DNA of 64,000 bases. Origin: Rubritalea profundi (GTDB lineage Bacteria; Verrucomicrobiota; Verrucomicrobiia; Verrucomicrobiales; Akkermansiaceae). Numbering within the stretch: the first letter of the stretch is position 1; the number at the start of each line of letters is the position of its first letter. The translations under genes and the position numbers were made by a program. This document shows, in pieces, positions 1-64,000 of the stretch. The stretch covers positions 771,931 to 835,930 of the forward strand of contig NZ_MQWA01000001.1 in the NCBI RefSeq assembly GCF_002954445.1, written 5' to 3'. The notes beneath the pieces were generated by a model. The model saw only the letters and a list, made by a program, of their open reading frames with translations, did not search any database and had not been told where the DNA came from.

Positions 1-1155
1 CAGGTTAATATGATGATTTTACGGGGGTTCAAAAACAATGGTGGAATGGAGCCGTTTCGCTCAAGCAGCGTAGGTGGCTGATGGACTTGCTCGACGAGTC
101 GCTGGCTCTGGGCGAGCCCGTTATCTGTATGACACATGATCCCATCCACCAACCATTCGATGGGCACTCCATGCTCAACAGTGTTGAAATGCTCGATATC
201 CTCAACGGCTATCCCAATGTGGCTATGTGGCTCGATGGTCATAATCACTCAGGAGAGTATGATTTGGAGGGACGTAGGCATCACCTGAACCTGAAGGGGA
301 TGCAAAACGAGGCGACGAGCTGGTATCAACTCGATTTCAGCTCAGCCAAAATCACTGTTTACCAGGCTGAAAATACCACAACACCTGTATATGATCTGAA
401 TATCCTACGACCCCTGCCAACTGTTACAAGTCCAACGGGATTTACGGTGGAAGAGGCTACGGGTAATGCTTCACTCACCTGGGATGCGGAGCCTGCGGGG
501 GGCCACCCATGTTGTCATCGAACGCCGTCATGTTACCACCCTGAACGCTGAACTGCCCTCTACGGCGCAGACATTGTCGTGGCAAACGGTTACGACGCTC
601 TTCATACCCTCGACGCAAAGTTATCTCGACTCACCTAGTCAGCCAATTTCCGAATACAAGTATCGCATTCGTTTTCTTGGCGGAGGAGCAGAAGGATCGC
701 ACCACTCACAGGCGTTGGCACCCGATGAGGCAGCCCGGATGAGTTACGAGGAATATGCGACTAACCTGGGCACGGGATACGAGCTTCCTGGCGCGGATGC
801 CGATGGAGATGGCATTGAGCAATTCTACGGAACACCTCCGGGAACTGCTGAAAGAGATGCGGCTCGTGAGCTGACGATCACCAGAACCTCTGCCGGCGTT
901 ACGCAATTGGTCTTTTCCTATGATGCGAGTACTCTGACAACTTGGGACGTTGCTTTATCGAATGACCTCAGCGCATGGAAAGCCCTTTCCAAGGATGTCG
1001 ATTATCGTATTGCTCTCACAGAAATATGGACACCTGCAGGCTCATCCCAGAGTTTGACCCGAGTCACCCTTGAGATTATGGATGCCAGTTCCTTTAATTT
1101 TAGTTCTGCGGAATCAAAATATTTTATGAGATTGGTAGTGACTCCATCATCGTAA
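1..1155 (+). pseudogene. Secreted metallophosphoesterase with FN3-like and C-terminal sorting-type region, frameshifted, 5' end outside window
   Basis: The first part reads as the end of a calcineurin-like metallophosphoesterase: VICMTHDPIHQP and LDGHNHSG carry the usual metal-binding His and Asp residues. A fibronectin III-like stretch follows (SPTGFTVEEATGNASLTWD). The frame then breaks in a run of six G near 497-502 and continues one base later as THVVIERRHVTT to the stop at 1155. The tail holds an Asp-rich DADGDGIEQF motif, as in calcium-binding ends of verrucomicrobial secreted proteins. A stop at 6-8 lies in the upstream frame, and adding one T near position 9 would open it, so there may be two indels. 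The substrate is unknown. It is either a decayed gene or holds sequencing errors. Confidence 0.7.
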
Positions 1156-1222
1156 ATAACCGACCCATGAAACGCCTCGCATTCATTACAATCCCCCATC
1201 TTTCTCCGATCTGCACAGCTTG

Positions 1223-2248
1223 CTAGTGCTTGGACCAGAAGCCTTTGCTGTCGAGATACCGCGCAAAGTACACCAGCCCCAACATGATAGGAATCTCCCA
1301 GAACAGCCCCATGGTAGTTCCTAGTGCTGCTACCGATCCCACACCATAGGTGGCAATGGCGGTAGCGATCGCGATCTCGAAATGGCTGGAGGATCCGATG
1401 ATTACCGTGATGACTGCCTCCCGATACATCAGTCGGAGAAGCCTTGTCATCAGGAGATTGAACCCCACGACGATGACGAACCCCAACAGCAGCGGCACCG
1501 ATATCAACAACAGAGATCCTGGATTGCCCATGAGCGTCGTACCATTCAGTGCGAAAAGCACGATCAGCGTGACCAGCAGCGCGCCCATCGAGACCCGGCC
1601 AAGAACGGGGCGGTAGACATCATCAAACCATGCCTCCCCCTTCCAAGGGATAACAATCTTGCGCGTCAACAGTCCGAGCAACATCGGCAACCCGATGAAG
1701 ACGAGAACTGAGATCACCAGCCCCCATCGATCGATCTCGATGTTCTGGATCCCCGTGAGGAGAGCAACGAATGGTGCATAGAAAATCATGATCGTGATGG
1801 TATTGAGACTAGTGTTGACGACGTTCTGCTCCTGGTTGCCATCGGCCATCGCACCCCAGACCAGAACCATCGCCGTGCACGGGCTGGCACTGAGGAGAAT
1901 CACCGCGACGAAAAGCTCGTCGTGGCCAGACAGGAAGATCTTCGCCAGCCCAAATCCTACCAGCGGGGCGACCAGCCAATTCGATACGAAGGTCAATAAG
2001 ATGGGCTTGGGCGTCTCCCTGAGCTTGCGTAACTCCGAAGCCCTCAAGTTGAGTACCGCCGGATACATCATGAAGAATAGGCAGAGACCGATCGGGATCG
2101 AGATCCCCCGAATGGAAAAACTTTCGATAGATTCACCGATCGTAGTGTAGCGAGACAACCAACCGCCAGCCACCATGCAGAGTGGAATCCAGAGCACCAA
2201 ATACTTTTCGAAGGTGCCTAGTTTAACCTCTGGTTGATCTACTTTCAT
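1223..2248 (-). CDS. acr3: ACR3-family arsenite efflux permease
   Basis: This 341-residue polytopic membrane protein has about ten hydrophobic segments and matches the arsenical-resistance-3 family in length and motifs. The essential family cysteine is in SPCTAMVLVW (C124), and the conserved glutamate near the end is in FWEIPIM (E318). The family exports arsenite across the inner membrane using proton motive force. No arsR, arsC or other ars gene is adjacent, so the gene stands alone among unrelated accessory genes. The start at 2248 gives the normal N-terminus with FEKYLVLWIPLCMVAG as the first membrane segment. Confidence 0.9.
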   Translation of the reverse strand: MKVDQPEVKLGTFEKYLVLWIPLCMVAGGWLSRYTTIGESIESFSIRGISIPIGLCLFFMMYPAVLNLRASELRKLRETPKPILLTFVSNWLVAPLVGFGLAKIFLSGHDELFVAVILLSASPCTAMVLVWGAMADGNQEQNVVNTSLNTITIMIFYAPFVALLTGIQNIEIDRWGLVISVLVFIGLPMLLGLLTRKIVIPWKGEAWFDDVYRPVLGRVSMGALLVTLIVLFALNGTTLMGNPGSLLLISVPLLLGFVIVVGFNLLMTRLLRLMYREAVITVIIGSSSHFEIAIATAIATYGVGSVAALGTTMGLFWEIPIMLGLVYFARYLDSKGFWSKH

Positions 2249-2457
2249 TCTTTTGGTTCGTTCGGATTCGCAGGAGATTCTTGCCTATTCGGCTCTGCGC
2301 TATTCCTGCAGACTTAGAGAGTTATTTTTAAACATATTTCATCCCTTTCTAATAGAATTAATTACTAGAAAACTCTTTTTCAAGACTTCACCTTATCTTG
2401 TTTTTTAGCTGCGCAGCCAGGGATTTTCGCTTAGTCACCGAGCATGATCCTGCGCGG

Positions 2458-2481
2458 GACTATGAGACAGACTATGAGACA
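2458..2481. repeat. 12-bp tandem duplication
   Basis: GACTATGAGACA occurs twice in direct succession in the noncoding stretch upstream of acr3. No function is evident. Confidence 0.7.
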
Positions 2482-2493
2482 TGCAGTGAATGG

Positions 2494-2520
2494 AGGCAGC
2501 GTTTTCGGCTGCTTTATTTG
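2494..2520 (+). terminator. Possible Rho-independent terminator
   Basis: GCAGC and GCTGC (2496-2500, 2508-2512) form a short stem around GTTTTCG, followed by TTTATTT on the plus strand. No plus-strand gene obviously ends here, so it may be a chance hairpin or the trace of a lost gene. The rest of the 2249-2539 gap shows nothing more than the 12-bp duplication. Confidence 0.3.
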
Positions 2521-2539
2521 TCATACACGAACCGATGCG

Positions 2540-2947
2540 TTAGACCCCGGAAATACACCTAGCGAATACGTATATGGTAGTGCCAATTACTTGTAGAACT
2601 CCACCCCCAGCACCAATCATGAGACTGTGAGTTTCACTGACCTTGAGCTCCTTCTTTGCTTGAGGGCTCATCGCATCTTGCGCCTCGGCGATGAGCTCCT
2701 CGCGTGGCCATCTCGTATTTCGCAGCGGCACGAAAAAGCGGGTCCCGTTTGCGTCTCCGGTCTCGATCCAATAGCCATGATCGAAGCCAGTTGGATGGTC
2801 TTTATCGACACCTACAGGAAAATAAGTAGGAGGCTTATCCTTAACTTTTCTCCAGTGACCCGATTCCAGTGCTCCGGAGTGAGGTGCGTTGGTCGAACAA
2901 GCGGAAAGGCTCAACGTAACAATCAGCAATTGTATTAGGGTCTTCAT
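2540..2947 (-). CDS. Small lipoprotein of unknown function
   Basis: A start at 2947 rather than 2965 gives a clean lipoprotein signal, MKTLIQLLIVTLSLSAC, with a LSAC lipobox at residues 14-17. The mature part of about 119 residues is soluble-looking (PTYFPVGVDKDHP, FDHGYWIETGDANGTRFF) and ends in a hydrophobic segment (SLMIGAGGGVLQVIGTTIYVF) that could be a C-terminal membrane anchor. I do not recognise a family. It lies downstream of, and on the same strand as, the signal-peptide protein at 2980-3575, 32 bp away, so the two are probably co-transcribed. Confidence 0.65.
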   Translation of the reverse strand: MKTLIQLLIVTLSLSACSTNAPHSGALESGHWRKVKDKPPTYFPVGVDKDHPTGFDHGYWIETGDANGTRFFVPLRNTRWPREELIAEAQDAMSPQAKKELKVSETHSLMIGAGGGVLQVIGTTIYVFARCISGV

Positions 2948-2979
2948 TTTATTAGCGAACGTCAAAGGCCTGCCACCTG

Positions 2980-3575
2980 CTACTGGGGGCGCACCTCGGA
3001 TTCGGGTTTCGGCTTCTCCTTGCCCTCGGGCTTTGATTCTGGAGCGCTAGCGGGTTGATCCGCGCCGTCTTGTTGAACAAAGTTCGCGTTTTCTTTATCA
3101 ATGATTGCCATCATATCAAGAATTTTGAAGGTTTTTGGAAACAGTTTCGCATACTCCTAGCGTCGGGTTCGAAAAGAGCGAAAGCAAAGGCAACATCACG
3201 CCCAGCCGCCAATCGCAAAACCTCAGGCTGGCCGACAACCAGTCGGGCCATCGCATCATCGCCAATTTCACTTACGATGTAGCCGATCTTGCCGGCATGA
3301 TCGCTAGCGTAGTATCCATCTAATCCGCCATACGCTGCAAGCCAGAGCATTACGGACATGAACTTCCTCCGTTTTCGCAAATTATCGCTTTGCTGGCATC
3401 CTTCAACGAGTGCCTTATAATCTATCGAGAAGGTTGCAGTCATTTCCTTCATGCCATAACCTGGACCAAGCTCGTCTTGGGCTTGCTCGCGAACAGAATT
3501 ATCGCCGGCGTCATCGGCAACAGACGTCATAGAGACTCCCAGCGCGATGACTAGACTTAGCAGTTGAGTCTTCAT
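2980..3575 (-). pseudogene. Signal-peptide protein of unknown function, frameshifted near its C-terminus
   Basis: From ATG 3575 the protein begins with a typical signal peptide (MKTQLLSLVIALGVSMTSVA, cleavage probably before DD). The longer reading from 3650 lacks sense before this Met. As read, the frame stops at 3111 after KPSKFLI. The next frame stays open to 2980 and reads as good protein, KTFKILDMMAIIDKENANF, then a Pro/Glu/Lys-rich tail (PESKPEGKEKPKPES). One missing base between about 3120 and 3165, for instance in the A5 run at 3134-3138, would join them into a protein of about 197 residues. No classical slippery heptamer is in frame, so decay or sequencing error is likelier than programmed shifting. 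No family recognised. Confidence 0.6.
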
Positions 3576-3585
3576 TGTTGAGCAG

Positions 3586-3619
3586 AACGTAAAGCACACC
3601 AATCGCTGATCTTCAGTGC
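3586..3619 (-). repeat. 34-bp element shared with 5779-5812
   Basis: Read on the minus strand, this stretch starts GCACTGA and ends GGTGTGCTTTACGTT. It matches 5779-5812 at 29 of 34 positions in my hand alignment. It ends 10 bp before the start codon at 3575, while the other copy ends 30 bp before ATG 5843, so it could be a promoter, a leader or a recombination boundary. Confidence 0.7.
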
Positions 3620-3760
3620 ACTTCAAATTTAGTAGACTAGGATTCAGCACCTATGAATCAAACAAGCACTCAGCCTCTGAATCAAGCAGTAAGTTAGGGT
3701 CAACATCTGGCAACACGAACAAAAGGAAAATCACTTCAATACTATATCGAGTAGCTTCCA

Positions 3761-3779
3761 TCTATTGATCAGACAATAT
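3761..3779 (+). repeat. 19-bp direct repeat, copy 1 of 3
   Basis: TCTATTGATCAGACAATAT occurs here, at 3968-3986 (one base different) and at 4058-4076. It contains the palindrome TTGATCA followed by CAGACAATAT. Spacing is 207 and 90 bp. Confidence 0.8.
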
Positions 3780-3782
3780 ATA

Positions 3783-3957
3783 CTGAAAATTGAGAACTCC
3801 CTTTATCTGTAAAAGTGATCTAGGTCTATGGTGGGCTATATCAGTCAGGTTTGAGTGGGGATGGCGGGCCTAAATGGCAGACGGAAGTTCGTTGGTGAGG
3901 ACTGAGCGCTGTGAGTCAGCAGCTTCGCTGGAATTATTTTGAGCGACCGAGACGGTC
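3783..3957 (+). repeat. About 180-bp noncoding duplicated element, copy 1
   Basis: This copy matches 4419-4606 almost throughout, with small indels. Shared blocks include CTCCCTTTATCTGTAAA, GGGCTATATCAG, GGAAGTTCG, CTGAGCGCTGTGAGTCAGC and a 3' hairpin GACC-GAGAC-GGTC (extended to GCGACC/GGTCGC in this copy). Stops are scattered in all frames compared between the copies, so it is unlikely to be coding. It could be a structured RNA, a MITE-like element or an ancient duplication. Confidence 0.8.
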
Positions 3958-3967
3958 GCGTTACAAT

Positions 3968-3986
3968 CTCTATTTATCAGACAATA
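3968..3986 (+). repeat. 19-bp direct repeat, copy 2 of 3
   Basis: TCTATTTATCAGACAATAT, one base different from the copies at 3761 and 4058. It lies immediately after the end of the first 180-bp element. Confidence 0.8.
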
Positions 3987-4057
3987 TGAGCTGTGCACGG
4001 CGTTCGACTTTCAGACCTTCGACACTCCCCAGTGCGCGTGATCAATGAGACCGCAAT

Positions 4058-4076
4058 CTCTATTGATCAGACAATA
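4058..4076 (+). repeat. 19-bp direct repeat, copy 3 of 3
   Basis: TCTATTGATCAGACAATAT, identical to the copy at 3761-3779. The preceding sequence is CAATC in both copies 2 and 3. Confidence 0.8.
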
Positions 4077-4284
4077 TGCTCTCTTAGCCGCGCCGGCCTC
4101 TCAGCGGTATTGAGCCACAGGCTGTCCAGATCATCAGAAACCAATTGGGCCAATTCTGAAAAATCCTGCCAATTCTGTATAAAAAATTGTCGTGTCGTGT
4201 GATTGGTGGTGACGATAAGTGATCCTTTTTTCCGGATGAATCTATCGACAAAAATCCACACTCCGCTATCTTCCTCGATCATCC

Positions 4285-4389
4285 ATGAGAACCATCAACG
4301 CACTGATCCTCGCCACCAGCCTGCTCTCCGTCCTCCAGCTGCAGGCGGACAATGCCAAACAGGCTAAAGAGCAGCTGCACACACAGTGA
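4285..4389 (+). pseudogene. Remnant of a secreted-protein gene (signal peptide only)
   Basis: ATG 4285 opens 34 codons that encode a convincing signal peptide, MRTINALILATSLLSVLQ with LQAD as a likely cleavage site, then NAKQAKEQLHTQ and a stop. The reading dissolves into a CACACA-rich stretch and then the second copy of the 180-bp element begins 30 bp later. It is best seen as the 5' end of a gene cut off by insertion or deletion; a genuine 34-residue secreted peptide cannot be excluded. Confidence 0.4.
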
Positions 4390-4418
4390 CACACACACAG
4401 TGAGACAGACTAATTGAC

Positions 4419-4606
4419 CTGAAACCTGAGTTCTCCCTTTATCTGTAAAGGATCTCAAAAATAGATCTGGGTCTATGGAGGGCTATATCAGCCAGAGTTG
4501 TGTGTGTGGATGACGGGACTGAATGGCAGGCGGAAGTTCGCTGGTGAGGTCTGAGCGCTGTGAGTCAGCAGCTTCGCTGGGATTATTTTGAGCGACCGAG
4601 ACGGTC
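4419..4606 (+). repeat. About 180-bp noncoding duplicated element, copy 2
   Basis: This is the second copy of the element at 3783-3957, in the same orientation and about 640 bp downstream. It carries about a dozen extra bases near GGATCTCAAAAATAGATCT, and its terminal hairpin has only the GACC/GGTC core. Confidence 0.8.
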
Positions 4607-4952
4607 AAATCTAGAGCCCTGTCCCCTAGTACGTTCGCCCTAGTACGTTTCCATGAAGCCCATCGAGCCGCTCTGGCAAGCCATCAAGGAATGAATCCTC
4701 GATAACTAACCGAAGCTGAACTGGTTCAACTAGGAAAGGGAACCCACCGGCGCAGAGCCAGGGTGCTTCGACCAAATCCCGGGTTGGAGGCCCAAAGTGG
4801 CTGCTCATCCAATGTTTTGCTCATTGGGGCTTTCCCCCATTGCCATCCCACTGGGCAGTTGTTATAAATCCACCTATTCCACTCTCCTTTATCCCCCCTC
4901 AACTTAACTCCGCGCAAAAAAGAAAACCCCCAGCAATTGCGCGCACTATTTC
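4607..4952. other. Noncoding stretch before the PPOX gene
   Basis: It begins with two near-copies of CCTAGTACGTT(T/C) (about 4624-4650). No gene, hairpin with a T-run or recognisable operator was found. The upstream signal for the PPOX gene presumably lies in its last 100 bases. Confidence 0.4.
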
Positions 4953-5417
4953 ATGAAACCCCAATCCGAATCCGTCGATCTCACCCAGCTGCACGCGCTC
5001 GCCCACACGGTGATCAAGGCTGCCAAGTTCCCCATGCTCGCTACGGTCGACGTGACGGGGCAACCGAGGCTGCGTCCGGTCTCGCCAGTTCGGGTAGATT
5101 CTGATTTCACTGTCTACGTCGCCAATCTGGCCTGCTACCACAAGACCGCCGAAATTGCGGCCAACCCTAGAGTCGAGCTCGCCTATCTCGCACCAAATCA
5201 CGATCAAGTCCGCCTCACCGGAACCGCCGAAGTGGTCACTGAGCAGTCCCTCCTAGAGCAAATCTGGTCCTCCAATCCCCTTCTCAAACAGTATCTAGGA
5301 AGTCCAGAAAACCCAGAATTCATCCTCTATCGGATTGTTCCCGAGCGGGTGCGCTTCATGCGCGAATGGGCACTGGACTACCACGACGTCCCTTCGTCTG
5401 CTGAGGGAAGCCTCTGA
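4953..5417 (+). CDS. Pyridoxamine 5'-phosphate oxidase-like flavin-binding protein
   Basis: The 154-residue protein has the split-barrel fold pattern of PPOX/general stress protein 26 relatives: LATVDVTGQPRLRPVSPV early, then TVYVANLACYHKTAEIAANP and VRLTGTAEVV. The K-T-x-x-I-x-x-N-P signature is typical of these FMN- or F420-binding proteins, whose substrates are usually unknown. It has no signal peptide, so it is cytoplasmic. It lacks the C-terminal extension of true PdxH, so pyridoxal synthesis is unlikely. It stands alone between two noncoding stretches. Confidence 0.8.
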   Translation: MKPQSESVDLTQLHALAHTVIKAAKFPMLATVDVTGQPRLRPVSPVRVDSDFTVYVANLACYHKTAEIAANPRVELAYLAPNHDQVRLTGTAEVVTEQSLLEQIWSSNPLLKQYLGSPENPEFILYRIVPERVRFMREWALDYHDVPSSAEGSL

Positions 5418-5842
5418 GGCTAGTGGCTCAGAGACTTCATCTGCAACCGTGACTCCAGCTCCACCCCCATGTGTCGAGCCAGATCCATCCCCAAAAGCGG
5501 CGTCAAGCCGACCGCACTCCAAAACCCCAAAACTCCCACACGACCTCTTAGCCAGACAATACGAACCACGGTCCTGTTGCAAGAAAATGGCATTTGGTTC
5601 TTTTGGAACTCTGAGTTGTATAAGAAAATAGTAGAACTTGGGCTTTGGTGAGTCAGGTGATGCCTTATCTTGTTCACCGGCTCATCCGTTAGACCGGAAA
5701 CCATGACGCTGCACCCAAGCACTGACCCGCTTATAGCGAGCTAATTATGACAATTTATCACAACCCACAACCTAAAGAGCACTGAGCGACAGCGATCGGT
5801 GTGCTTTACGTTATATAACTGAGGAAGGTTAGAGATATCTGC
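5418..5842. other. Noncoding stretch with a possible gene relic
   Basis: No supported gene. On the minus strand an open frame (5722-5420) contains a hydrophobic run (VGVLGFWSAVGLTPLLGMDL) that might be the relic of a membrane protein, but it has no believable start. GTTAGACC at 5688-5695 also occurs at 2539-2546, and TTATCTTGTT occurs at both sites. The second 34-bp element lies at 5779-5812. Confidence 0.4.
5779..5812 (+). repeat. 34-bp element shared with 3586-3619
   Basis: It starts GCACTGA and ends GGTGTGCTTTACGTT, 30 bp before ATG 5843. The arms AAAG..CAC and GTG..CTTT around it are partly self-complementary, so it may fold. Confidence 0.7.
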
Positions 5843-7212
5843 ATGAAATATAGCTTAATTCGAACATTTGGATACTTTATAGACGGCATTTGGACGGCTT
5901 GGGGAGGCCGTAAAAGGATTGAAGGAAAACAGCGGGGAAACCTTCGACGTCTTCTACAAGAGGCCCGTCAGAGCTCTCCATACTTTAATAAACTTTATGC
6001 TCACTTGCCTGACACAAATCTTGTTAAGCTAAACGATCTGCCTGTAACGTCTAAGGTGGATCTTATGGGTGAATTTGATAATTGGCTCACCGATCGTTCT
6101 TTAACTCTTGCTCAAGTAAGAGAACATATGGGTAATATGGATATGCTTGGCGTTCCGATTGGCCAATATGCCGTTTTTAGAACTTCTGGCAGCTCAGGGG
6201 AACCTGCGGTAGTGGTGCTCCCATCATCTGTACTTGAGTATCTCTTTGGCCTTTCCTTGGCTCGGCTTTCTCTGCGGCAATTAAGAATGACCGGGAAAAT
6301 TCAAAAGACGGGTACTCATCTTATAATTTCTGGGGGAAATGGCCATTTTGCTGGTGTTGGATTTTATAAGCTCATACAAGGTTTAGTTCCACGACTAGCA
6401 AAAAGTTAACTTTTATTTCGGTAGAGCAAGCGATCGGAAAAACGGTACAGCAGCTCAATGGGTTTAAACAAATAACTTCTATAACCACTTATCCAAGTAT
6501 GCTGGAGATTTTGACCCGCGAAAAAGAAGCTGGTCGTTTAGAAATAGAACCTAAATTCTTCAAGGTTGCAGGCGAGACATTCACGGCTGAGCTTCGTAAC
6601 CGCGTTGAAAAAGCATTCCCTTCACTTGAGTTCCGCATTCTTGATACCTATGCCTGTACCGAGTGTCTTTTCATGGCCTTTGAGTGCGATTGTGGCCGTC
6701 AACATGTACTTGAAGATTGGGTCATCTTAGAAGCAGTAGATGAAAACAACCAACCTGTTCGGGATGGGGAACTATCCACCACGGCGTTGTTAACTGTACT
6801 TTCCAATCATGTTCAGCCTTTTATTCGCTATAATATTGGGGATCGCTTGCGATTTTATCGTGACCCTTGTCCATGTGGTTCGCCCTTTAGAAGTTTTCAA
6901 ATTGAGGGAAGGCAGGCAACAGTAGTTCGAGTGGGAAATGTCACTCTATCACCTTTAGCTTTTGATTTAGAACATGACAGCGCTCAGCGAGTGCAATTGG
7001 TCCAAACTTCAGAATGTGTTTTTGAAGTTAGGGCCGATCTTTTAGATCATGAAAATCCAGACCAAATTTTTGAGCCAATAATGCAGTCAGTCAGTGAGGT
7101 GTTTGCAAAAAATGGACTAGTAGATGTGAAAGTTGAAAAAAGTAATGCGCCGCCTCACCTAACTGCAAGTGGTAAGTTTCATGAAGTGATCCCATTGAAA
7201 TGTGATGCTTGA
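5843..7212 (+). pseudogene. PaaK/CapK-like adenylate-forming ligase, split by a one-base frameshift
   Basis: The first part (188 codons from 5843) carries the family's ATP-binding loop RTSGSSGEPAVVV. The frame ends at 6409 just after a run of A (6400-6404). One more A restores LAKKLTFISVEQAIGKT and continues without interruption to 7212 through AGETFTAELRN, YNIGDRLRF and CPCGSPFRSF. The restored protein has about 456 residues, normal for the phenylacetate-CoA ligase/CapK group. These enzymes activate carboxylates as adenylates, often for CoA transfer; the substrate cannot be told here. The segment is AT-richer than the housekeeping genes and stands alone, suggesting transfer. A sequencing indel would also explain the break. 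Confidence 0.8.
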
Positions 7213-7492
7213 GTACGCTCCTATATTTTTCAGACAATGAAACTCCCACACTTTCCAAAACTTCAACTGTCTAAAAGTCAAACCAACGAATTCTGGTGAC
7301 TTCAATCAAAACAATCCATCGCGACCACGCGATCTCCCCCGACTTTCAACCTTCAGACCTTAGACTCTCTCCAACCCCAAAAAACTCCCCCACTCGAACT
7401 CGAAAAACCGGCTAAAATTCGTGATTGATGGGTCGCGTCTCACCTTGTAAGAACCCCTGGTATTTCCATACTATTCTGAAACAACCAAAAAC

Positions 7493-7834
7493 ATGCCGCA
7501 TCGCGATCTATTCACCATTATTTTTGGGCTCCATGTCGTCTGGACTGGCCTTTGGCGCAGTATCCAAGCGGCAGCATACAAGCCAAATTCTCTCTGGTTT
7601 TGCCTGATTATTGGTCTAGTAGCCATTGTTGCGGGCTTTCTCTACCGTAAGCGGCTAGATCGTGCGGCTTCAATCACGGCCTTCTGCGCTGCCGCCATAG
7701 TCTTCGGTTTCTACTTCAGGGAATTTATTACGCAGCCTGAGAAGGACGCGACTTTCCGCGTTGGCTTGGTCATCTTAAGCTCCATCGCGCAGCTAGTGGT
7801 CATTTTTCTACCGCAGAAACGAGTGAGTGCTTAA
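7493..7834 (+). CDS. Small four-helix membrane protein, TMEM14-like appearance
   Basis: This 113-residue protein is almost wholly hydrophobic with four predicted membrane segments (about residues 6-22, 33-51, 60-77 and 88-106). Short charged loops such as YRKRLDR and TQPEKDATFR separate them. Length and layout recall the TMEM14/UPF0136 group, but I see no decisive motif. The start ATG 7493 follows AAAAAC, with no clear Shine-Dalgarno sequence. The 280 bp before it hold nothing recognisable, and no neighbour suggests a role. Confidence 0.55.
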   Translation: MPHRDLFTIIFGLHVVWTGLWRSIQAAAYKPNSLWFCLIIGLVAIVAGFLYRKRLDRAASITAFCAAAIVFGFYFREFITQPEKDATFRVGLVILSSIAQLVVIFLPQKRVSA

Positions 7835-8378
7835 ACGTGTTTATTGGTCAGCCAATAATGGAACTAATACTGCCGCGCATCAAGATTTGTCCAATTAAGA
7901 AGGAACTCTGTAGCTATAGGAATTCCTTTTCACCCGTACGTAGTATTACGTTTTACCAGTTAAGTTATTGTACCACTTAGAGAATCAAAAAAGACAAATG
8001 TTGTTTTTTGGGGCTTTAGAGAAGTGTGCTTCGCGGAACAAATGCGATGCCCAGTCTTGTGCGGAAATCATTGGATATTTAAAAAATATTGCCCGGCGCC
8101 CGCCACATATGAAACCTTATGCAAATAACTCTCTATCTATATTATTATATACTATTGATAGTATTGAAAGTTTGACAAAACCCGGCTTACCGGCGTAGTA
8201 TGCCTTCCCATCGCCCTAACCCAGCCACTCGAAAAAACGAAGAGTCCCAGCCGAGCAAGGCTTGGGGTGACAAGTCTATCTTGAACGTCAGCACCACAAA
8301 ACCTCAATCTACATCGACACCGAATCTTACTCCTACCCCCACTCCACAACTTCATTTAAGCTACTCAGAGGTCGAACT
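7835..8378. other. Noncoding stretch upstream of the PKD protein
   Basis: It contains the first 67-bp direct repeat (7976-8042). Two short open frames, from TTG 7968 to 8198 and from ATG 8200 to 8439, have no family resemblance, and the second runs into the real gene, so I do not count either. A short gene from ATG 7998 cannot be excluded. Confidence 0.4.
7976..8042 (+). repeat. 67-bp direct repeat flanking the PKD-protein gene, left copy
   Basis: It aligns without gaps to 10518-10584, about 48 of 67 positions identical. Shared blocks are CTTAG, AGACAAATG, TTTTTGGGG-like and CGGAA-AAA. The copies lie about 340 bp before and 10 bp after the 8379-10508 gene. Confidence 0.65.
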
Positions 8379-10508
8379 ATGCGGTTCACCTCACACCAAT
8401 CAATCACCCCCCACATTCGCACTTTACTTGCATTTCTGACGCTACTTTTCAGTAACTTAGCTCAATGCGCCGAATGGAATGGTGGCGAAAAATGGGATCT
8501 ATTCGATTGCCCAGATCGTCGCGCCATGTGGGTCTGGAACCCAGCTGCTATATCTGGCACAAAAAACGACAATCGTTCATGGGACCCAACTCCCTCAGCT
8601 CCCCGAAACGCCGAGGCGCGCTTCTATGAAAATTACAAAGGGTCACAAGATTTGTTTTTTGACTTTTGTGAGAACAAATCGATCAGAGTGCTCTACTTCT
8701 TCAATGCTGTATGGGAATGGAATATGGCGGATCTGGACAATGCTACGCCAAGAGTTCCGAATGAAGCTGGATTTGCAACCTTTGTGGTAGAGGCAAATAG
8801 CCGAGGTATTCAGGTCTGGTTGATGTGCTACTTGTGGGACGACCCCAACGACTCGCGGATGACGATTACAGCCAATAAACAATCAATAAAGCTCTTAGCT
8901 GAAGCGGTGCATAATTTCAACCTAACTCACCCAACCACTCCGGTGGCTGGTATTCATTTAGACCAAGAGCCTGGAGACACAACAGTTTACGATGACCTCC
9001 TTGATACCATGAAAATTGGCCAGGACTGGGTCGATGCCCATTCTCCAAATATCATGATTTCTCAAGCGCTCCGACCTAAATGGAGAAATCAAAACATCAC
9101 TTGGAATGGCTCAACCAAACCTATGAACGAGCATGTCATGGCGACTATCGGCCACGGTGCCTACATGTCCTACAATGATGAGGTTTCAATAGCTAAAAGC
9201 TGGCTCACTCCCATCGTCAATTACGCGACAGCGAATAACAAAAAAATATCTTCAGGATTCGAAGTGTGGGACTACGCAGGACTTTGGCCAAATTCCGATG
9301 AGGAGACTTGGTGGGAAGAAATTCGTAATGAACCCCTTGCCACTCGGTTTAAAGTGGATGCCGCCGCTCCTGTCACTTTTGAAGATGCTATGCATGACAT
9401 CGTAAGCTCCTATGAAACTCAGTCTGGATACGATCGCCAGGTAGTGCATAGTTATTCAAACTACTTTGAACACTGGTTTGGTGAACTCCCTCGCGACTAC
9501 ATTCTCAATCTTCCTAATGGTGAGTATGTCTCTGCTACTCAGAACCCCGCCAAAGTAAATCTTTACCAAGACACTCGAGAGCTTGTCGGTCTAAGTCAGT
9601 TTGTCGGTGAGCCGACTGCCGATGCTGGCGCGGATCAAACCATCACAGATAGTGACTCGCTGGCTGGTGAGTCAGTCAGTCTCGATGCCTCCGCTTCATC
9701 AGATAGCGACAGCAGCATTGCTAGCTATGAATGGAAAAATAACAATAGCGTCATTGCCGCAAGCGAAAACCCTACAGTAAACCTTGCTGAAGGGGTGCAC
9801 ACTATCACACTCACTGTGACAGATAATGACGGCAGGACTGGGATCGACACTGTTATTATTACGGTAAATGAAAATTCTTATCCGCTTACGGTAAGCAATG
9901 GATCTGGAGACGGAACTATTCTTGAAGGCCTGGCTGCCTACATCATCGCTGAAACTGCGCCTGCTGGTCAGCACTTCGAGAATTGGACGACATCCGATGG
10001 AGGCAGCTTTGGCGACTCCAACACTGCGACCACGACCTATACGATGCCCAGCAATACAGCGGAAGTGACAGCGAACTACCGACTCAACGATAGTGACGGT
10101 AATAACCTGAATGATGCTTGGGAAACCGCTCATTTTGAGAGAGTCGGCACGGTTGCCTATGATGCCGACGATGATGGTGATGGCTACACCACCTTCGAAG
10201 AAATGGTATTTGGCCTGGATCCTAAGGTGAGAGACCCAGCCAATGCGGCTGTAGCGATCCAGATCGTTGACGATGCTGGGACTAATAAGGTGGAGTTTAA
10301 ATTCCGCCGTCCACTGAACTTTGGCACACTGGATGTGACCTATCAGCTAGAAAGCTCTAGTAATCTTGGTGGAAATAGCTGGACTCTAGACGCTACGGTT
10401 GGGGCTCTCTCAGATGATGCGATTACTCAATGGCTCACCTTTTTGCTGCCGCTAGGGCCAGAAAAAGCCTTCTACCGCTGCAAGGTGACACCCACTCCCA
10501 TTCAATAG
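8379..10508 (+). CDS. Secreted modular protein: putative TIM-barrel domain, PKD, InlB-type repeat, calcium-binding tail
   Basis: The 709-residue protein begins with a signal peptide (hydrophobic core TLLAFLTLLFSNLAQCA, residues about 15-31). Residues 32-405 look like a TIM-barrel: strand-like VLYFFN, QVWLMCYLW and VAGIHLDQEP, the last with an acidic pair where glycosidases place catalytic residues. A PKD domain starts near residue 412 (ADAGADQTI). It is followed by an InlB B-repeat-like domain (LTVSNGSGDGTI, HFENWTT), an Asp-rich motif YDADDDGDGYTTFEEM and a C-terminal domain common in verrucomicrobial secreted proteins. It probably acts outside the cytoplasm on a polysaccharide; the enzymatic role is inferred from layout only. 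Confidence 0.75.
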   Translation: MRFTSHQSITPHIRTLLAFLTLLFSNLAQCAEWNGGEKWDLFDCPDRRAMWVWNPAAISGTKNDNRSWDPTPSAPRNAEARFYENYKGSQDLFFDFCENKSIRVLYFFNAVWEWNMADLDNATPRVPNEAGFATFVVEANSRGIQVWLMCYLWDDPNDSRMTITANKQSIKLLAEAVHNFNLTHPTTPVAGIHLDQEPGDTTVYDDLLDTMKIGQDWVDAHSPNIMISQALRPKWRNQNITWNGSTKPMNEHVMATIGHGAYMSYNDEVSIAKSWLTPIVNYATANNKKISSGFEVWDYAGLWPNSDEETWWEEIRNEPLATRFKVDAAAPVTFEDAMHDIVSSYETQSGYDRQVVHSYSNYFEHWFGELPRDYILNLPNGEYVSATQNPAKVNLYQDTRELVGLSQFVGEPTADAGADQTITDSDSLAGESVSLDASASSDSDSSIASYEWKNNNSVIAASENPTVNLAEGVHTITLTVTDNDGRTGIDTVIITVNENSYPLTVSNGSGDGTILEGLAAYIIAETAPAGQHFENWTTSDGGSFGDSNTATTTYTMPSNTAEVTANYRLNDSDGNNLNDAWETAHFERVGTVAYDADDDGDGYTTFEEMVFGLDPKVRDPANAAVAIQIVDDAGTNKVEFKFRRPLNFGTLDVTYQLESSSNLGGNSWTLDATVGALSDDAITQWLTFLLPLGPEKAFYRCKVTPTPIQ

Positions 10509-10848
10509 ATTATAATACTTAGCGCTCCAAAAGAGACAAATGCTATTTTTGGGGGATTTCAGTAAATGCGCTGCACGGAAGAAAGTGGGGATTTCACCTT
10601 TCGTTTAAAGTTTGATTCATGGTGTTCTGCCATAACTCCAGCGTTTGAAAATGGTTTATTCACACTTCCCCCCTCCTCCGTGAAACCTCAGCCTACCGTG
10701 GCTCAGCCGAAAAAACTGGATCAATTAGTGTGAATAGCGCCTTTTCGGCTTTGACCTTCTGCCAAATCTTGCCTAATTTCCCGCCCGCGAGCTGAAGATC
10801 TTACGTATTCAGCCACGACAACGATCACAATATCGAATCAATTTCGTC
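10509..10848. other. Noncoding stretch before tig
   Basis: It opens with the right copy of the 67-bp direct repeat and must carry the promoter of the tig-clpP operon. I cannot point to convincing -35/-10 boxes. No small gene is supported. Confidence 0.4.
10518..10584 (+). repeat. 67-bp direct repeat flanking the PKD-protein gene, right copy
   Basis: Partner of 7976-8042. Its CCAAAA...TTTTTGG arms could form a weak hairpin just after the stop codon, so a terminator role is possible. Confidence 0.65.
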
Positions 10849-12180
10849 ATGAATATCACAGTAGAAAAGAACACATGTGCCGCAACAGTCAACGTTGTGG
10901 TTCCCGCTGAAAAAGTAGCTTCCGAGCGCAAAACCATCCTCAAGTCCTACATCGGTCAGGCTAACATCCCAGGCTTCCGTAAAGGTAAGGCTCCTGTGAC
11001 AATGATCGAGAAACGCTACGAAAAGGAAATCGAAGGCGAGCTCGCTAACCGTCTTGTTCAAGAAGGTTGCGACGCTGCGATCAAGCAAGAAGACCTCAAA
11101 GTACTCAACGTACAGGTTCCAGCAGCTCCAACTTTCAAAGATGACGGCGCATTCACGTTCGAGACATCTATCACACTCGCTCCTGAGTTTGAACTCCCTG
11201 AGTACAAGGGTCTCTCCATCGACGTTCCTTCTGCCGAAGTAACTGACGAGGACGTAGCCAACTCACTCACTGAGCTTCAGCAACGTTTTGCTGACTTCAC
11301 TGAAATCTCTGACCGTCCACTTGATGACGGTGACTTCGCAGTGATTGACTTCAAAGCCACTCTCGACGGTAAGCCAGTTGCAGAAGCAATCGGCAAGCCA
11401 GCTGGATTCCTCGAAGGCCGCGAAGGTCACTGGGTAAAGATCGAAGAAGATTCATTCCTTCCTACTTTCGGCCCTCAGCTTAAAGGCCTCAATGTTGGCG
11501 AAGAAAAAGAAGTCACCATTTCTATCGGTGAAGACTTCCCAATCTCTGACGTTCGCGGTACTGACGTAGTATTCGCAGTCACAATCAAGGAAATCAAGGT
11601 GCAAGAGCTTCCAGCACTCGACGACGAGTTCGCAGGTAAGCTTATGCCTGATAAGGGCATCGATGACCTCAAGGAAGTGATCAAACAGCAACTCGCTGAA
11701 GAAAAGAATCGCGCAGCTGAAGACGCTAAAGTGAACCAGATCGTTGAGCAACTCAACCAAGCTGTTGACTTCGACCTTCCTGAAGAACTCGTTGCAGCTG
11801 AAACCCAGGGTAACATCCAGAGCATGGCGCAGCGCGCAATGAAGCAGGGCATGACGCAGGAAATGCTAAAGTCCCAGAAGGACGAGCTCGAACAGAACGC
11901 AGCTGCTCAAGCTCGTACAAACCTCAAGACAAACTTCCTCCTGCAGGAGATCGCATTCAAAGAAAAGATCCAGGTTGAAGACCAAGACGTACTTCAGCGC
12001 ATCTACCAGATGGCTCAACAGGAAAACAAAGCACCGAAGAAGTACATCAAGGAACTGCAGAAAGCTAACGCGATTCAGAACGTTCGTAACTCAGTGCTTA
12101 TCGGCAAGACAATTGACTTTTTAGTAGAGAACGCGAAAGTAACTGGCGAAACTGTTACTGAAGAAAAAAATGATGCTTAA
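10849..12180 (+). CDS. tig: Trigger factor
   Basis: This 443-residue ribosome-associated chaperone has the N-terminal ribosome-binding loop GFRKGKAP (residues 44-51, family signature GFRxGKxP). The FKBP-type peptidyl-prolyl isomerase domain follows at about 150-240 ([14 protein letters not shown], with [14 protein letters not shown]). The long alpha-helical chaperone body makes up the remainder. It meets nascent chains at the ribosome exit. The gene overlaps the start of clpP by 11 bases, so the two are translationally coupled, a common arrangement before clpX. Confidence 0.96.
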
Positions 12181-12826
12181 TCCCAACATCCAAAACTCGA
12201 ATCCAATGGCCCCGCAGGCCAATTATTACCCGATCCCTACAGTCATCGAAACCGATGGCCGTGGTGAGCGCGGGTATGATATTTATTCTCGCCTGCTCAA
12301 GGACCGCATTATCTTCATTGGTACTGCGATTGATGACCACGTGGCAAACGCCGTCATCGCGCAGCTCCTTTTCTTGCAGATGCAAGATCCGAAGAAGGAC
12401 ATTCACGTCTACATCAACTCACCTGGTGGCTCCGTCACTGCTGGTCTTGCGATGTATGACACCATGCAGTTCCTCACATGTGATGTGAACACCTACTGTA
12501 TCGGAATCTGTGCCTCTATGGGCTCAATACTCCTCACAGCTGGTACTAAAGGGAAGCGCTTCTGCCTTCCTAACTCACACGTGATGATCCACCAGGTTTC
12601 TGGTGGGGCACAAGGAACAGCCTCTGACGTAGAGCGCACAGTCGAGTTCATGTACAGCCTCAAAGGCCGTCTAAACAACATCCTAGCAAAGCACACTGGC
12701 AAAACTGCCAAGCAGCTAGAAAAGGATGCCGACCGCGACAACTACATGTCTGCTGAGCAAGCGGTTGCCTATGGCCTCGTCGACAAAGTCCTCGAGATCA
12801 ACAATACTCCTGAAAAGAAGAATTAG
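12170..12826 (+). CDS. clpP: ATP-dependent Clp protease proteolytic subunit
   Basis: The 218-residue serine protease subunit has the full catalytic triad: Ser116 in CASMGS, His141 in VMIHQ and Asp190 in DRDNYMS. The spacing (25 and 49 residues) is the same as in E. coli ClpP. It assembles as a tetradecameric chamber and degrades proteins fed by ClpX or ClpA. The N-terminus up to about residue 20 is probably a processed propeptide. The start overlaps the end of tig, and a strong terminator follows at 12848-12886, so tig-clpP form one transcription unit separate from clpX. Confidence 0.97.
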
Positions 12827-12847
12827 CCCTCCTCTTTCCCAACTTTA

Positions 12848-12886
12848 AAAAGGGCGCTAGTTATTATCTCTAGCGCCCTTTTCTTC
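12848..12886 (+). terminator. Rho-independent terminator of tig-clpP
   Basis: AAAAGGGCGCTAG pairs perfectly with CTAGCGCCCTTTT across a 9-base loop and is followed by CTTC. It begins 21 bp after the clpP stop. Confidence 0.9.
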
Positions 12887-13030
12887 AACTAAAAGCTGCT
12901 TGCAGTGGGTTCGATACACGTACATAATGTATAGCCGTACGAGCCCGATGATCGTACAAACTTCTCATCCGAATTCACCCTATATTTTAAACTCAACTCA
13001 CCTAAAAACCCAGGTTTCTAGGTCACTATT

Positions 13031-14317
13031 ATGGCACGTTCCAATAATCTAACATTGTGCTCCTTTTGTGGTAAAAGCCACTCAGAGGTAAAAAAACTCG
13101 TCGCTGGCCCAGGAGTCTATATCTGCGACGAATGCATCCAAGTATGCTCGACCATTCTGCAGAAAGAGCTCAACGGCGTCACCAAGTACGCCAATTCTCC
13201 GACAAACATCAACGCACCAGCGACTCCACACACTGATGTCCTCACTCCTTCCCAAATCTGTGATAAACTCAACGAGTACATCATCGGCCAAGAACACGCC
13301 AAAAAGACCCTTTCTGTAGCCGTCTATAATCACTACCAACGTCTCCGTCAGCACGATCACCCGCACGATCCTGAACTCGCAGACGTAGAGATTGAGAAGT
13401 CTAACATCCTCATGCTTGGACCCACTGGCTCAGGTAAAACTCTTCTCGCACGCACACTTGCACGCGTACTCGACGTCCCATTTTCCATCGTCGACGCCAC
13501 CACGCTCACCGAAGCTGGATACGTAGGTGAAGATGTAGAAAACATCATACTCCGTCTGCTACAAGCAGCCGACGGCGACGTCGCGAAAGCTGAACGCGGT
13601 ATTATCTACGTCGATGAGATCGACAAAATCGGCCGCAAGACTGAAAACGTCTCCATCACCCGTGACGTTTCAGGTGAAGGTGTCCAGCAGGCTCTGCTTA
13701 AGATCCTCGAAGGCACCGTCTGTAATGTCCCACCACAGGGTGGCCGCAAGCATCCACAGCAAGAATACATCCAGGTCAACACCGAGAAAATTCTCTTCGT
13801 TGTGGGTGGAGCATTCGTTGGTATGGAAGACCTCGTTCGCGACCGTCTCGGCAAGCGCACACTCGGCTTCAAAGTCTCTGAAGAAGACGTATCCCACAAA
13901 GAAGATCGCGAACTCCTGACCATGGTACAGCCTGAAGACCTACTTCACTTCGGACTCATTCCCGAGTTCATTGGTCGTCTTCCAGTATTCTCTGCACTTC
14001 GCCGACTCGACGAAAACGAACTCGTACAGATCCTCACTGAGCCGAAAAATGCCATGGTAAAACAATACCAGAAGCTACTCAGCATGAATGATGTCAAACT
14101 CATCATCACCAAGGACGGACTGACAGCCCTCGCAGCAGAAGCGGTCAGCCGTGGAACTGGCGCACGAGCACTTCGCTCTATCGTTGAGAAAATCATGCTC
14201 GATGTGATGTTCGATATTCCAAGCCGCAAAGACATCGAAAGTGTCACCATCAACCGCGCTGTGGTAGAGGGAACTAAGTTACCGATCCTCAAAAAGAAAA
14301 AGAGTAGCGCCGCTTAA
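13031..14317 (+). CDS. clpX: ATP-dependent Clp protease ATP-binding subunit ClpX
   Basis: The 428-residue AAA+ unfoldase carries the N-terminal C4 zinc-binding domain (Cys10, Cys13, Cys32, Cys35). Walker A is GPTGSGKT, the pore loop is GYVGEDVE, Walker B is [10 protein letters not shown], and the ClpX-type arginine region is GTGARALRS near the end. It recognises tagged or specific substrates and threads them into ClpP. It is 204 bp downstream of clpP, separated by a terminator, so it has its own promoter. It ends with a Lys-rich tail and is followed by its own terminator. Confidence 0.97.
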
Positions 14318-14343
14318 AGCCAACCTTACAAATCATTCGAAAA

Positions 14344-14375
14344 GTCCCGCTCGAGCAATCGTGCGGGATTTTTTT
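14344..14375 (+). terminator. Rho-independent terminator of clpX
   Basis: TCCCGC (14345-14350) pairs with GCGGGA (14363-14368), followed by seven T. It starts 27 bp after the clpX stop. Confidence 0.9.
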
Positions 14376-14385
14376 GTACTCAATC

Positions 14386-14689
14386 TTATAATTTAGGTCG
14401 CGATACATAAAAGCGACAAACTAGAATACTCAGTGACACCAATACCCTTGTTAGAAATAAAACTGCTGTTAGCTGATAGACCTCAAACATATCTGTTAGG
14501 CCGAATACTAAAATGTAATCCGTAGATAAGTTCCAGCTTCGTCCGTCGGTAGTTGATAGATCTCCCCCATACATAAGCGGCCAAACAAAACCAGCCCAGC
14601 GCCTCAAACCAGTTAAAATACACATAACACGTCTCAAACAAGCCCTGAGGTGCGTTGTTCACTGAAGTGATGACATGGTCGAGTAACAT
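14386..14689 (-). pseudogene. Small membrane protein of about 100 residues, frameshifted
   Basis: From ATG 14689 the frame encodes LLDHVITSVNNAPQGLFETC, then WFEALGWFCLAAYVWGR and LELIYGLHF, ending at 14483. The next frame continues as VFGLTDMFEVYQLTAVLFL and ends at 14386. Dropping one base between about 14495 and 14522 joins them into one protein with two or three membrane helices. The ELIYGLHF-FGLTDMFE join is coherent, which supports a single original gene. I do not recognise a named family. It converges on clpX. Decay or sequencing error are both possible. Confidence 0.55.
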
Positions 14690-14775
14690 GCCCTCACTGT
14701 AAAGTCACGAAACACGCGTGCAACAATTGACGCACACCGTTTGACCTCTATTTGAGAACCAGCTAAGCTATTTCT

Positions 14776-14944
14776 ATGAAGACGCCAAGTTACTGTGTCC
14801 GGCTAGATCCAGCACTCAAGCAGGCTGGCACTGAGATTCTAGAATCTGTAGGACTTAATTTTGCTGACGGGAGTTAAGCTGTTTCTCAAGCAAATGGTCA
14901 ACCGTGGCGAGCTCGCTGAAAAATTGGCAAATGAGAATACTTGA
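14776..14944 (+). pseudogene. RelB/DinJ-type antitoxin, broken by one extra G
   Basis: The first frame reads YCVRLDPALKQAGTEILESVGL, the ribbon-helix-helix start of RelB/DinJ antitoxins, and stops after ADGS. Removing one G from GGG at 14869-14871 gives [21 protein letters not shown] and a stop at 14944. That is the expected second half (family pattern AIxLFLxQ) and a normal length of about 55 residues. No RelE/YafQ-like toxin follows; the DUF3516 helicase starts 79 bp later. It is an orphan, probably dead antitoxin gene. Confidence 0.7.
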
Positions 14945-15023
14945 AAGTAGGTCATTTTCCAAAGAGAGCAAAACTTGCAATTTTATCCTTCCCACTTTCT
15001 CCTTTTTCCTCCCCACTCCCCCC

Positions 15024-17570
15024 ATGCAGTTGACTAAGCCAGCGGGAGATTTCGATAACGACGACGCCCTCAACCATTTCCTCACCACCGTGGTGGATTC
15101 AGGGATCGAACTCTACGACCACCAGGAGGAGGCCATCTTGGAGATCTTTGCGGGTAACAACGTGATTCTCAACACGCCGACTGGCTCAGGAAAATCGATG
15201 GTGGCTCTGGCGCACCATTACAAGTCGTTCTGCGCTGATCGCATTTCTTACTACACGGTTCCGATCAAGGCACTGGCGAACGAGAAATTCCTCTCGCTCT
15301 GCAACTCTTTTGGCCCCGAGAACGTGGGTATGATCACTGGCGATGCCACGATCAACCCCACTGCTCCAATCATCTGCTGCACTGCTGAAATTCTCTCTAA
15401 CCTAGCACTGCGCGATGGAGCACAAGCTAAGGTAGACGATGTCATCATGGACGAGTTCCATTACTACTCAGATGCTGAGCGCGGCATTGCTTGGCAAATC
15501 CCCCTGCTTACGCTCCCCCAAGCGCGCTTCACCTTGATGTCAGCCACTATCGGCGAGACCCACTTTTTCAAGAAAGGCCTAACCGAGCTCACTGGTGCCG
15601 AGACCGCCCTGGTGCAATCTGACCAACGCCCCGTCCCGCTCGAGTTCGACTACTCTGAAACTCCTCTTGCTGAAAAAGTAGTGGAACTAGTGGAAGCCAA
15701 CAAAGCTCCAGTCTACTTGGTTCATTTCTCACAGCGATCTGCTGCCGAGTCCTCGCAAAACCTGCTTTCGCATAATTTCTGTAGCAAGGAAGAGAAAAAG
15801 GAACTGGCGGAAGCTCTGCATGGTGCGAATTTCAAGTCTCCTTATGGTAAAGAAATTAGCAAGATGCTGCGCCACGGTATTGGCATCCACCATGCTGGCT
15901 TGCTCCCAAAATACCGTATTCTTGTAGAGAAACTGACCCAGCGTGGCTTGCTCAAAGTCATCTGTGGTACCGACACCCTCGGCGTTGGCGTCAACGTGCC
16001 TATCCGCTCAGTCCTGTTTACTCAGCTCTGTAAGTTCGATGGCTCAGGCGTCAAAACCCTCACAGTCCGCGACTTCAAACAAATTGCAGGTCGAGCTGGT
16101 CGTCGTGGATTCGACGACCGCGGATTCGTCGTCGCCCAAGCACCCGAGCACGTGATCGAAAACCTCAAGCTCGAAGCCAAGGCTGCCGCTTCCACTAAGA
16201 AGAAAAAGTTCGTCAAAAAGAAAGCGCCAGACTTCGGTTTCGTTTCGTGGAATAAGGAAACCTTTGAGAAACTGGAGGCGTCAGCGCCCGAACCGCTCAA
16301 ATCAAGCTTTCGCCTGCGCCACAATCTCATTCTAAATCTCCTCAGCCGGCCCCACGAGGATGGCTGCGCGGCACTGAAAAAGCTGCTCAACGATTGTCAC
16401 GAAACTGAGTCCTCTAAGAAAAAACTCCGCATCCAAGCGCGAGAAATGTTCATCGCCCTCGTCCGTGGTGGGGTGCTCACCCTCATTGCTCCAGCCGAGC
16501 GCAACCCAGATCCGAACTCTCCGAAAGTCCAACTGCACATCGACCTGCAAGACGACTTCACTATGAATCAGGCACTCGGGCTCTACCTTCTAGAAACCAT
16601 CCCTGAGCTCGACAGCGAACACCCGAACTACGCCCTCCAGGTCATTTCCCTGATCGAGTCGATACTCGAAGATCCAGCAGCCCTTCTAAAAGCGCAGCTC
16701 AGCAAAGCAAAAGGTGCCCTTATCGCTGAGCTCCGAGAGGAAGGAGTCAGCTACGATGAACGGATGGAAAGGCTCGAAGAAGTCACCTACCCCCAACCAG
16801 GAAAAGATTTCATCTACGACACCTTCAACAAATTTCGCGCCAAACATCCGTGGGTCCAGTCCGAAGGCATCCGTCCGAAATCTATTGCCCGTGAAATGTT
16901 CGAGGAATACATGGACTTCGAGGACTACATCAAAGATTACAAACTAGAACGCTCTGAGGCAATCCTCCTGCGTCACCTTTCCGAGGTCTATAAGGTGCTG
17001 GCACAAACTGTCCCGCCAAACCTGAAGAACGACACCCTTCTCGAAGCTGAAGCCTACCTCAAAGACCACGTCACCTCAGTCGACTCCTCACTCATCGATG
17101 AGTGGGAGCTGATGCGTAACCCTGACTTCCTCGAGGAAAAGGAAGCAAAGCAAAAAGAAGCTGCCGAGCGCCCACTGACTCATCAGAAGAAGAAATTTAT
17201 AAAGCTCGTGCGTGAGAAATCTCTGACAGCCCTCAAGCACCTTTCTTACGACGACATCCCAGCTTTCTTGCAGCAATTTCAGCCAAATGACCCTGAAGGA
17301 GTGGCATGGACGACAAATCGACTCAATCCGATCATCGATGCCTACTTCGACTCCGAGCACCACAGCATACGTCTCGACCCAGAAGCCCGCAATATGAAGC
17401 ACACCCAGATCGACCAATCTTCTGACCAAAATCACTGGAAAGTGGCTCAAATCCTTTGCGATCCAGACGAACAAAATGATTGGTCCATCAGCTTTAAAGT
17501 CGACCTCAATGCCTCAAATATACAAAAAACTCCGATTTTCCAGTTAGAAAACCTATCAATTATCAGTTAG
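15024..17570 (+). CDS. DExH-box helicase with C-terminal DUF3516 domain
   Basis: Start 15024 ([10 protein letters not shown]) is preferred over an upstream ATG at 14904, because the extra 40 residues overlap the antitoxin remnant and look random. The 848-residue protein has Walker A TPTGSGKS, DExH motif VIMDEFH, SATIGE as motif III and [11 protein letters not shown] as motif VI. This is the Ski2/Mtr4-like superfamily 2 pattern. A Lys-rich linker ([11 protein letters not shown]) leads into the DUF3516 region. Relatives are thought to unwind RNA, but no precise substrate is established. The downstream neighbour is an unrelated-looking small protein. Confidence 0.88.
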
Positions 17571-17689
17571 TTGTAGCGAAATGGGGGCTCTCAGCGGATT
17601 TCTAATAATTGAACAAATCGCTTTCTAACTCAATGAGAGCTTAGCAGAGTATGTAACCCTTAAGGTTTAGGCCTATTGGATACCCTGCT

Positions 17690-18250
17690 ATGCAAATTCA
17701 ACTCTATCTCAGCGCCGAAGAGCAATCCCACTTCGCGATCTCCCCGCAAGACATCCAGAGTGACAACGCCACACCACTTTCCTCCAATTGGAAAGCACTC
17801 TGGCGCTGTGAGCACCTCATCAGCACTGATGACCAGCTAGAGCACCTCTTTCTCTTCACCAATGCTGTCACTCTCTACAGCCTCATCATGGTCGACCGCG
17901 GCAACGATCTCGCCAGCCTCCTAGGAAGCTTCCAGCAACACTTCAAGCTCGCCCTGCACGAGCACGGTAGCCCATTCAAAGCCAATAATATCGAAGTCAA
18001 TGTTCAGCTTCTCAATGGCAGTCCTCTTCCACTCATAGAGCACATGAGCTTCCTCAGCGATCTCGCGGTCGAGCAATTACTGGCAAACAACGCCGATATA
18101 GAAGCCACTGAAGAACGCCTCAATAATATCGAGAGCCTCTCACTGCCAATCTCAGCTAGCGACGCCATGCACCAGCGCTTGCAGCCAGCAAAAAGCATCA
18201 ATACTGGCACAACAATCGTCCCGTTCATTTCTCAGGCCGCGGCAAGATAG
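17690..18250 (+). CDS. Hypothetical protein, possibly DUF6933-like
   Basis: This 186-residue soluble protein has no signal peptide or membrane segment. The stretch LFLFTNAVTLYSLIMVDRG resembles the core of DUF6933 proteins (a TNxxSLYSVVM-type motif), which are themselves uncharacterised. A helical second half (LAVEQLLANNADIEATEERLNNIE) follows. It is 119 bp downstream of the helicase on the same strand and convergent with ilvA. Function unknown. Confidence 0.6.
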   Translation: MQIQLYLSAEEQSHFAISPQDIQSDNATPLSSNWKALWRCEHLISTDDQLEHLFLFTNAVTLYSLIMVDRGNDLASLLGSFQQHFKLALHEHGSPFKANNIEVNVQLLNGSPLPLIEHMSFLSDLAVEQLLANNADIEATEERLNNIESLSLPISASDAMHQRLQPAKSINTGTTIVPFISQAAAR

Positions 18251-18269
18251 GCATCTCAAGCTCGAGCAA

Positions 18270-19799
18270 TCACCCGAGTAACCTCTTCAGCGTCTCGTCA
18301 CTGACTGGACGGACGTCGCGAATATCTCCACCGACCATGTCGTTGAGAAGGGCTTTGCAGGAATCCTTGGCTGTTTCGTTTTCGAAGTCCATACCCACAA
18401 GTGCTCGGCCGACGCGTTCACCGGAGTATTCGTAATTGAAATAACATAGGCTGGTGAATTCACTGACCTTCGCCATGAATTGCTGGAAAGCTCCAGCGCG
18501 CTCAGGAAATTCTATATTGACGAATAGCGGGCAAGTAAAGAGCTCTGGTTCGTAGTTGATAATACGGTAGCCGACGATTTCCTCGGTAGAAACATCCGCA
18601 GCGGTGACACCTCTCTGCTTGAGTAAGAGATCCACTTTGGCATAGTCCCCGACTGATCCGATCATGCCGAGCACTGGAAATTGGACCTCGGAACCAACAC
18701 GACCGTACTGAAGATCGACGATGCTGATTTCCTCCGGTAAATCTTTGAGAAAACCTAGCAACGAACCATTGCCTTCTGGAATTGGCACACGCAGGAATCG
18801 GCGCTGCCTAGAGCCAATACCTGCACGACGAGAAATGGTCGCCAATTGAGCGAAATCCATGTTTGCTCCGCAGATGATACTGAGCACTTTCTCACTAGGT
18901 TTGATCTTGCCCGCGGCGTAATCTTTAGCAATTGCCGCTAAGCCCATTGCTCCACTCGGCTCAGGGATAGCACGTACGGTTTCCCATAGACGGCGAACCC
19001 CGTGGCAGACCTCGTCGTTGGTTACTGTGACGATTTCTTCGAGGAGTTCATTACAGATTTTAAAAGTATTGGTTCCAGCTTTCCTGACAGCCGTGCCATC
19101 ACAGAAAACATCAAGGTATTCGAGCTCGACCGGATGACCTGCCGCAATTGCAGCTTTCATTGATGCCTGACCTTCACCTTCGACACCGATCACCTTGCAC
19201 TCTGGCCAGTATTTTTTAAGCCAGCAGCTCATCGCAGCCGCAAGTCCACCACCGCCGATAGCGATGTAAACTCGATCAAATGGGCCGTCTCCGCTCATCA
19301 CTATTTCATCAGCCACGGTACCTTGGCCACCCATGGTCACAACATCGTCGTATGGATGCACATACTCGGCACCAGCCTCGTCACAGTACTTGCGTGCGGC
19401 GATGCCGGCATCATCATAAGAATCCCCCACTAGACGGATCTCAACATTCTCGCCACCGTGACGCTTCACTTCGCTCTGTTTCACCTCAGGAGTGGAAATA
19501 GGCATGTAGACGATCGCCTGACAATCGAGCTTCCTAGCGGCCAGAGCAACGCCTTGCGCGTGATTCCCAGCAGAAGCTGCTACGATCCCTTTAGCGCGCT
19601 GATCTGGACTCAATGCAGCCATCGCATTGTATGACCCACGCCACTTGTAGGCTTTGATTGGACCAAGATCTTCTCGTTTAACCCAGACTTCGCAGTCGTA
19701 TTCGGGAATTTCAAGCTTCTGCAATGGTGTAGGGTCACCGGCAGCGTAGACGCGTTGACGCGCCATCAGTATCTCTTGAAATAATTGTTCTTGGTCCAT
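18270..19799 (-). CDS. ilvA: Threonine ammonia-lyase, biosynthetic
   Basis: This PLP enzyme converts threonine to 2-oxobutanoate, the first step toward isoleucine. Start 19799 (MDQEQLFQEIL) is chosen because the upstream 21 codons look unlike the family; the longer frame opens at 19862. KAYKWRGSYNAM holds the PLP lysine (residue 52 from this start). GGGGLAAA is the phosphate-binding loop. Two ACT-like regulatory domains fill the C-terminus (RRFLRVPIPEGNGSL and LFVNIEFPERAGAF), as in the isoleucine-inhibited biosynthetic form. It is monocistronic and convergent with the preceding hypothetical gene. Confidence 0.93.
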   Translation of the reverse strand: MDQEQLFQEILMARQRVYAAGDPTPLQKLEIPEYDCEVWVKREDLGPIKAYKWRGSYNAMAALSPDQRAKGIVAASAGNHAQGVALAARKLDCQAIVYMPISTPEVKQSEVKRHGGENVEIRLVGDSYDDAGIAARKYCDEAGAEYVHPYDDVVTMGGQGTVADEIVMSGDGPFDRVYIAIGGGGLAAAMSCWLKKYWPECKVIGVEGEGQASMKAAIAAGHPVELEYLDVFCDGTAVRKAGTNTFKICNELLEEIVTVTNDEVCHGVRRLWETVRAIPEPSGAMGLAAIAKDYAAGKIKPSEKVLSIICGANMDFAQLATISRRAGIGSRQRRFLRVPIPEGNGSLLGFLKDLPEEISIVDLQYGRVGSEVQFPVLGMIGSVGDYAKVDLLLKQRGVTAADVSTEEIVGYRIINYEPELFTCPLFVNIEFPERAGAFQQFMAKVSEFTSLCYFNYEYSGERVGRALVGMDFENETAKDSCKALLNDMVGGDIRDVRPVSDETLKRLLG

Positions 19800-20190
19800 A
19801 ATCGTTGGCTTGGAAATAGTCACACGCCCCAGCCGTGGGTCAAGATTCAATATTGACTGCATCGACGAATTCCCTCCATTTTCTGTAATTCTATCTAGCC
19901 CCCCTCCACCTTACCTAACAAAAACCCATTCATTATCTGGATAGGGAATAACCACTATCTCTGCTAGATGTTCAATAGAATGCGGCACGGCTCAAATGCA
20001 TGGGCGGGTTTGTCGTGCCCTCCTAGGTTACTACTGGCGCAAGGTGGCTCTATAGCACGTCTAAATAGTAATGAGATATATCACACTTTTTGGATTTATC
20101 TCTTGATGTGACGAATTTTTTTGAGAGAGTGGTATGATTGCTGCTTAAATAGTTTTAGGTTGCAATCCAACGCCATCGACACTCCATTTT
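19800..20190. other. Divergent intergenic region between ilvA and the glucosylglycerate operon
   Basis: It must hold both promoters. A hairpin with GGCACG/CGTGCC arms lies at about 19984-20023, and a smaller one, GATAG/CTATC around GGAATAACCA, lies nearer ilvA. Either could sit in the ilvA leader RNA. I found no leader peptide rich in branched-chain codons, so attenuation is not supported. Confidence 0.4.
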
Positions 20191-21018
20191 ATGACTTCCA
20201 TTGCTAACGAAAAATTGCTCGTGATCACTGATCTAGACGCATCATTACTGGATGAAGACTATGGATATGACGGCGCAAAGGAGGCTCTAGCAGCATTAAA
20301 GGAAAAAGGGTTTCCGCTCATTCTAAATTCTAGCAAAACTTACGCAGAGTTAAGGCAATTGGCCGAAAAAATAGGGCAATGTGATGCCGTGGTGGCTGAA
20401 AATGGTGGCTTAGTCGCAATACATCAACTCTCATCTATTGCTCCAGTGAGCGAGGCTGATGCGAATGGCTTTATTCTTCAACCCGCTGGGATGGCTAGGC
20501 GGGAGATTCTCGAAGTGGCTCATGCATTGAGAGAGTCTCATTCTTATTCTTTTGAAGGGTTTTCCGACTGGTCAGTGCAACAGGTGATCGATCATACTGG
20601 ACTCAGTGTTAGCGCTGCGGCGTTAGCTATGGAACGTGAGACTACTGAACCTATCATTTGGAATGGTACCGAGCTTGAGTGGAATTCTTTTTATACGAGT
20701 TTACAGGAGGCCGGGATAAAGGCTCTGCGAGGTGGGCGTTTTATTCATCTGATGGGGCAAGTAGATAAAGCACTCGGGATGCAGCAACTAATAGACCGCT
20801 ACAAACAGGCCGAACCTCACACTCTATGGAAAGTGGTGGCTATTGGAGATAGCGCCAATGATAAGGCGATGATTGAAGCCGCTGACTATGGCGTAGTCAT
20901 TCCGCATACTGATGGCCCACGAGTCCATCCAGAACAAGAGACTCTCATTATAGCATCGAAAACTGGCTCAAAGGGTTGGGGCGAAGCTGTTTCTAATATT
21001 CTAAAAAACTACAAATAA
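20191..21018 (+). CDS. HAD-IIB phosphatase, glucosyl/mannosyl-3-phosphoglycerate phosphatase type
   Basis: The 275-residue enzyme has HAD motif I as VITDLDASLLD and motif IV as GDSANDKAM, and its length matches the mannosyl-3-phosphoglycerate phosphatase group. Members strip phosphate from mannosyl- or glucosyl-3-phosphoglycerate to give the compatible solute. It lies 4 bp upstream of the synthase-phosphorylase fusion, so glucosyl-3-phosphoglycerate is the probable substrate. The enzyme is cytoplasmic, as no signal sequence is present. An active-site Lys is expected within the cap-core junction, but I cannot place it with certainty. Confidence 0.88.
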   Translation: MTSIANEKLLVITDLDASLLDEDYGYDGAKEALAALKEKGFPLILNSSKTYAELRQLAEKIGQCDAVVAENGGLVAIHQLSSIAPVSEADANGFILQPAGMARREILEVAHALRESHSYSFEGFSDWSVQQVIDHTGLSVSAAALAMERETTEPIIWNGTELEWNSFYTSLQEAGIKALRGGRFIHLMGQVDKALGMQQLIDRYKQAEPHTLWKVVAIGDSANDKAMIEAADYGVVIPHTDGPRVHPEQETLIIASKTGSKGWGEAVSNILKNYK

Positions 21019-21022
21019 AACT

Positions 21023-24004
21023 ATGGGCGACTTTCACCAACACGGCATTATTACGACATTGCACCAGCTAAATAACCGACCCCTTGATGAGTTAGAACAT
21101 GAACTTGTTCAATTTTCTAAGAAGAGACCGATGGCGCTTATACTGCCCTCGCTTTTCTCCGAACTCGAAGGTCCCGCGCTTTCGAAAATAATCGATGAAA
21201 TTGCACTCGTCCCTTATCTCGACCAGGTCATCATTGGTTTAGATCAAGCGAATGAAGAGCAGTATCGCTATGCTTTAGAGTTCTTCAGCCGTCTTCCTCA
21301 GCAGCCCAAAGTTTTATGGAATGATGGGCCTAGACTCAGAAAAATTGATGCGCAATTGCAGGAAAAAGGACTCGCGCCGAAGGAGGCTGGTAAGGGCCGC
21401 AATGTTTGGTACATGTTTGGCTATGTATTGGCTTCCAATAAAGCGGAGGCAGTGGCTATCCATGACTGTGATATAACGACCTACTCGCGTGATATGCTAG
21501 CACGCTTGATTTACCCTGTAGCCAACCCGTCTTTTGGTTATAAATTCTGTAAAGGGTACTATGCCCGTGTTGCAAACAATGCGATGAACGGCCGAGTGAC
21601 CCGTTTGTTAGTTACACCGTTGATACGCGCCTTGAAGAAGGTGTGTGGAGCGAATGATTATTTAAATTATCTCGATAGTTTCCGTTACCCACTCGCCGGA
21701 GAATTTTCACTCACTCGCGACGTGATCGAAAGCATCCGCATCCCTTCAGATTGGGGACTTGAAATGGGCACCCTTTCGGAGATGCAGCGCAACTATGCTA
21801 CGAACCAAATCTGTCAGGTTGATATTGCCGATATCTATGACCACAAGCATCAGGAATTATCTCTCAAAGACAAAAATCGCGGTCTTTCCAAGATGAGCTC
21901 GGATATTGCCAAATCGCTCTATCGCAAGATGGCCACTCAAGGTGAGGTATTCTCGAGCGAACGTATTCGTACGATCAAAGCGACCTACTACCGTATCGCT
22001 CTCGACCTTGTAGATAGCTACCACAATGACGCCGTGATGAATGGTTTGAAGTATGATCGCCATACTGAAGGGCTGGCGGTGGAGGCGTTTGCAGATAATG
22101 TGATGCAGGCTGGTAATGATTTTCTTGATCCTGATAGATCGATGGATACCCCGTTCATGCCGAGTTGGAATCGAGTTGAGTCGGCTCTCCCAGACATCAT
22201 GGATCAGCTGTTAGATGCTGTAGATGAGGATATGCAGGAGTTTGGTGGTGTTAGCTACGATCAAGCTAATCATCCAAAGGTTCAGCAGGTCCAACACCGA
22301 GTAGAACAGCACGTGCAACAAATCTACGGGGCTGAGAAATCGGCTGAAATTTCAGCTGACATAATGCGCGATGGAGGACTCACCGATGCCGCGATCGACA
22401 CTCACACCTTGGTAAATAAATGGGACGAAGGAGACGTGTATACGATCACCTATGCTGACTCTATCAAGAAAAATGGGGAACTGCCTCTTAAGACACTGCA
22501 CAGAATACTGCGTCAGCATCTCCGCGGAGTAACCAATGGAATACACATTTTACCATTTTGTCCGTACACTTCTGACTATGGATTCTCCGTAGTAGATTAT
22601 CATGCTGTGAAGCCTGAGTTCGGAAGCTGGAAGGATATTCAGGCGATCAGTGAGGATTTCAAATTGATGGCCGACCTTGTGATTAATCATTGTTCGAGCG
22701 AATCCGAGTGGTTTAAGAACTTTAAAGAAGGAAAAGACCCTGGCTCAGATTACTTTGTCTTAGGTGAGGACTATGAGGATGTCTCCAAAGTCGTACGCCC
22801 AAGGCCACATCCGCTCTTCACAAACGTCCAGACAGTCGATGGCGAAAAGGAGGTATGGTGTACCTTCAGTGCAGACCAAGTTGACCTGAATTTCCGCAAC
22901 CCTAAGGTATTGTTAGAATTTATTCGTGTTATTCGAACCTATCTAGCCCAGGGGGTGACGGTATTCCGACTCGATGCGATTGCCTTTCTCTGGAAAGAGT
23001 CGGGCACCACATGTGTCCACTTAGACCAGACCCATGAGATCATCAAGCTACTACGTCTCTTCATCGAAACACTGGAGCCAGAAGCTATTGTAATCACCGA
23101 GACCAATGTGCCTAACAAAGAGAACCTTTCATATTTTGGGAATGATAATGAGGCGCACATGATCTATAACTTTTCGCTTCCTCCGCTCCTGCTCAATACG
23201 ATGCTGAGCGGTGATTGTAGGCACTTGAAGGCTTGGATGATGTCAATGCCCCCAGCGCGTCGTGGCAGAGCTTATTTTAACTTTATTGCTTCCCATGATG
23301 GAATTGGTTTGCGACCAGCTGAAGGGCTGCTGAGTGAACAAGAATTGAAGGACCTGACAGACACACTTTGTTCCTTTGGTGGAGAGATTTCGATGCGTAA
23401 GATGCCGGATGGTCAGCTGCAACCGTATGAGGCAAATATTTCTCTCTTCAGCTCAATGGCTGGCAAGATAGGAGGAGCCAAGGATGCGTACCACCTTCAA
23501 CGCTTCATATGTGCACACTCCATCATGTTAGCGTTGGAGGGGGTTCCTGCATTTTACATTCATAGTCTGCTAGGTACTGAAAATGATTTACAAGGTGTTG
23601 CTGATACGGGCGAGCTCAGAGCTATCAATCGTCATAATTGGGATGCTGATATGCTTGAAGAAAAAATAGCAGATCCAGGCCTCCATCACGGTGAGGTGTT
23701 TGAATCATTGAAGCGGATGATTCGAGTCCGTCGGCAGCAGCCCGCATTCCACCCGAATGCGACTCAATACACCCTCCATTTTGGAAATGAGGTATTCGCA
23801 TTCTGGCGTGAGAGTCTCAATCGGGAGCAATCTATTTTCGCGCTACATAACATCTCAGACAAGAAGCAAGAAATACCTCTTGTGGAGTTGAACTTGATAG
23901 CGACTGAGAACTGGCGTGACTTGTTAAGTGGTGAAAAAATCACTCCTTGTAAACAGAGCATTGTGCTCGAACCTTATCAGAGCACTTGGATCACCAATAG
24001 GTAG
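21023..24004 (+). CDS. Fusion of glucosyl-3-phosphoglycerate synthase (GT81) and GH13_18 sugar phosphorylase (probable glucosylglycerate phosphorylase)
   Basis: The 993-residue protein joins two complete enzymes. Residues 1 to about 405 match glucosyl-3-phosphoglycerate synthase: LPSLFSELEGPAL, the DxD motif HDCDI (D148, D150), FCKGYYARV and YPLAGEFSL. From about 440 to 993 it is a GH13 (beta/alpha)8 barrel of the sucrose phosphorylase subfamily: nucleophile D651 in FRLDAIAF, acid/base E693 in VITETNV, third acid D759 in ASHDGIG. That subfamily includes glucosylglycerate phosphorylase, and the fusion makes this the favoured reaction over sucrose phosphorolysis. The linker is helical (QVQHRVEQHVQQIYG). 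No stop or frameshift separates the halves, and the gene forms an operon with the upstream phosphatase. Confidence 0.88.
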   Translation: MGDFHQHGIITTLHQLNNRPLDELEHELVQFSKKRPMALILPSLFSELEGPALSKIIDEIALVPYLDQVIIGLDQANEEQYRYALEFFSRLPQQPKVLWNDGPRLRKIDAQLQEKGLAPKEAGKGRNVWYMFGYVLASNKAEAVAIHDCDITTYSRDMLARLIYPVANPSFGYKFCKGYYARVANNAMNGRVTRLLVTPLIRALKKVCGANDYLNYLDSFRYPLAGEFSLTRDVIESIRIPSDWGLEMGTLSEMQRNYATNQICQVDIADIYDHKHQELSLKDKNRGLSKMSSDIAKSLYRKMATQGEVFSSERIRTIKATYYRIALDLVDSYHNDAVMNGLKYDRHTEGLAVEAFADNVMQAGNDFLDPDRSMDTPFMPSWNRVESALPDIMDQLLDAVDEDMQEFGGVSYDQANHPKVQQVQHRVEQHVQQIYGAEKSAEISADIMRDGGLTDAAIDTHTLVNKWDEGDVYTITYADSIKKNGELPLKTLHRILRQHLRGVTNGIHILPFCPYTSDYGFSVVDYHAVKPEFGSWKDIQAISEDFKLMADLVINHCSSESEWFKNFKEGKDPGSDYFVLGEDYEDVSKVVRPRPHPLFTNVQTVDGEKEVWCTFSADQVDLNFRNPKVLLEFIRVIRTYLAQGVTVFRLDAIAFLWKESGTTCVHLDQTHEIIKLLRLFIETLEPEAIVITETNVPNKENLSYFGNDNEAHMIYNFSLPPLLLNTMLSGDCRHLKAWMMSMPPARRGRAYFNFIASHDGIGLRPAEGLLSEQELKDLTDTLCSFGGEISMRKMPDGQLQPYEANISLFSSMAGKIGGAKDAYHLQRFICAHSIMLALEGVPAFYIHSLLGTENDLQGVADTGELRAINRHNWDADMLEEKIADPGLHHGEVFESLKRMIRVRRQQPAFHPNATQYTLHFGNEVFAFWRESLNREQSIFALHNISDKKQEIPLVELNLIATENWRDLLSGEKITPCKQSIVLEPYQSTWITNR

Positions 24005-24182
24005 TTTACCCTTTGAGCGGGCAGAGAGTGTGTCGGTTACTCGCTCTCCGCCAGCTCTGCGCTTACGGGGCGGGTGATAGATTTTCGGCAAATCGCCATC
24101 AGCACTATCATCGGCCAGTCAAACGAGCTCGCGACAGGAAAGAACCTTGCAATCAAGGATTCACTATGTTCATTATAGGCCT

Positions 24183-24197
24183 ATTGTTTAGAACAAT
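24183..24197. promoter_or_regulatory. Inverted repeat upstream of the peroxiredoxin gene
   Basis: ATTGTT-TAG-AACAAT is a perfect 6-bp dyad ending 37 bp before ATG 24235. It could be an operator for a redox or metal regulator. It is not a LexA box. Confidence 0.3.
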
Positions 24198-24234
24198 CCT
24201 AAACTACATATTCTAAGATCCAACTAATACTAAA

Positions 24235-24726
24235 ATGAGCATTAAAGTCGGCGATAAAGCCCCAGATTTCACACTTGTAACTCTCGGCGCAAATGGCCCA
24301 GAGACACTCACACTCTCCAAGGTCATCGGTGAGACTAACCTCCTCCTCCTCTTCGTTCCAATGGCCTTCACAGGTGGCTGCACTGCGGAGTTCTGTGATA
24401 TTTCTAAAAACATCAGCAGCTACAATGCGCTCGACGCGAAGGTTCTAGGAATTTCTGGCGACAACCCATTCGCCCAAGCGGCATGGGCAGAGAAAGAAGG
24501 CATCACCCTCACTCTCCTTTCTGACTACGAACACAAAGCCACTGAAGCATACGGCATTGCCTATGAGTCCTTCCTTCCTGAGAAAAATCTCATCATGGGT
24601 GGAGTGCCTAAGCGCTCAGCATTCGTTGTAGATAAAGCTGGTGTAGTGCAGTACGCAGAAGTTCTCGAAGTCCCTAGCGATATGCCTAACTTCGATGCTA
24701 TCCAAGAGTGCCTCAAAGCCCTCTAA
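24235..24726 (+). CDS. Peroxiredoxin (AhpC/TSA family, AhpE-like)
   Basis: This 163-residue thiol peroxidase has the peroxidatic site PMAFTGGCTAEFC, with Cys49 as the attacking residue and Cys54 as a possible resolving partner. The N-terminus VGDKAPDFTL and the one-domain length fit the AhpE-like group, which reduces hydrogen peroxide and alkyl hydroperoxides at the cost of a thiol donor. It is cytoplasmic. It stands alone with its own terminator and an upstream inverted repeat. Confidence 0.9.
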   Translation: MSIKVGDKAPDFTLVTLGANGPETLTLSKVIGETNLLLLFVPMAFTGGCTAEFCDISKNISSYNALDAKVLGISGDNPFAQAAWAEKEGITLTLLSDYEHKATEAYGIAYESFLPEKNLIMGGVPKRSAFVVDKAGVVQYAEVLEVPSDMPNFDAIQECLKAL

Positions 24727-24754
24727 CACCACACTCATCTAAGCATAACAGCCA

Positions 24755-24787
24755 GAGCCCGTGGAACATCTGTCCCCGGGCTTTTTC
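24755..24787 (+). terminator. Rho-independent terminator of the peroxiredoxin gene
   Basis: AGCCCG (24756-24761) pairs with CGGGCT (24777-24782), followed by TTTTTC. Confidence 0.8.
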
Positions 24788-24833
24788 GTGTCCAGTCTCG
24801 ACACAGCGTTGAACTCTCGCTAGAGAAGTCCTC

Positions 24834-26165
24834 ATGCACCAGTATCGTTCTCTTTTCATCCTGCTCATTGCTCTCCTCACTTCTTGCGGCAGCAATGGGC
24901 CATTAGTGTTCGATCTCATGCCAGCCCCTGCCGCCTTCACCGATACGGGCTTAAAGTTGCCTAACGAAATTGATCGCGTAGGAGACACCCTCATTGACCA
25001 AATTTTCTACGCTACGGATCGCCGACCTGCGACCGCGAAGGATAAGCAACAATTCTATTCTAGCAAAAGGGGAAATGCCATACGCCTCGGCCGAGCACAG
25101 GTCGAGACCGGCCGTGACGACCTCACCTGGCAAGATGCTAGGAAGATCTCTTTACTCAAAACTCGTACTGAAAAATTCCCTATCAAGGTCAAAGGCATCA
25201 ACGAATACGGCCTGCTAGATGAATCCGTTCATCGTTATTCAAAAGTCACAGACGCGGATCGCAAAAGTGCTAAATCAGCCACCAAGCGATACATCAAAGA
25301 GATCAACCAACAGCTCGCTAAATCTAAAAATAAAACCGTCAACATCTTCGTCCACGGATATAAAGTCACCTTCGAAAACCCCATTCTAACCACCGCTGAG
25401 ATGTGGCACTTCCTTGCCTATGATGGTGTGTTTATCGCCTATTCGTGGCCGTCGACACCAAAAACCTTAGCCTACGTTTCAGACACAGAAACAGCTCTGG
25501 TCTCATCACGTCACCTTCGCGACCTCATTCTCTTTCTATCCAAACGCACCAATGTCGATAAAATCAATATCATTGGCTACAGCGCTGGCAGTCGAGTTGT
25601 CACACGGGCAATGGGAGACCTCGCCATCCTCCAGCATAGTAAAACTAAAGCTGAGAATAAGCGCCGACTCAAGCTGGGCACCGTCGCCATCATTGCTGGC
25701 GATGTGGACCGCAAGCTCGTAGGTGGATACCTGCTCGATGGAGCGGATAAGCTCATGGACCAGTTTCTCGTCTACCAAAGTGACTCAGACAAAGCTCTCA
25801 GCTTTTCAAGGTTTCTCACGAACAGAGAACGCTTAGGCCAGTCCTTTGATATTGATAGTCTTGACCAGCAAGGCCTGCGCTACCTCAAAGATAACCCGCA
25901 AGTTGTTATCATCGATGTCAGCAATGCAGAAGCTGCTAGAGCCGGCAACGGCCACGGATATTTGCGAAAAAGCCCCTGGGTAACCAGCGACTTACTAATG
26001 GCATTGGCGTACGGCCCCAGGCCTCAAGACAGAGGCCTAGTTCAAAAGCAACCGGGCATCCCAATATGGACATTCCCAAAAAATTATACCGAAGGACTCG
26101 GAAAAGCGCTCCGACGTTACAATCCGGAGTTATTCGATAAGACTAAGCGCCGCGATCATATTTAG
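24834..26165 (+). CDS. DUF900-type alpha/beta-hydrolase lipoprotein
   Basis: A lipoprotein signal opens the protein: MHQYRSLFILLIALLTSCG with lipobox LTSC. The 443-residue body contains the DUF900 hydrolase pattern: VNIFVHGYKVTF as the oxyanion-hole strand, YSWPS, and the nucleophile elbow IIGYSAGS with Ser250. It should be an esterase or lipase-like enzyme anchored in the outer or inner membrane facing the periplasm. Its substrate is unknown. The 3' end overlaps the convergent malQ gene by 23 bases, so both stops lie in each other's coding sequence. Confidence 0.82.
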   Translation: MHQYRSLFILLIALLTSCGSNGPLVFDLMPAPAAFTDTGLKLPNEIDRVGDTLIDQIFYATDRRPATAKDKQQFYSSKRGNAIRLGRAQVETGRDDLTWQDARKISLLKTRTEKFPIKVKGINEYGLLDESVHRYSKVTDADRKSAKSATKRYIKEINQQLAKSKNKTVNIFVHGYKVTFENPILTTAEMWHFLAYDGVFIAYSWPSTPKTLAYVSDTETALVSSRHLRDLILFLSKRTNVDKINIIGYSAGSRVVTRAMGDLAILQHSKTKAENKRRLKLGTVAIIAGDVDRKLVGGYLLDGADKLMDQFLVYQSDSDKALSFSRFLTNRERLGQSFDIDSLDQQGLRYLKDNPQVVIIDVSNAEAARAGNGHGYLRKSPWVTSDLLMALAYGPRPQDRGLVQKQPGIPIWTFPKNYTEGLGKALRRYNPELFDKTKRRDHI

Positions 26166-27837
26166 TAATCAGCCTTTGCAGCTTATCCATTTCTCTCTGC
26201 ACAGTCTTAGGGATGGAGCCAAACTCCCAACTGACTCGATAGGTCCAATTCTGATCCCCGACAGTACCAGGGAAATTGATTTGAACGGAGCTGTCGACTA
26301 ACTCATTGATCTGGATCGCAGCATAGCGCGAGCCAGCACTCAGGAGGGTCTCAAGAAATGCCTTCTTTAGTTTGTGGGAATACGCGGGGTATTCTTTCCC
26401 CCTTCGTTGAACCGGAAGTCCCGCAAATTGGCTAAGAGCTTTGAGCTTCAGCTCGGCGTCTCGTTTATCTGGACCCGACTGGGCATCATGCCGAGCCTCC
26501 TCCCAGAGTTTTTTCAATGGAGCCATGTCATGCGTACTATAGCAGGCAAACGAGCATTCTGGGTACTCTTCCACCGGTATCACTATACCTCTAGAATCTA
26601 GCTCCCAATGGCACACCTTAAACCCAGCAACCCCGAGCTCTAACAAATGTGGTCGCACATAATCTGGAACCGACCCGAGGTCCTCACCGATCACTTCGGC
26701 GCAACCCGCTGCATCAACAACAGCACGGATGTACTTGTCGCCATCCAGTAGATTCTGCGCCTTATGCACCATCGTGTCGTCTTCACGGGGGGAGAAGCTA
26801 GGGAGTCTCCCCTTAGTCAGCTTCGCAGCCTGCTCGGCACTCAGCGGGAGAAACTCAGGATTTCTACGCGGGTGCCACGGGAAACTATAAATCCGGTAAA
26901 ACCCAAGAATATGATCGATTCGAAATTGATGGAAAATCGAACTTAGCTCGCCAATCCGCCGCTTCCACCATCGGTAGTCACTCTTCTCAATCGCATCCCA
27001 TCGATAGACTGGCACCCCCCAGTTTTGCCCCCACTTCGTGGTGAATGCGTCTGCTTTAAATTCAGTTTCCGGCGGAGCCCCACCAAACAAATCCAAGTGG
27101 AACCACTCTGGCTCAAAAAACACATCAGCACTCGCATAACTCACTCCTATCGGTACATCCCCCATCAACTTCACTCCGAGTTTATCCGCATGATCCCGCA
27201 CACTTTCCCATTGAGAAAAGGCGTGCCATTGCTCCCACGCATAATAATCCTGGGCAGCTAATACCTCAGCGCGGTCCTTGCGCTTTTTACGTACCTCATA
27301 GCGTTTCGCTTTTCCAGCTGAGTTAAATGCCTCTGGCCAGAGCGACCAATCTTCTAGTCCGCCGGCTTCATCGATCAACCACCGGTACAGACAATAATGC
27401 CGAAGCCACGACTTGTGCTTTTTCTTAAAAGATCCAAAGCTCGCATTCTCTTTTGCATTTTGATTATTTTTAAATGCTTGGCGCAAAACTCGTAGTTTCA
27501 CCTGCCACACCGTCGAGTAATCGACAGTCGCCGCAATGCGCGCCACCCCGCAGCTGGCTCGAGCTTTATTCAACATAGCTGGCTCCACTCCCTTTATTTT
27601 TTCCAGGTCCAAATAAATAGGATCCAGCGCCACGGAACTAATTGCGCTATACGGGCTGCGATCAGCTCCAGTCACATTGATCGGCAAGAGTTGTAAAAAC
27701 CCAACTTGGTGCTGCGCAAACCAATCTAGGCATTGCTTCACGGCTGTCGTATCGCCAATCCCCAGATCTCCCTCACGCCGCATCGAGAATACTGGGAACA
27801 AAATTCCAGCCATGCGTTGCTTGTCCATTCCTGCCAT
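26143..27837 (-). CDS. malQ: 4-alpha-glucanotransferase (amylomaltase, GH77)
   Basis: The enzyme transfers alpha-1,4-glucan segments between maltodextrins. Catalytic motifs are FRIDHILGF (nucleophile Asp), VIGEDLGSVP (acid/base Glu) and CYSTHDMAPL (third Asp). The N-terminus AGILFPVFSMRREGDLGIGD with LQLLPIN is typical. I start at 27837 (MAGMDKQ), because the 35 codons upstream to 27942 do not resemble the family. The length of about 564 residues is slightly above the usual 500. It is probably monocistronic and overlaps the DUF900 gene tail to tail. Confidence 0.92.
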   Translation of the reverse strand: MAGMDKQRMAGILFPVFSMRREGDLGIGDTTAVKQCLDWFAQHQVGFLQLLPINVTGADRSPYSAISSVALDPIYLDLEKIKGVEPAMLNKARASCGVARIAATVDYSTVWQVKLRVLRQAFKNNQNAKENASFGSFKKKHKSWLRHYCLYRWLIDEAGGLEDWSLWPEAFNSAGKAKRYEVRKKRKDRAEVLAAQDYYAWEQWHAFSQWESVRDHADKLGVKLMGDVPIGVSYASADVFFEPEWFHLDLFGGAPPETEFKADAFTTKWGQNWGVPVYRWDAIEKSDYRWWKRRIGELSSIFHQFRIDHILGFYRIYSFPWHPRRNPEFLPLSAEQAAKLTKGRLPSFSPREDDTMVHKAQNLLDGDKYIRAVVDAAGCAEVIGEDLGSVPDYVRPHLLELGVAGFKVCHWELDSRGIVIPVEEYPECSFACYSTHDMAPLKKLWEEARHDAQSGPDKRDAELKLKALSQFAGLPVQRRGKEYPAYSHKLKKAFLETLLSAGSRYAAIQINELVDSSVQINFPGTVGDQNWTYRVSWEFGSIPKTVQREMDKLQRLITKYDRGA

Positions 27838-28080
27838 ATCCACCCTATGATAAAGCCTCTTCAATTTCGCTTGGCAATCGCAATCTGTAGAAAATAGCAG
27901 TTTAGTGGAGAAGTACCCTCCTCCATACGACAACGGACTCAATGGTCAATAGGGGTGAAAACACGTTCTCTCCCACCCTAATTTCAACCTTCTAGCACCC
28001 ATTCATTTTACACCTATATAGAGGCAAAACAAAAATTTACCTTTCCAAACTCCCTTTTGCGCCCTAATCCCAGTCTTAGG

Positions 28081-30648
28081 ATGTCCAAGACTCTAATCAT
28101 TGCTGAGAAACCCTCGGTCGCTACCGACCTATCACGCTCCCTGGCCAAAGCACCAGGAATGGCTAAATTTGATAAAAAAGGAAAGGCACGTGATGTCTAC
28201 TTTGAAAATGACACCCACGTCATCACCTCAGCAGTTGGTCACCTAGTGCAGCTAAAAATGCCTACTGGACCGAATGGTAAGAACCTCCCATGGAAGTTCG
28301 ACGTCCTCCCAGCTGTACCTAAACACTTTGAGCTAGAGCCCATCGAGCAATCGGAAGCTCGCCTCAAACAAGTTCTACGCCTAGCCCGTCGCAAGGACAT
28401 CGACACAATCGTTAATGCTTGTGATGCCGGCCGTGAAGGTGAACTCATCTTCAAATACATTCTCGAACTTGGTAAAGTAAACAAGCCCGTCAAACGACTC
28501 TGGATGCGCTCAATGACCAACCAAGCAATTCTTGATGCTTGGGCTGGTCTCAGAGATGACACAGAAATGGAGAACCTCACAGCGGCCGCTAAATGCCGTT
28601 CAGAGTCAGACTGGCTCGTAGGACTCAACTCCACCCGCGCCCTCACCTGTTTCCGTTCACGACATGGTGGTTTCAACATCACATCCGCTGGCCGCGTGCA
28701 GACTCCCACTCTCGCCATCCTCGCCAAGCGCGAAATGGAAATACGCTCATTCATCCCCACTCCATACGCAGAAGTCCACGCTAATTTCTCTGTTGCTGCG
28801 GGCTACTACGATGGCCGCTGGATCGATACAGCCTGGAAAAAAGAAGCTGGCAACGTACATTCACGCGCCGAGCGCCTCTGGGAAATCACCTCAGCCCACG
28901 CGATCAAGGACCGCTGCGAAGGCCAGACTGGCAATGTTTCTGAAACAAAGAAACCGACCAAGCAAGCGTCCCCACAGTTATACGACCTCACCACTCTCCA
29001 GCGTGAAGCGTCCTCCCGCTTTGGCTTCTCTGCCACCAGCACGCTCAAGCTCGCTCAGTCGCTCTATGAGCGCCACAAGATGCTCACCTACCCACGTACT
29101 GACTCCCGCTACCTCCCTGAGGACTATGTCGGCATCGTCAGCAACACCATCGACTCGATCGGTAAAGACCACGCTGAACTCGCGCCATTCGCTAAAGATA
29201 TTCAGACCAACAACCGGCTGATCCCAACCAAGCGCATCTTCAACAATGCTAAGATCTCCGATCACTTTGCGATCATTCCTACAGGACGAGTCGTCAAACT
29301 TTCAGAGCCTGAACAAAAACTTTTTGACCTCGTAGCAAAGCGGTTTCTTGCAGTATTCTTCCCACCTGCAATCTTTGAGAACACCCGCCGCGAAACCACA
29401 ATCTCACACACTGAAGGCATCTCAGACACCTTCCTCACCACTGGTAAAGTGCTCGTCGAGCCAGGTTGGCTCGCAGTCTACGGCCGCCAAGTCGGTGTCG
29501 CAGCAGGCAAGGACGAACTCTGTCCAGTTTCCGAAGGTGAAGATGCCCAACTAGAAGAAATCTCCGTCAAAGAAGACGAGACTAAGCCACCTGCGCGCTA
29601 CAACGAAGCCACACTCCTCTCCGCAATGGAAGGAGCTGGCAAGCTCATCGACGACGAAGAACTACGCGAAGCAATGGCTGATCGCGGTCTCGGAACTCCA
29701 GCCACCCGCGCGGCGACTATCGAAGCGCTCATTCGCCAGAAATACATCGCCCGCGATGGACGTGAAATCCACGTGACTGCCAGCGGACTGAAACTTATCG
29801 AGACCCTGCATGAGATCGGAGCAACCGGCCTCACCTCGCCAGAAATGACTGGTGACTGGGAAAGCAAGCTACGCCAAATGGAGCAAGGCAAGCTCGAACG
29901 CCCCGTCTTCATGGAGCAAATCATCGACTTTACCAAAGACATTGTAGAACGCGCTAAAGGCCATGCAACGGAGCTGAAGAACAAGGTTTTCCCTGAGATC
30001 AAAGCTCCCTGTCCAAAATGTGGCGCAACTACCCTCAAGCAGACGGATGCCACTTACGAGTGCATGGAGCCAGAATGTGGATTCAAAGTCACCAAGTACA
30101 TCGCCAACCGTCTTCTCGCTGAAGAGGAAGCTCGCGAACTCTTCACCAAGATGTTTGTCGGCCCACTCAGCGGCTTCCGTTCACGTTTTAACCGACCATT
30201 CGATGCCGGTCTCGAAATCGACAAGAAATTCAAAGTTGCCTTCGTATTCGACCGCGATGAAGAAGATATGGAAGACCTCACCGACGACATGATCATCGGC
30301 GAAATGACCTTCGACGAGAAAGTGGTCAAGATCTACGAGACTGAAAAGTCTTACTTTGTCCCTGAAGCCAAAAACAAAAAGGCTCCAAATGGCATGAAGG
30401 TCTCCAAGATGCTTCTACAACAAGCCATTTCTAAAGAAGACGCTGTCAAAATTTTCCAAGGCGAAAAGTCCTCCTTGATGGAAGACTTCATCTCGAACCG
30501 CACCAAGCGCAAGTTCAAGGCATTCCTCATCTACGATTTCAACAACGGCCGACCATCCTTCGAATTTCCACCGCGTGAAGCGAAGAAAAAGACAGCAAAA
30601 AAGGCTAAAAAAGCCACGAAAAAGGCAGCTAAGAAAGCAAAAGAGTAG
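28081..30648 (+). CDS. topB: DNA topoisomerase III with zinc ribbon and Lys-rich tail
   Basis: Start 28081 ([17 protein letters not shown]) follows TTAGG and gives the exact Toprim N-terminus. The type IA enzyme relaxes and decatenates DNA through Tyr337 in [24 protein letters not shown] is the acidic Toprim site. After the catalytic core come a C4 zinc ribbon ([18 protein letters not shown]), topoisomerase C-terminal repeats and a tail of Lys/Ala ([18 protein letters not shown]) resembling histone H1-like tails. At 855 residues it is longer than E. coli TopB (about 650) because of this extension. The rlpA-like gene follows after 2 bp. Confidence 0.93.
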
Positions 30649-30650
30649 TC

Positions 30651-31085
30651 ATGAGACCATTGATCTATCTCACCATTCTAATGCTCCCCTTACTGGTGAG
30701 CTGCGCCACACCGACTAGCGGAAAAGGTGCCGAGGTTCACTTCGGTAACTGCAAGTACCGCGTGGTCGAGGTCGAATCGGGCAAGATGTCTTGGTACTCA
30801 GTGAAGACGAATTTTGGCACAGCCACGGCCAGCGGTGAAAAATTCACCAATCACGGTTATACCGCCGCGCACAAGAAGCTAAAAATGGGTACTCGTGTTC
30901 GCATCACCAATCTAGAGAATGGTAAGAGCAAGATCCTGCGCATCAATGACCGCGGCCCCTACAAGCCCGGACGCATCATTGATGTTTCGGTAGGAATGTC
31001 TCATGGATCCCACCTCGATTTCCATCACAATGGGGTAGTAAAGTGCCTGGTAGAGGTCCTTGAACCAGTCGAGGCTAAATCGTGA
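30651..31085 (+). CDS. rlpA: RlpA-like double-psi beta-barrel lipoprotein
   Basis: The 144-residue protein starts with a lipoprotein signal (MRPLIYLTILMLPLLVSC, lipobox LVSC). It contains a single RlpA-type double-psi barrel: SWYSVKTNFGTATASGEKF, then MGTRVRITNLENGKS and INDRGPYKPGRIIDVS with the conserved Asp. RlpA proteins are septal lytic transglycosylases or binders of denuded peptidoglycan. No SPOR domain is present. It starts 2 bp after topB, so the two are co-transcribed despite unrelated roles. Confidence 0.87.
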   Translation: MRPLIYLTILMLPLLVSCATPTSGKGAEVHFGNCKYRVVEVESGKMSWYSVKTNFGTATASGEKFTNHGYTAAHKKLKMGTRVRITNLENGKSKILRINDRGPYKPGRIIDVSVGMSHGSHLDFHHNGVVKCLVEVLEPVEAKS

Positions 31086-31122
31086 CTTAGTCCACTATCA
31101 TTGCCTGAAGAACCTCAGGCCA

Positions 31123-31824
31123 CTAGGAGTCTGCTTCTTCGGATAAATTATTAGCCACTTTGGCGACACAGGCATCAGCTCCATAGATCATTATTTCATC
31201 ACCAGAGTGAAGTCTGAAATCCTTATCTGGTGCTCCAGTGAAGCCCCCGTCGGCATGACGTATATTCAACACCACCACCCCGCGGTCTGAAGGACGGGAC
31301 TCCATCAGCTTTTTACCACACCATGGGTGACCAGGGTTGATCGTCACCTCAGAAACAGAAAAGCCATCCTCAACCTTGAGCAAAAGCTCATAGTCCATCG
31401 CTTTCACCACCCCAGATGACTTCAGATAATGCACCATAATCGCATCCACTGGTTTCTTAATGACTTTTAAATTCAGTAAAAAGGCCACACTCGTAATCCC
31501 CAATACAGTCAGAGAAGCCTGCAGCAAATGACTCATTTCCTTCGTGTTATCATTCGCCACAAAAGTCACAATCAAAGTAGCCATAGCTGACGTGAGTCCC
31601 ACATTCCCCGCTATGATAAGCTTCAGAACCACCCCTCGCCTTACCGAGTGGCGCATCACCATTTCCGCCTCCGCCGTCGTAAAACCAACGCCGAAAAATG
31701 CGGATGCAGCCTGAAACTTCGCAGCCTCCTGCGACATCCCAGTCAGCGCTAGAGCATTAGTTCCCACTCGCACAACCAGAAGAGAGACGATCACGATGAT
31801 CAAAAGTGCTAACAAAGGTACCAT
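31123..31824 (-). CDS. Membrane protein with TrkA-C (RCK_C) domain
   Basis: The first 130 residues are hydrophobic, with three or four membrane helices (PLLALLIIVIVSLLVV, then SAMATLIVTFVA and LLQASLTVLGITSVAFLL). The remainder is a RCK_C domain (GHPWCGKKLMESRPSDRGVVVLNI to HSGDEIMIYG), the ligand-sensing fold found in K+ uptake and other ion transport proteins. The role is unknown; an ion-dependent regulator or transporter part is plausible. It converges with rlpA, and a small hairpin, GCCTGA/TCAGGC, lies between them at 31103-31120. Confidence 0.7.
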   Translation of the reverse strand: MVPLLALLIIVIVSLLVVRVGTNALALTGMSQEAAKFQAASAFFGVGFTTAEAEMVMRHSVRRGVVLKLIIAGNVGLTSAMATLIVTFVANDNTKEMSHLLQASLTVLGITSVAFLLNLKVIKKPVDAIMVHYLKSSGVVKAMDYELLLKVEDGFSVSEVTINPGHPWCGKKLMESRPSDRGVVVLNIRHADGGFTGAPDKDFRLHSGDEIMIYGADACVAKVANNLSEEADS

Positions 31825-31929
31825 ACGGGTTAGACTAGGCTAGGTCGGCACGCAATAACAAGCCTCACTCACACAAAACCTCGGCATTGACAAATCCTTT
31901 TGTTAGCCAAGAGTCCCCCACCTACTCAA

Positions 31930-32811
31930 ATGCTCGATCGTCTCAAAGCCATACCGATACTTCTTACTCTATTCCTTGTAAATGCTGTCTTCCGCTTCAT
32001 CAGCGTGCGGACCGTATGGAACATTGGAGAATGCCTTGGCACTCTCTGCTACCGCATAATGCCAAAACGCCGGGCGATTGTTGACTTCAACATGGAAATC
32101 GTGGCCAAGCACACTCAAGCCTTCACTCCCTCGCCAGAGCTAACAGAGTCCATTTTCCAGCGCAATATAGCCAACCTATCCTGCACGCTGAAAACATACG
32201 GGATGAAGCCCAAGCAGCTTGAAAAAGTGATCGACGTCAATGTATCTCCTAGCTTCCACCAAGCAGTAAAAGACAAATCAGGGGCTATCATGTGCCTCGG
32301 TCACATGGGCAATTGGGAAATTCTCACCAAGCTCATGCCATTAGTCGAGCCCACACCGGCACACTTTGGCGCGATTTATCGCCCACTCGACAGTAAAGCG
32401 GCCGACCGATATGTAGCGAACCAACGTAAGGAATACAACTGCGAGATGTTCCCAAAGAGAACTCCACTAGGAACTCTAAGCACATTCATTCGTGAAGGTG
32501 GAGTCATGGGAATCCTAGCTGACCAACGATCTGGACGACCGAAGAAAGCTAACCGCCCATTTTTTGGAAGGGATTCAGCACGAAGCAAGCTCCCTGCTGT
32601 TCTACATTTGCGCACTGGCGCACCACTCTTTACCCTTTCCGTCTATTCTCAAACTCCAGGCAGGTGGACAATTGAGATACTCCCAATCAATTTACCCGAT
32701 AAAAAGTTAACTACTGACGATGTTGTCGAAAATATAACCGCAGGCTACGAGCGTAACTTCAGCGCGCATTTGCTCGATGTTTTCTGGCTTCATCGTTATT
32801 GGGTCAAATAA
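31930..32811 (+). CDS. LpxL/HtrB-like lysophospholipid acyltransferase
   Basis: Start ATG 31930 (MLDRLKAIPILLTLFLV) places a membrane anchor at the N-terminus. The acyltransferase signature HxxxxE is seen in GHMGNWEI, with DQRSGRPKKANRPFFGR as the second conserved block. The family adds secondary acyl chains to lipid A at the inner membrane. It opens a plus-strand run of glycosyltransferases (to 37064), so a role in lipooligosaccharide assembly is likely. The length of 293 residues is normal. Confidence 0.85.
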   Translation: MLDRLKAIPILLTLFLVNAVFRFISVRTVWNIGECLGTLCYRIMPKRRAIVDFNMEIVAKHTQAFTPSPELTESIFQRNIANLSCTLKTYGMKPKQLEKVIDVNVSPSFHQAVKDKSGAIMCLGHMGNWEILTKLMPLVEPTPAHFGAIYRPLDSKAADRYVANQRKEYNCEMFPKRTPLGTLSTFIREGGVMGILADQRSGRPKKANRPFFGRDSARSKLPAVLHLRTGAPLFTLSVYSQTPGRWTIEILPINLPDKKLTTDDVVENITAGYERNFSAHLLDVFWLHRYWVK

Positions 32812-32867
32812 AAGGATCTCACAGGAACACACGACAATTACATTCACTTAAGCAACGTCCTTAAATA

Positions 32868-34010
32868 ATGAATTCATTTGGAAAAAAACTTGAAGGCCTG
32901 GTTCGTCGTTTTCGTAGCTACTTCATCCCGTCTCACTACGCGTCGGCAAGGGAAACAAAAGCCCAATCAGTGGCTATTCTAGAAGGAAAACCTCTCTGTG
33001 TTTTTGATTTTCAATCGATCAAAATCGACAATGTAGGCGGCCGCTACATGCACCACATCATCACAGATTTTGAGGAACAAGGATTTCACATTTGCTTCAC
33101 TGACCGTTTCAGATTTCTCGCCACGTTTACTGAGAAAACGTATAAAAAGCTCCTACTGAAGCACACCTTCAGCATCATCCCACCGGCTCGTTCTTACCCA
33201 GATGCAGCAGTGGTCGTCACTGACGTTGCATACCCTCCAGCCAATGCCGCCCAGAAAGTAATCATCGTGGACTACGAGGAAAAGCTTCCAGATTCGTCTG
33301 AGCCCAATGCATTCACCCTGCCCTTCTTCATGCACCCTCGTGTCCATGATAGTGGGCAGCTAAACCGCCTCAAGAAAGCAGACTTAGCGTCTAAAGAGCG
33401 CTGCATGAAAATCCTGTTTGCCGGCAATGATAAGTATCCCACTTATGACAACCCATTGCTTCCGAATCGCTATAAAATCCTTAGTCGACACAGATGCTTA
33501 GAAACTCTTCGCCAGTCACTCCCTCCCGAACAATTCTATAGACCCGAAGCATACAAAAACTTGTTCGAGACTCCGTCCAAACCAGCTTTCACTCTCTCGT
33601 CCTACCCAGCCTGCAAGATCCCACAAAAATTGTGGTTAGAGACCGTATCAATGGCTGAATTCTACCTCGCGACACCCGGGGTGCACATGCCGTTTTGTCA
33701 CAACCTCATCGAAGCTCTCGCTGCTGGCTCCATCCCGATTCTACAATACCCGCAATATCTTCAACCACACCTTGAGCACTCAAAGAACTGCCTCGTATTC
33801 GACGACGCTGAATCACTAGTCGAAGTCGTTAATTTTGCAATGACTGCTCCTGCTGAGGAGATTGCTAGATTACGCCAAGGAGCGCTGCAGTTTTATGAAG
33901 ACTACCTCACACCGGGAATTTTCTCAAAAAAGATGCTAACACACTCATCTAACGAACTCACTCTTTACGTGAATGCATATCGAGTTCCGCATAAGCGAAA
34001 AAACGAGTAA
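32868..34010 (+). CDS. Putative glycosyltransferase, paralogue of 34944-36077
   Basis: The 380-residue protein shares long blocks with the protein at 34944: KPLCVFDFQSIKIDNVGGRY against KPLCLIDFKSIKIDNVTGRY, then YTDRFRFLAT-type and CHNLIEALAAGSIPIL. The last block resembles the donor-binding part of exostosin-like GT-B enzymes (acidic residue plus small Gly/Ala turn). It has no signal peptide. Donor and acceptor are unknown. It sits between the acyltransferase and a GT2 gene in a likely operon for LPS-type glycan synthesis. Confidence 0.65.
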   Translation: MNSFGKKLEGLVRRFRSYFIPSHYASARETKAQSVAILEGKPLCVFDFQSIKIDNVGGRYMHHIITDFEEQGFHICFTDRFRFLATFTEKTYKKLLLKHTFSIIPPARSYPDAAVVVTDVAYPPANAAQKVIIVDYEEKLPDSSEPNAFTLPFFMHPRVHDSGQLNRLKKADLASKERCMKILFAGNDKYPTYDNPLLPNRYKILSRHRCLETLRQSLPPEQFYRPEAYKNLFETPSKPAFTLSSYPACKIPQKLWLETVSMAEFYLATPGVHMPFCHNLIEALAAGSIPILQYPQYLQPHLEHSKNCLVFDDAESLVEVVNFAMTAPAEEIARLRQGALQFYEDYLTPGIFSKKMLTHSSNELTLYVNAYRVPHKRKNE

Positions 34011-34115
34011 TAAACTAACAGTCTTTTTTTCCCTAGGCTTGCAAAAAACTTCTCAACTCAGTACGTACGTTCCTAACTCTATTTTCAGGAACTGAATCGC
34101 CCTTGAAAGCCACTC

Positions 34116-34940
34116 ATGAACATCTCCGTCATCCTTAGCACCTACAACAACCCTGAATGGCTACAAAAAGTGCTTTGGGCTTACGAGCTGCAAACATACG
34201 AGACATTTGAGGTCATCATCGCCGACGACGGTTCTTCAGATGAAACCAAACAACTCATCGAGGAGTTTGCAAACCATTCCAAACTCAAAATCAAGCATTG
34301 CTGGCACCCGGATAACGGCTTCCAAAAATGTCAGATTCTCAACATTGCGACAACAGAGGCTGGCGGTGAGTACCTAATTTTCACTGACGGCGACTGCGTT
34401 CCAACACCCGATTTCATCGCCACACATGCGAGCCACGCTGAACAAGGATTCCTCATTTCAGGCGGTTACTGCAAGCTGCCAATGCAATTGAGCAAGCTGA
34501 TCAGCAAAGATGACATCAGGTCAGGTCGAGCATTCGATGTAGCTTGGCTCAAAAAACACGGACTCAAAAGCTTTTCAAGCGCACTGAAGCTCGGTCTATC
34601 CTCACCTTGGGACAAACTGGCAGACTCACTAACTACGACTAAACCAACATGGAATGGCTGTAACGCATCGACCTGGAAGGCAGATGTACTCCGAGTGAAT
34701 GGCCACAATGAAACCATGCAATACGGCGGAGAAGACAGAGAGATGGGTGAACGCCTTCTCAATCTTGGCCTGCAGCCCAAGCAATTGCGCCACAGAGCAG
34801 TACTCATCCACCTCGACCATGCCCGAGGCTACGTGAACCAAGAAGCTCTCGATAAGAACATGGCAATCCGCCAAAGCACGATTTCCAGTAAAACGACATG
34901 GTCGCCTGATGGTATCCTTAAACAACCTCAACGCTCGTAA
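34116..34940 (+). CDS. Glycosyltransferase family 2
   Basis: This 274-residue GT-A fold enzyme begins ISVILSTYNNPEWLQKVL. It shows the nucleotide-binding ADDGSSDET, the metal-binding FTDGDCVP (DxD-type) and, toward the end, YGGEDREMGERL, the acidic catalytic region seen in galactosyltransferase-like C-terminal domains. It is flanked by two paralogous transferases, with a 3-bp gap to the next, so all act in one pathway. The sugar is not predictable. Confidence 0.88.
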   Translation: MNISVILSTYNNPEWLQKVLWAYELQTYETFEVIIADDGSSDETKQLIEEFANHSKLKIKHCWHPDNGFQKCQILNIATTEAGGEYLIFTDGDCVPTPDFIATHASHAEQGFLISGGYCKLPMQLSKLISKDDIRSGRAFDVAWLKKHGLKSFSSALKLGLSSPWDKLADSLTTTKPTWNGCNASTWKADVLRVNGHNETMQYGGEDREMGERLLNLGLQPKQLRHRAVLIHLDHARGYVNQEALDKNMAIRQSTISSKTTWSPDGILKQPQRS

Positions 34941-34943
34941 TTC

Positions 34944-36077
34944 ATGTCTCTTAGAAAAAAGATCGAGCACAACATCCGCCACTTTCGCAGTTACATTTTA
35001 CCATCTCACAGACGTTCGGCAGTGAATGCGCGGCTAGCTGCTATTCCCATTCCCAAAGACAAACCTCTTTGTTTAATAGACTTTAAGTCTATCAAAATCG
35101 ACAATGTCACTGGCCGCTACCTCTACCATCTCGTCACTGAGTTCGAGGCCCTAGGCTACGCCATTGCCTACACTGACCGCTTCAGATTTCTAGCAACCAT
35201 GGAGATCAAAGCCTGTAAGAAGCTTCTGCTAACCCATGATTTCAGCATAATCCCTGTTGGCTCAGTGCCTGCTAGCACAGCGATCATCCTCACAGATCAA
35301 CTAAACGAGTACCCACAAACCACAGTATCTGTTATTCGTGTCGAATATGAACAAATAAGACCGCCTGTAGGTCACGATGATTGCTTCAGCCTGCCCTTCT
35401 TTGTTCACCCTGAAATCCACGAAAGTGGCCAAGTTGAACAGTTCTTGAGCAAAGACGATCAGACGACGACCCGCCCGCTGAGCCTCCTCTTTGCGGGTAA
35501 CGCTAAAGCGCCAAAGTACGACGCTCCAGTTCTTGCCGATAAGTACAATGTGCTTAGTCGAGTCAGAGCACTCGCTATCGCAGAAAGCTCCTTCGGTGCT
35601 GAGTTAGTACGCCGCCCACTTACTTTAGATCAACTAATCCCTTCTCAGGAACATCGTAAGTCACTCACGATTGCCACAACTCAGGATCTTCGAATCCCCA
35701 GTGAACAATGGATCGAAACTCTTGCGTTGGCAGACTTTTACTTCGCATGTCCGGGGGTAGAAATGCCTCTCTGTCACAACCTGATCGAAAGCCTCGCTGC
35801 GGGATCAATCCCGATATTGCAATACCACCAGTACCTTCACCCAAACCTAACACACGGAGTGAACTGTCTTGTCTATAGTGATGAGATTAGTCTTGTAGAA
35901 ATGCTCCAGCTGGCGCTCAACATGCCTCGCGACCAAGTCGAAGCCATGAGTAAATCTACACAAAAATACTACAAGACACACCTTCAGCCTGGTCAGTTTG
36001 CCAAGCAACTCATTGACGTAAACTCAAAAAAAATTAATCTTTTCCTTAATGCCTACAGAGTCCCTCTTACGGCATAA
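34944..36077 (+). CDS. Putative glycosyltransferase, paralogue of 32868-34010
   Basis: This is the 377-residue paralogue of the protein at 32868, with the same layout: an N-terminal FRSYILPSHRRSA motif, a central IDNVTGRYLYHLVTEF block, and a C-terminal CHNLIESLAAGSIPILQY block followed by NAYRVP. It starts 3 bp after the GT2 gene. The two paralogues are far enough apart in sequence that they probably use different acceptors. Confidence 0.65.
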   Translation: MSLRKKIEHNIRHFRSYILPSHRRSAVNARLAAIPIPKDKPLCLIDFKSIKIDNVTGRYLYHLVTEFEALGYAIAYTDRFRFLATMEIKACKKLLLTHDFSIIPVGSVPASTAIILTDQLNEYPQTTVSVIRVEYEQIRPPVGHDDCFSLPFFVHPEIHESGQVEQFLSKDDQTTTRPLSLLFAGNAKAPKYDAPVLADKYNVLSRVRALAIAESSFGAELVRRPLTLDQLIPSQEHRKSLTIATTQDLRIPSEQWIETLALADFYFACPGVEMPLCHNLIESLAAGSIPILQYHQYLHPNLTHGVNCLVYSDEISLVEMLQLALNMPRDQVEAMSKSTQKYYKTHLQPGQFAKQLIDVNSKKINLFLNAYRVPLTA

Positions 36078-36104
36078 ATCTTATTACCATTTATTACTTA
36101 TTTT

Positions 36105-37064
36105 ATGCAATCAACGAAAATCCTCGTAGGAGTTTGCACCTACCAACGCCCTCAGATGCTCAAAAACTGTCTCCAGCACATTGCTGCAATGGAGATGGAC
36201 GCAGACCAAGAAGTTGTTTGCTTTGTCGTCAATAATGACTCAGAGCCAATCGCTAGTGAGATAGTTGAAACATTTTCAGCGAGCTCAGACGGCGTCACTT
36301 TTAAATTTGCAGATTGTAAAGAACGTGGAATCCCACAAGCACGCAATGTCATTCTCGAATATGCGGACAACTCTAACTTTGACTTCTGCGCATTCCTCGA
36401 TGACGATGAATACCCAAAGAAAGACTGGCTCAAAGAATTAGTCAAATACCAGGTAGCTAGCAATGACGATGCAATTCAGGGCGAGGTCCTAAACGTCTAC
36501 GAAGCTAAACCTTGGATAGTAGAACCATTGTTACACGATGTTAAGTTCGGCAAAGAGGAGGGCCACGTACCGCGCGTTGTCTCAACTTGTAACGTACTGA
36601 TGACTCGCTCCCTCTACGCATCTGATGCTAAATTCTTAAGGTTTGACCCTAGCCTAGCCCTCACTGGTGGCTCAGACAAAGAGCTATTCAACAGAGCTAG
36701 AGAAACGTTTGGAATCAAAGTATCCTTCACTCCTAAGGCCTGTGTCTACGAAACTATATCAGCGTCCCGCACAAGTCTCAGATGGTTTTTCCAGCGATTT
36801 GCACGCATCGAAAGCAATGCTTTTATATTCAAGGCTAAAAAAGGTAGTCACTTGAAGGCTATATTTACCATGCTTCCTCGAGCTATTAGAAACTTTTTGA
36901 ATATCTTGTTCTACACGATTACAATCGCTCTAACATTCTATGTACCAAACATGAGACGTCGTAAAACGATCAAGCTCGTGCGCTATTCAGCTAGGTTTTG
37001 GGGCTACATTTCCAGCGCTACTGGTAACCACATCAATCCCTATCAAACCACTACGGGATCGTAG
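36105..37064 (+). CDS. Glycosyltransferase family 2
   Basis: The 319-residue enzyme starts ILVGVCTYQRPQMLKNCL and has the metal-binding FLDDDEYP. A hydrophobic C-terminal segment (NFLNILFYTITIALTFYV) probably sits in or on the membrane. It closes the plus-strand run from 31930 and ends before a strong terminator at 37079. From here onward the sequence becomes visibly AT-richer. Confidence 0.85.
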   Translation: MQSTKILVGVCTYQRPQMLKNCLQHIAAMEMDADQEVVCFVVNNDSEPIASEIVETFSASSDGVTFKFADCKERGIPQARNVILEYADNSNFDFCAFLDDDEYPKKDWLKELVKYQVASNDDAIQGEVLNVYEAKPWIVEPLLHDVKFGKEEGHVPRVVSTCNVLMTRSLYASDAKFLRFDPSLALTGGSDKELFNRARETFGIKVSFTPKACVYETISASRTSLRWFFQRFARIESNAFIFKAKKGSHLKAIFTMLPRAIRNFLNILFYTITIALTFYVPNMRRRKTIKLVRYSARFWGYISSATGNHINPYQTTTGS

Positions 37065-37078
37065 TCAGCGTTAAATAC

Positions 37079-37127
37079 ATAGTTCATGACAGATTCGCGT
37101 CAGCTGTCATTCATGAACTATTTTTTT
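37079..37127 (+). terminator. Terminator between convergent polysaccharide operons
   Basis: ATAGTTCATGACAG pairs with CTGTCATTCATGAACTAT except for a one-sided bulge, and seven T follow on the plus strand. It ends the 31930-37064 operon and may also stop transcripts from the minus-strand operon. Confidence 0.88.
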
Positions 37128-37156
37128 ACCGTAATTAGCGATCCACGCCTCTAGAG

Positions 37157-38071
37157 CTAAAGCTCAGAGTGAATGGCGTGTAGTTGCTGATTTACCCACT
37201 TACCCTTCCCCTCACTTGGGCATATCTCCTTAGCACAGGCGACATAAGCAGCTAACCTATCATCATGCTTGATTTTAGAATTTTTAAATTCTTTAAGCAC
37301 ATTCTTTAGAAGCCATGGTCCGATCCCTAGCTCTTGGGCTGCTAGTTCGAAAAATCGCGATTTAATAACGATGTGCTCCATCCTTTTTCGATCGCTTAAA
37401 TCATTCCCGTTGAAGCCGTTCTCACCATGAATTCGGTAACCCACGGTCATTTTATCACTATTATATTTAGTAAAGCCGAATAGGGAAACTAGCCAAATAA
37501 CACAGTTATCAGCGCGGAGTCGCCACTCATGCTTATATGGGTAGTTTTCCATGTAAGACACTATTTGATCCGCAGCCTCGCCCCCAAAACTCAAGGATGA
37601 TGTGACGTTCCCCAGGAACTTACGCATCACGTATTGAGAAATACAGGTCACCCCCATGTCACCATAGTAATGAACATGGTGATACCTCTTTTTGACGCCA
37701 TCTCGGTTGAAAGACTCTACGTCATTGAATCGCATTCCTAGCGATGGATACTCAATAAATGTTTTTGCCACTTCTTCCAAGTGGTTAGGATGATAAATAT
37801 CATCGGCATCAAGTAGGCAAATCACATCACCACTTGCCGCCTTAACACCATTCAATATAGCCATCAACTGGCCTTGATTTTCTTGGACACAGAGCTTGAC
37901 CCTCTGATATCGTTTAACGAACTCTTCAACAATAGCCACTGATGAGTCTCTAGATCCATCGTCTACTATGATGATTTCGTAAGCTGCAATTTGTTGATCA
38001 ATAACAGACTGAATAGCTTCTGAAATATACTTCTCATAATTGAAATTATTTATAACTACTGATATTTTCAT
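37157..38071 (-). CDS. Glycosyltransferase family 2
   Basis: The 304-residue GT-A enzyme has ISVVINNFNYEKYISEAI, IIVDDGSRDSS and LLDADDIYHPNH, the classic family 2 series. It is the last gene of a minus-strand cluster reaching back to 45659. It is 36 bp downstream of the pyruvyl transferase. Acceptor and donor are unknown. Confidence 0.88.
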   Translation of the reverse strand: MKISVVINNFNYEKYISEAIQSVIDQQIAAYEIIIVDDGSRDSSVAIVEEFVKRYQRVKLCVQENQGQLMAILNGVKAASGDVICLLDADDIYHPNHLEEVAKTFIEYPSLGMRFNDVESFNRDGVKKRYHHVHYYGDMGVTCISQYVMRKFLGNVTSSLSFGGEAADQIVSYMENYPYKHEWRLRADNCVIWLVSLFGFTKYNSDKMTVGYRIHGENGFNGNDLSDRKRMEHIVIKSRFFELAAQELGIGPWLLKNVLKEFKNSKIKHDDRLAAYVACAKEICPSEGKGKWVNQQLHAIHSEL

Positions 38072-38107
38072 AATGTGATGCCTTTTGGTATATTCTTCGG
38101 TATCAGG

Positions 38108-39511
38108 CTAGCTAGTAAATTTGTTTATAGCTAGGCAACGCTCGAGTGGCTCCATCGCTATAGGTTTAGCTGCCTCCACCCATTGCTGTACTTCAAATGC
38201 TAACTCATCTCTAATCGCGAGAAATTTATCGCAGGTAGAGATTGCCTGTTCTCCAAAGAACACTTCATTCGACAGACAATAATCTTGATGGCCACAGTTA
38301 GCCATAGCGCCTTTATTTTTGTGATAATAGTAATCATCTAAAGCCACGCTGACTACAGGGATACCTTCTCCGTAACCGAAAATGATAGGATGATGTTTCA
38401 TTGTAAATACAAACGATGCGAATCGGTATACACCTCTAGCAGTTTGATAATCAAACTTGTAGTCTAGTAGACTTCCTTCGTTACCCATTAGCGCCATCAC
38501 GTCTTTTTCTGCATCGACATCAGTTGGCGTCATTGGGACAAATAGCACTTGGCAGCCACTTTTCTCCATCAACCTCTTAGTGAGTTCAGCAAAGCGACTA
38601 GAAGATTTAAGCTTCATTTCATCGTCCTGCCCCCAGTAATGGTAGTTAGCGATGAAATAAGGGCGCTCGGGATCTATCCCATTATCTATCAGAACAGTTT
38701 TAACTTCTTCATCAGCTAGACTTTCAAAAAATACAGCATCATCAAACGTTGATTTAACGTGATCTCCAGTGATTCCAATACCCTTAAGGTCGTTCTCTGA
38801 GATTCCTTGATCTCGAAGGTAGATAACATCTGCCTTACACAAAGATTTTTTCGCTAACCATTTGTCCAGTGGAGATTTAAATACTCCAATAGTCTGTCCT
38901 GTTAGCAAATAAGGGGTATCCAAAATCTGACACAATCTCATTACCAAAGAAAAATCCCAAAGACGACTTGAAGTCATTCCTGTAAGGAAACCTCCACCAG
39001 AGATATGTAACACTGAAGTATCTCGAATTTGCTTCAATAGCGTCATTTCTTCTGCTGTTGCAAATGATATAGGCCAACCAGCACGAAGGAACCGAGCTGA
39101 CAGAGTTTGCCTAAACCACATTCTAGCAAAAAGAAATTTAAACCTGCCTTTTGACTGCCAGTAAGTTTTAGAATTATTACTAGAAAACCATAGAACCCTA
39201 GATGACCAAGACGATTTGACTTTATGAGTCTTCCGTGTGTATTCCGGATTCGGCGACAATAGTAGAACTGAGCATTCTGGTAAGAGTTCCTTCCAGCGCC
39301 CTACTGAAGCAGCAGCTTGAGCTTCATCTCCTACATTACCATAGCCTAGACCACTAGTAATCAACACGCGGAATTCAGGCTGGAGATCAACGTCAAAACC
39401 TGAGCGTTGAGTTAGAGCGGCCATTGACTTTGTCCTCTTAACACTTTTAACAGGCTGGATCCTCTTGCCTCCAAAAAATCGTCTTATCGAATTTTTCATA
39501 CTATTTATCAT
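38108..39511 (-). CDS. Polysaccharide pyruvyl transferase family protein
   Basis: The 467-residue protein carries the family series GLGYGNVGDEAQAAA, HISGGGFL and LLTGQTIGVF, then MKHHPIIFGYGEGIPVV near the end. The family transfers pyruvate ketals from phosphoenolpyruvate to sugars of exopolysaccharide or teichoic-type polymers. The N-terminal 40 residues are basic (RRFFGGKRIQPVKSVKR) and may attach to membrane. It sits next to a nitroreductase, a pairing seen in other polysaccharide loci. Confidence 0.82.
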   Translation of the reverse strand: MINSMKNSIRRFFGGKRIQPVKSVKRTKSMAALTQRSGFDVDLQPEFRVLITSGLGYGNVGDEAQAAASVGRWKELLPECSVLLLSPNPEYTRKTHKVKSSWSSRVLWFSSNNSKTYWQSKGRFKFLFARMWFRQTLSARFLRAGWPISFATAEEMTLLKQIRDTSVLHISGGGFLTGMTSSRLWDFSLVMRLCQILDTPYLLTGQTIGVFKSPLDKWLAKKSLCKADVIYLRDQGISENDLKGIGITGDHVKSTFDDAVFFESLADEEVKTVLIDNGIDPERPYFIANYHYWGQDDEMKLKSSSRFAELTKRLMEKSGCQVLFVPMTPTDVDAEKDVMALMGNEGSLLDYKFDYQTARGVYRFASFVFTMKHHPIIFGYGEGIPVVSVALDDYYYHKNKGAMANCGHQDYCLSNEVFFGEQAISTCDKFLAIRDELAFEVQQWVEAAKPIAMEPLERCLAINKFTS

Positions 39512-39563
39512 ATTATAAGTTTCACTTATTTAGTGATCTTATGAACGACTTAACAAAGTAAAT

Positions 39564-40403
39564 TTATTTATAGGAATTAGCTACGTTCTCCTTACTGCGC
39601 AACTCGAGTTTCCAAATCTTTTTGTCGAACTTTTGGATCGTTTTTAAGCACCACGAAATACCAAATGAGTAAAATGAGAGTTTGCGCTTCTGTGACTTCG
39701 AGAAGTTAACTTGCTTTTGGGCCTCCCCCTTCTCGACCAAATAAGAATCCAACGGTTTTCTCTCAACACTGCGCCAAACAGTAGCCCCATGCTTTTTCTC
39801 GCCAGCTGGAAACCCCTCATCGTCGCGTTGTTTGGGGTAACCTAATAGAATGATACCTTGAAGCTTGAAACTGTCTTTAATTTTATAGTCTTCAAATACT
39901 TTTTGCCATTTACCATCGGAAAACATCCTCCTGTGATTCATTTTATCACTTGCTGATACCCAACATGATCCCACACCTAAAGCTGTAGACATGATGAGCA
40001 TGTTTTCAATTGCTGCAGAACAATTCTGAATCTCTAACGACTCCCAAATATAGTATTCCCCATGGTTGCGACCTTCCGTGATGGAGCAATCAGCAAAAAC
40101 AACAACTAGAGCAGCAGCATTACCAATGATGCCTCCAGGATTTTTCTGCCGCATCTTTTTTTGGTCAGCAGCCTTGTAAGGCCAGACAAAGCGCATTTTC
40201 CCAACCTTTTCAATTTCATCGGGATCAATCACCACCAAGAATCTTTGGTTTTGACTATTTGATCCGCTGGGAGCCGCAACTCCAGCTTCTAAAATTGTTT
40301 TAAGATGCTCCTCTTCTACTGGACGATCTTCAAATGACCTTGTTGATCGTCTCTTGAAAATAGCCTTTTCAACACTAGCTGCAATATCACTCTCAGTACT
40401 CAT
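39564..40403 (-). CDS. Nitroreductase family protein in polysaccharide cluster
   Basis: The 279-residue flavoprotein has FKRRSTRSFEDRPVEEEHL at its start (family pattern RRSxRxF), then AAPSGSNSQNQRF and GVGSCWVSASDK, all FMN-binding landmarks. The C-terminal 60 residues extend beyond the usual domain and are basic. Its location between a pyruvyl transferase and a capsule-type transferase suggests a role in modifying a sugar or lipid, but the reaction cannot be told from sequence. Confidence 0.8.
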   Translation of the reverse strand: MSTESDIAASVEKAIFKRRSTRSFEDRPVEEEHLKTILEAGVAAPSGSNSQNQRFLVVIDPDEIEKVGKMRFVWPYKAADQKKMRQKNPGGIIGNAAALVVVFADCSITEGRNHGEYYIWESLEIQNCSAAIENMLIMSTALGVGSCWVSASDKMNHRRMFSDGKWQKVFEDYKIKDSFKLQGIILLGYPKQRDDEGFPAGEKKHGATVWRSVERKPLDSYLVEKGEAQKQVNFSKSQKRKLSFYSFGISWCLKTIQKFDKKIWKLELRSKENVANSYK

Positions 40404-40415
40404 AATTTCTTTAAT

Positions 40416-41654
40416 TTAAATGGATAATAATTTTTCTACCACAGAGGCTTCTGACTTCTCCATGCAATATTTTTCAAAATAGATATAGGCAAATAGTCTT
40501 GCTCTATAGGTTCGCTCACTACATTCACCAGTTGATAAAGCCTCAGCCATTTTAGTAGCTAAATCCTGTCTATTTCCTGCGTGACAAGTGAATCCTAAAC
40601 CGTCGTAGAATGCATGGCCACATACAATTGTTGGAACTCCACGTACTTGTGCTTCTAAGCCAGCTTGGGAATTCATGGTAACCGCGCATGTGGCCTCTTG
40701 CATCAAACCGTATGTATTCCAACAATTTTCATGGTCTACTAGAATGTTTTCTCCCAATTCGATTTCACCTTTAAGAAAAGGTTCAGATAACATCTTTCGA
40801 TAAGTAAGCTTGGCGTACGGCTGCTTCACCAATGGCGACCTGCCACTAGCTTCTTTCGGGTGTAACTTAACGACTAAGATAGCACCTAGCTTAATGGCCT
40901 CCTTTAGAGCGGAGGAGATTAACTCTAATGGGCTTTTCCACTGCCCTGAACCGAATAGAATGGAAGAGTCCGTGAACACTTGCCCAATGAACAAGATAAT
41001 AGGTTTATCGCGACCAAGTTTACACTCCATATTTGCTGGAGAAGTATGTTCATTCGACTTATACTGTGCTGTCTTTTCTTCCAGTTCACGGAACCAAGGG
41101 AGGACTTCGGACTCGCTGACGCAATCCCAATACCTCCAGAAGTAATTTTTTGCCGCGTTCCTGTTCACAACAATACCTGAGCAGGAATCCCACACGAGTT
41201 TATGATTCAAGGCTGTATTCTCTAGGGATAGGAGCGGTATTTCGCGTGTAATCGCGAGCTCTCTAGCAAACCAGCTAGTTGGCTCATAGCCTTGAACTAA
41301 TATAACATGACTAGGGTTCTTGCTGTTGAAGAAACGCTCCACTCTTGCTCGTTCTTGATCCATAGTACTAGACCATTTTGCATAGACTCTAGCCAATTTA
41401 ACCTCGTCCAGTAGCAGCTCGTTGACTGTCATTTCAGCCTCAATACAGCATGGGTACAGTTGACCCTCTGAGAGACTCGATACGGAACCATCAAAATATT
41501 CAGTTGAGGAGTCAGTTAGCTTACTACATATCGTCTTATTCTGATAGCTAATAGAACGTGTGAAACGTCGGCGACACTCATTCTTTAGACTTTTCTCAGT
41601 AAGTCCTAACCAACTGACACTATTTTTAGGATATGTAACACGTTTAATCATCAA
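40416..41654 (-). CDS. Capsule-synthesis (KpsC/KpsS-like) glycosyltransferase
   Basis: The 412-residue protein has a GT-B-like C-terminal half with VVKLHPKE and TMNSQAGLEAQVRGVPTIVC followed by AFYDGLGFT. These are the hallmark motifs of the capsule synthesis family that includes the Kdo transferases KpsC and KpsS. The N-terminal part is variable. The activity may differ from Kdo transfer. It lies 12 bp upstream of the nitroreductase and immediately downstream of an epimerase remnant. Confidence 0.7.
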   Translation of the reverse strand: MMIKRVTYPKNSVSWLGLTEKSLKNECRRRFTRSISYQNKTICSKLTDSSTEYFDGSVSSLSEGQLYPCCIEAEMTVNELLLDEVKLARVYAKWSSTMDQERARVERFFNSKNPSHVILVQGYEPTSWFARELAITREIPLLSLENTALNHKLVWDSCSGIVVNRNAAKNYFWRYWDCVSESEVLPWFRELEEKTAQYKSNEHTSPANMECKLGRDKPIILFIGQVFTDSSILFGSGQWKSPLELISSALKEAIKLGAILVVKLHPKEASGRSPLVKQPYAKLTYRKMLSEPFLKGEIELGENILVDHENCWNTYGLMQEATCAVTMNSQAGLEAQVRGVPTIVCGHAFYDGLGFTCHAGNRQDLATKMAEALSTGECSERTYRARLFAYIYFEKYCMEKSEASVVEKLLSI

Positions 41655-41746
41655 AAGGCATACTTAATAATAGACTCACTATTGATGTACTGCTCGCCCA
41701 ATAAACTGTCGAGGGTAATCGTCTCAACGCATTGACTATAGCTCTA

Positions 41747-41914
41747 TCAATCCATCTGAGTCGATCGATCACTCTCAATATACCACTCCACGGTCTTTTT
41801 AAGACCTGGTTCAAAATTCACTTTAGGAGACCAACCGTAAGCGGTCAGTAACTGACTGAAGTCAGAGTAATAGAAAACAGCCGAGAAGCTAGATCCATAC
41901 TCCTTTAGAGAGTA
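41747..41914 (-). pseudogene. 3' remnant of an NAD-dependent epimerase/dehydratase gene
   Basis: The minus strand between two genes reads in one open frame SDFSQLLTAYGWSPKVNF then EPGLKKTVEWYIESD and a stop at 41747. This is the typical C-terminal end of sugar-nucleotide epimerases (family pattern LGWxPKxxFExGLxxTxxWY). About 270 residues of the expected N-terminus are missing, and the frame begins at the stop of the WavE-like gene. It marks a deletion or insertion during rearrangement of the cluster. Confidence 0.75.
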
Positions 41915-41919
41915 ATATT

Positions 41920-42858
41920 TTAAACTTTTTTCCTACTCATTTTACATTTTAATTTTATGAGCAATCTTTCTAAATCAAGAAGTGGAATATCTACATTTTC
42001 TGAACAGTGTTTTTTATACAGCATCATCCATTCGTGCTCGGTATAATAATCGGTGTAGATCTTAGGATTACTAAACATCCTTTTTAATTCACACTTCATC
42101 GGACTCACTCCGTATTTCTTAAAAGAAAGAGGGTGAAAGTTATTAACTAAGAATCGATCTGACTCTATCACATTTTCATTCGATAAATGAGTCGAGTGAT
42201 CTAGATCAACAAGTTTATTATTGGATCTCAAACAATTAACCCAAATAGTTTGCTCTGCGTTATACCTATTAGTAGCAAAGGTTTTTCTTTCAATTTCAGG
42301 ATGATTATCAAAAAACTTGAATTCGTCCTCAGTAGCTAAGGGTATGTCATAGAGTTTTAACAAATCTTCAGTTAAGCCGAAGGCTGAAAAATCGCTAACA
42401 TGAAAAGGCAGGCTATAATTTACCCCAACAGGTTTTCTAGTTCCCACCATGCAGCAAATAATTCTAGAGCTGAAAACTTTATACTTTTCAGAATTATAGT
42501 CGTTATATTTTCCGAAAGCCTCAACGAAGCCTTTTCCCGTCACTATAAAGTCAGTTCTCATTTTCAAAGAAAACTTAGTTTTTGATGATTTTAACCCGTT
42601 CAGCGATGAAACTATTTGTCTATTCACATTATTCATCTTGGGTTTTTTCGATATAGAAGATCTAGGGGAGCACCCTGGGTCCTCATTCAAAACCAACTCA
42701 TCGACGTCTAGGCTAGACACTTCTTCACCCTTCCACGTAGAAATAATTATAGTAGCGCCAGGAAGATAGGCCCTTATACTTTTAATTGCTGTTTCGGTTA
42801 ACTCTCGGTCAACAGCCCCTTGAATAACCACGGATATGTCCTTATTATTTATTTCCAT
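41920..42858 (-). CDS. WavE-like lipopolysaccharide synthesis protein
   Basis: The 312-residue protein begins ISVVIQGAVDRELTETAI and continues IIISTWKGEEVSSLDVDELVLNEDPG, the pattern of the WavE family from Vibrio LPS core loci. KMRTDFIVTGKGF and the late YNAEQTIWVNCL are other conserved blocks. It is probably a GT-A-like transferase. It is very AT-rich. The gene lies between the nucleotidyltransferase and the epimerase remnant. Confidence 0.8.
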   Translation of the reverse strand: MEINNKDISVVIQGAVDRELTETAIKSIRAYLPGATIIISTWKGEEVSSLDVDELVLNEDPGCSPRSSISKKPKMNNVNRQIVSSLNGLKSSKTKFSLKMRTDFIVTGKGFVEAFGKYNDYNSEKYKVFSSRIICCMVGTRKPVGVNYSLPFHVSDFSAFGLTEDLLKLYDIPLATEDEFKFFDNHPEIERKTFATNRYNAEQTIWVNCLRSNNKLVDLDHSTHLSNENVIESDRFLVNNFHPLSFKKYGVSPMKCELKRMFSNPKIYTDYYTEHEWMMLYKKHCSENVDIPLLDLERLLIKLKCKMSRKKV

Positions 42859-42931
42859 TATTTGTATACATTCACCTCACCGAGTTTAGTTCATGTCTTT
42901 AGAAAAAATGCCTCTCTGCGGCACTCATTAT

Positions 42932-43684
42932 TCAACTCTTTTGAAAAGGCTGTCCTCCTTTTTCTACAAATTCCCTAAGCAGCTTTGGCGTACCAACACA
43001 ATCCCACTCCTCATTAGAAATAGAAAAATTGCCAACTTTCCCATTGTTCTTAATAAGGTAATTATATATATTTGACATATAGTATTCTCCCCCCACTCTA
43101 TCATTATAAATCATATTTTGGATCGCTTGATCGACGAAACACTCCCCATGCTTAAAATAGTAAACACCTGCAATAGCATGGTTAGAAATCACTTTTTTCT
43201 CAGCTGTCCGTATGGCAAGACCAACACTATCCAGCTCCACAAACGAAAAGCACTCCTGATTCGATTCAAAGGTCAGGAGGGATCCGTCTAACTGACGTTC
43301 CACAGAGTCGCTAAGAAACTCAGAGACTATGCCATGTTTGAAAATATTATCCGCATCAGCGAAGATTACAGGGGTTTTATTGTTGATCAATTTATACACA
43401 GCTAATGCTGTACAAGTAGCCCCTTGTGTTAGCCTCTCAACTGTCTGAATTTGAATATCGTAACCACACCTCAATTTATCTAAACAGTCCTTATTTCTTA
43501 ATAAAAATGCTTCCTGTACAATAAGTGTGTATGTGGCTCGTGGGCACGACAACCCATTCAACACGTGCTCAATCATCATTTTTCCTTGAATATCAATAAA
43601 GGGCTTAGGCAAGCTATATCCTTCATTATAAAAACGACTGCCGGCTCCAGCCATTGGAATCACGATGTTTACCTTAGATCCCAT
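42932..43684 (-). CDS. Sugar-phosphate/polyol nucleotidyltransferase
   Basis: Start 43684 (MGSKVNIVIPMAGAGSRF) is preferred, because the family N-terminus begins at VNIVIPMAG. PMAGAGSRFYNEGYSLPKPFI is the nucleotide-binding signature (GxGxRFxxxG-x-x-x-PKP), and VIFADADNIF holds the metal-binding Asp pair. The enzyme makes an NDP- or CDP-activated precursor. With the HAD protein and the kinase fusion upstream it forms a compact trio (45659-42932) with gaps of 0 to 5 bp. Confidence 0.82.
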   Translation of the reverse strand: MGSKVNIVIPMAGAGSRFYNEGYSLPKPFIDIQGKMMIEHVLNGLSCPRATYTLIVQEAFLLRNKDCLDKLRCGYDIQIQTVERLTQGATCTALAVYKLINNKTPVIFADADNIFKHGIVSEFLSDSVERQLDGSLLTFESNQECFSFVELDSVGLAIRTAEKKVISNHAIAGVYYFKHGECFVDQAIQNMIYNDRVGGEYYMSNIYNYLIKNNGKVGNFSISNEEWDCVGTPKLLREFVEKGGQPFQKS

Positions 43685-43688
43685 CTTC

Positions 43689-44069
43689 CTATTTATCTTT
43701 CGCAAGATTCAGCAATTGCAATTTACTTATTAAATCCCACGTTTCAAACCTTAGTACCCGGTCATCGATAGTAATGTCGGCGTTTGGTTTGCCGAAGAAA
43801 ATTTCGTCATAGTGAATTTCATTCTTCTCAAGCCAATCCAAGGTAATTTTACCCTGTCGGGCTAGAACTAAACCAACATTGTGTCCAGTAGATCCCATAT
43901 GTCTCGCGGTATGTATGATGATCGTGTGTCCATCTTCACGAAGGGAATCTATCATTTCCTTAGCCCCTGAAAGGACTTTAACATCCGCATAAGTTTCCCC
44001 ATCCTCACGATGGCTACAGATTGTCCCGTCTAGGTCTATGCAAATTCTTAATGTTTTTTTATCAGTCAT
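43689..44069 (-). CDS. Small HAD hydrolase of capsule-locus type
   Basis: The 126-residue protein has motif I as RICIDLDGTICSH and an Asp-rich end (GKPNADITIDDRVL). It has no cap domain, as in short HAD phosphatases found in capsule loci. IIHTARHMGSTGHNVG is the motif II region. It begins directly at the stop of the 44070 gene (TAA followed at once by ATG), so it is translationally coupled, and it ends 5 bp before the nucleotidyltransferase start. Confidence 0.8.
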   Translation of the reverse strand: MTDKKTLRICIDLDGTICSHREDGETYADVKVLSGAKEMIDSLREDGHTIIIHTARHMGSTGHNVGLVLARQGKITLDWLEKNEIHYDEIFFGKPNADITIDDRVLRFETWDLISKLQLLNLAKDK

Positions 44070-45659
44070 TTATACCACTTCATTTAATTTCTGAATAGCT
44101 ATCAAATAGAGCGCTCTTTGTCGACTCTCATCATCTTCATGTAAAGGTATCATTGTTAGGAATAATAACGCCTCGATTTTTTTAATCTCATTCACGTTGA
44201 AGCCCTGATTTTCTACTAACCGGTTAAAATGCTCTTCAATAATTTGTTGATCAATGTCGGCTACAAGGTTCAATTCATAGGATCCGTCATTCGAGGATCT
44301 AAAGGAATACATACCAAGAACAATAAAGTCGTAAAACCCAACCGCACTATGCCTTAACTTAGCTATATCATAGCGTGGGTCCCCATAAATCGAAGAATTT
44401 TTAAAGCGACCTCGAGGATCAATCAGCCTAAAAATAAAGTGCTTCTCATCAAATAAAATATTCGAAAAACAGTAATCTCCATGAGTGATCGTAAACGCAC
44501 AATCTGTGTCGCAGAGTTCTGCACAGATCACACGTACAGCATCTTCTAATAATGGCAAATTGCGTAATTTTAGCCCATTGATTTCAATGAAATCGTCCCC
44601 AACCATCCCTTGAAGACCTTGAATTTTTTTTAGGTCCAGTACACGTTCCTCAGTTTTCTTCTTATAAATATATTCTAGAGCTTCGTGTTCGATATTAGAT
44701 TTATACTGTTCTAAGAGTTTGTGATTCAAAAATAGTTTATCTAAAATATATAACCAATCTTCAGTAGAGTTTTCTCCATAAACAAAAATTTCAGCCAAGT
44801 TTGGGTAACCAAATAATTCCATTTCGAGAATGAAACGCTCCCCTTGATCCTCGGCTTTAATCACTCGCGGAGCCAACACACTCAGATCAAGAGGCAAGTC
44901 TCTGTACCAATTAGCTTCGTCTAACAGTTTCTGTTTTTTACGAGAAGATTTAATGATAGTTCCTCTAGCTGGATCCACTGACATAGAGTTAAATTCCCTT
45001 GCGTTAAAAAAGGCTAACCTAGCTTCAACTAGCCCACTAATATGCCCAAAATCGAACCACTTTTGACAGCGTTCTCCATAAATAGGTTTTACTTCACCGT
45101 ATTTGGCAAAAGCTCCACTAAGCTCGCACTCTCCGTTTTTTAAGGCTTTCCACACACTTACTTTCAGAAGGGCCGTGTCAGTCATTGAGTAGTACCCAAC
45201 CAAAACTGATTTATCAGTGAGGTCGACACCTTCCTGCTTATCAAAATATTGGAGTATTCGATCAGAGGTATCCATTGAGACCAAACACCAATTTTTCGAA
45301 ACCCTAACTGAGCCATCGCATACAAAAAAATCGCCCCTTTTAGGTAGTTCTTGATCAACACACGTGTCCCCCAAGACTACTCTAGTTCCGTATTTCTCAG
45401 GTATAGACTTCAGACCCAGATGAAGACTATATAACACATTATCTAAAACCTCAGTTTCATCATACAACTCTATTCTTATTCCGATCCTTGGAACATGTGT
45501 ACTCTTCAGATACTGAATCAACTTAGTGTTCGTTTTACGTACGACAATTACGCAATGATCATTTTTTGAGAACTTGCTTAGACTCCATGCAATCGCGGGT
45601 TTACCCCTAACCATTTCTAAGAAATTTCCTTCCCCCGCAGCTAGAATAATTGTATTCAT
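44070..45659 (-). CDS. Nucleotidyltransferase-like domain fused to choline/aminoglycoside kinase-like domain
   Basis: The 529-residue protein starts TIILAAGEGNFLEMVRGKPAIAW, a nucleotidyltransferase fold start whose usual G-x-G-x-R motif is altered (GEGN in place of G-x-G-T-R). The C-terminal half has a phosphotransferase site: ITHGDYCFSNILFD (Brenner motif HGDxxxxN) and LIDPRGRF (metal-binding Asp). It probably phosphorylates a small alcohol or sugar, while the N-terminal domain may be weak or changed in activity. It is the first gene of the minus-strand cluster and is AT-rich. Confidence 0.72.
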   Translation of the reverse strand: MNTIILAAGEGNFLEMVRGKPAIAWSLSKFSKNDHCVIVVRKTNTKLIQYLKSTHVPRIGIRIELYDETEVLDNVLYSLHLGLKSIPEKYGTRVVLGDTCVDQELPKRGDFFVCDGSVRVSKNWCLVSMDTSDRILQYFDKQEGVDLTDKSVLVGYYSMTDTALLKVSVWKALKNGECELSGAFAKYGEVKPIYGERCQKWFDFGHISGLVEARLAFFNAREFNSMSVDPARGTIIKSSRKKQKLLDEANWYRDLPLDLSVLAPRVIKAEDQGERFILEMELFGYPNLAEIFVYGENSTEDWLYILDKLFLNHKLLEQYKSNIEHEALEYIYKKKTEERVLDLKKIQGLQGMVGDDFIEINGLKLRNLPLLEDAVRVICAELCDTDCAFTITHGDYCFSNILFDEKHFIFRLIDPRGRFKNSSIYGDPRYDIAKLRHSAVGFYDFIVLGMYSFRSSNDGSYELNLVADIDQQIIEEHFNRLVENQGFNVNEIKKIEALLFLTMIPLHEDDESRQRALYLIAIQKLNEVV

Positions 45660-46099
45660 TTTTTACCTTATAGATTGTTTTGAACAAAAAAATTAAGTCA
45701 GGACTAAGCGCTAACTATTATTAAGCTTCATATCTATCTGATAGAAAGCTTGACAGATCATACCGACCAAGAATTTTTAGTAAATCTTCACATTATCGGG
45801 CTCATTTACAGCCAATTGAATCCGTAGTAACCACAGTATGATGCTGTGATTAATTCGCCCAGCTAACAAGACATTTCTTTACTCTACTCTATACAAGATC
45901 GCAGGGAATTAGGTCTATCGTTTGAAGGAATAGCTAAGCTAACAGTAGTTAGGTCAATATTAGATTCAGTCATGGGTATATTTATTATGAATAAGGTTCA
46001 TCAGAGAATTACCACTTGAGACAAGGATCATTACACTCGTTGTACCTCTCTGTTGACCCAGTATGTATCGCTACTTTATAGCTTTGATTTGAATGGATT
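45660..46099. other. AT-rich noncoding stretch between rfbB and the kinase-fusion gene
   Basis: 440 bp with no supported gene on either strand. It presumably contains the promoter for the 45659-37157 cluster. No terminator with a clear T-run, JUMPstart-like element or repeat was seen. Confidence 0.4.
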
Positions 46100-47167
46100 T
46101 CAACCTTTAGCCATACCTAAACGCTGACCTTGATAACTCCCATCCGAAACTCGCTCGCTCCACTGGGCATTATTTAAATACCAATCGATAGTTTTTGCGA
46201 TTCCTGACTCAAACGACTCACTAGGTTTCCAACCTAAATCTGATTCGATCTTACTCGCATCAATAGCATAACGCAGGTCATGACCTGGTCGGTCCTTCAC
46301 GTAGGTGATCAACTCAGAAAATGAGCTCACGCCTTTCGGCTTATCGCTAACTTTCCTATCTAATATCTCACAGATAGTCTTCACTACTTCAATATTCTGG
46401 CGCTCATTGTGCCCACCGATATTGTATGTTTCACCTAGTATTCCTTTCTCTAGCACTGTTAGTAGAGCTAGAACGTGATCATCAACATATAACCAATCAC
46501 GCACCTGTGAGCCGTCACCATAGATAAGTAGAGGCTTACCGGCTAGGGCGTTACCTATTACTAGTGGTATCAACTTCTCAGGAAACTGATACGGACCGTA
46601 ATTATTAGAACAATTTGTGATAACTACAGGCAAGTTAAAGGTTCTAGACCAAGCTCTAACCAGATGATCTGAAGACGCCTTGCTTGCAGAGTATGGTGAA
46701 CTCGGATCGTAAGGGGTACCTTCGGTAAACAGACCTTCCGCACCAAGGTCGCCATACACTTCGTCAGTGGAAATATGGTGGAAACGGAAATTCTGCTGCT
46801 TTTCCTCATCTAGAGATTTAAAATATTCCAACGAGGCATGAAGCAACACGTAGGTCCCTATGACATTGGTTTTGATGAATTCCCCTGGAGAATCAATCGA
46901 GCGATCAACATGAGATTCGGCCGCCAGATGCATCACCTTGTCTGGTTGATACTTACTTAAAATACGGTTAACTTCAGCTGCATCACAGATATCTACCTGC
47001 TCGAAGAAATAGCGCGGATCACCGCAACATTCAGTTAGGGAATCTAAATTGCCAGCATAAGTCAACTTGTCCACATTCACGACTTCGTGCTGTGTGTGCT
47101 TAATTAAAAATCGGATCAGGGCTGAGCCAATAAACCCTGCTCCTCCTGTCACTAGAATTTTCATCAT
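46100..47167 (-). CDS. rfbB: dTDP-glucose 4,6-dehydratase
   Basis: The NAD-binding motif [10 protein letters not shown] opens the protein, which argues for a start at 47167 (MMKILVTGG) and not 47188. [10 protein letters not shown] and SPYSASKAS supply the catalytic Thr/Asp/Glu and the Tyr-x3-Lys pair of the extended SDR family, and [12 protein letters not shown] is specific for RfbB. It produces dTDP-4-keto-6-deoxyglucose for rhamnose or other deoxy sugars. RfbA, RfbC and RfbD are not in the window, so the rest of the pathway lies elsewhere. Confidence 0.92.
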
Positions 47168-47250
47168 CTTATTTTTACAAACCATCAACTGAACCGGTCA
47201 GTTTTACTGGAACTTTAATGAACGAAAGAAGTATTCGAATCAACAATTCA

Positions 47251-48348
47251 TCATTCAACTCTTTTTGAGGACGACTCAGCTCTATAAAGTTCAATACATC
47301 GAATCATTCCACAAGCCCCTAGTCCTCCCCATAAAGTAAGGCTGAACCATAGTCTCATTATCTTCCCTTGAATCAATAAGCTTAAAGGCCTAGGTAAATC
47401 TGTCCATGTGCACACAACAGACCAACTGGCAAACAGCATAATCATGAGTATTAGGCTTACTTTTACCTTTTTTAGTGATACAAATTTCACCAAATTTTTA
47501 GGCATTAGGAAGGGTAGGTAGACGACGAAATTCAGTATGAATGCTATGTTCAAAAACACCAAGTTCCCCATGTGAAAAAAGCAGGCAAACGTGAGCCACA
47601 GTCGCCAGTAGAGAGGTCTTCCAAGCAGTAATATGGATAGCGGAGATAACTCAAAAATGACGGCTATATAATCAAAGCTCTCAATAATCAATGGGTGCAA
47701 ATGAGGCACCCATTCTGCTAGCATGTGAGTACGTCCCTTATTAAGGTAACCACCATAAAACCATTTCAGAAAGCCACTCTCAGACATATCAAAATCAATC
47801 CAGTTCATTGATTTTTCAAAACCTGCAGTGAACATTCCAAATGTAATTGCTAAAGCTAAAAGCGTTTCAGCTCTCACTGGAAACAAGCGCTTCACCAGTT
47901 TAGGTTGCGTTCCTTGAATGGATGCCATCGCTACCGCCACACAAAATACCGTGATGATAGGCAAAATTTCATGATCAATCTTACCAAAACTATACTCAAA
48001 ATTGCAGAGGGTCACCAAAACTGCACAAAAAACGGAGCCAAAGAATAGTGGTCTTTTACCTAGAGCTAGAAAGGCGATGGACAACGCCAGCACACTTTCA
48101 AGAATTGCCAGAACGATGTAACTAGGGAAGCCGCTTGCTAGAATTCCTGGGGAATACGCTGGGGGATCGAAAAGAGCATCCGGCATGGACGATAGCCACG
48201 TGAAGTTACTCCACATGATAATTAAATAGATCAAAGGAATCAGCAAAGCACTGCATCGAATCTCGTCATTAGTAAGAGATGATGCTCTACACACTCTCTC
48301 CCATGCTGAGTCGTGTAGACTCTTTAATTTTTGTTTATTTAAGGTCAT
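47251..48348 (-). CDS. Polytopic membrane protein, HTTM-like
   Basis: The 365-residue protein has about eight membrane helices. FTAGFEKSMNWIDFD and HPLIIESFDYIAVIFEL match the look of HTTM proteins (relatives of vitamin K-dependent carboxylase), which carry Lys and His near helix ends. It is followed upstream on the same strand by a small anchored protein and a DCC protein. HTTM and DCC genes are often neighbours. The reaction is unknown. Confidence 0.65.
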   Translation of the reverse strand: MTLNKQKLKSLHDSAWERVCRASSLTNDEIRCSALLIPLIYLIIMWSNFTWLSSMPDALFDPPAYSPGILASGFPSYIVLAILESVLALSIAFLALGKRPLFFGSVFCAVLVTLCNFEYSFGKIDHEILPIITVFCVAVAMASIQGTQPKLVKRLFPVRAETLLALAITFGMFTAGFEKSMNWIDFDMSESGFLKWFYGGYLNKGRTHMLAEWVPHLHPLIIESFDYIAVIFELSPLSILLLGRPLYWRLWLTFACFFHMGNLVFLNIAFILNFVVYLPFLMPKNLVKFVSLKKVKVSLILMIMLFASWSVVCTWTDLPRPLSLLIQGKIMRLWFSLTLWGGLGACGMIRCIELYRAESSSKRVE

Positions 48349-48371
48349 AGCTCTCCTCTTTTTTAATTTCC

Positions 48372-48839
48372 TCAGAAGAGATCACTCCATCTGACTGCCG
48401 GACCCGCACCTTTTTTTTCTATCACTTCGAGAGCAACGTACTGGCTACCAATTTTTTGAGACACCCACCTTTTGCAGTCTTCTACATTTTCGGGCGTCGA
48501 GGCTCTAGCCGTATATTTCCACTTTTTTCTACCTTTAGCTGCTTCAATCCGTCCAGACCTAAGGCCAAAATCATTCTTAAATATGTATTTCAAATAATGG
48601 CTCGGAGCTGGTCGGATAAGCTCTACCAGATCAATTTCTTCACGCACACCGTCCTGCGTAATACCATAGCCTAGGTATTTTGTAGAGCTCACCTCTCCCC
48701 CCTTAACCTTCGCGGTGCTTGCTCCAGAAGGCAATATTAGAGCTGGGTATGGCTCACGTAACTCTTCCTTCATGATGAAGGGCACGAAAAGCACAGCTAG
48801 TAGAATTACTGTGTATTTGACGGATGGGATTTCACTCAT
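48372..48839 (-). CDS. Membrane-anchored protein of unknown function
   Basis: The 155-residue protein has a short N-terminal membrane helix (KYTVILLAVLFVPFI) and an otherwise soluble body rich in charge (GRIEAAKGRKKWKYTARAS, CKRWVSQKIGSQYVALEVIEKK). I recognise no family. It sits 23 bp upstream of the HTTM-like gene and 75 bp downstream of the DCC gene, so a joint role of all three is likely. Confidence 0.6.
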   Translation of the reverse strand: MSEIPSVKYTVILLAVLFVPFIMKEELREPYPALILPSGASTAKVKGGEVSSTKYLGYGITQDGVREEIDLVELIRPAPSHYLKYIFKNDFGLRSGRIEAAKGRKKWKYTARASTPENVEDCKRWVSQKIGSQYVALEVIEKKGAGPAVRWSDLF

Positions 48840-48914
48840 TTCAGCTTATTGGGAACATCTATAATTTCTTGGGGCAGACTGGTACAATGATTTGCGAGAC
48901 ACACACTATTGCGA

Positions 48915-49331
48915 CTACACGATGAACCTCTTCTTTTCACTCTCGGTAGGAATCCTGCAACGGTCGGCAATGTACTTTGAAATCGAATGCCTATTTTTAG
49001 CAATCGATCTATAAATAAAATTACGCAGGAATGGTGGGACGATCAAAAATACACTCAGCGCTTTGACTGGAAATCGGCATAGAGCCGCAGCATGAAGCAC
49101 AGCTGAACTATCAGCATGGAGCTTTCCATTTTTGAGCAGATACGAACTCGTGAGGTTTGCTTCCATACCATGCTCACCAAACACCTCTGCAGAGAACTCC
49201 GACTGGAGAGCACAAAACTTCATGCTTTCAGCATCAGAGTTATCTAATAAAAAATTGACTGACTTACTACAAAATCCGCAGTCGCCATCATACATGAAGA
49301 CCACTGAGTCACATTTATCTCTCATTTCCAT
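48915..49331 (-). CDS. DCC-family (DUF393) thiol-disulfide oxidoreductase-like protein
   Basis: The 138-residue protein has the name-giving YDGDCGFCSKSVNFLL with the CxxC pair, then FCALQSEF and a C-terminal RSIAKNRHSISKY (family end pattern YRxxARxRY). DCC proteins are predicted thioredoxin-fold proteins. A run of nine C lies 14 bp before the start codon (nine G on the coding strand), which may act as or disturb the ribosome binding site. It is the first gene of a three-gene unit ending with the HTTM-like gene. Confidence 0.85.
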   Translation of the reverse strand: MEMRDKCDSVVFMYDGDCGFCSKSVNFLLDNSDAESMKFCALQSEFSAEVFGEHGMEANLTSSYLLKNGKLHADSSAVLHAAALCRFPVKALSVFLIVPPFLRNFIYRSIAKNRHSISKYIADRCRIPTESEKKRFIV

Positions 49332-49345
49332 AAAGCGTCAAACAT

Positions 49346-49354
49346 CCCCCCCCC
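49346..49354. repeat. Nine-base poly-C tract upstream of the DCC gene
   Basis: Nine C on the plus strand, 14 bp before the start codon at 49331. Tracts of this kind are prone to slippage. Confidence 0.9.
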
Positions 49355-49505
49355 ACATCAAGTTGTCAACACTGGTTCTCGACAAACGGATAAGCCAACG
49401 AGTGCTCTCCACAGCAAGTAACCCCCGATATACTCCTTCACTATTTCCCCCTGCACACACTACTTTAGACTATTAAAAAAAGCCCCCTCGGGCATACTCC
49501 GAGCA

Positions 49506-50078
49506 ATGAAAATCGAGTTAAATGACGACCTACTTATAGCTAGAGGTACCAGAAGGGCATGCTATCAGCATCCAGATGAAGCCTCGTTGTGCATCAAAAT
49601 TTCTACCGGCACCCCGAACAGCATTAAACAACAAGCTAGGGAGTGCCATTACTATCGCGCGATGGATAAGCGCGGAGTCGATTTCAGCCACCTCACGCGG
49701 TATGAAGGAGCGATCGAGACCAACCTAGGAACCGGACATCTCTACGAGTGCATCAAAGATCACGATGACACCTATTCGAAGAGCCTCACTCACTACCTTA
49801 AAAAGAACAACGGTCAGCAGAAAGAGCTTATGCTCCAATTCTCTAACCTCGAGGACTACCTGCTAAAGCACGGAATCCTCTTTTATGATCTCAATGGAGG
49901 AAACATCATCTGTAAGAAAGACCCTCAGGGTAAGCTTCGCCTTGTGATGATTGATGGTATAGGCGAAGTCATCAGCTTTACCTTCCTTAACATTTTCAAG
50001 TTTCATCGAGATAAAACGATCCGACGCAGGTGGCAGCGAGTGGTCAAGAATGTTGAGCTAAGCCTCACTCGATCATAG
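49506..50078 (+). CDS. YrbL-like protein-kinase-fold protein
   Basis: The 190-residue protein matches YrbL (a PhoP-regulated protein in enterics). LIARGTRRACYQHPDE is the glycine-rich start, CIKIS contains the putative ATP-binding Lys, and GILFYDLNGGNIICK resembles the catalytic loop with Asp and Asn, followed by MIDGIGEV. It probably phosphorylates LPS core sugars or acts near them, since a GT4 gene follows after 34 bp and an MsbA-like exporter overlaps that gene. The length is normal. Confidence 0.8.
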   Translation: MKIELNDDLLIARGTRRACYQHPDEASLCIKISTGTPNSIKQQARECHYYRAMDKRGVDFSHLTRYEGAIETNLGTGHLYECIKDHDDTYSKSLTHYLKKNNGQQKELMLQFSNLEDYLLKHGILFYDLNGGNIICKKDPQGKLRLVMIDGIGEVISFTFLNIFKFHRDKTIRRRWQRVVKNVELSLTRS

Positions 50079-50112
50079 CCGTAAGCGGTCGACAAATTTT
50101 TATAATATTACC

Positions 50113-51183
50113 ATGCCAGCTCAGCAAGACATCGAACTCATTCTAGGAAATTCGAATAAGCGCTTCTCTGGAGTGACTTCCACGATGCTCCAAGTTCTAG
50201 GCCACCAAAAGGCCCACATGAACCTAGCGGTCATGGGAGAGCATCACCTACCCAAGGAGACTACTTGCTTGAGCTTTATGGATGCCGTTAGACTCTGCAA
50301 GAAACCCCTCTCTGACGGGCGTAAAAGAATTTTTCACGCCCGCCGTAATGACGAGATGATTCAAGCCATCCTGCTGAAGAAGGTCTTCGGGGCACAAATC
50401 TGCCGAGTTTTCACATCCACAGCTCAAAGGCACCATTCTAACTTCACTAAGTGGCTAATGAGTCAAATGGATGGAATCATCACAACCTGTGAAGCTGCTG
50501 GATCATATCTTGAGGCTCCAGCCGATGCTGTGATCCCCCACGGTATTGATCTAAAAACCTATTACCCGTCAGCGGATAAAACTGCCGATTGGAAAGCGTT
50601 AGACCTAGCTGGTCAATACGGCATCGGAATCTTTGGTCGCGTACGCCACCAGAAAGGTCTCGATATTCTCATCGATGCTATCATTCCCTTGCTCAAAGAA
50701 AACCCTGAGCCAACGGTAGTGATCGTTGGGGAAACGACGCCGAATCATCAAAGCTTCCTAGACGAGCAATTAGTAAAAATGACCAATGCTGGGCTCAGCA
50801 ATCGCATAGTCGTACTAGGAAAAAGACCATTTTCAGAAATCCCAACACTCTTCCGTTCTATGTCAGTCGTCGCGGCCCTCAGCCGCAACGAAGGCTACGG
50901 GCTAACGGCTCCAGAAGCAATGGCGAGCGGGACAGCAGTCATAGCTAGTGAAGCTGGAGCATGGAAGGAAGTCGTACGCGACGGCATAGACGGCTGTGTG
51001 GTTCCATGTGGTGATGTTGCTGCCACCAAGCAAGCTCTTACTAAGATTTTAGCTAAGCTTCCTACAGAGTTACTAGAGATGGGAATGAATGGCCATCAAC
51101 GCATACAAGACTGCTACACGATCGAACAAGAGGCCGAGTCACTCTGTGACTTCTTTAAGAATCTACAGAGCAAGAAAAACTAG
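50113..51183 (+). CDS. Glycosyltransferase family 4
   Basis: The 356-residue GT-B enzyme has FGRVRHQKGLDILIDA (donor-binding Lys loop) and SRNEGYGLTAPEAMASGTAV with the E-x7-E pair. Its layout fits LPS core heptosyl- or glucosyltransferases. It ends within the last four bases of the convergent ABC exporter gene (51180-51183). It is co-transcribed with the YrbL-like gene. Confidence 0.9.
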   Translation: MPAQQDIELILGNSNKRFSGVTSTMLQVLGHQKAHMNLAVMGEHHLPKETTCLSFMDAVRLCKKPLSDGRKRIFHARRNDEMIQAILLKKVFGAQICRVFTSTAQRHHSNFTKWLMSQMDGIITTCEAAGSYLEAPADAVIPHGIDLKTYYPSADKTADWKALDLAGQYGIGIFGRVRHQKGLDILIDAIIPLLKENPEPTVVIVGETTPNHQSFLDEQLVKMTNAGLSNRIVVLGKRPFSEIPTLFRSMSVVAALSRNEGYGLTAPEAMASGTAVIASEAGAWKEVVRDGIDGCVVPCGDVAATKQALTKILAKLPTELLEMGMNGHQRIQDCYTIEQEAESLCDFFKNLQSKKN

Positions 51184-52988
51184 CCGGTTTGCTTATCGTA
51201 AAGGTCTTTATAGAGGCTACAGCTCTCATAAAGTTCACTGTGCGAACCATCTCCAACGATTCGGCCACCGTCTTGAAACTTATCAAAAACGAGAATGCGT
51301 TGAGCATCTCGAATTGAGCTAAATCTGTGAGCAATCACGAATGTTGTACGCCCCTGCGTAAGCACTTTCAGAGCCGCTTGGATCTGCGACTCACTCTCCG
51401 TATCGAGAGCTGAAGTTGCCTCATCGAGAATCAGGATTGGAGCATCTTTCAAGAAGGCGCGTGCTATTGCTACACGTTGCTTCTGACCACCTGAGAGGCC
51501 ATCGCCCCTCTCTCCCACTTCATTGTCGTAACCATTAGGAAACTCCATGATGAAGTCATGAGCATTCGCATGCTTCGCAGCTTCGATAACCTGCGCATCA
51601 GTAGCGGATGGACGGCCTATGCGGATATTTTCAGCAATTGAGCCACGGAACAACAATGGGTGCTGTGAAACCAACGCGATATTGTCTCTCAAATTTCGCT
51701 TAGTCAAATCACGAACGTCACATCCATCCACAGTCACTGATCCATCTTTCACATCATAGAAACGCGGGATCATAGAAACAAAAGTAGATTTACCAGCTCC
51801 ACTAGGGCCAACCAAAGCAACGGATTCACCAGGGGTCACTTTTATATTCAGGCCACTTAGAACAGGCTCGCTGTCGTAGACAAAATTCACATTATTGAAG
51901 CAGACCTCGCCTTTAACATCTTTCAGAACCTTAGGCTCTGTAGGTTCTGGCATATTGTCTTCGGAATGTAGAACATACTCCACACGTTCTAGGGATGCTT
52001 CAGCCTTGCGAATGAGTGTTGAGATTGCTCCCAGCTTTTTCACTGGTTCGTAGGCAAAGTACATTGCCAAAATCACTGGAGTAAAGACCTGCAGTGTGAA
52101 TCCTCGCTGAGCTCCTAAATAGATAGCAAAGACAACACCTAGTGTGGACATCACCTCCACTGAAGGGGAAATCAACCCTTGGTACTTGACCATTTTGAGT
52201 TGAAGACCTCGCATGATAATAGAATCTTCGCGAAATTTCTCCACCTGCTCATCTTCCATTCCATAGGCACGTATCTCTTGCTGAGACGCTAGGTTCTCAC
52301 TAACGGTGGCGGTCATGTCCCCACCTTTAGCGCGTGCATCTCTGGCCTTTCTATACAGAGCCTTACCAAGGTAACGGATAGGAAACACACAGACTGGGAT
52401 ACTTAACATTGCATAGAGGACAAAGACCATTCCATCGATGGTCATCGCCATGAAGATGACAGCACATACTGCTGAAACCAGCTGGACAGGCTGGATAATC
52501 AAATCGCTCGCAATACGGAATAGCGCTCGTCTAATCTGACTGGTATCGCCCATCACACGTGTCAGAATATCTCCCTCTTTATGGCGTTTATGAAATGCCA
52601 ATGGCAGACGTTGGAGCCGATCAAAAGTCATGATCCGTAGTTCTTCGAGAACAAGCATTCCCGAGTAGCTCATCAATATTGAATTCAGGTAGCGTGCTAT
52701 ATTACGAATCAAAAATATTGCAGGAAGAAAGCAACAGGCAACAATAAGAACCTGATTTGGCGTTGGCACCCCGATGCCGATAAACGAGGTCAGTTTCAAC
52801 ATCCATTCAGGAGTTTCTGCCACAGCACCTGTACTTTGATCTCTGAAGATCAACGGGAAAACATATTTTGCAACGAGTGGAAGTCCGGCTCCACTGGCAA
52901 CACCTGCAATCAAACCAAAAACGATCGCAGTAAAGAACTGCAGTTTCACTGGCTTGAATAAGCTAAAATACGGGAAAAATTTCTTCAT
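51180..52988 (-). CDS. ABC transporter, MsbA-like lipid/LPS exporter
   Basis: This 602-residue half transporter fuses six membrane helices with an ATPase. GPSGAGKST is Walker A, SQHPLLFRGSI holds the Q loop, LSGGQKQR is the signature, ILILDEATSALD is Walker B and VIAHRF is the switch His. Its length and context beside LPS-type transferases favour an MsbA-like flippase for lipid A-core; a drug exporter is the alternative. It overlaps the GT4 gene tail to tail by four bases. Confidence 0.88.
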   Translation of the reverse strand: MKKFFPYFSLFKPVKLQFFTAIVFGLIAGVASGAGLPLVAKYVFPLIFRDQSTGAVAETPEWMLKLTSFIGIGVPTPNQVLIVACCFLPAIFLIRNIARYLNSILMSYSGMLVLEELRIMTFDRLQRLPLAFHKRHKEGDILTRVMGDTSQIRRALFRIASDLIIQPVQLVSAVCAVIFMAMTIDGMVFVLYAMLSIPVCVFPIRYLGKALYRKARDARAKGGDMTATVSENLASQQEIRAYGMEDEQVEKFREDSIIMRGLQLKMVKYQGLISPSVEVMSTLGVVFAIYLGAQRGFTLQVFTPVILAMYFAYEPVKKLGAISTLIRKAEASLERVEYVLHSEDNMPEPTEPKVLKDVKGEVCFNNVNFVYDSEPVLSGLNIKVTPGESVALVGPSGAGKSTFVSMIPRFYDVKDGSVTVDGCDVRDLTKRNLRDNIALVSQHPLLFRGSIAENIRIGRPSATDAQVIEAAKHANAHDFIMEFPNGYDNEVGERGDGLSGGQKQRVAIARAFLKDAPILILDEATSALDTESESQIQAALKVLTQGRTTFVIAHRFSSIRDAQRILVFDKFQDGGRIVGDGSHSELYESCSLYKDLYDKQTG

Positions 52989-53046
52989 AAAATTGTTGGG
53001 TGTAGCTTTGTTCTCGAACGAGGAGAACGCAAGCCTGTATCGCGGG

Positions 53047-53775
53047 CTATTTTGCGTATTCGTAGCTCAGCACGCTAAGGCAATAGAGTGTCGCGGTTTC
53101 TACTCGCAGGACGATTTCACCAAGGCTCACTGGATGATAGCCACTAGCTATAGCTGCGTCATATTCTGATTGAGATAAATCACCTTCAGGGCCGACTAAT
53201 AATGTCGCGGATGAAATCTCGCACTGCCTCTCTAAGACGACCTTTATCACTTCGCTCCGAGGATCAAGTGCGGCTACGATTTCGAGTTGATATTTTTCTC
53301 GCGAATCCACCCATTCATTGAATTGGGCTACGGGCTTTACCTCTGGCAGCCAATTCTGACCACATTGCTTACAAGCTTCCAAAACTATTCGTTGCCACTT
53401 TTGAAGTTTTTTACCGTCAGCTTTAGCCACCGTATTTTCTGTCATGAGTGGCTGAATACTCGCAACACCTAGCTCTACAGCCTTCTGCACGATGAGCTCC
53501 ATATTTCCGGACTTTGGAATCGCCTGGCAAAGATGCAGAGCTAGCCCGCGTGGTTGAATTTCTATCTCCCCATCTTTTTCGAGGATGACCTTCGATTTGT
53601 CGACTGAGACGACCTTGCATTGAACCGAACGTCCGACCCCATCGAACACAACAACCGCATCTCCCACCTTCTGGCGCAATACACGCGTACAGTGATGTGC
53701 TTCGTCTCCGGTGAGCACAAGCTCGCAGGATGACCATTGGTCTTCAGGGAGATAGTAACGATTGATAGAATTCAT
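53047..53775 (-). CDS. rsmE: 16S rRNA (uracil-1498-N3)-methyltransferase RsmE
   Basis: The 242-residue protein has a PUA-like N-terminal domain (GDEAHHCTRVLR) and a SPOUT trefoil-knot methyltransferase domain. Landmarks are LCQAIPKSGNMELIVQKAVELGV, LLVGPEGDLSQSEY and the knot end SLGEIVLRVETAT. It methylates U1498 in the ribosomal decoding centre. It lies between the exporter and dnaJ genes, all on the minus strand. An extra 100-bp gap with a terminator separates it from dnaJ. Confidence 0.93.
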   Translation of the reverse strand: MNSINRYYLPEDQWSSCELVLTGDEAHHCTRVLRQKVGDAVVVFDGVGRSVQCKVVSVDKSKVILEKDGEIEIQPRGLALHLCQAIPKSGNMELIVQKAVELGVASIQPLMTENTVAKADGKKLQKWQRIVLEACKQCGQNWLPEVKPVAQFNEWVDSREKYQLEIVAALDPRSEVIKVVLERQCEISSATLLVGPEGDLSQSEYDAAIASGYHPVSLGEIVLRVETATLYCLSVLSYEYAK

Positions 53776-53821
53776 GGAGGAAAGTGTGGAGTGATAAGTT
53801 AGATATGTGAAGTCTACCTAC

Positions 53822-53859
53822 AAAAAAGCGGCACGCTCGGGTGTGAGACGTACCGCTTT
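53822..53859 (-). terminator. Rho-independent terminator of grpE-dnaJ
   Basis: On the minus strand AAAGCGGTACG pairs with CGTGCCGCTTT (one mismatch) and is followed by a T-run ending in TTTTTTG. It lies 17 bp after the dnaJ stop. Confidence 0.85.
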
Positions 53860-53875
53860 ATTTGAAATAGATTTC

Positions 53876-55027
53876 TTACTCGAAGAACTTCTTCGCCTTA
53901 GCAAAGAACGATTCCTGCATCGGTGTATTCTTCTCACCAATCGATTCACTAAATTCTTTGAGCTTTTCCTTTTGCTCGGAATTGAGCCTGGTAGGAACTT
54001 CGACGTGAACAGTAATGTTTAGGTCTCCTTTTGAGCCGTAGGACAGGTCTTTTATCCCGCGACTGCGAAGGCGGAAAGTCGTGCCACCTTGCGTTCCGGA
54101 AGGAATCTTGATCGACGCCTTACCTTCTAGTGTAGGAACCTCCAGTTCACCACCGAGAGTGGCTACGCTGAATGGCACAGGGATTTCGCAATGGAGATCA
54201 GCACCGTCACGCTCGAACATTTCGTGATTCTTTATATCGATGAAGACATAGAGGTCACCGGCGGGACCACCGCGGAGTCCCGCATCGCCATTGCCTGAAG
54301 AACGCAGTCTAGTCCCACGATCAACACCGGCTGGAATGCGAATCTTGATTCTAGAAGTCTCTTCTCTGCGACCTTGGCCGCGACAATCACCACAAGGATC
54401 AGAAATAATTTGGCCTGCTCCCTTACATTCTGGGCAGGTTGTCTGCTGCACAAAAATTCCAGCCTGACGCGTCACCGCACCCGCGCCTCCACAGGTGCTA
54501 CATGTTTTAGAACCACTGCCGCTCTTGGAGCCTTTACCACTACAGCTACTACAGCTCGCTTCCTTCTCGATCTCTAACTCTTTTTCACAACCTGCGGCTG
54601 CTTCTTCGAGGGATATGTCTAGGTCGTAGCGTAAGTCGCTGCCCGCTTGGGCTGCTGAGCGACGACGCGAACGTCCGCCTCCACCGCCAAAGAAATCGTC
54701 AAAGCCACCGCCGCCACCAAAGGCTCCGCCGAAGACTTGCGAGAATATGTCAGAGGCATCGTGGAAGCCACCACCGCCGCCTCCGCCACCCATTCCGCCG
54801 TCAAAAGCTGAGTGACCGTAGCGATCATAAGCAGCGCGTTTGTCCTCATTGCTGAGAACTTCATACGCCTCACCTATTTCTTTGAACTTCGCTTCCGCTT
54901 CCGCATCGTCTGGGTTCTTGTCTGGGTGAAACTTGATCGCCAGTTTGCGATACGCTTTCTTGATCGTTGAGGCATCGGCATCGCGCGCAGTACCCAGTAG
55001 ATCGTAGTAATCTTTCTTAGTAGACAT
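53876..55027 (-). CDS. dnaJ: Chaperone protein DnaJ
   Basis: The 383-residue co-chaperone has the J domain with FHPDKNPDD, a long Gly/Phe region ([17 protein letters not shown]), and four zinc-binding repeats ([32 protein letters not shown]). The substrate-binding C-terminal domains follow. It stimulates the ATPase of DnaK. It is 19 bp downstream of grpE. DnaK itself is not in the window. No CIRCE operator was found upstream of grpE. Confidence 0.96.
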
Positions 55028-55046
55028 CTTGTCTTAGTATAAATGG

Positions 55047-55694
55047 TTATTCAGCTGAGGCTTCTTCTGAAGCCTCTTCGCTTTCAACTGCTGGGGCTTG
55101 GACTACAACTACATTGGCTGGACGCACTAGGCGGTCACCCATCTTGTAGCCCTTGCGCATGACTCGGATAATTTGGCCTTCTTCGAAGGTCTCAGATTCC
55201 TCCTGAGCCATCGCATCGTGCACTTTAGGGTCAAACTTTGCTCCCGGCTGGAGATCTACAACTTGCACTCCCTGGTTCGCGAGGAAATCATCGAGCTGCT
55301 TTTGCACCATAGACATCCCCATATAGATCATGGAGCCTGAATCTTGCTCGGACGCTTGCATTCCCATGCCGAAGTTATCTATCACTGGGAGGAGATCTTC
55401 AAGAAGGCGCTGGTTGCCGTAGCGGATGGCATCCGCTTTGTCACGGGTGCTACGCTTACGGTAGTTTTCAAGGTCTGCGGCAGTGCGCAGAAGCTTGTTT
55501 TTAAGCTCAGCAACTTCTGCTTCGAGTTGATCTTCACGGTTAAGCTCTTCCTCTACCATTGCCTCTTCGAGCTCTTGCTCGATCTCGGCATTGATTTCGT
55601 CCATGGATTTGTTGGAATCTTCCACAGGTTGGTCCACTGGTACATCTTGCTCATCAGTGTTATTTGCTGTTTCGTCTTGCATGGCGAAACTCAT
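55047..55694 (-). CDS. grpE: Nucleotide exchange factor GrpE
   Basis: The 215-residue protein has an acidic N-terminus, a long coiled coil (EEELNREDQLEAEVAELKNK), the YRKRSTRDKADA block and the C-terminal beta domain (VHDAMAQEESE, VMRKGYKMGDRLVRPANVVV). It exchanges ADP for ATP on DnaK. The start could also be Met5 (55682). It forms an operon with dnaJ. Confidence 0.95.
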   Translation of the reverse strand: MSFAMQDETANNTDEQDVPVDQPVEDSNKSMDEINAEIEQELEEAMVEEELNREDQLEAEVAELKNKLLRTAADLENYRKRSTRDKADAIRYGNQRLLEDLLPVIDNFGMGMQASEQDSGSMIYMGMSMVQKQLDDFLANQGVQVVDLQPGAKFDPKVHDAMAQEESETFEEGQIIRVMRKGYKMGDRLVRPANVVVVQAPAVESEEASEEASAE

Positions 55695-55810
55695 AGCCAG
55701 CTACTGCCAGAGGTCAACCCCACATCTATAGATCTTAGCACAATTCTACGTCAACAACCCTGATTTTCCTTGCTCATCAAGATAATCACCACTACCTCCA
55801 AATCCCAAGG

Positions 55811-56212
55811 ATGCGCCACTTTTTAGCCAAACTAATTTGCCTGGTAGCTGCTGTCACCATTTTGGAGGTGCCATCAGTGGCTCTGCAATCCTACGCATGG
55901 GCAACAATGCTCAATGATAGAATACCTACACAAGGGTTCTCTGAGGCGATCTCCAGCACCTTTGACGGTGAGCATCCGTGTGAGCACTGTCTGGCCGCCC
56001 AAGAACTGCAGAGCGATGAGAAGTCGCCCGATAAAAAATCTAAAGCTCCGCAATATCAATTAGGTAGCATCAAGCTTATCGGCCTGAATGCATCCAAGAT
56101 TCTCCCGCCAGCTGGATCACCTGCCAGCCTGTTACCACATGTGGTGACTGATGCTCACCTATCCTGCTGCTTCTACGACTCTGTTCCCACCCCGCCACCC
56201 AGGCTAGGGTAG
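55811..56212 (+). CDS. Small secreted protein with Cys/His motifs
   Basis: The 133-residue protein starts with a signal peptide (FLAKLICLVAAVTILEVPSVA). The mature part has HPCEHCLA (CxxC flanked by His) and a late HLSCCFY, which could bind a metal. It lies 168 bp upstream of a Met/His-rich outer-membrane barrel on the same strand, which supports a metal-related role. No family recognised. Confidence 0.6.
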   Translation: MRHFLAKLICLVAAVTILEVPSVALQSYAWATMLNDRIPTQGFSEAISSTFDGEHPCEHCLAAQELQSDEKSPDKKSKAPQYQLGSIKLIGLNASKILPPAGSPASLLPHVVTDAHLSCCFYDSVPTPPPRLG

Positions 56213-56380
56213 ATCATTCCTACTCTTGGTCCCTTTGACCATTACTTCTCAAAGAAGTCTCAGCTCTAGAGCTCAACGAACGCTCAGCAGCTAACACGTC
56301 GGCACGATCGTAGATCGACGTCTCTACATTTTCAATGCGACCACCTGTCGCCCACTTTTAACAATTTACATCTTTATACT

Positions 56381-57421
56381 ATGCTATCATTTCAATACTC
56401 CGCACTCGCGGCTCTCGCACTTTCAGGAATCGCACTCGGACATGGTGCGAAAGACGGCGTCGCAGTCGACCACTGGGATGGCGGACGTCCAGACGGCCAC
56501 GCACCTATCAGCATCATGGCTGAGCACACCCACAACGCAGGAGAGTGGATGCTTTCTTATCGTTTCATGAGCATGCACATGGAGGACCTCTACGATGGAG
56601 ACTCCAAGATTCAACCATCTCAGGCTGGCTACACAATGGTCCCAACCGAGATGGACATGGAAATGCACATGTTCGGTCTCATGTACGCTCCTACAAATAA
56701 ACTCACATTGATGGCTATGACCAACTACGTGGAAAACTCCATGGACATGATAATTACCCGCGGAATGATGGCTGGCAAAAAAACTCAGATGAAATCCAGC
56801 GGCTGGGGAGACTCCTCAATCGGTGGACTTTATAAGTTCTATGACGAGAACAAAAGCCGTGCACACTTTGGACTGAGCCTTTCACTTCCGACGGGTTCAA
56901 CAGGTGAATCATTCAAGACCCCTATGGGCATGACTCGTCACCAGCCATTTTCTATGCAGCTCGGCACAGGTACTTTCGACCTTTTACCATCACTCACCTA
57001 CCTCAATCAGCCTACCGACCATTGGTCGTGGGGAGCACAGGCAAATGGTCGTATCCACCTCAGTGAAAACAACCAAGGCTACAGTTTCGGAGACAGTATC
57101 GGAGCCACCAGCTGGGTGGCCCGTAATGTCACAGAGTGGTCTAGTTTATCGCTACGCCTCGGAGCTAAGAGCTGGAAAGGCATTAGTGGAGATACGGACA
57201 ATAGTGTGAACACACCTATGAAGCCTAAAATGTCCTCCCCAGCTGACCCAAGTAACCACGGTGGAACACGTATCGATGCAGGTCTCGGTCTCAATCTCTG
57301 GCACCCAAGCAACGGTTTCCGCGTGGCGGCAGAGTTTGCGGTACCACTCTACCAGAACCTTAACGGCCCACAACTAGGCCAAGACTGGACGCTCACGCTC
57401 GGCAGCCAGTTCGCGTGGTAG
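56381..57421 (+). CDS. Met/His-rich outer-membrane beta-barrel protein (annotated as 'transporter' in relatives)
   Basis: The 346-residue protein has a signal peptide (SALAALALSGIALGHG) and alternating strands typical of barrels, ending in the C-terminal aromatic SQFAW. The first half is rich in Met and His: SIMAEHTHNAGEWMLSYRFMSMHMEDL, MDMEMHMFGLMYAP. This composition is often linked to copper binding. The fold resembles the MetA-pathway phenol-degradation group. It probably works in copper or cation handling at the outer membrane, though this is inference. A terminator follows. Confidence 0.7.
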   Translation: MLSFQYSALAALALSGIALGHGAKDGVAVDHWDGGRPDGHAPISIMAEHTHNAGEWMLSYRFMSMHMEDLYDGDSKIQPSQAGYTMVPTEMDMEMHMFGLMYAPTNKLTLMAMTNYVENSMDMIITRGMMAGKKTQMKSSGWGDSSIGGLYKFYDENKSRAHFGLSLSLPTGSTGESFKTPMGMTRHQPFSMQLGTGTFDLLPSLTYLNQPTDHWSWGAQANGRIHLSENNQGYSFGDSIGATSWVARNVTEWSSLSLRLGAKSWKGISGDTDNSVNTPMKPKMSSPADPSNHGGTRIDAGLGLNLWHPSNGFRVAAEFAVPLYQNLNGPQLGQDWTLTLGSQFAW

Positions 57422-57463
57422 AGTCGCTTCACTCCAATGAAAAATTAAGAATTTTTCTACAAT

Positions 57464-57498
57464 GCGCGCAGCTTCTTTGATGAGGCTACGCGTTTTTT
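57464..57498 (+). terminator. Rho-independent terminator after the barrel gene
   Basis: CGCGCAGC pairs with GGCTACGCG (one bulge), followed by six T at 57493-57498. Confidence 0.75.
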
Positions 57499-57623
57499 AT
57501 AGTATCACATTCCGTCGATGATTTGTGCGGCGCCAGTTGGTGACCTCTGATTTTATTCCAAGCGTGTCCAATGAACGTCAGTCCGCTGGCGCGCCACAGT
57601 CTCACGAAGTGACACCACATAAT

Positions 57624-57660
57624 AGCCCCGAGCCCGAACACCGTGAGGCCTCGGGGTTTT
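57624..57660 (+). terminator. Possible second terminator in the 57422-57744 gap
   Basis: CCCCGA (57626-57631) pairs with TCGGGG (57651-57656), followed by TTTT. An inverted GGCGCCAG/CTGGCGC pair lies just upstream (about 57530-57595). No gene is supported in this gap. Confidence 0.45.
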
Positions 57661-57738
57661 CCAATGCCCCAAGCACGCCTCCGAAGGAGCCGAACAGGTC
57701 TTTTATAGCCGTGGCTAGTGCCGAGCCCAGAAACCTGG

Positions 57739-57766
57739 CACTTCTCACTTCTCACTTCTCACTTCT
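57739..57766. repeat. Heptanucleotide tandem repeat, CACTTCT x4
   Basis: Four exact copies of CACTTCT. The stop codon of the DUF502 gene (57745-57747, minus strand) lies inside the array, so any change in copy number would alter its C-terminus. Confidence 0.95.
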
Positions 57767-58407
57767 CCAGGAGTCACTAACCCAGCAGAAAGCACCAACT
57801 TGCTAGCTTCTTCGACGCTCATGTTGCTAGGCCTAATTTTTTCATTCTCTATTAGAATAAGAAACCCTGTAAGTGGGTTAGGGCTGGTGGGCACGAAGAC
57901 TGAGGTCAGCCCCTCGCACTCCGAATGCTCTTGAAACTCCCCAGTCACAAAGCCAATCAACCGACACCCTGGACTAGGATACTCCACAAAAACCACACTC
58001 TTAAATTTCCTCTCACCTTCCAGGCCCTCAATCGCTCCGACAAATTGTGATAGAGCCTTGTAGATAAAGCCGACCAAAGGCAGGCGAATCAGCACAGCCT
58101 CAGCGACTCTCAACATTCTCTTTCCGGTGGGATTAGCTAATAGAAACCCAGCGCCTAGAAGAACCAATAGTGGTAGGAGAAAATTGATAAATCCAATCCC
58201 GGGGAACTGAGGTGGAGTCGATGTGTGATCACTAAGATAGAGCACAAAGCGCCATATAAAATGGACCATGCTGTCGCCCACTTTAAGCAAAAGTTTATAG
58301 ATTATGTACACCAACCAAATAGTCCCCACCAGTGGCCCCAGGGCTGCTGCCCCAGCTAAGATCAGCTTACTTAGCCGCGTCCATGGACTCTTATTTCTCA
58401 CCTGCAT
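57745..58407 (-). CDS. DUF502 family membrane protein
   Basis: The 220-residue protein has two membrane segments (ILAGAAALGPLVGTIWLVYIIY and INFLLPLLVLLGAGFLL) and the family blocks IRLPLVGFIYKALSQFV and FVPTSPNPLTGFLILI. DUF502 proteins are widespread and have no firmly known function. The C-terminal residues PGEVRSEK are encoded by the CACTTCT tandem repeat. It is transcribed with, or close to, the SanA-like gene 76 bp upstream. Confidence 0.88.
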   Translation of the reverse strand: MQVRNKSPWTRLSKLILAGAAALGPLVGTIWLVYIIYKLLLKVGDSMVHFIWRFVLYLSDHTSTPPQFPGIGFINFLLPLLVLLGAGFLLANPTGKRMLRVAEAVLIRLPLVGFIYKALSQFVGAIEGLEGERKFKSVVFVEYPSPGCRLIGFVTGEFQEHSECEGLTSVFVPTSPNPLTGFLILIENEKIRPSNMSVEEASKLVLSAGLVTPGEVRSEK

Positions 58408-58483
58408 CAGTTGCCATTCTAGCAGGAAAAACCACTTCCGACACTGAAATAGTCCCCCACTAGGTTGGGCCTAAACTTCTAGC

Positions 58484-59175
58484 TTACTGAAAAGGTAATA
58501 TTTCTTTCTGGCCAAGGTGTTTGGGCTCCGTCGCTAGCGGCTTAAAATTTAATACCATTTGGGGACGGGCGAGCACTTCACGCAGTTTGGTCCCCAGCCC
58601 ACCACGACCAGTCACATCTTTGGCAACATACGAGACTGCATCGAGATCACATTGTGTGGCCATGTACTGAGCTCTCTCGTTCTGAAAACGCTGTGAAACG
58701 AAGACTACTTTCTTCACGCCAAAAATTTGCTTAGCACGCACGACCGAATCAAAAGTTCTCAATCCTGCGTAATCACAAACGATGTTCTCAGCTGGAACTC
58801 CCCGTGCAACGAGAGCTTCCTTCATAGCATCTGGTTCGTTGTAGGAGTCTCGGCGATTGTCTCCACTCACTATAAACCCTGTCACTTTCCCAGCCTTCCA
58901 CAATGACTCAGCTGCGGCGATCCGGTAGGTGAAATAAAGATTGTCGCGCCCCTCAACCTTGGGGTTACAGCCAACACCAGTGCTACTCGCCCATCAGGCA
59001 CTAGACTAACATCCTCATAGATCTTCCCCTCCCCCGCTGCATCTGTGATCACATTAGCATACCAAGTGAAACTAACCAAAGTGGGGCCTAACAACAACGA
59101 CACGTAGATTCCTCTACGAATCCAAATCCAGCGCTTACTTCGAGTCTTGTTTAACTTCTGAGTTTTTTCCATCAC
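58484..59175 (-). pseudogene. SanA-like (DUF218) membrane protein, broken by one missing G
   Basis: From 59175 the frame encodes an N-terminal anchor (GIYVSLLLGPTLVSFTWYAN) and reads into VALVL, then drifts and stops near 58882. Adding one G to the GG at about 58971 gives VLGCNPKVEGRDNLYF then TYRIAAAESLWKAGKV. This is the exact SanA pattern and joins to FIVSGDNRRDSYNEP and DYAGLRTFDSVVRAK down to 58484. SanA-like proteins act in envelope barrier function. The start overlaps the lipid kinase gene by 41 bp. It is decayed or the indel is a sequencing error. Confidence 0.82.
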
Positions 59176-60130
59176 CAGCTAGCTTACGTGGCAAGTCCTG
59201 CCAATTTTTCCAAAGATGCGCAAAACCTCCCTCGACATGCTCAGGCGCTAGCACTCTGAGCTTTCGCTCAGCAGGTTTGAAATCTACTTCCTCAAATCGC
59301 CCAACGTACTCGCCATCTACTTCCACTGGAACATCACGGTCAGAAATCACGGTGAACTCGTCAGCCTGAACGTATTCAACCGAAGAACTTACCAAGTCAA
59401 TCACGCCTGCTATTCCTTTGATCGTATCTAACACAAACTTATAACCCGATTCTTTAAAAACAAGAATATCTAACATTTCATCCTCATTACAGGCTTTAGA
59501 AAACAATTTCACCTGTCCTCCATAGAGTTGGCCATTGCCCACAAGAACTGCAACGCCCTCAAACTCCCTACCATCCTTACAGATGACTCGCATTTTAGGA
59601 GGCTTTTCCCCTAACACCTTCACCGCAGACATGAGAAACGCCAGAGGCCCTAACAAATTCTTAGATTCGACAGTCGTGTCCTCAATCACCTGCGCATCAA
59701 AACCAATCCCCGCCATCTGCACAAATGGCTGATCGTTCGCGACAAAGAGATCGACTTCACGTACAAAGCCGGCATCGATAATTTCCAATGCCTTAGATAG
59801 CTTAGAGCTCTGTAGATTAGGCACGGGAATCCCCATTTCTCGGGCAAACACATTCATCGTGCCCGCAGGCAGAATACCGAGAGCTGTCTCAGATCCAGCC
59901 AATCCTTGGATCACCGCATTGAGAGTACCGTCCCCTCCTGCGGCAAGAACCACGGTCTCACCCTTCTCAGCGAAGTCTGCTGCTAACTCTCTGGCATCAT
60001 CGATGTCACGCGTAGCATAGAGAATAAAATCCTGAGCATTCGCCATCAAGAACTGCAATGCCCGCTTGCCTTTCTGGCTGCGTGCATTCGGGTTGTATAG
60101 CAATGGGTAACGAGACTGAGCTGCCTGCAT
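59135..60130 (-). CDS. Diacylglycerol kinase family lipid kinase
   Basis: The 331-residue enzyme has the catalytic domain motif AAGGDGTLNAVIQGLAG and the following LGILPAGTMNVFARE, both standard for the YegS/DgkB group. It phosphorylates a lipid alcohol, perhaps diacylglycerol, at the membrane. It begins 4 bp after maf and overlaps the SanA-like gene, so these genes form one operon from 61103 to 58484. Confidence 0.9.
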   Translation of the reverse strand: MQAAQSRYPLLYNPNARSQKGKRALQFLMANAQDFILYATRDIDDARELAADFAEKGETVVLAAGGDGTLNAVIQGLAGSETALGILPAGTMNVFAREMGIPVPNLQSSKLSKALEIIDAGFVREVDLFVANDQPFVQMAGIGFDAQVIEDTTVESKNLLGPLAFLMSAVKVLGEKPPKMRVICKDGREFEGVAVLVGNGQLYGGQVKLFSKACNEDEMLDILVFKESGYKFVLDTIKGIAGVIDLVSSSVEYVQADEFTVISDRDVPVEVDGEYVGRFEEVDFKPAERKLRVLAPEHVEGGFAHLWKNWQDLPRKLAGDGKNSEVKQDSK

Positions 60131-60134
60131 CGCC

Positions 60135-60722
60135 CTATGATGCTAGATCTGGCTCTGGCTGCAACCCGAAAGATTGTAATTGCTCTAGAACTAAGGCTTG
60201 CGGTAGGCCTACCACGTTAGAGAAATCGCCACTCACGCTCTCGATGATCATATCGCCACATTCCTGGACCGCATAACTCCCCGCCTTATCCATCACATTG
60301 ACTTTCGCCATGTAACTTCTAATCGTTTCCTCACTAATCGTTTTAAAAACCACATCCGTCACAGCGTGAAAGGGCACGACACGCCCTTCCTCAATAAGAC
60401 ACATTCCGGAACACACTTGATGTGTTCGGCCAGACAAACGCTTCAGCATCACTACAGCCTCTTCTTCACTCTTAGGCTTTCCCAGTGGTTCCTCATCGAT
60501 ATACACCAAGGTGTCGCCACCTAACACTACTGCGTCTGGGTACTGCGATGCTACCGCCTGAGTTTTCAGCTCTGCATTCCGCTCACAAAGCACTGTAAGT
60601 GGTATATCCGAGCGATGCTCTTCTTCGGCGTCGGAAGTAATAACCTCAAAGCTAAAACCTAACTCAGCCAGTAATTCCTTCCTCCGCGGAGAGCCCGATG
60701 CCAATATCAACCGTTTCTTCAT
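60135..60722 (-). CDS. maf: Maf-like nucleoside triphosphate pyrophosphatase
   Basis: The 195-residue protein has the Maf start LILASGSPRRKELL, then GGDTLVYIDEEPLGKP and the late YAVQECGDMIIESVSGDFSNVVGLP. The family hydrolyses dTTP/UTP or modified nucleotides to monophosphates. It is 27 bp downstream of a zinc-ribbon membrane protein and 4 bp upstream of the lipid kinase. Confidence 0.93.
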   Translation of the reverse strand: MKKRLILASGSPRRKELLAELGFSFEVITSDAEEEHRSDIPLTVLCERNAELKTQAVASQYPDAVVLGGDTLVYIDEEPLGKPKSEEEAVVMLKRLSGRTHQVCSGMCLIEEGRVVPFHAVTDVVFKTISEETIRSYMAKVNVMDKAGSYAVQECGDMIIESVSGDFSNVVGLPQALVLEQLQSFGLQPEPDLAS

Positions 60723-60749
60723 ATCCTAAGCAATACAAGCCATTCGAGA

Positions 60750-61103
60750 TTAGCCAATGTCAATCACAGGCCCATTTGTCGAATCCACCTTTGAAGCATC
60801 ACGACCACAATGAGGGCAAGCCAATCCTTGTTCGATCCCACCGGCGTTTTCGATCTCGCACACCTCTAAAAAGAGGTCCGCTTCACAGTGAGGGCAAATG
60901 CATTGTCTAGAATAATAGATCTCCATCGCTGGACGCACTAGTACTAACAACAATACAACTAAAAAAACTCCTCCAGTCGCCATCAAGCCTGTAGCCAGAA
61001 AAATGCCGCCGCCCACAATCCCACAAATCAATGTCGTCTTCCAGCTCGCATGCACACGCCGCCTTTGCAGCGCATAACGAGTCAATGATGATGGTTTTTC
61101 CAC
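60750..61103 (-). CDS. Membrane protein with C-terminal zinc ribbon
   Basis: The 117-residue protein has two adjacent membrane helices (LICGIVGGGIFLATGLMA and GVFLVVLLLVLVRPAM) and then four cysteines in two pairs, CICPHCEADLFLEVC and CPHCGRD, which should bind zinc. No family name recognised. It is the first gene of the operon with maf, the lipid kinase and the SanA-like gene. The 230 bp between it and lexA hold no gene. Confidence 0.7.
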   Translation of the reverse strand: MEKPSSLTRYALQRRRVHASWKTTLICGIVGGGIFLATGLMATGGVFLVVLLLVLVRPAMEIYYSRQCICPHCEADLFLEVCEIENAGGIEQGLACPHCGRDASKVDSTNGPVIDIG

Positions 61104-61293
61104 GCTCTAGAGCTAGCACAGCTTGTTTGACTGCGCCAATCAAGTTTTGCGTTTTCCAAGCCAACACTCCGAACTCAGTCACAGATTGACATATACTTCA
61201 CTAATTTCTAACCGCGAAAATAGCGAAATTTTCGAAAGCTAACCAGTTGAATGAAAAGCCTATCCAGTGCTCTCGAAACCAGATTTTCGTACC

Positions 61294-61321
61294 CCTAATT
61301 CCTAATTCTGACTTCCTAATT
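61294..61321. repeat. Heptanucleotide tandem repeat, CCTAATT-type
   Basis: CCTAATT, CCTAATT, CTGACTT and CCTAATT follow one another in phase, 14 bp downstream of the lexA stop (minus strand). Confidence 0.85.
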
Positions 61322-61334
61322 CGAGCGTAGCGAA

Positions 61335-61949
61335 TCACGCCGCATTTCTGAGTAATGCCACCATTACTCCTTGGATGATCAGCTCACGTGCGGGGATTAG
61401 ATCTGGAAACATTTCGTTTTCGGCCTGCAGGTACGGTTTATTCCCCTGTATGACATAACGTTTGAGAGTTGTTTCTCCGTCAATTAGAGCTGCTACGACA
61501 TCGCCACGGCGTGGCTCACGGAACTCAAGAATCACTGTGTCGCCATCACAAATATGCGCATCGATCATTGAGTCCCCCCGAACCTTGAGAGCGAATGTTC
61601 GAGCATTGCGCGGAATCCCCAAACTCCGAATATCAATAGAGATGCAACCATCTTGTTGCTGTTCTTGATCTTCTCCCAGACCTGCCGCGATGGCTCCATA
61701 GACAGGAATGTCCACGATTTCTTCTCGGTCTAGCTCATCGGTGAAGGCCACCTGATGCCTCTTATCCTCGTTTCGTTTAATCACCCCCTTTTTCTCAAGT
61801 GAGCGAAGGTGGTTCATCGCTGCCGTCTGACTGGCAAAACCAAAGTGGTCTTGGATGTCTCTGGAGGAAGGAATCACTCCAAACTCTCTGAACTTTTCTT
61901 TTAAAAAATCGTAAACCTCTTGCTGCCTATTTGTTAATTTATCATTCAT
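61335..61949 (-). CDS. lexA: LexA SOS repressor
   Basis: The 204-residue protein has a winged-helix N-terminus (SSRDIQDHFGFASQTAAMNHL as recognition region) and an S24 autoprotease domain. The self-cleavage site is Ala89-Gly90 (AIAAGLGED), the catalytic Ser127 lies in GDSMIDAHI, and Lys163 lies in TTLKRYV. It represses DNA-damage genes until RecA promotes cleavage. A perfect operator lies 15-28 bp before the start, so it controls itself. Confidence 0.96.
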   Translation of the reverse strand: MNDKLTNRQQEVYDFLKEKFREFGVIPSSRDIQDHFGFASQTAAMNHLRSLEKKGVIKRNEDKRHQVAFTDELDREEIVDIPVYGAIAAGLGEDQEQQQDGCISIDIRSLGIPRNARTFALKVRGDSMIDAHICDGDTVILEFREPRRGDVVAALIDGETTLKRYVIQGNKPYLQAENEMFPDLIPARELIIQGVMVALLRNAA

Positions 61950-61963
61950 AATTTTAAACTCGT

Positions 61964-61977
61964 GTTCTTTAGAACAT
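61964..61977 (-). promoter_or_regulatory. LexA operator upstream of lexA
   Basis: TGTTC-TTTA-GAACA has perfect 5-bp arms and 4-bp spacing, the LexA motif described for Verrucomicrobia. It lies just upstream of the lexA start. A second GAACA half (61995-61999) lies 20 bp further out. Confidence 0.9.
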
Positions 61978-62011
61978 AGTTACATTCATTTGAACACCTG
62001 ACAAGTCAAAA

Positions 62012-62668
62012 CTATGATGCGGTGAATTCCTTTACTCCTTTGATCATCAAGCTCCCCACTAGAGCTGCAATAAAGATGGTAGTAAAAAGCACGCCGCTGA
62101 GGCCTGCAAAGATAGCTACAATTTTAGCAATCGGGCTCACAGGCACGATGTCTCCATAGCCCAGCGAGGTGATCGTCACGAAGCTATAATAGAGTCTCTC
62201 TGCAGCGGAGGCAGCCTCCCCAGAAACTTGATTCAAGATAGCTCCCGGTTGTTGCTCACCGATAAAGATAAAAATGCCAGCCCAAAACAGACCTAACAAA
62301 ATGTAACCCGCTATCCCCGACAGCACCCTATCTGATTTCGGCACATTCTTCCTAAAAAAGCTATGCTTAACCAAAACCTTGAAAATCATCAAATGGGCCA
62401 GCGTAGAGCAAACGCAAGCTAACAACTCGACCCAGAAACCGCCCACCATTAGGTTCAACAACAGATTGCCGACACAGAGAATTATGTATCGGTAGAGCCA
62501 GCCTTTATTCTGAGCTAAGGCATAGCCACCAAGTGTGAAAAATATGAAATAAATAGATGTGAGCCAATACCCTCCTTGAAGCTCTTTTTCCCAAAACGCC
62601 GAAGTGCTAATGAGAAAAATCTCGGCTAAAATCAACGCCATTGCCTGGTTACGGAAGTGCATATTCAT
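62012..62668 (-). CDS. Two-pore-type potassium channel family protein
   Basis: The 218-residue membrane protein has about six hydrophobic segments and, near the C-terminus, the pore motif TITSLGYGDIVPVSP, a K+ selectivity filter of the T-x-G-Y-G-D type. A last helix (IAKIVAIFAGLSGVLFTTIFIAALVG) closes the pore domain. No cytoplasmic RCK domain follows. It starts 5 bp after the GYF-domain gene, so the two are co-transcribed. Confidence 0.87.
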   Translation of the reverse strand: MNMHFRNQAMALILAEIFLISTSAFWEKELQGGYWLTSIYFIFFTLGGYALAQNKGWLYRYIILCVGNLLLNLMVGGFWVELLACVCSTLAHLMIFKVLVKHSFFRKNVPKSDRVLSGIAGYILLGLFWAGIFIFIGEQQPGAILNQVSGEAASAAERLYYSFVTITSLGYGDIVPVSPIAKIVAIFAGLSGVLFTTIFIAALVGSLMIKGVKEFTAS

Positions 62669-62673
62669 ACTAT

Positions 62674-63585
62674 TTAGTCAGATTCTCCTTCTTTAGCGTG
62701 CTGCTGCTCCTCGATCTGTTGCTGAGCCTTATCCGCCGCCTCTTTGTAATAGCTAGCTCCCGAGAACAATACAGGCGTCGCTATGCAGAACAGTATGTAG
62801 ACAACAAATAGTACTAACATTACTTTACCTGGTACATCTAATTTCTTGTGTTGAGCGTAGCCAGGAGGGCAGGCAATCATCCTGAATCCCAACCAGATAT
62901 TGGCAAATGGCACGAAGCTCCAAAGGAAATTCCATCGTGACATCGATAGGTTTTTAAGACGTGAAAGACTGACAACCAAGCCCAGAATACCAAGCACCAA
63001 TATGGTTGCTAGAACTCCAACGACTAGACCGTCCTCACGAACTCCAGTCTCATCCACTAGAGTCTTATATCTACCAGCTATAGAAAATACCACCATGACT
63101 CCTGCGACATTTATCAATAGGCTCCATAAAAAGTACGCCAACCGCCCCATTCCTGTAGAGCTCTCCCCCACACGTCTCGCAGCCATCGCGTCTGCTAAAG
63201 CAGTGTCATCCTCTAGACTTGCTGGAGATTCATAAGGATTGGCCGAAGCTGGTGCGTCAGCTGGCTTTGGAGCCGAAGCTATGCCACTTGCTGGCGGTGA
63301 AGGCGGACTCTCAGTTGGAGCGATCGGCGCTGGTGGTTCTACCTTTGCTGAAGCGGTTATTTCTGGTGGACCAGCGGGTGCTACTGGAGGTGGGCCAGCG
63401 GCTAGACCTTGCAGCTCAGGAACCTTGTCCATGGTCACCCAATCACTCAAACCTGGTCCCCAAATGAGATCCTTCTGGCGATCAATCTTCACATGCTCGA
63501 TCGCCCCACGCAACACGTCCAAAGTAACTGGCCCTTTGCGCTCCCCGTGTTGGGTATAATACCAGACTGATTCTTGTTCACTCAT
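62674..63585 (-). CDS. GYF-domain membrane protein
   Basis: The 303-residue protein begins with a GYF_2-type domain (VWYYTQHGERKGPVTLDVLR to GLSDWVTM, residues about 7-58). A Pro/Ala-rich linker of about 70 residues (PPPVAPAGPPEITASAK) follows, then three or four membrane helices (FLWSLLINVAGVMVVFSI, GVLATILVLGILGLVV, VMLVLFVVYILFCIATPVLF). GYF domains bind proline-rich peptides. The operon with a K+ channel suggests a membrane regulatory role, unproven. Confidence 0.75.
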   Translation of the reverse strand: MSEQESVWYYTQHGERKGPVTLDVLRGAIEHVKIDRQKDLIWGPGLSDWVTMDKVPELQGLAAGPPPVAPAGPPEITASAKVEPPAPIAPTESPPSPPASGIASAPKPADAPASANPYESPASLEDDTALADAMAARRVGESSTGMGRLAYFLWSLLINVAGVMVVFSIAGRYKTLVDETGVREDGLVVGVLATILVLGILGLVVSLSRLKNLSMSRWNFLWSFVPFANIWLGFRMIACPPGYAQHKKLDVPGKVMLVLFVVYILFCIATPVLFSGASYYKEAADKAQQQIEEQQHAKEGESD

Positions 63586-63648
63586 TATTGCCGCGCAATC
63601 TATCGTATTGAAACCACACTGTGAAGCATGGAAGAACGATTTGCAGAA

Positions 63649-64000
63649 TTAAATCATTGGCCTGAAAATGCCGACATCTCGTTGCAAGCGTTCTGTGATT
63701 TGACCCAGCGAGCAAACCTCTACAGTCTCAACTAACTGCGCAAAAACATTCCCCCCATTCTCAACCACTTGGCTCAGGCCATCCAGAGCCTCGGCAGCGG
63801 CCTCTTTATTTTTCATTTTAAAGGCGCGCACTCTTTCCAGCTGCTTGAGCTTCACGGCATCCGTCACACGCACTACAGAGGGGAGCTCAGCATCATTCGA
63901 ATCAGCATAGCGATTCAGCCCTATCACACGTCGTTCGCCGCTCAGTATTTGTTGCTCGTAACGGTATGAGGCAGCCTGGATCTGACTGCGTTGGTACCGG
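63649..64000 (-). CDS. Acyl-CoA mutase (methylmalonyl-CoA/isobutyryl-CoA type), C-terminal part, cut by window edge
   Basis: The frame is open from the right edge and reads SQIQAASYRYEQQILSGER, VIGLNRYAD and KLKQLERVRAFKMKN, ending with CSLGQITERLQRDVGIFRPMI. These are C-terminal landmarks of the large subunit catalytic domain of B12-dependent acyl-CoA mutases. Whether it is methylmalonyl-CoA mutase or an IcmF-like fusion cannot be told, because the rest lies outside the window. About 117 codons are visible. Confidence 0.78.
   Translation of the reverse strand, partial: RYQRSQIQAASYRYEQQILSGERRVIGLNRYADSNDAELPSVVRVTDAVKLKQLERVRAFKMKNKEAAAEALDGLSQVVENGGNVFAQLVETVEVCSLGQITERLQRDVGIFRPMI

Follow-up and report, generated by a model that had tools for sequence, protein, structure and literature searches.

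Glucosylglycerate (GGA), a salt-protecting sugar, is made and recycled by an operon that is known in Prochlorococcus (PMC11631117, in the part of the paper drawn on here). The same part describes opposite transcript changes of the synthesis and the recycling genes in dark-tolerant as compared with parental Prochlorococcus. Loci of Synechococcus 7002 (A2021–A2023, with A2021 taken as the synthase), Prochlorococcus NATL2A and, among those surveyed below, Alteromonas are likewise glucosylglycerate operons. In the loci examined, synthase and phosphorylase are separate proteins, and the papers on the cyanobacterial loci give them separate names or tags.

The locus described here lies in a 64,000-nucleotide stretch of Rubritalea profundi DNA, hereafter the window. 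It has in common with the above operons that synthase, phosphatase and phosphorylase are encoded next to one another; many of the loci examined also have a glycerate 3-kinase. In contrast, synthase and phosphorylase form one chain in the window. No report of a synthase–phosphorylase fusion was found among the papers searched.

We propose, with a probability of roughly 0.77, that this chain is a bifunctional enzyme of GGA turnover. The reactions are predicted from domains, residues, operon context and folds, as follows. The N-terminal half would join activated glucose to 3-phosphoglycerate; a separate phosphatase encoded upstream would take off the phosphate, yielding GGA; and the C-terminal half would convert GGA and inorganic phosphate to glucose 1-phosphate and D-glycerate. 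Glycerate may then reach glycolysis via a glycerate kinase, the gene for which adjoins the operon in many relatives and is found elsewhere in the window's genome.

The fused protein and its halves

A sequence-only reading of this DNA had claimed a single polypeptide with both catalytic sets complete, encoded 4 bp after a phosphatase of the MpgP/GpgP type. All of this is borne out. The 993-codon frame is open without a break and the same fusion recurs in relatives; HDCDI, D651, E693 and D759 are all at the places named; and the phosphatase ORF ends 4 bp before the ATG of the fused gene, scoring 182.4 bits with TIGR01486 (20191–21015), above the cut-off of 164.75. The features are collected in Table 1.

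Table 1. Features of the locus, in window coordinates.
Feature	Position	Strand	Basis
HAD-IIB phosphatase, MpgP/GpgP family, 275 aa, presumed glucosyl-3-phosphoglycerate phosphatase	20191..21018	+	TIGR01486
Fused GpgS-like synthase / predicted glucosylglycerate phosphorylase, 993 aa	21023..24004	+	single ORF
GT-A glucosyl-3-phosphoglycerate synthase-like domain, residues 3–407	21029..22243	+	NF040724; model matches GpgS/MpgS
HDCDI, residues 147–151, presumed metal/nucleotide-sugar motif	21461..21475	+	conserved in fused and split proteins
Helical segment, residues 409–465, own N-terminal part of the phosphorylase	22247..22417	+	helices 418–458; alignment with amylosucrase chain starts
GH13_18 phosphorylase domain, residues 466–993, predicted glucosylglycerate phosphorylase	22418..24001	+	Z 38.5 to 9j1u; TETN and loop-A Glu
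D651, presumed catalytic nucleophile	22973..22975	+	44/44 fused, 41/41 split
TETN 692–695 including presumed acid/base E693, glucosylglycerate phosphorylase signature	23096..23107	+	PMC7178133 signature (excerpt)
D759, presumed transition-state stabiliser	23297..23299	+	44/44 fused, 41/41 split
E803, loop-A Glu marking glucosylglycerate phosphorylases	23429..23431	+	PMC7178133 signature (excerpt); 44/44 fused, 41/41 split

The best curated family for the synthase half is GpgS. NCBIfam NF040724 matches this half over the full profile (hmmscan, E = 5e-111), although the 371.3 bits fall short of the equivalog cut-off of 700 bits. The half is thus GpgS-like and is not filed under the equivalog, and because the cut-off is missed, the choice of glucose over mannose as the donor sugar rests on context. 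In the AlphaFold model, the first half has the GpgS/MpgS fold: 5jqx_B is the best match (Z 25.9, rmsd 2.8, 266 residues aligned), tied with the MpgS of R. xylanophilus (3f1y_C, Z 25.5). The best PDB sequence match is an MpgS (3f1y, E = 5e-6). HDCD(I), which we take to be the conserved acidic metal-binding motif of glucosyl-3-phosphoglycerate synthase, is well kept. HDCD is found in 44 of 44 distinct fused and 39 of 39 distinct split synthases, and the following I in 44 and 35 of these, respectively.

The phosphorylase half is matched by the sucrose phosphorylase family TIGR03852 over residues 473–949 (hmmscan, E = 1e-64), at 218.7 bits against a curated cut-off of 334.4. In the model, this half has the GH13_18 fold, with the glucosylglycerol phosphorylase 9j1u_A as its top Z match (rmsd 2.6, 455 residues aligned); a Foldseek search with the whole model ranks amylosucrases first by E-value. 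D651 and D759, both listed as catalytic in the sequence-only reading, are presumably the nucleophile and the transition-state stabiliser. According to the part of PMC7178133 used here, glucosylglycerate phosphorylases are marked by a (T/S)ETN motif at the strand-5 tip and by a Glu in loop A where most other clades have Gln. Alignment with YcjM places the TETN of the window protein at the first mark, and loop A reads PYEAN, including E803, and PYEMN in YcjM. HDCD, D651, TETN, D759 and E803 are identical in all 44 distinct complete fused proteins, a set that includes the window's and leaves out the contig-cut L014 and L047 and the later L122–L124. Among 41 split phosphorylases, D651, D759, E803, E693 and N695 are each kept in 41, and T692 and T694 each in 39.

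Sucrose phosphorylase was rejected as the identity of this half, given the score below the TIGR03852 cut-off and a loop A without N(L/V)D(I/L/V)YQ. The comparison of acceptor-site loops that had been proposed earlier, now run, agrees with the specificity suggested then: TETN and the glucosylglycerate-type Glu are present and the sucrose-phosphorylase motif is absent. Judged from these residues, glucosylglycerate, rather than sucrose, is the likely substrate. Phosphorolysis of the phosphorylated intermediate was also considered, as R764 stood out against YcjM; it was dropped, since this residue is present in six of eight unlinked phosphorylases.

A solute other than GGA, such as mannosylglycerate or glucosylglycerol, would fit the equal fold matches to MpgS and GpgS and the failure of the synthase half to reach any equivalog cut-off. 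We consider it very unlikely, as GpgS is the best curated family, glycerate 3-kinase belongs to the context, and the second half has TETN and the loop-A Glu, which are specific to GGA enzymes, and not the VGAIYQ of glucosylglycerol phosphorylases.

Distribution, operon setting and origin

The search for the same domain pair in other genomes, also proposed earlier, found 325 loci, of which the best 80 named ones form the survey sample. Among these best 80 of 325, the pair is a single fused ORF at 41 loci, in Verrucomicrobiota, Kiritimatiellota and Lentisphaerota and in two MAGs, of which one is labelled Planctomycetota and the other Hydrogenedentota. It is two adjacent genes at 37 loci, in Pseudomonadota, and two loci are cut by contig ends. 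The fused loci include those of named strains such as Rubritalea marina DSM 17716 and Lentisphaera marina IMCC 11369, and such recurrence leaves an assembly or frameshift artefact with practically no probability. Closer to the window, the fusion is whole in 9 of 39 genomes, its own included, and three near relatives have separate synthase and phosphorylase genes. The sequence-only reading had named two separate genes in relatives, and with them an artefact, as the case against the fusion. Separate genes do exist, in Pseudomonadota and the three near relatives, but the suspicion of an artefact falls with the conservation of the fusion elsewhere.

dN/dS is 0.01–0.07 for the first half and 0.03–0.12 for the second in 25 listed of the 35 pairs with dS < 1.5, low values which indicate that both halves are maintained in those pairs. 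The nearest pair that includes the window gene is saturated. The record titles Rubritalea marina, Lentisphaera marina and a North Sea MAG hint at marine sources, and the host bacterium is probably marine.

A related phosphatase is found at 40 of the 41 fused loci (best 80 of 325); the exception is L064, where none is seen in the sequence covered. It lies 4–71 nt upstream of the fused gene in the 37 fused loci with a measurable gap. Apart from the kinase, which the clustering merges with the phosphatase, no other neighbour family occurs in more than 7 of 42 loci. D-glycerate 3-kinase, which would re-use the product of phosphorolysis, lies upstream of the phosphatase, or is fused to it, in 13 of the 41 fused loci and 29 of the 37 split ones (again of the best 80 of 325); the kinase–phosphatase fusion is found in Pontiellaceae and Lentisphaera. 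No such kinase is seen next door at the other 28 fused loci, 4 of which were covered for less than 900 nt upstream of the phosphatase, or adjoining the window operon. The genome to which the window belongs has a PF02595 glycerate kinase, and a D-glycerate 3-kinase query gave no match in a search that had no positive control. Neither DUF4147 glycerate kinase nor BCCT was matched there, whereas the controls were; ectoine synthase gave no match, and neither did its controls. The presence of glycerate 3-kinase in many relatives suggests an operon for synthesis, breakdown and salvage, as reported in cyanobacteria.

This setting bears on the direction of the phosphorylase. Cellular phosphate is high and glucose 1-phosphate low, which favours breakdown, and glycerate 3-kinase beside many copies suits glycerate as the product. 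It is therefore unlikely that the phosphorylase half runs mainly toward synthesis, with both halves making GGA from different precursors, even though the reaction is reversible and the D-glycerate KM is 1–5 mM in characterised enzymes (PMC11009771, in the part consulted).

A first tree, of GpgS with 58 rows, requires four changes for the fused proteins, at least two of them forced by starred branches. Later trees have 49 rows, after nine were dropped as long-branched or as having no complete paired phosphorylase beside the synthase. In the concatenated tree, a single branch (SH-aLRT 83, not starred) separates the 30 fused rows from the rest. The GGaP half alone, with six outgroup rows, requires one change (support 90, not starred); the GpgS half alone requires two, and one clade is not rejected (p-AU 0.37). 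To summarize, these trees make a single origin likely, and reversal has no clear case, L115 being a possible one. The fusion would have arisen when the two genes at the end of the operon, still separate in Pseudomonadota, became one.

The junction and the control of direction

The junction has a median length of 67 residues in fused proteins, against medians of 9 and 56 for the tail and head of split pairs, where heads span 14–95 residues because ORF starts were set mechanically. This equality indicates that nothing was added at fusion. The junction helices of the model align to the N-terminal part of amylosucrase chains, and an added linker or regulatory domain was rejected on both grounds. 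A separate start for the second half was also rejected: the head region has no Met in 31 of 44 fused proteins (only ATG starts considered), and a scan of the plus strand over 19700–24300, a weak test, gave no sigma-70-like site.

Synthase and phosphorylase are made 1:1 in one polypeptide, and direction is not set by separate transcription. With opposite transcript control excluded, it must come from substrates or from protein-level regulation. Net direction would be set by the levels of nucleotide-glucose and 3-phosphoglycerate on one side and phosphate on the other, and possibly one half or the other also responds to salt or ligands. The fused domains would catalyse steps 1 and 3 and the separate phosphatase the step between, so direct hand-over is not expected.

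There is about an even chance that the fusion is neutral, that is, that a stop codon was lost between packed operon genes and the halves work independently, gaining at most co-expression. Split genes share one strand at 37 of 37 loci (best 80 of 325), with gaps of 0–6 nt at 25 and overlap, by mechanical ORF starts, at 8; the junction is a split tail plus a head; and channelling is not expected with the phosphatase step outside. Against this, the fusion is kept over three phyla (or five going by record labels, where two are MAGs), L115 being the only possible reversal, and a co-expression benefit is superfluous where the genes already share an operon.

Less probably, the halves might instead be under reciprocal control, with one activated and the other restrained by salt or a metabolite, so that one protein sets the GGA pool. 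The polypeptide would then possibly be shifted between making and breaking GGA, with the phosphatase completing the cycle; the kinase–phosphatase fusion of Pontiellaceae and Lentisphaera might then give a two-protein turnover cycle. A single chain bars the opposite transcript changes of Prochlorococcus, so protein-level control would be needed against a costly cycle, and some record titles suggest marine sources. However, no added domain is seen at the junction, and the placement of the halves against each other is not fixed by the whole AlphaFold model (pTM 0.66). The osmotic switch or futile-cycle control suggested in the sequence-only reading is not supported; a neutral fusion explains the observations no less well.

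Comparison with described enzymes

Lineages with making and breaking in one protein offer a direct test of protein-level turnover control, and the fused enzyme may serve as a ready-made bifunctional catalyst. PFK-2/FBPase-2 is a bifunctional enzyme of comparable logic; if its halves are coupled, the window protein would be a compatible-solute counterpart of such classic synthesise/degrade enzymes.

With glucosyl-3-phosphoglycerate synthases of the NF040724 type, including the mycobacterial GpgS structures, the first half has in common the GT-A fold and a full-length profile match; it differs in being fused to a phosphorylase and in scoring below the equivalog cut-off. The second half was compared with glucosylglycerate phosphorylases (GH13_18, EC 2.4.1.352; E. 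coli YcjM, Meiothermus silvanus, Spirochaeta thermophila). It shares TETN, the loop-A Glu and the catalytic residues with YcjM, but sits behind a glycosyltransferase in one chain. YcjM and a Meiothermus taiwanensis relative adjoin ABC transporter genes; of the neighbours annotated at 18270–27942 of the window, none was identified as a transporter. Fusion of compatible-solute enzymes in one protein is likewise seen in GgpPS of Marinobacter and the bifunctional MpgS/MpgP (NF011072). The window protein falls outside NF011072, its phosphatase being a separate ORF and the partner of its synthase a GH13_18 domain. GgpPS and NF011072 join a synthase to a phosphatase, i.e., consecutive synthetic steps, whereas the window joins a synthase to a degrading enzyme.

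One frame for synthase and phosphorylase

As the sequence-only reading had it, the synthase and phosphorylase halves lie in one unbroken frame, 4 bp past a HAD phosphatase gene. The synthase half (residues 3–407) matches the glucosyl-3-phosphoglycerate synthase (GpgS) profile NF040724 (E = 5e-111), and the phosphorylase half (residues 473–949) matches the sucrose phosphorylase profile TIGR03852 (E = 1e-64); both fall under the curated equivalog cut-offs. In Pfam, the amylase domain alone passes its cut-off.

Coordinates of the fused gene, its neighbours and related features
Feature	Location	Strand	Remarks
Threonine ammonia-lyase-like gene	window, upstream of phosphatase ORF	opposite	
MpgP/GpgP-type phosphatase ORF	window 20191–21018	+	275 aa; TIGR01486 (mannosyl-3-phosphoglycerate phosphatase family; profile search), 182.4 bits, above cut-off
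Fused ORF	window 21023–24004	+	993 aa; no stop or frameshift
Codon for N716	window 23168–23170		
Peroxiredoxin-like gene	window, start 24235	+	next downstream on the strand, 230 bases past the fused-ORF stop
DUF900 alpha/beta hydrolase	window 24834–26165	+	just downstream of fused gene
GH77 4-alpha-glucanotransferase	window 26143–27942	-	just downstream of fused gene
Trehalose-phosphate-synthase domain	own genome, C1:3289523–3290881		in a 751-codon frame
Lone synthase, same-family genome	L115:3311–4699		463 aa; no phosphorylase within the 8 kb examined
Plasmid module, Qingshengfaniella	L125:4845–8680		
Plasmid module, Leisingera	L126:4839–8602		

Identity of the two halves

A probable preference of the phosphorylase half for glucosylglycerate over sucrose, also proposed from sequence, is supported by its sequence marks. 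A 2020 review (PMC7178133) gives two marks of glucosylglycerate phosphorylases, (T/S)ETN at strand 5 and a loop-A Glu replacing Gln, and a 2023 paper (PMC10608839) applies both likewise. The alignment places TETN at residues 692–695 and PYEAN, with E803, opposite the TETN and PYEMN of YcjM, the E. coli glucosylglycerate phosphorylase; the sucrose loop motif is absent. D651, TETN, D759 and E803 are identical in 44 of 44 distinct complete fused proteins, window included. These 44 are what 49 complete loci leave once identical copies are collapsed; the count excludes L014 and L047, which are cut, and L122–L124, which were added later.

A further residue, N716, is Asn throughout the 85 phosphorylases of fused or adjacent type, as well as in 4/4 other synthase-linked ones. 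It is Gln or Asp in the eight phosphorylases with no synthase in the stretch covered. Twelve positions discriminate in this way, and N716 is the sole one common to all four other synthase-linked enzymes. On sequence, it may mark solute-turnover as against catabolic phosphorylases.

The whole-protein AlphaFold model has a mean pLDDT of 83.8 and a pTM of 0.66, and Foldseek ranks amylosucrases first by E-value. Structural re-alignment of the phosphorylase half places glucosylglycerol, sucrose 6-phosphate and sucrose phosphorylases closest (9j1u_A: Z 38.5, rmsd 2.6, 455 aligned), with amylosucrase next (Z 37.4). The helices at 418–458 are predicted to be part of the phosphorylase, since the alignment of the model to amylosucrase chains begins near residue 409. 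Modelled separately (pLDDT 84.9, pTM 0.86), the synthase half ties between GpgS and its mannosyl counterpart MpgS (Z 25.9 with 5jqx_B, 25.5 with 3f1y_C). Thus, the fold tells only that it is a sugar-3-phosphoglycerate synthase, and glucose as the donor sugar is inferred from the best-matching curated family, together with the partner enzyme.

Distribution and origin of the fusion

Searched with the synthase half, named genomes yielded 325 relatives. The 80 best-scoring make up the sample, which is therefore biased to close kin. The domain pair, which the sequence-only reading proposed to look for in other genomes, recurs, with the same fusion in 41 of these 80: 35 Verrucomicrobiota, three Kiritimatiellota, one Lentisphaerota and two MAGs labelled, in their records only, Planctomycetota and Hydrogenedentota. 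Another 37, all Pseudomonadota, have adjacent genes on the same strand, and two run past a contig end. That relatives might carry two separate genes holds for these 37 and for the near relatives G012, G019 and G024 (two adjacent genes each), and fails for the 41 fused loci. Of the 39 genomes near the window, its own among them, 9 encode the complete fusion as a single ORF; G003 has it truncated at a contig start, and G008 has the halves on two contigs. An even phylum-wide sample gave the whole fusion in 14 of 387 genomes, own included, and an end piece only in G409. The Rubritalea marina DSM 17716 protein (L030) is identical to that of L006, a genome of the window's genus. Two other genomes of the genus, G002 and G004 (98% and 94% complete), gave no fusion match. 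The fusion seems patchy even inside the genus.

Other arrangements were seen. Six plasmid records had at least 80% coverage, all Pseudoalteromonas; four of them, when inspected, had separate frames, and on one of these four, H6, the unannotated phosphorylase was matched as two pieces. In the rhodobacteral plasmids L125 and L126 the module has a third arrangement: the phosphorylase gene faces those of a glycosyl transferase and a HAD phosphatase in convergent orientation, with galU also present in one. In L113 and L114, of the window's phylum, synthase and phosphatase are divergent from a more distant phosphorylase (42–43%).

In the tree of concatenated halves, 30 fused rows stand together across a branch from 19 split rows (SH-aLRT 83, unstarred). 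They do likewise in the phosphorylase-half tree with six outgroup rows (support 90, unstarred). The synthase-half tree does not group them, though a single clade is not rejected (p-AU 0.37), and a first, wider synthase tree required four changes. A single origin, with later spread by vertical or horizontal transmission, is the simplest reading. The lone L115 synthase sits on a long branch among fused proteins and is perhaps a secondary loss. For 25 of the 35 pairs with dS below 1.5, dN/dS was 0.01–0.07 for the synthase half and 0.03–0.12 for the phosphorylase half, so both are maintained in the pairs scored; the window is absent from these, its nearest pair being saturated.

The literature searched reports a separate-gene glucosylglycerate operon and a synthase–phosphatase fusion. 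No synthase–phosphorylase fusion was found there, and the founding paper, Franceus 2017, may mention one.

A probable unit for glucosylglycerate turnover

A related phosphatase occurs at 40 of 41 fused loci. A separate D-glycerate 3-kinase lies just upstream at 9/41 fused and 28/37 split loci, and a kinase–phosphatase fusion occurs at 4/41 and 1/37. Each other neighbour family is found in at most 7 of 42 clustered loci, window included. The phosphatases of Pontiellaceae, Lentisphaera marina, Pseudoalteromonas and Methylophaga have about 300 extra N-terminal residues. For L068, the top structure matches of this region are D-glycerate 3-kinases (6ckg, E = 2e-22; 7xpc); the other extensions are assigned by similarity among four kinase domains. 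This kinase–phosphatase order within one ORF was seen in L060–L062, L068, L025–L028 and L107. Two neighbouring fusion proteins would between them supply the four activities predicted for the glucosylglycerate cycle in Pontiellaceae and Lentisphaera. No glycerate 3-kinase was found in window positions 14001–30000; the genome does encode a glycerate kinase of PF02595 at another site. The locus looks like a unit for glucosylglycerate synthesis, breakdown and salvage, and, given the genome's trehalose-phosphate-synthase domain, this need not be the sole solute.

From the families, the synthase half would act first, then the separate phosphatase, then, when needed, the phosphorylase half and glycerate kinase. 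With the phosphatase step intervening, what one fused site makes is not what the other uses, a point against simple hand-over. Measured from V400 to the first conserved phosphorylase Trp, the junction spans 63–70 residues in fused proteins (median 67); split proteins have a synthase tail of median 9 and a phosphorylase head of median 56. Nothing visible is gained at the junction through fusion. A neutral fusion is no less probable than any functional explanation.

Direction would be set by substrate levels or by control on the protein itself, or some turnover would be tolerated. In a study of Prochlorococcus NATL2A (PMC11631117), dark-tolerant cells had synthesis transcripts depleted and recycling transcripts enriched relative to parental cells; such opposite transcript control is impossible for one fused protein.
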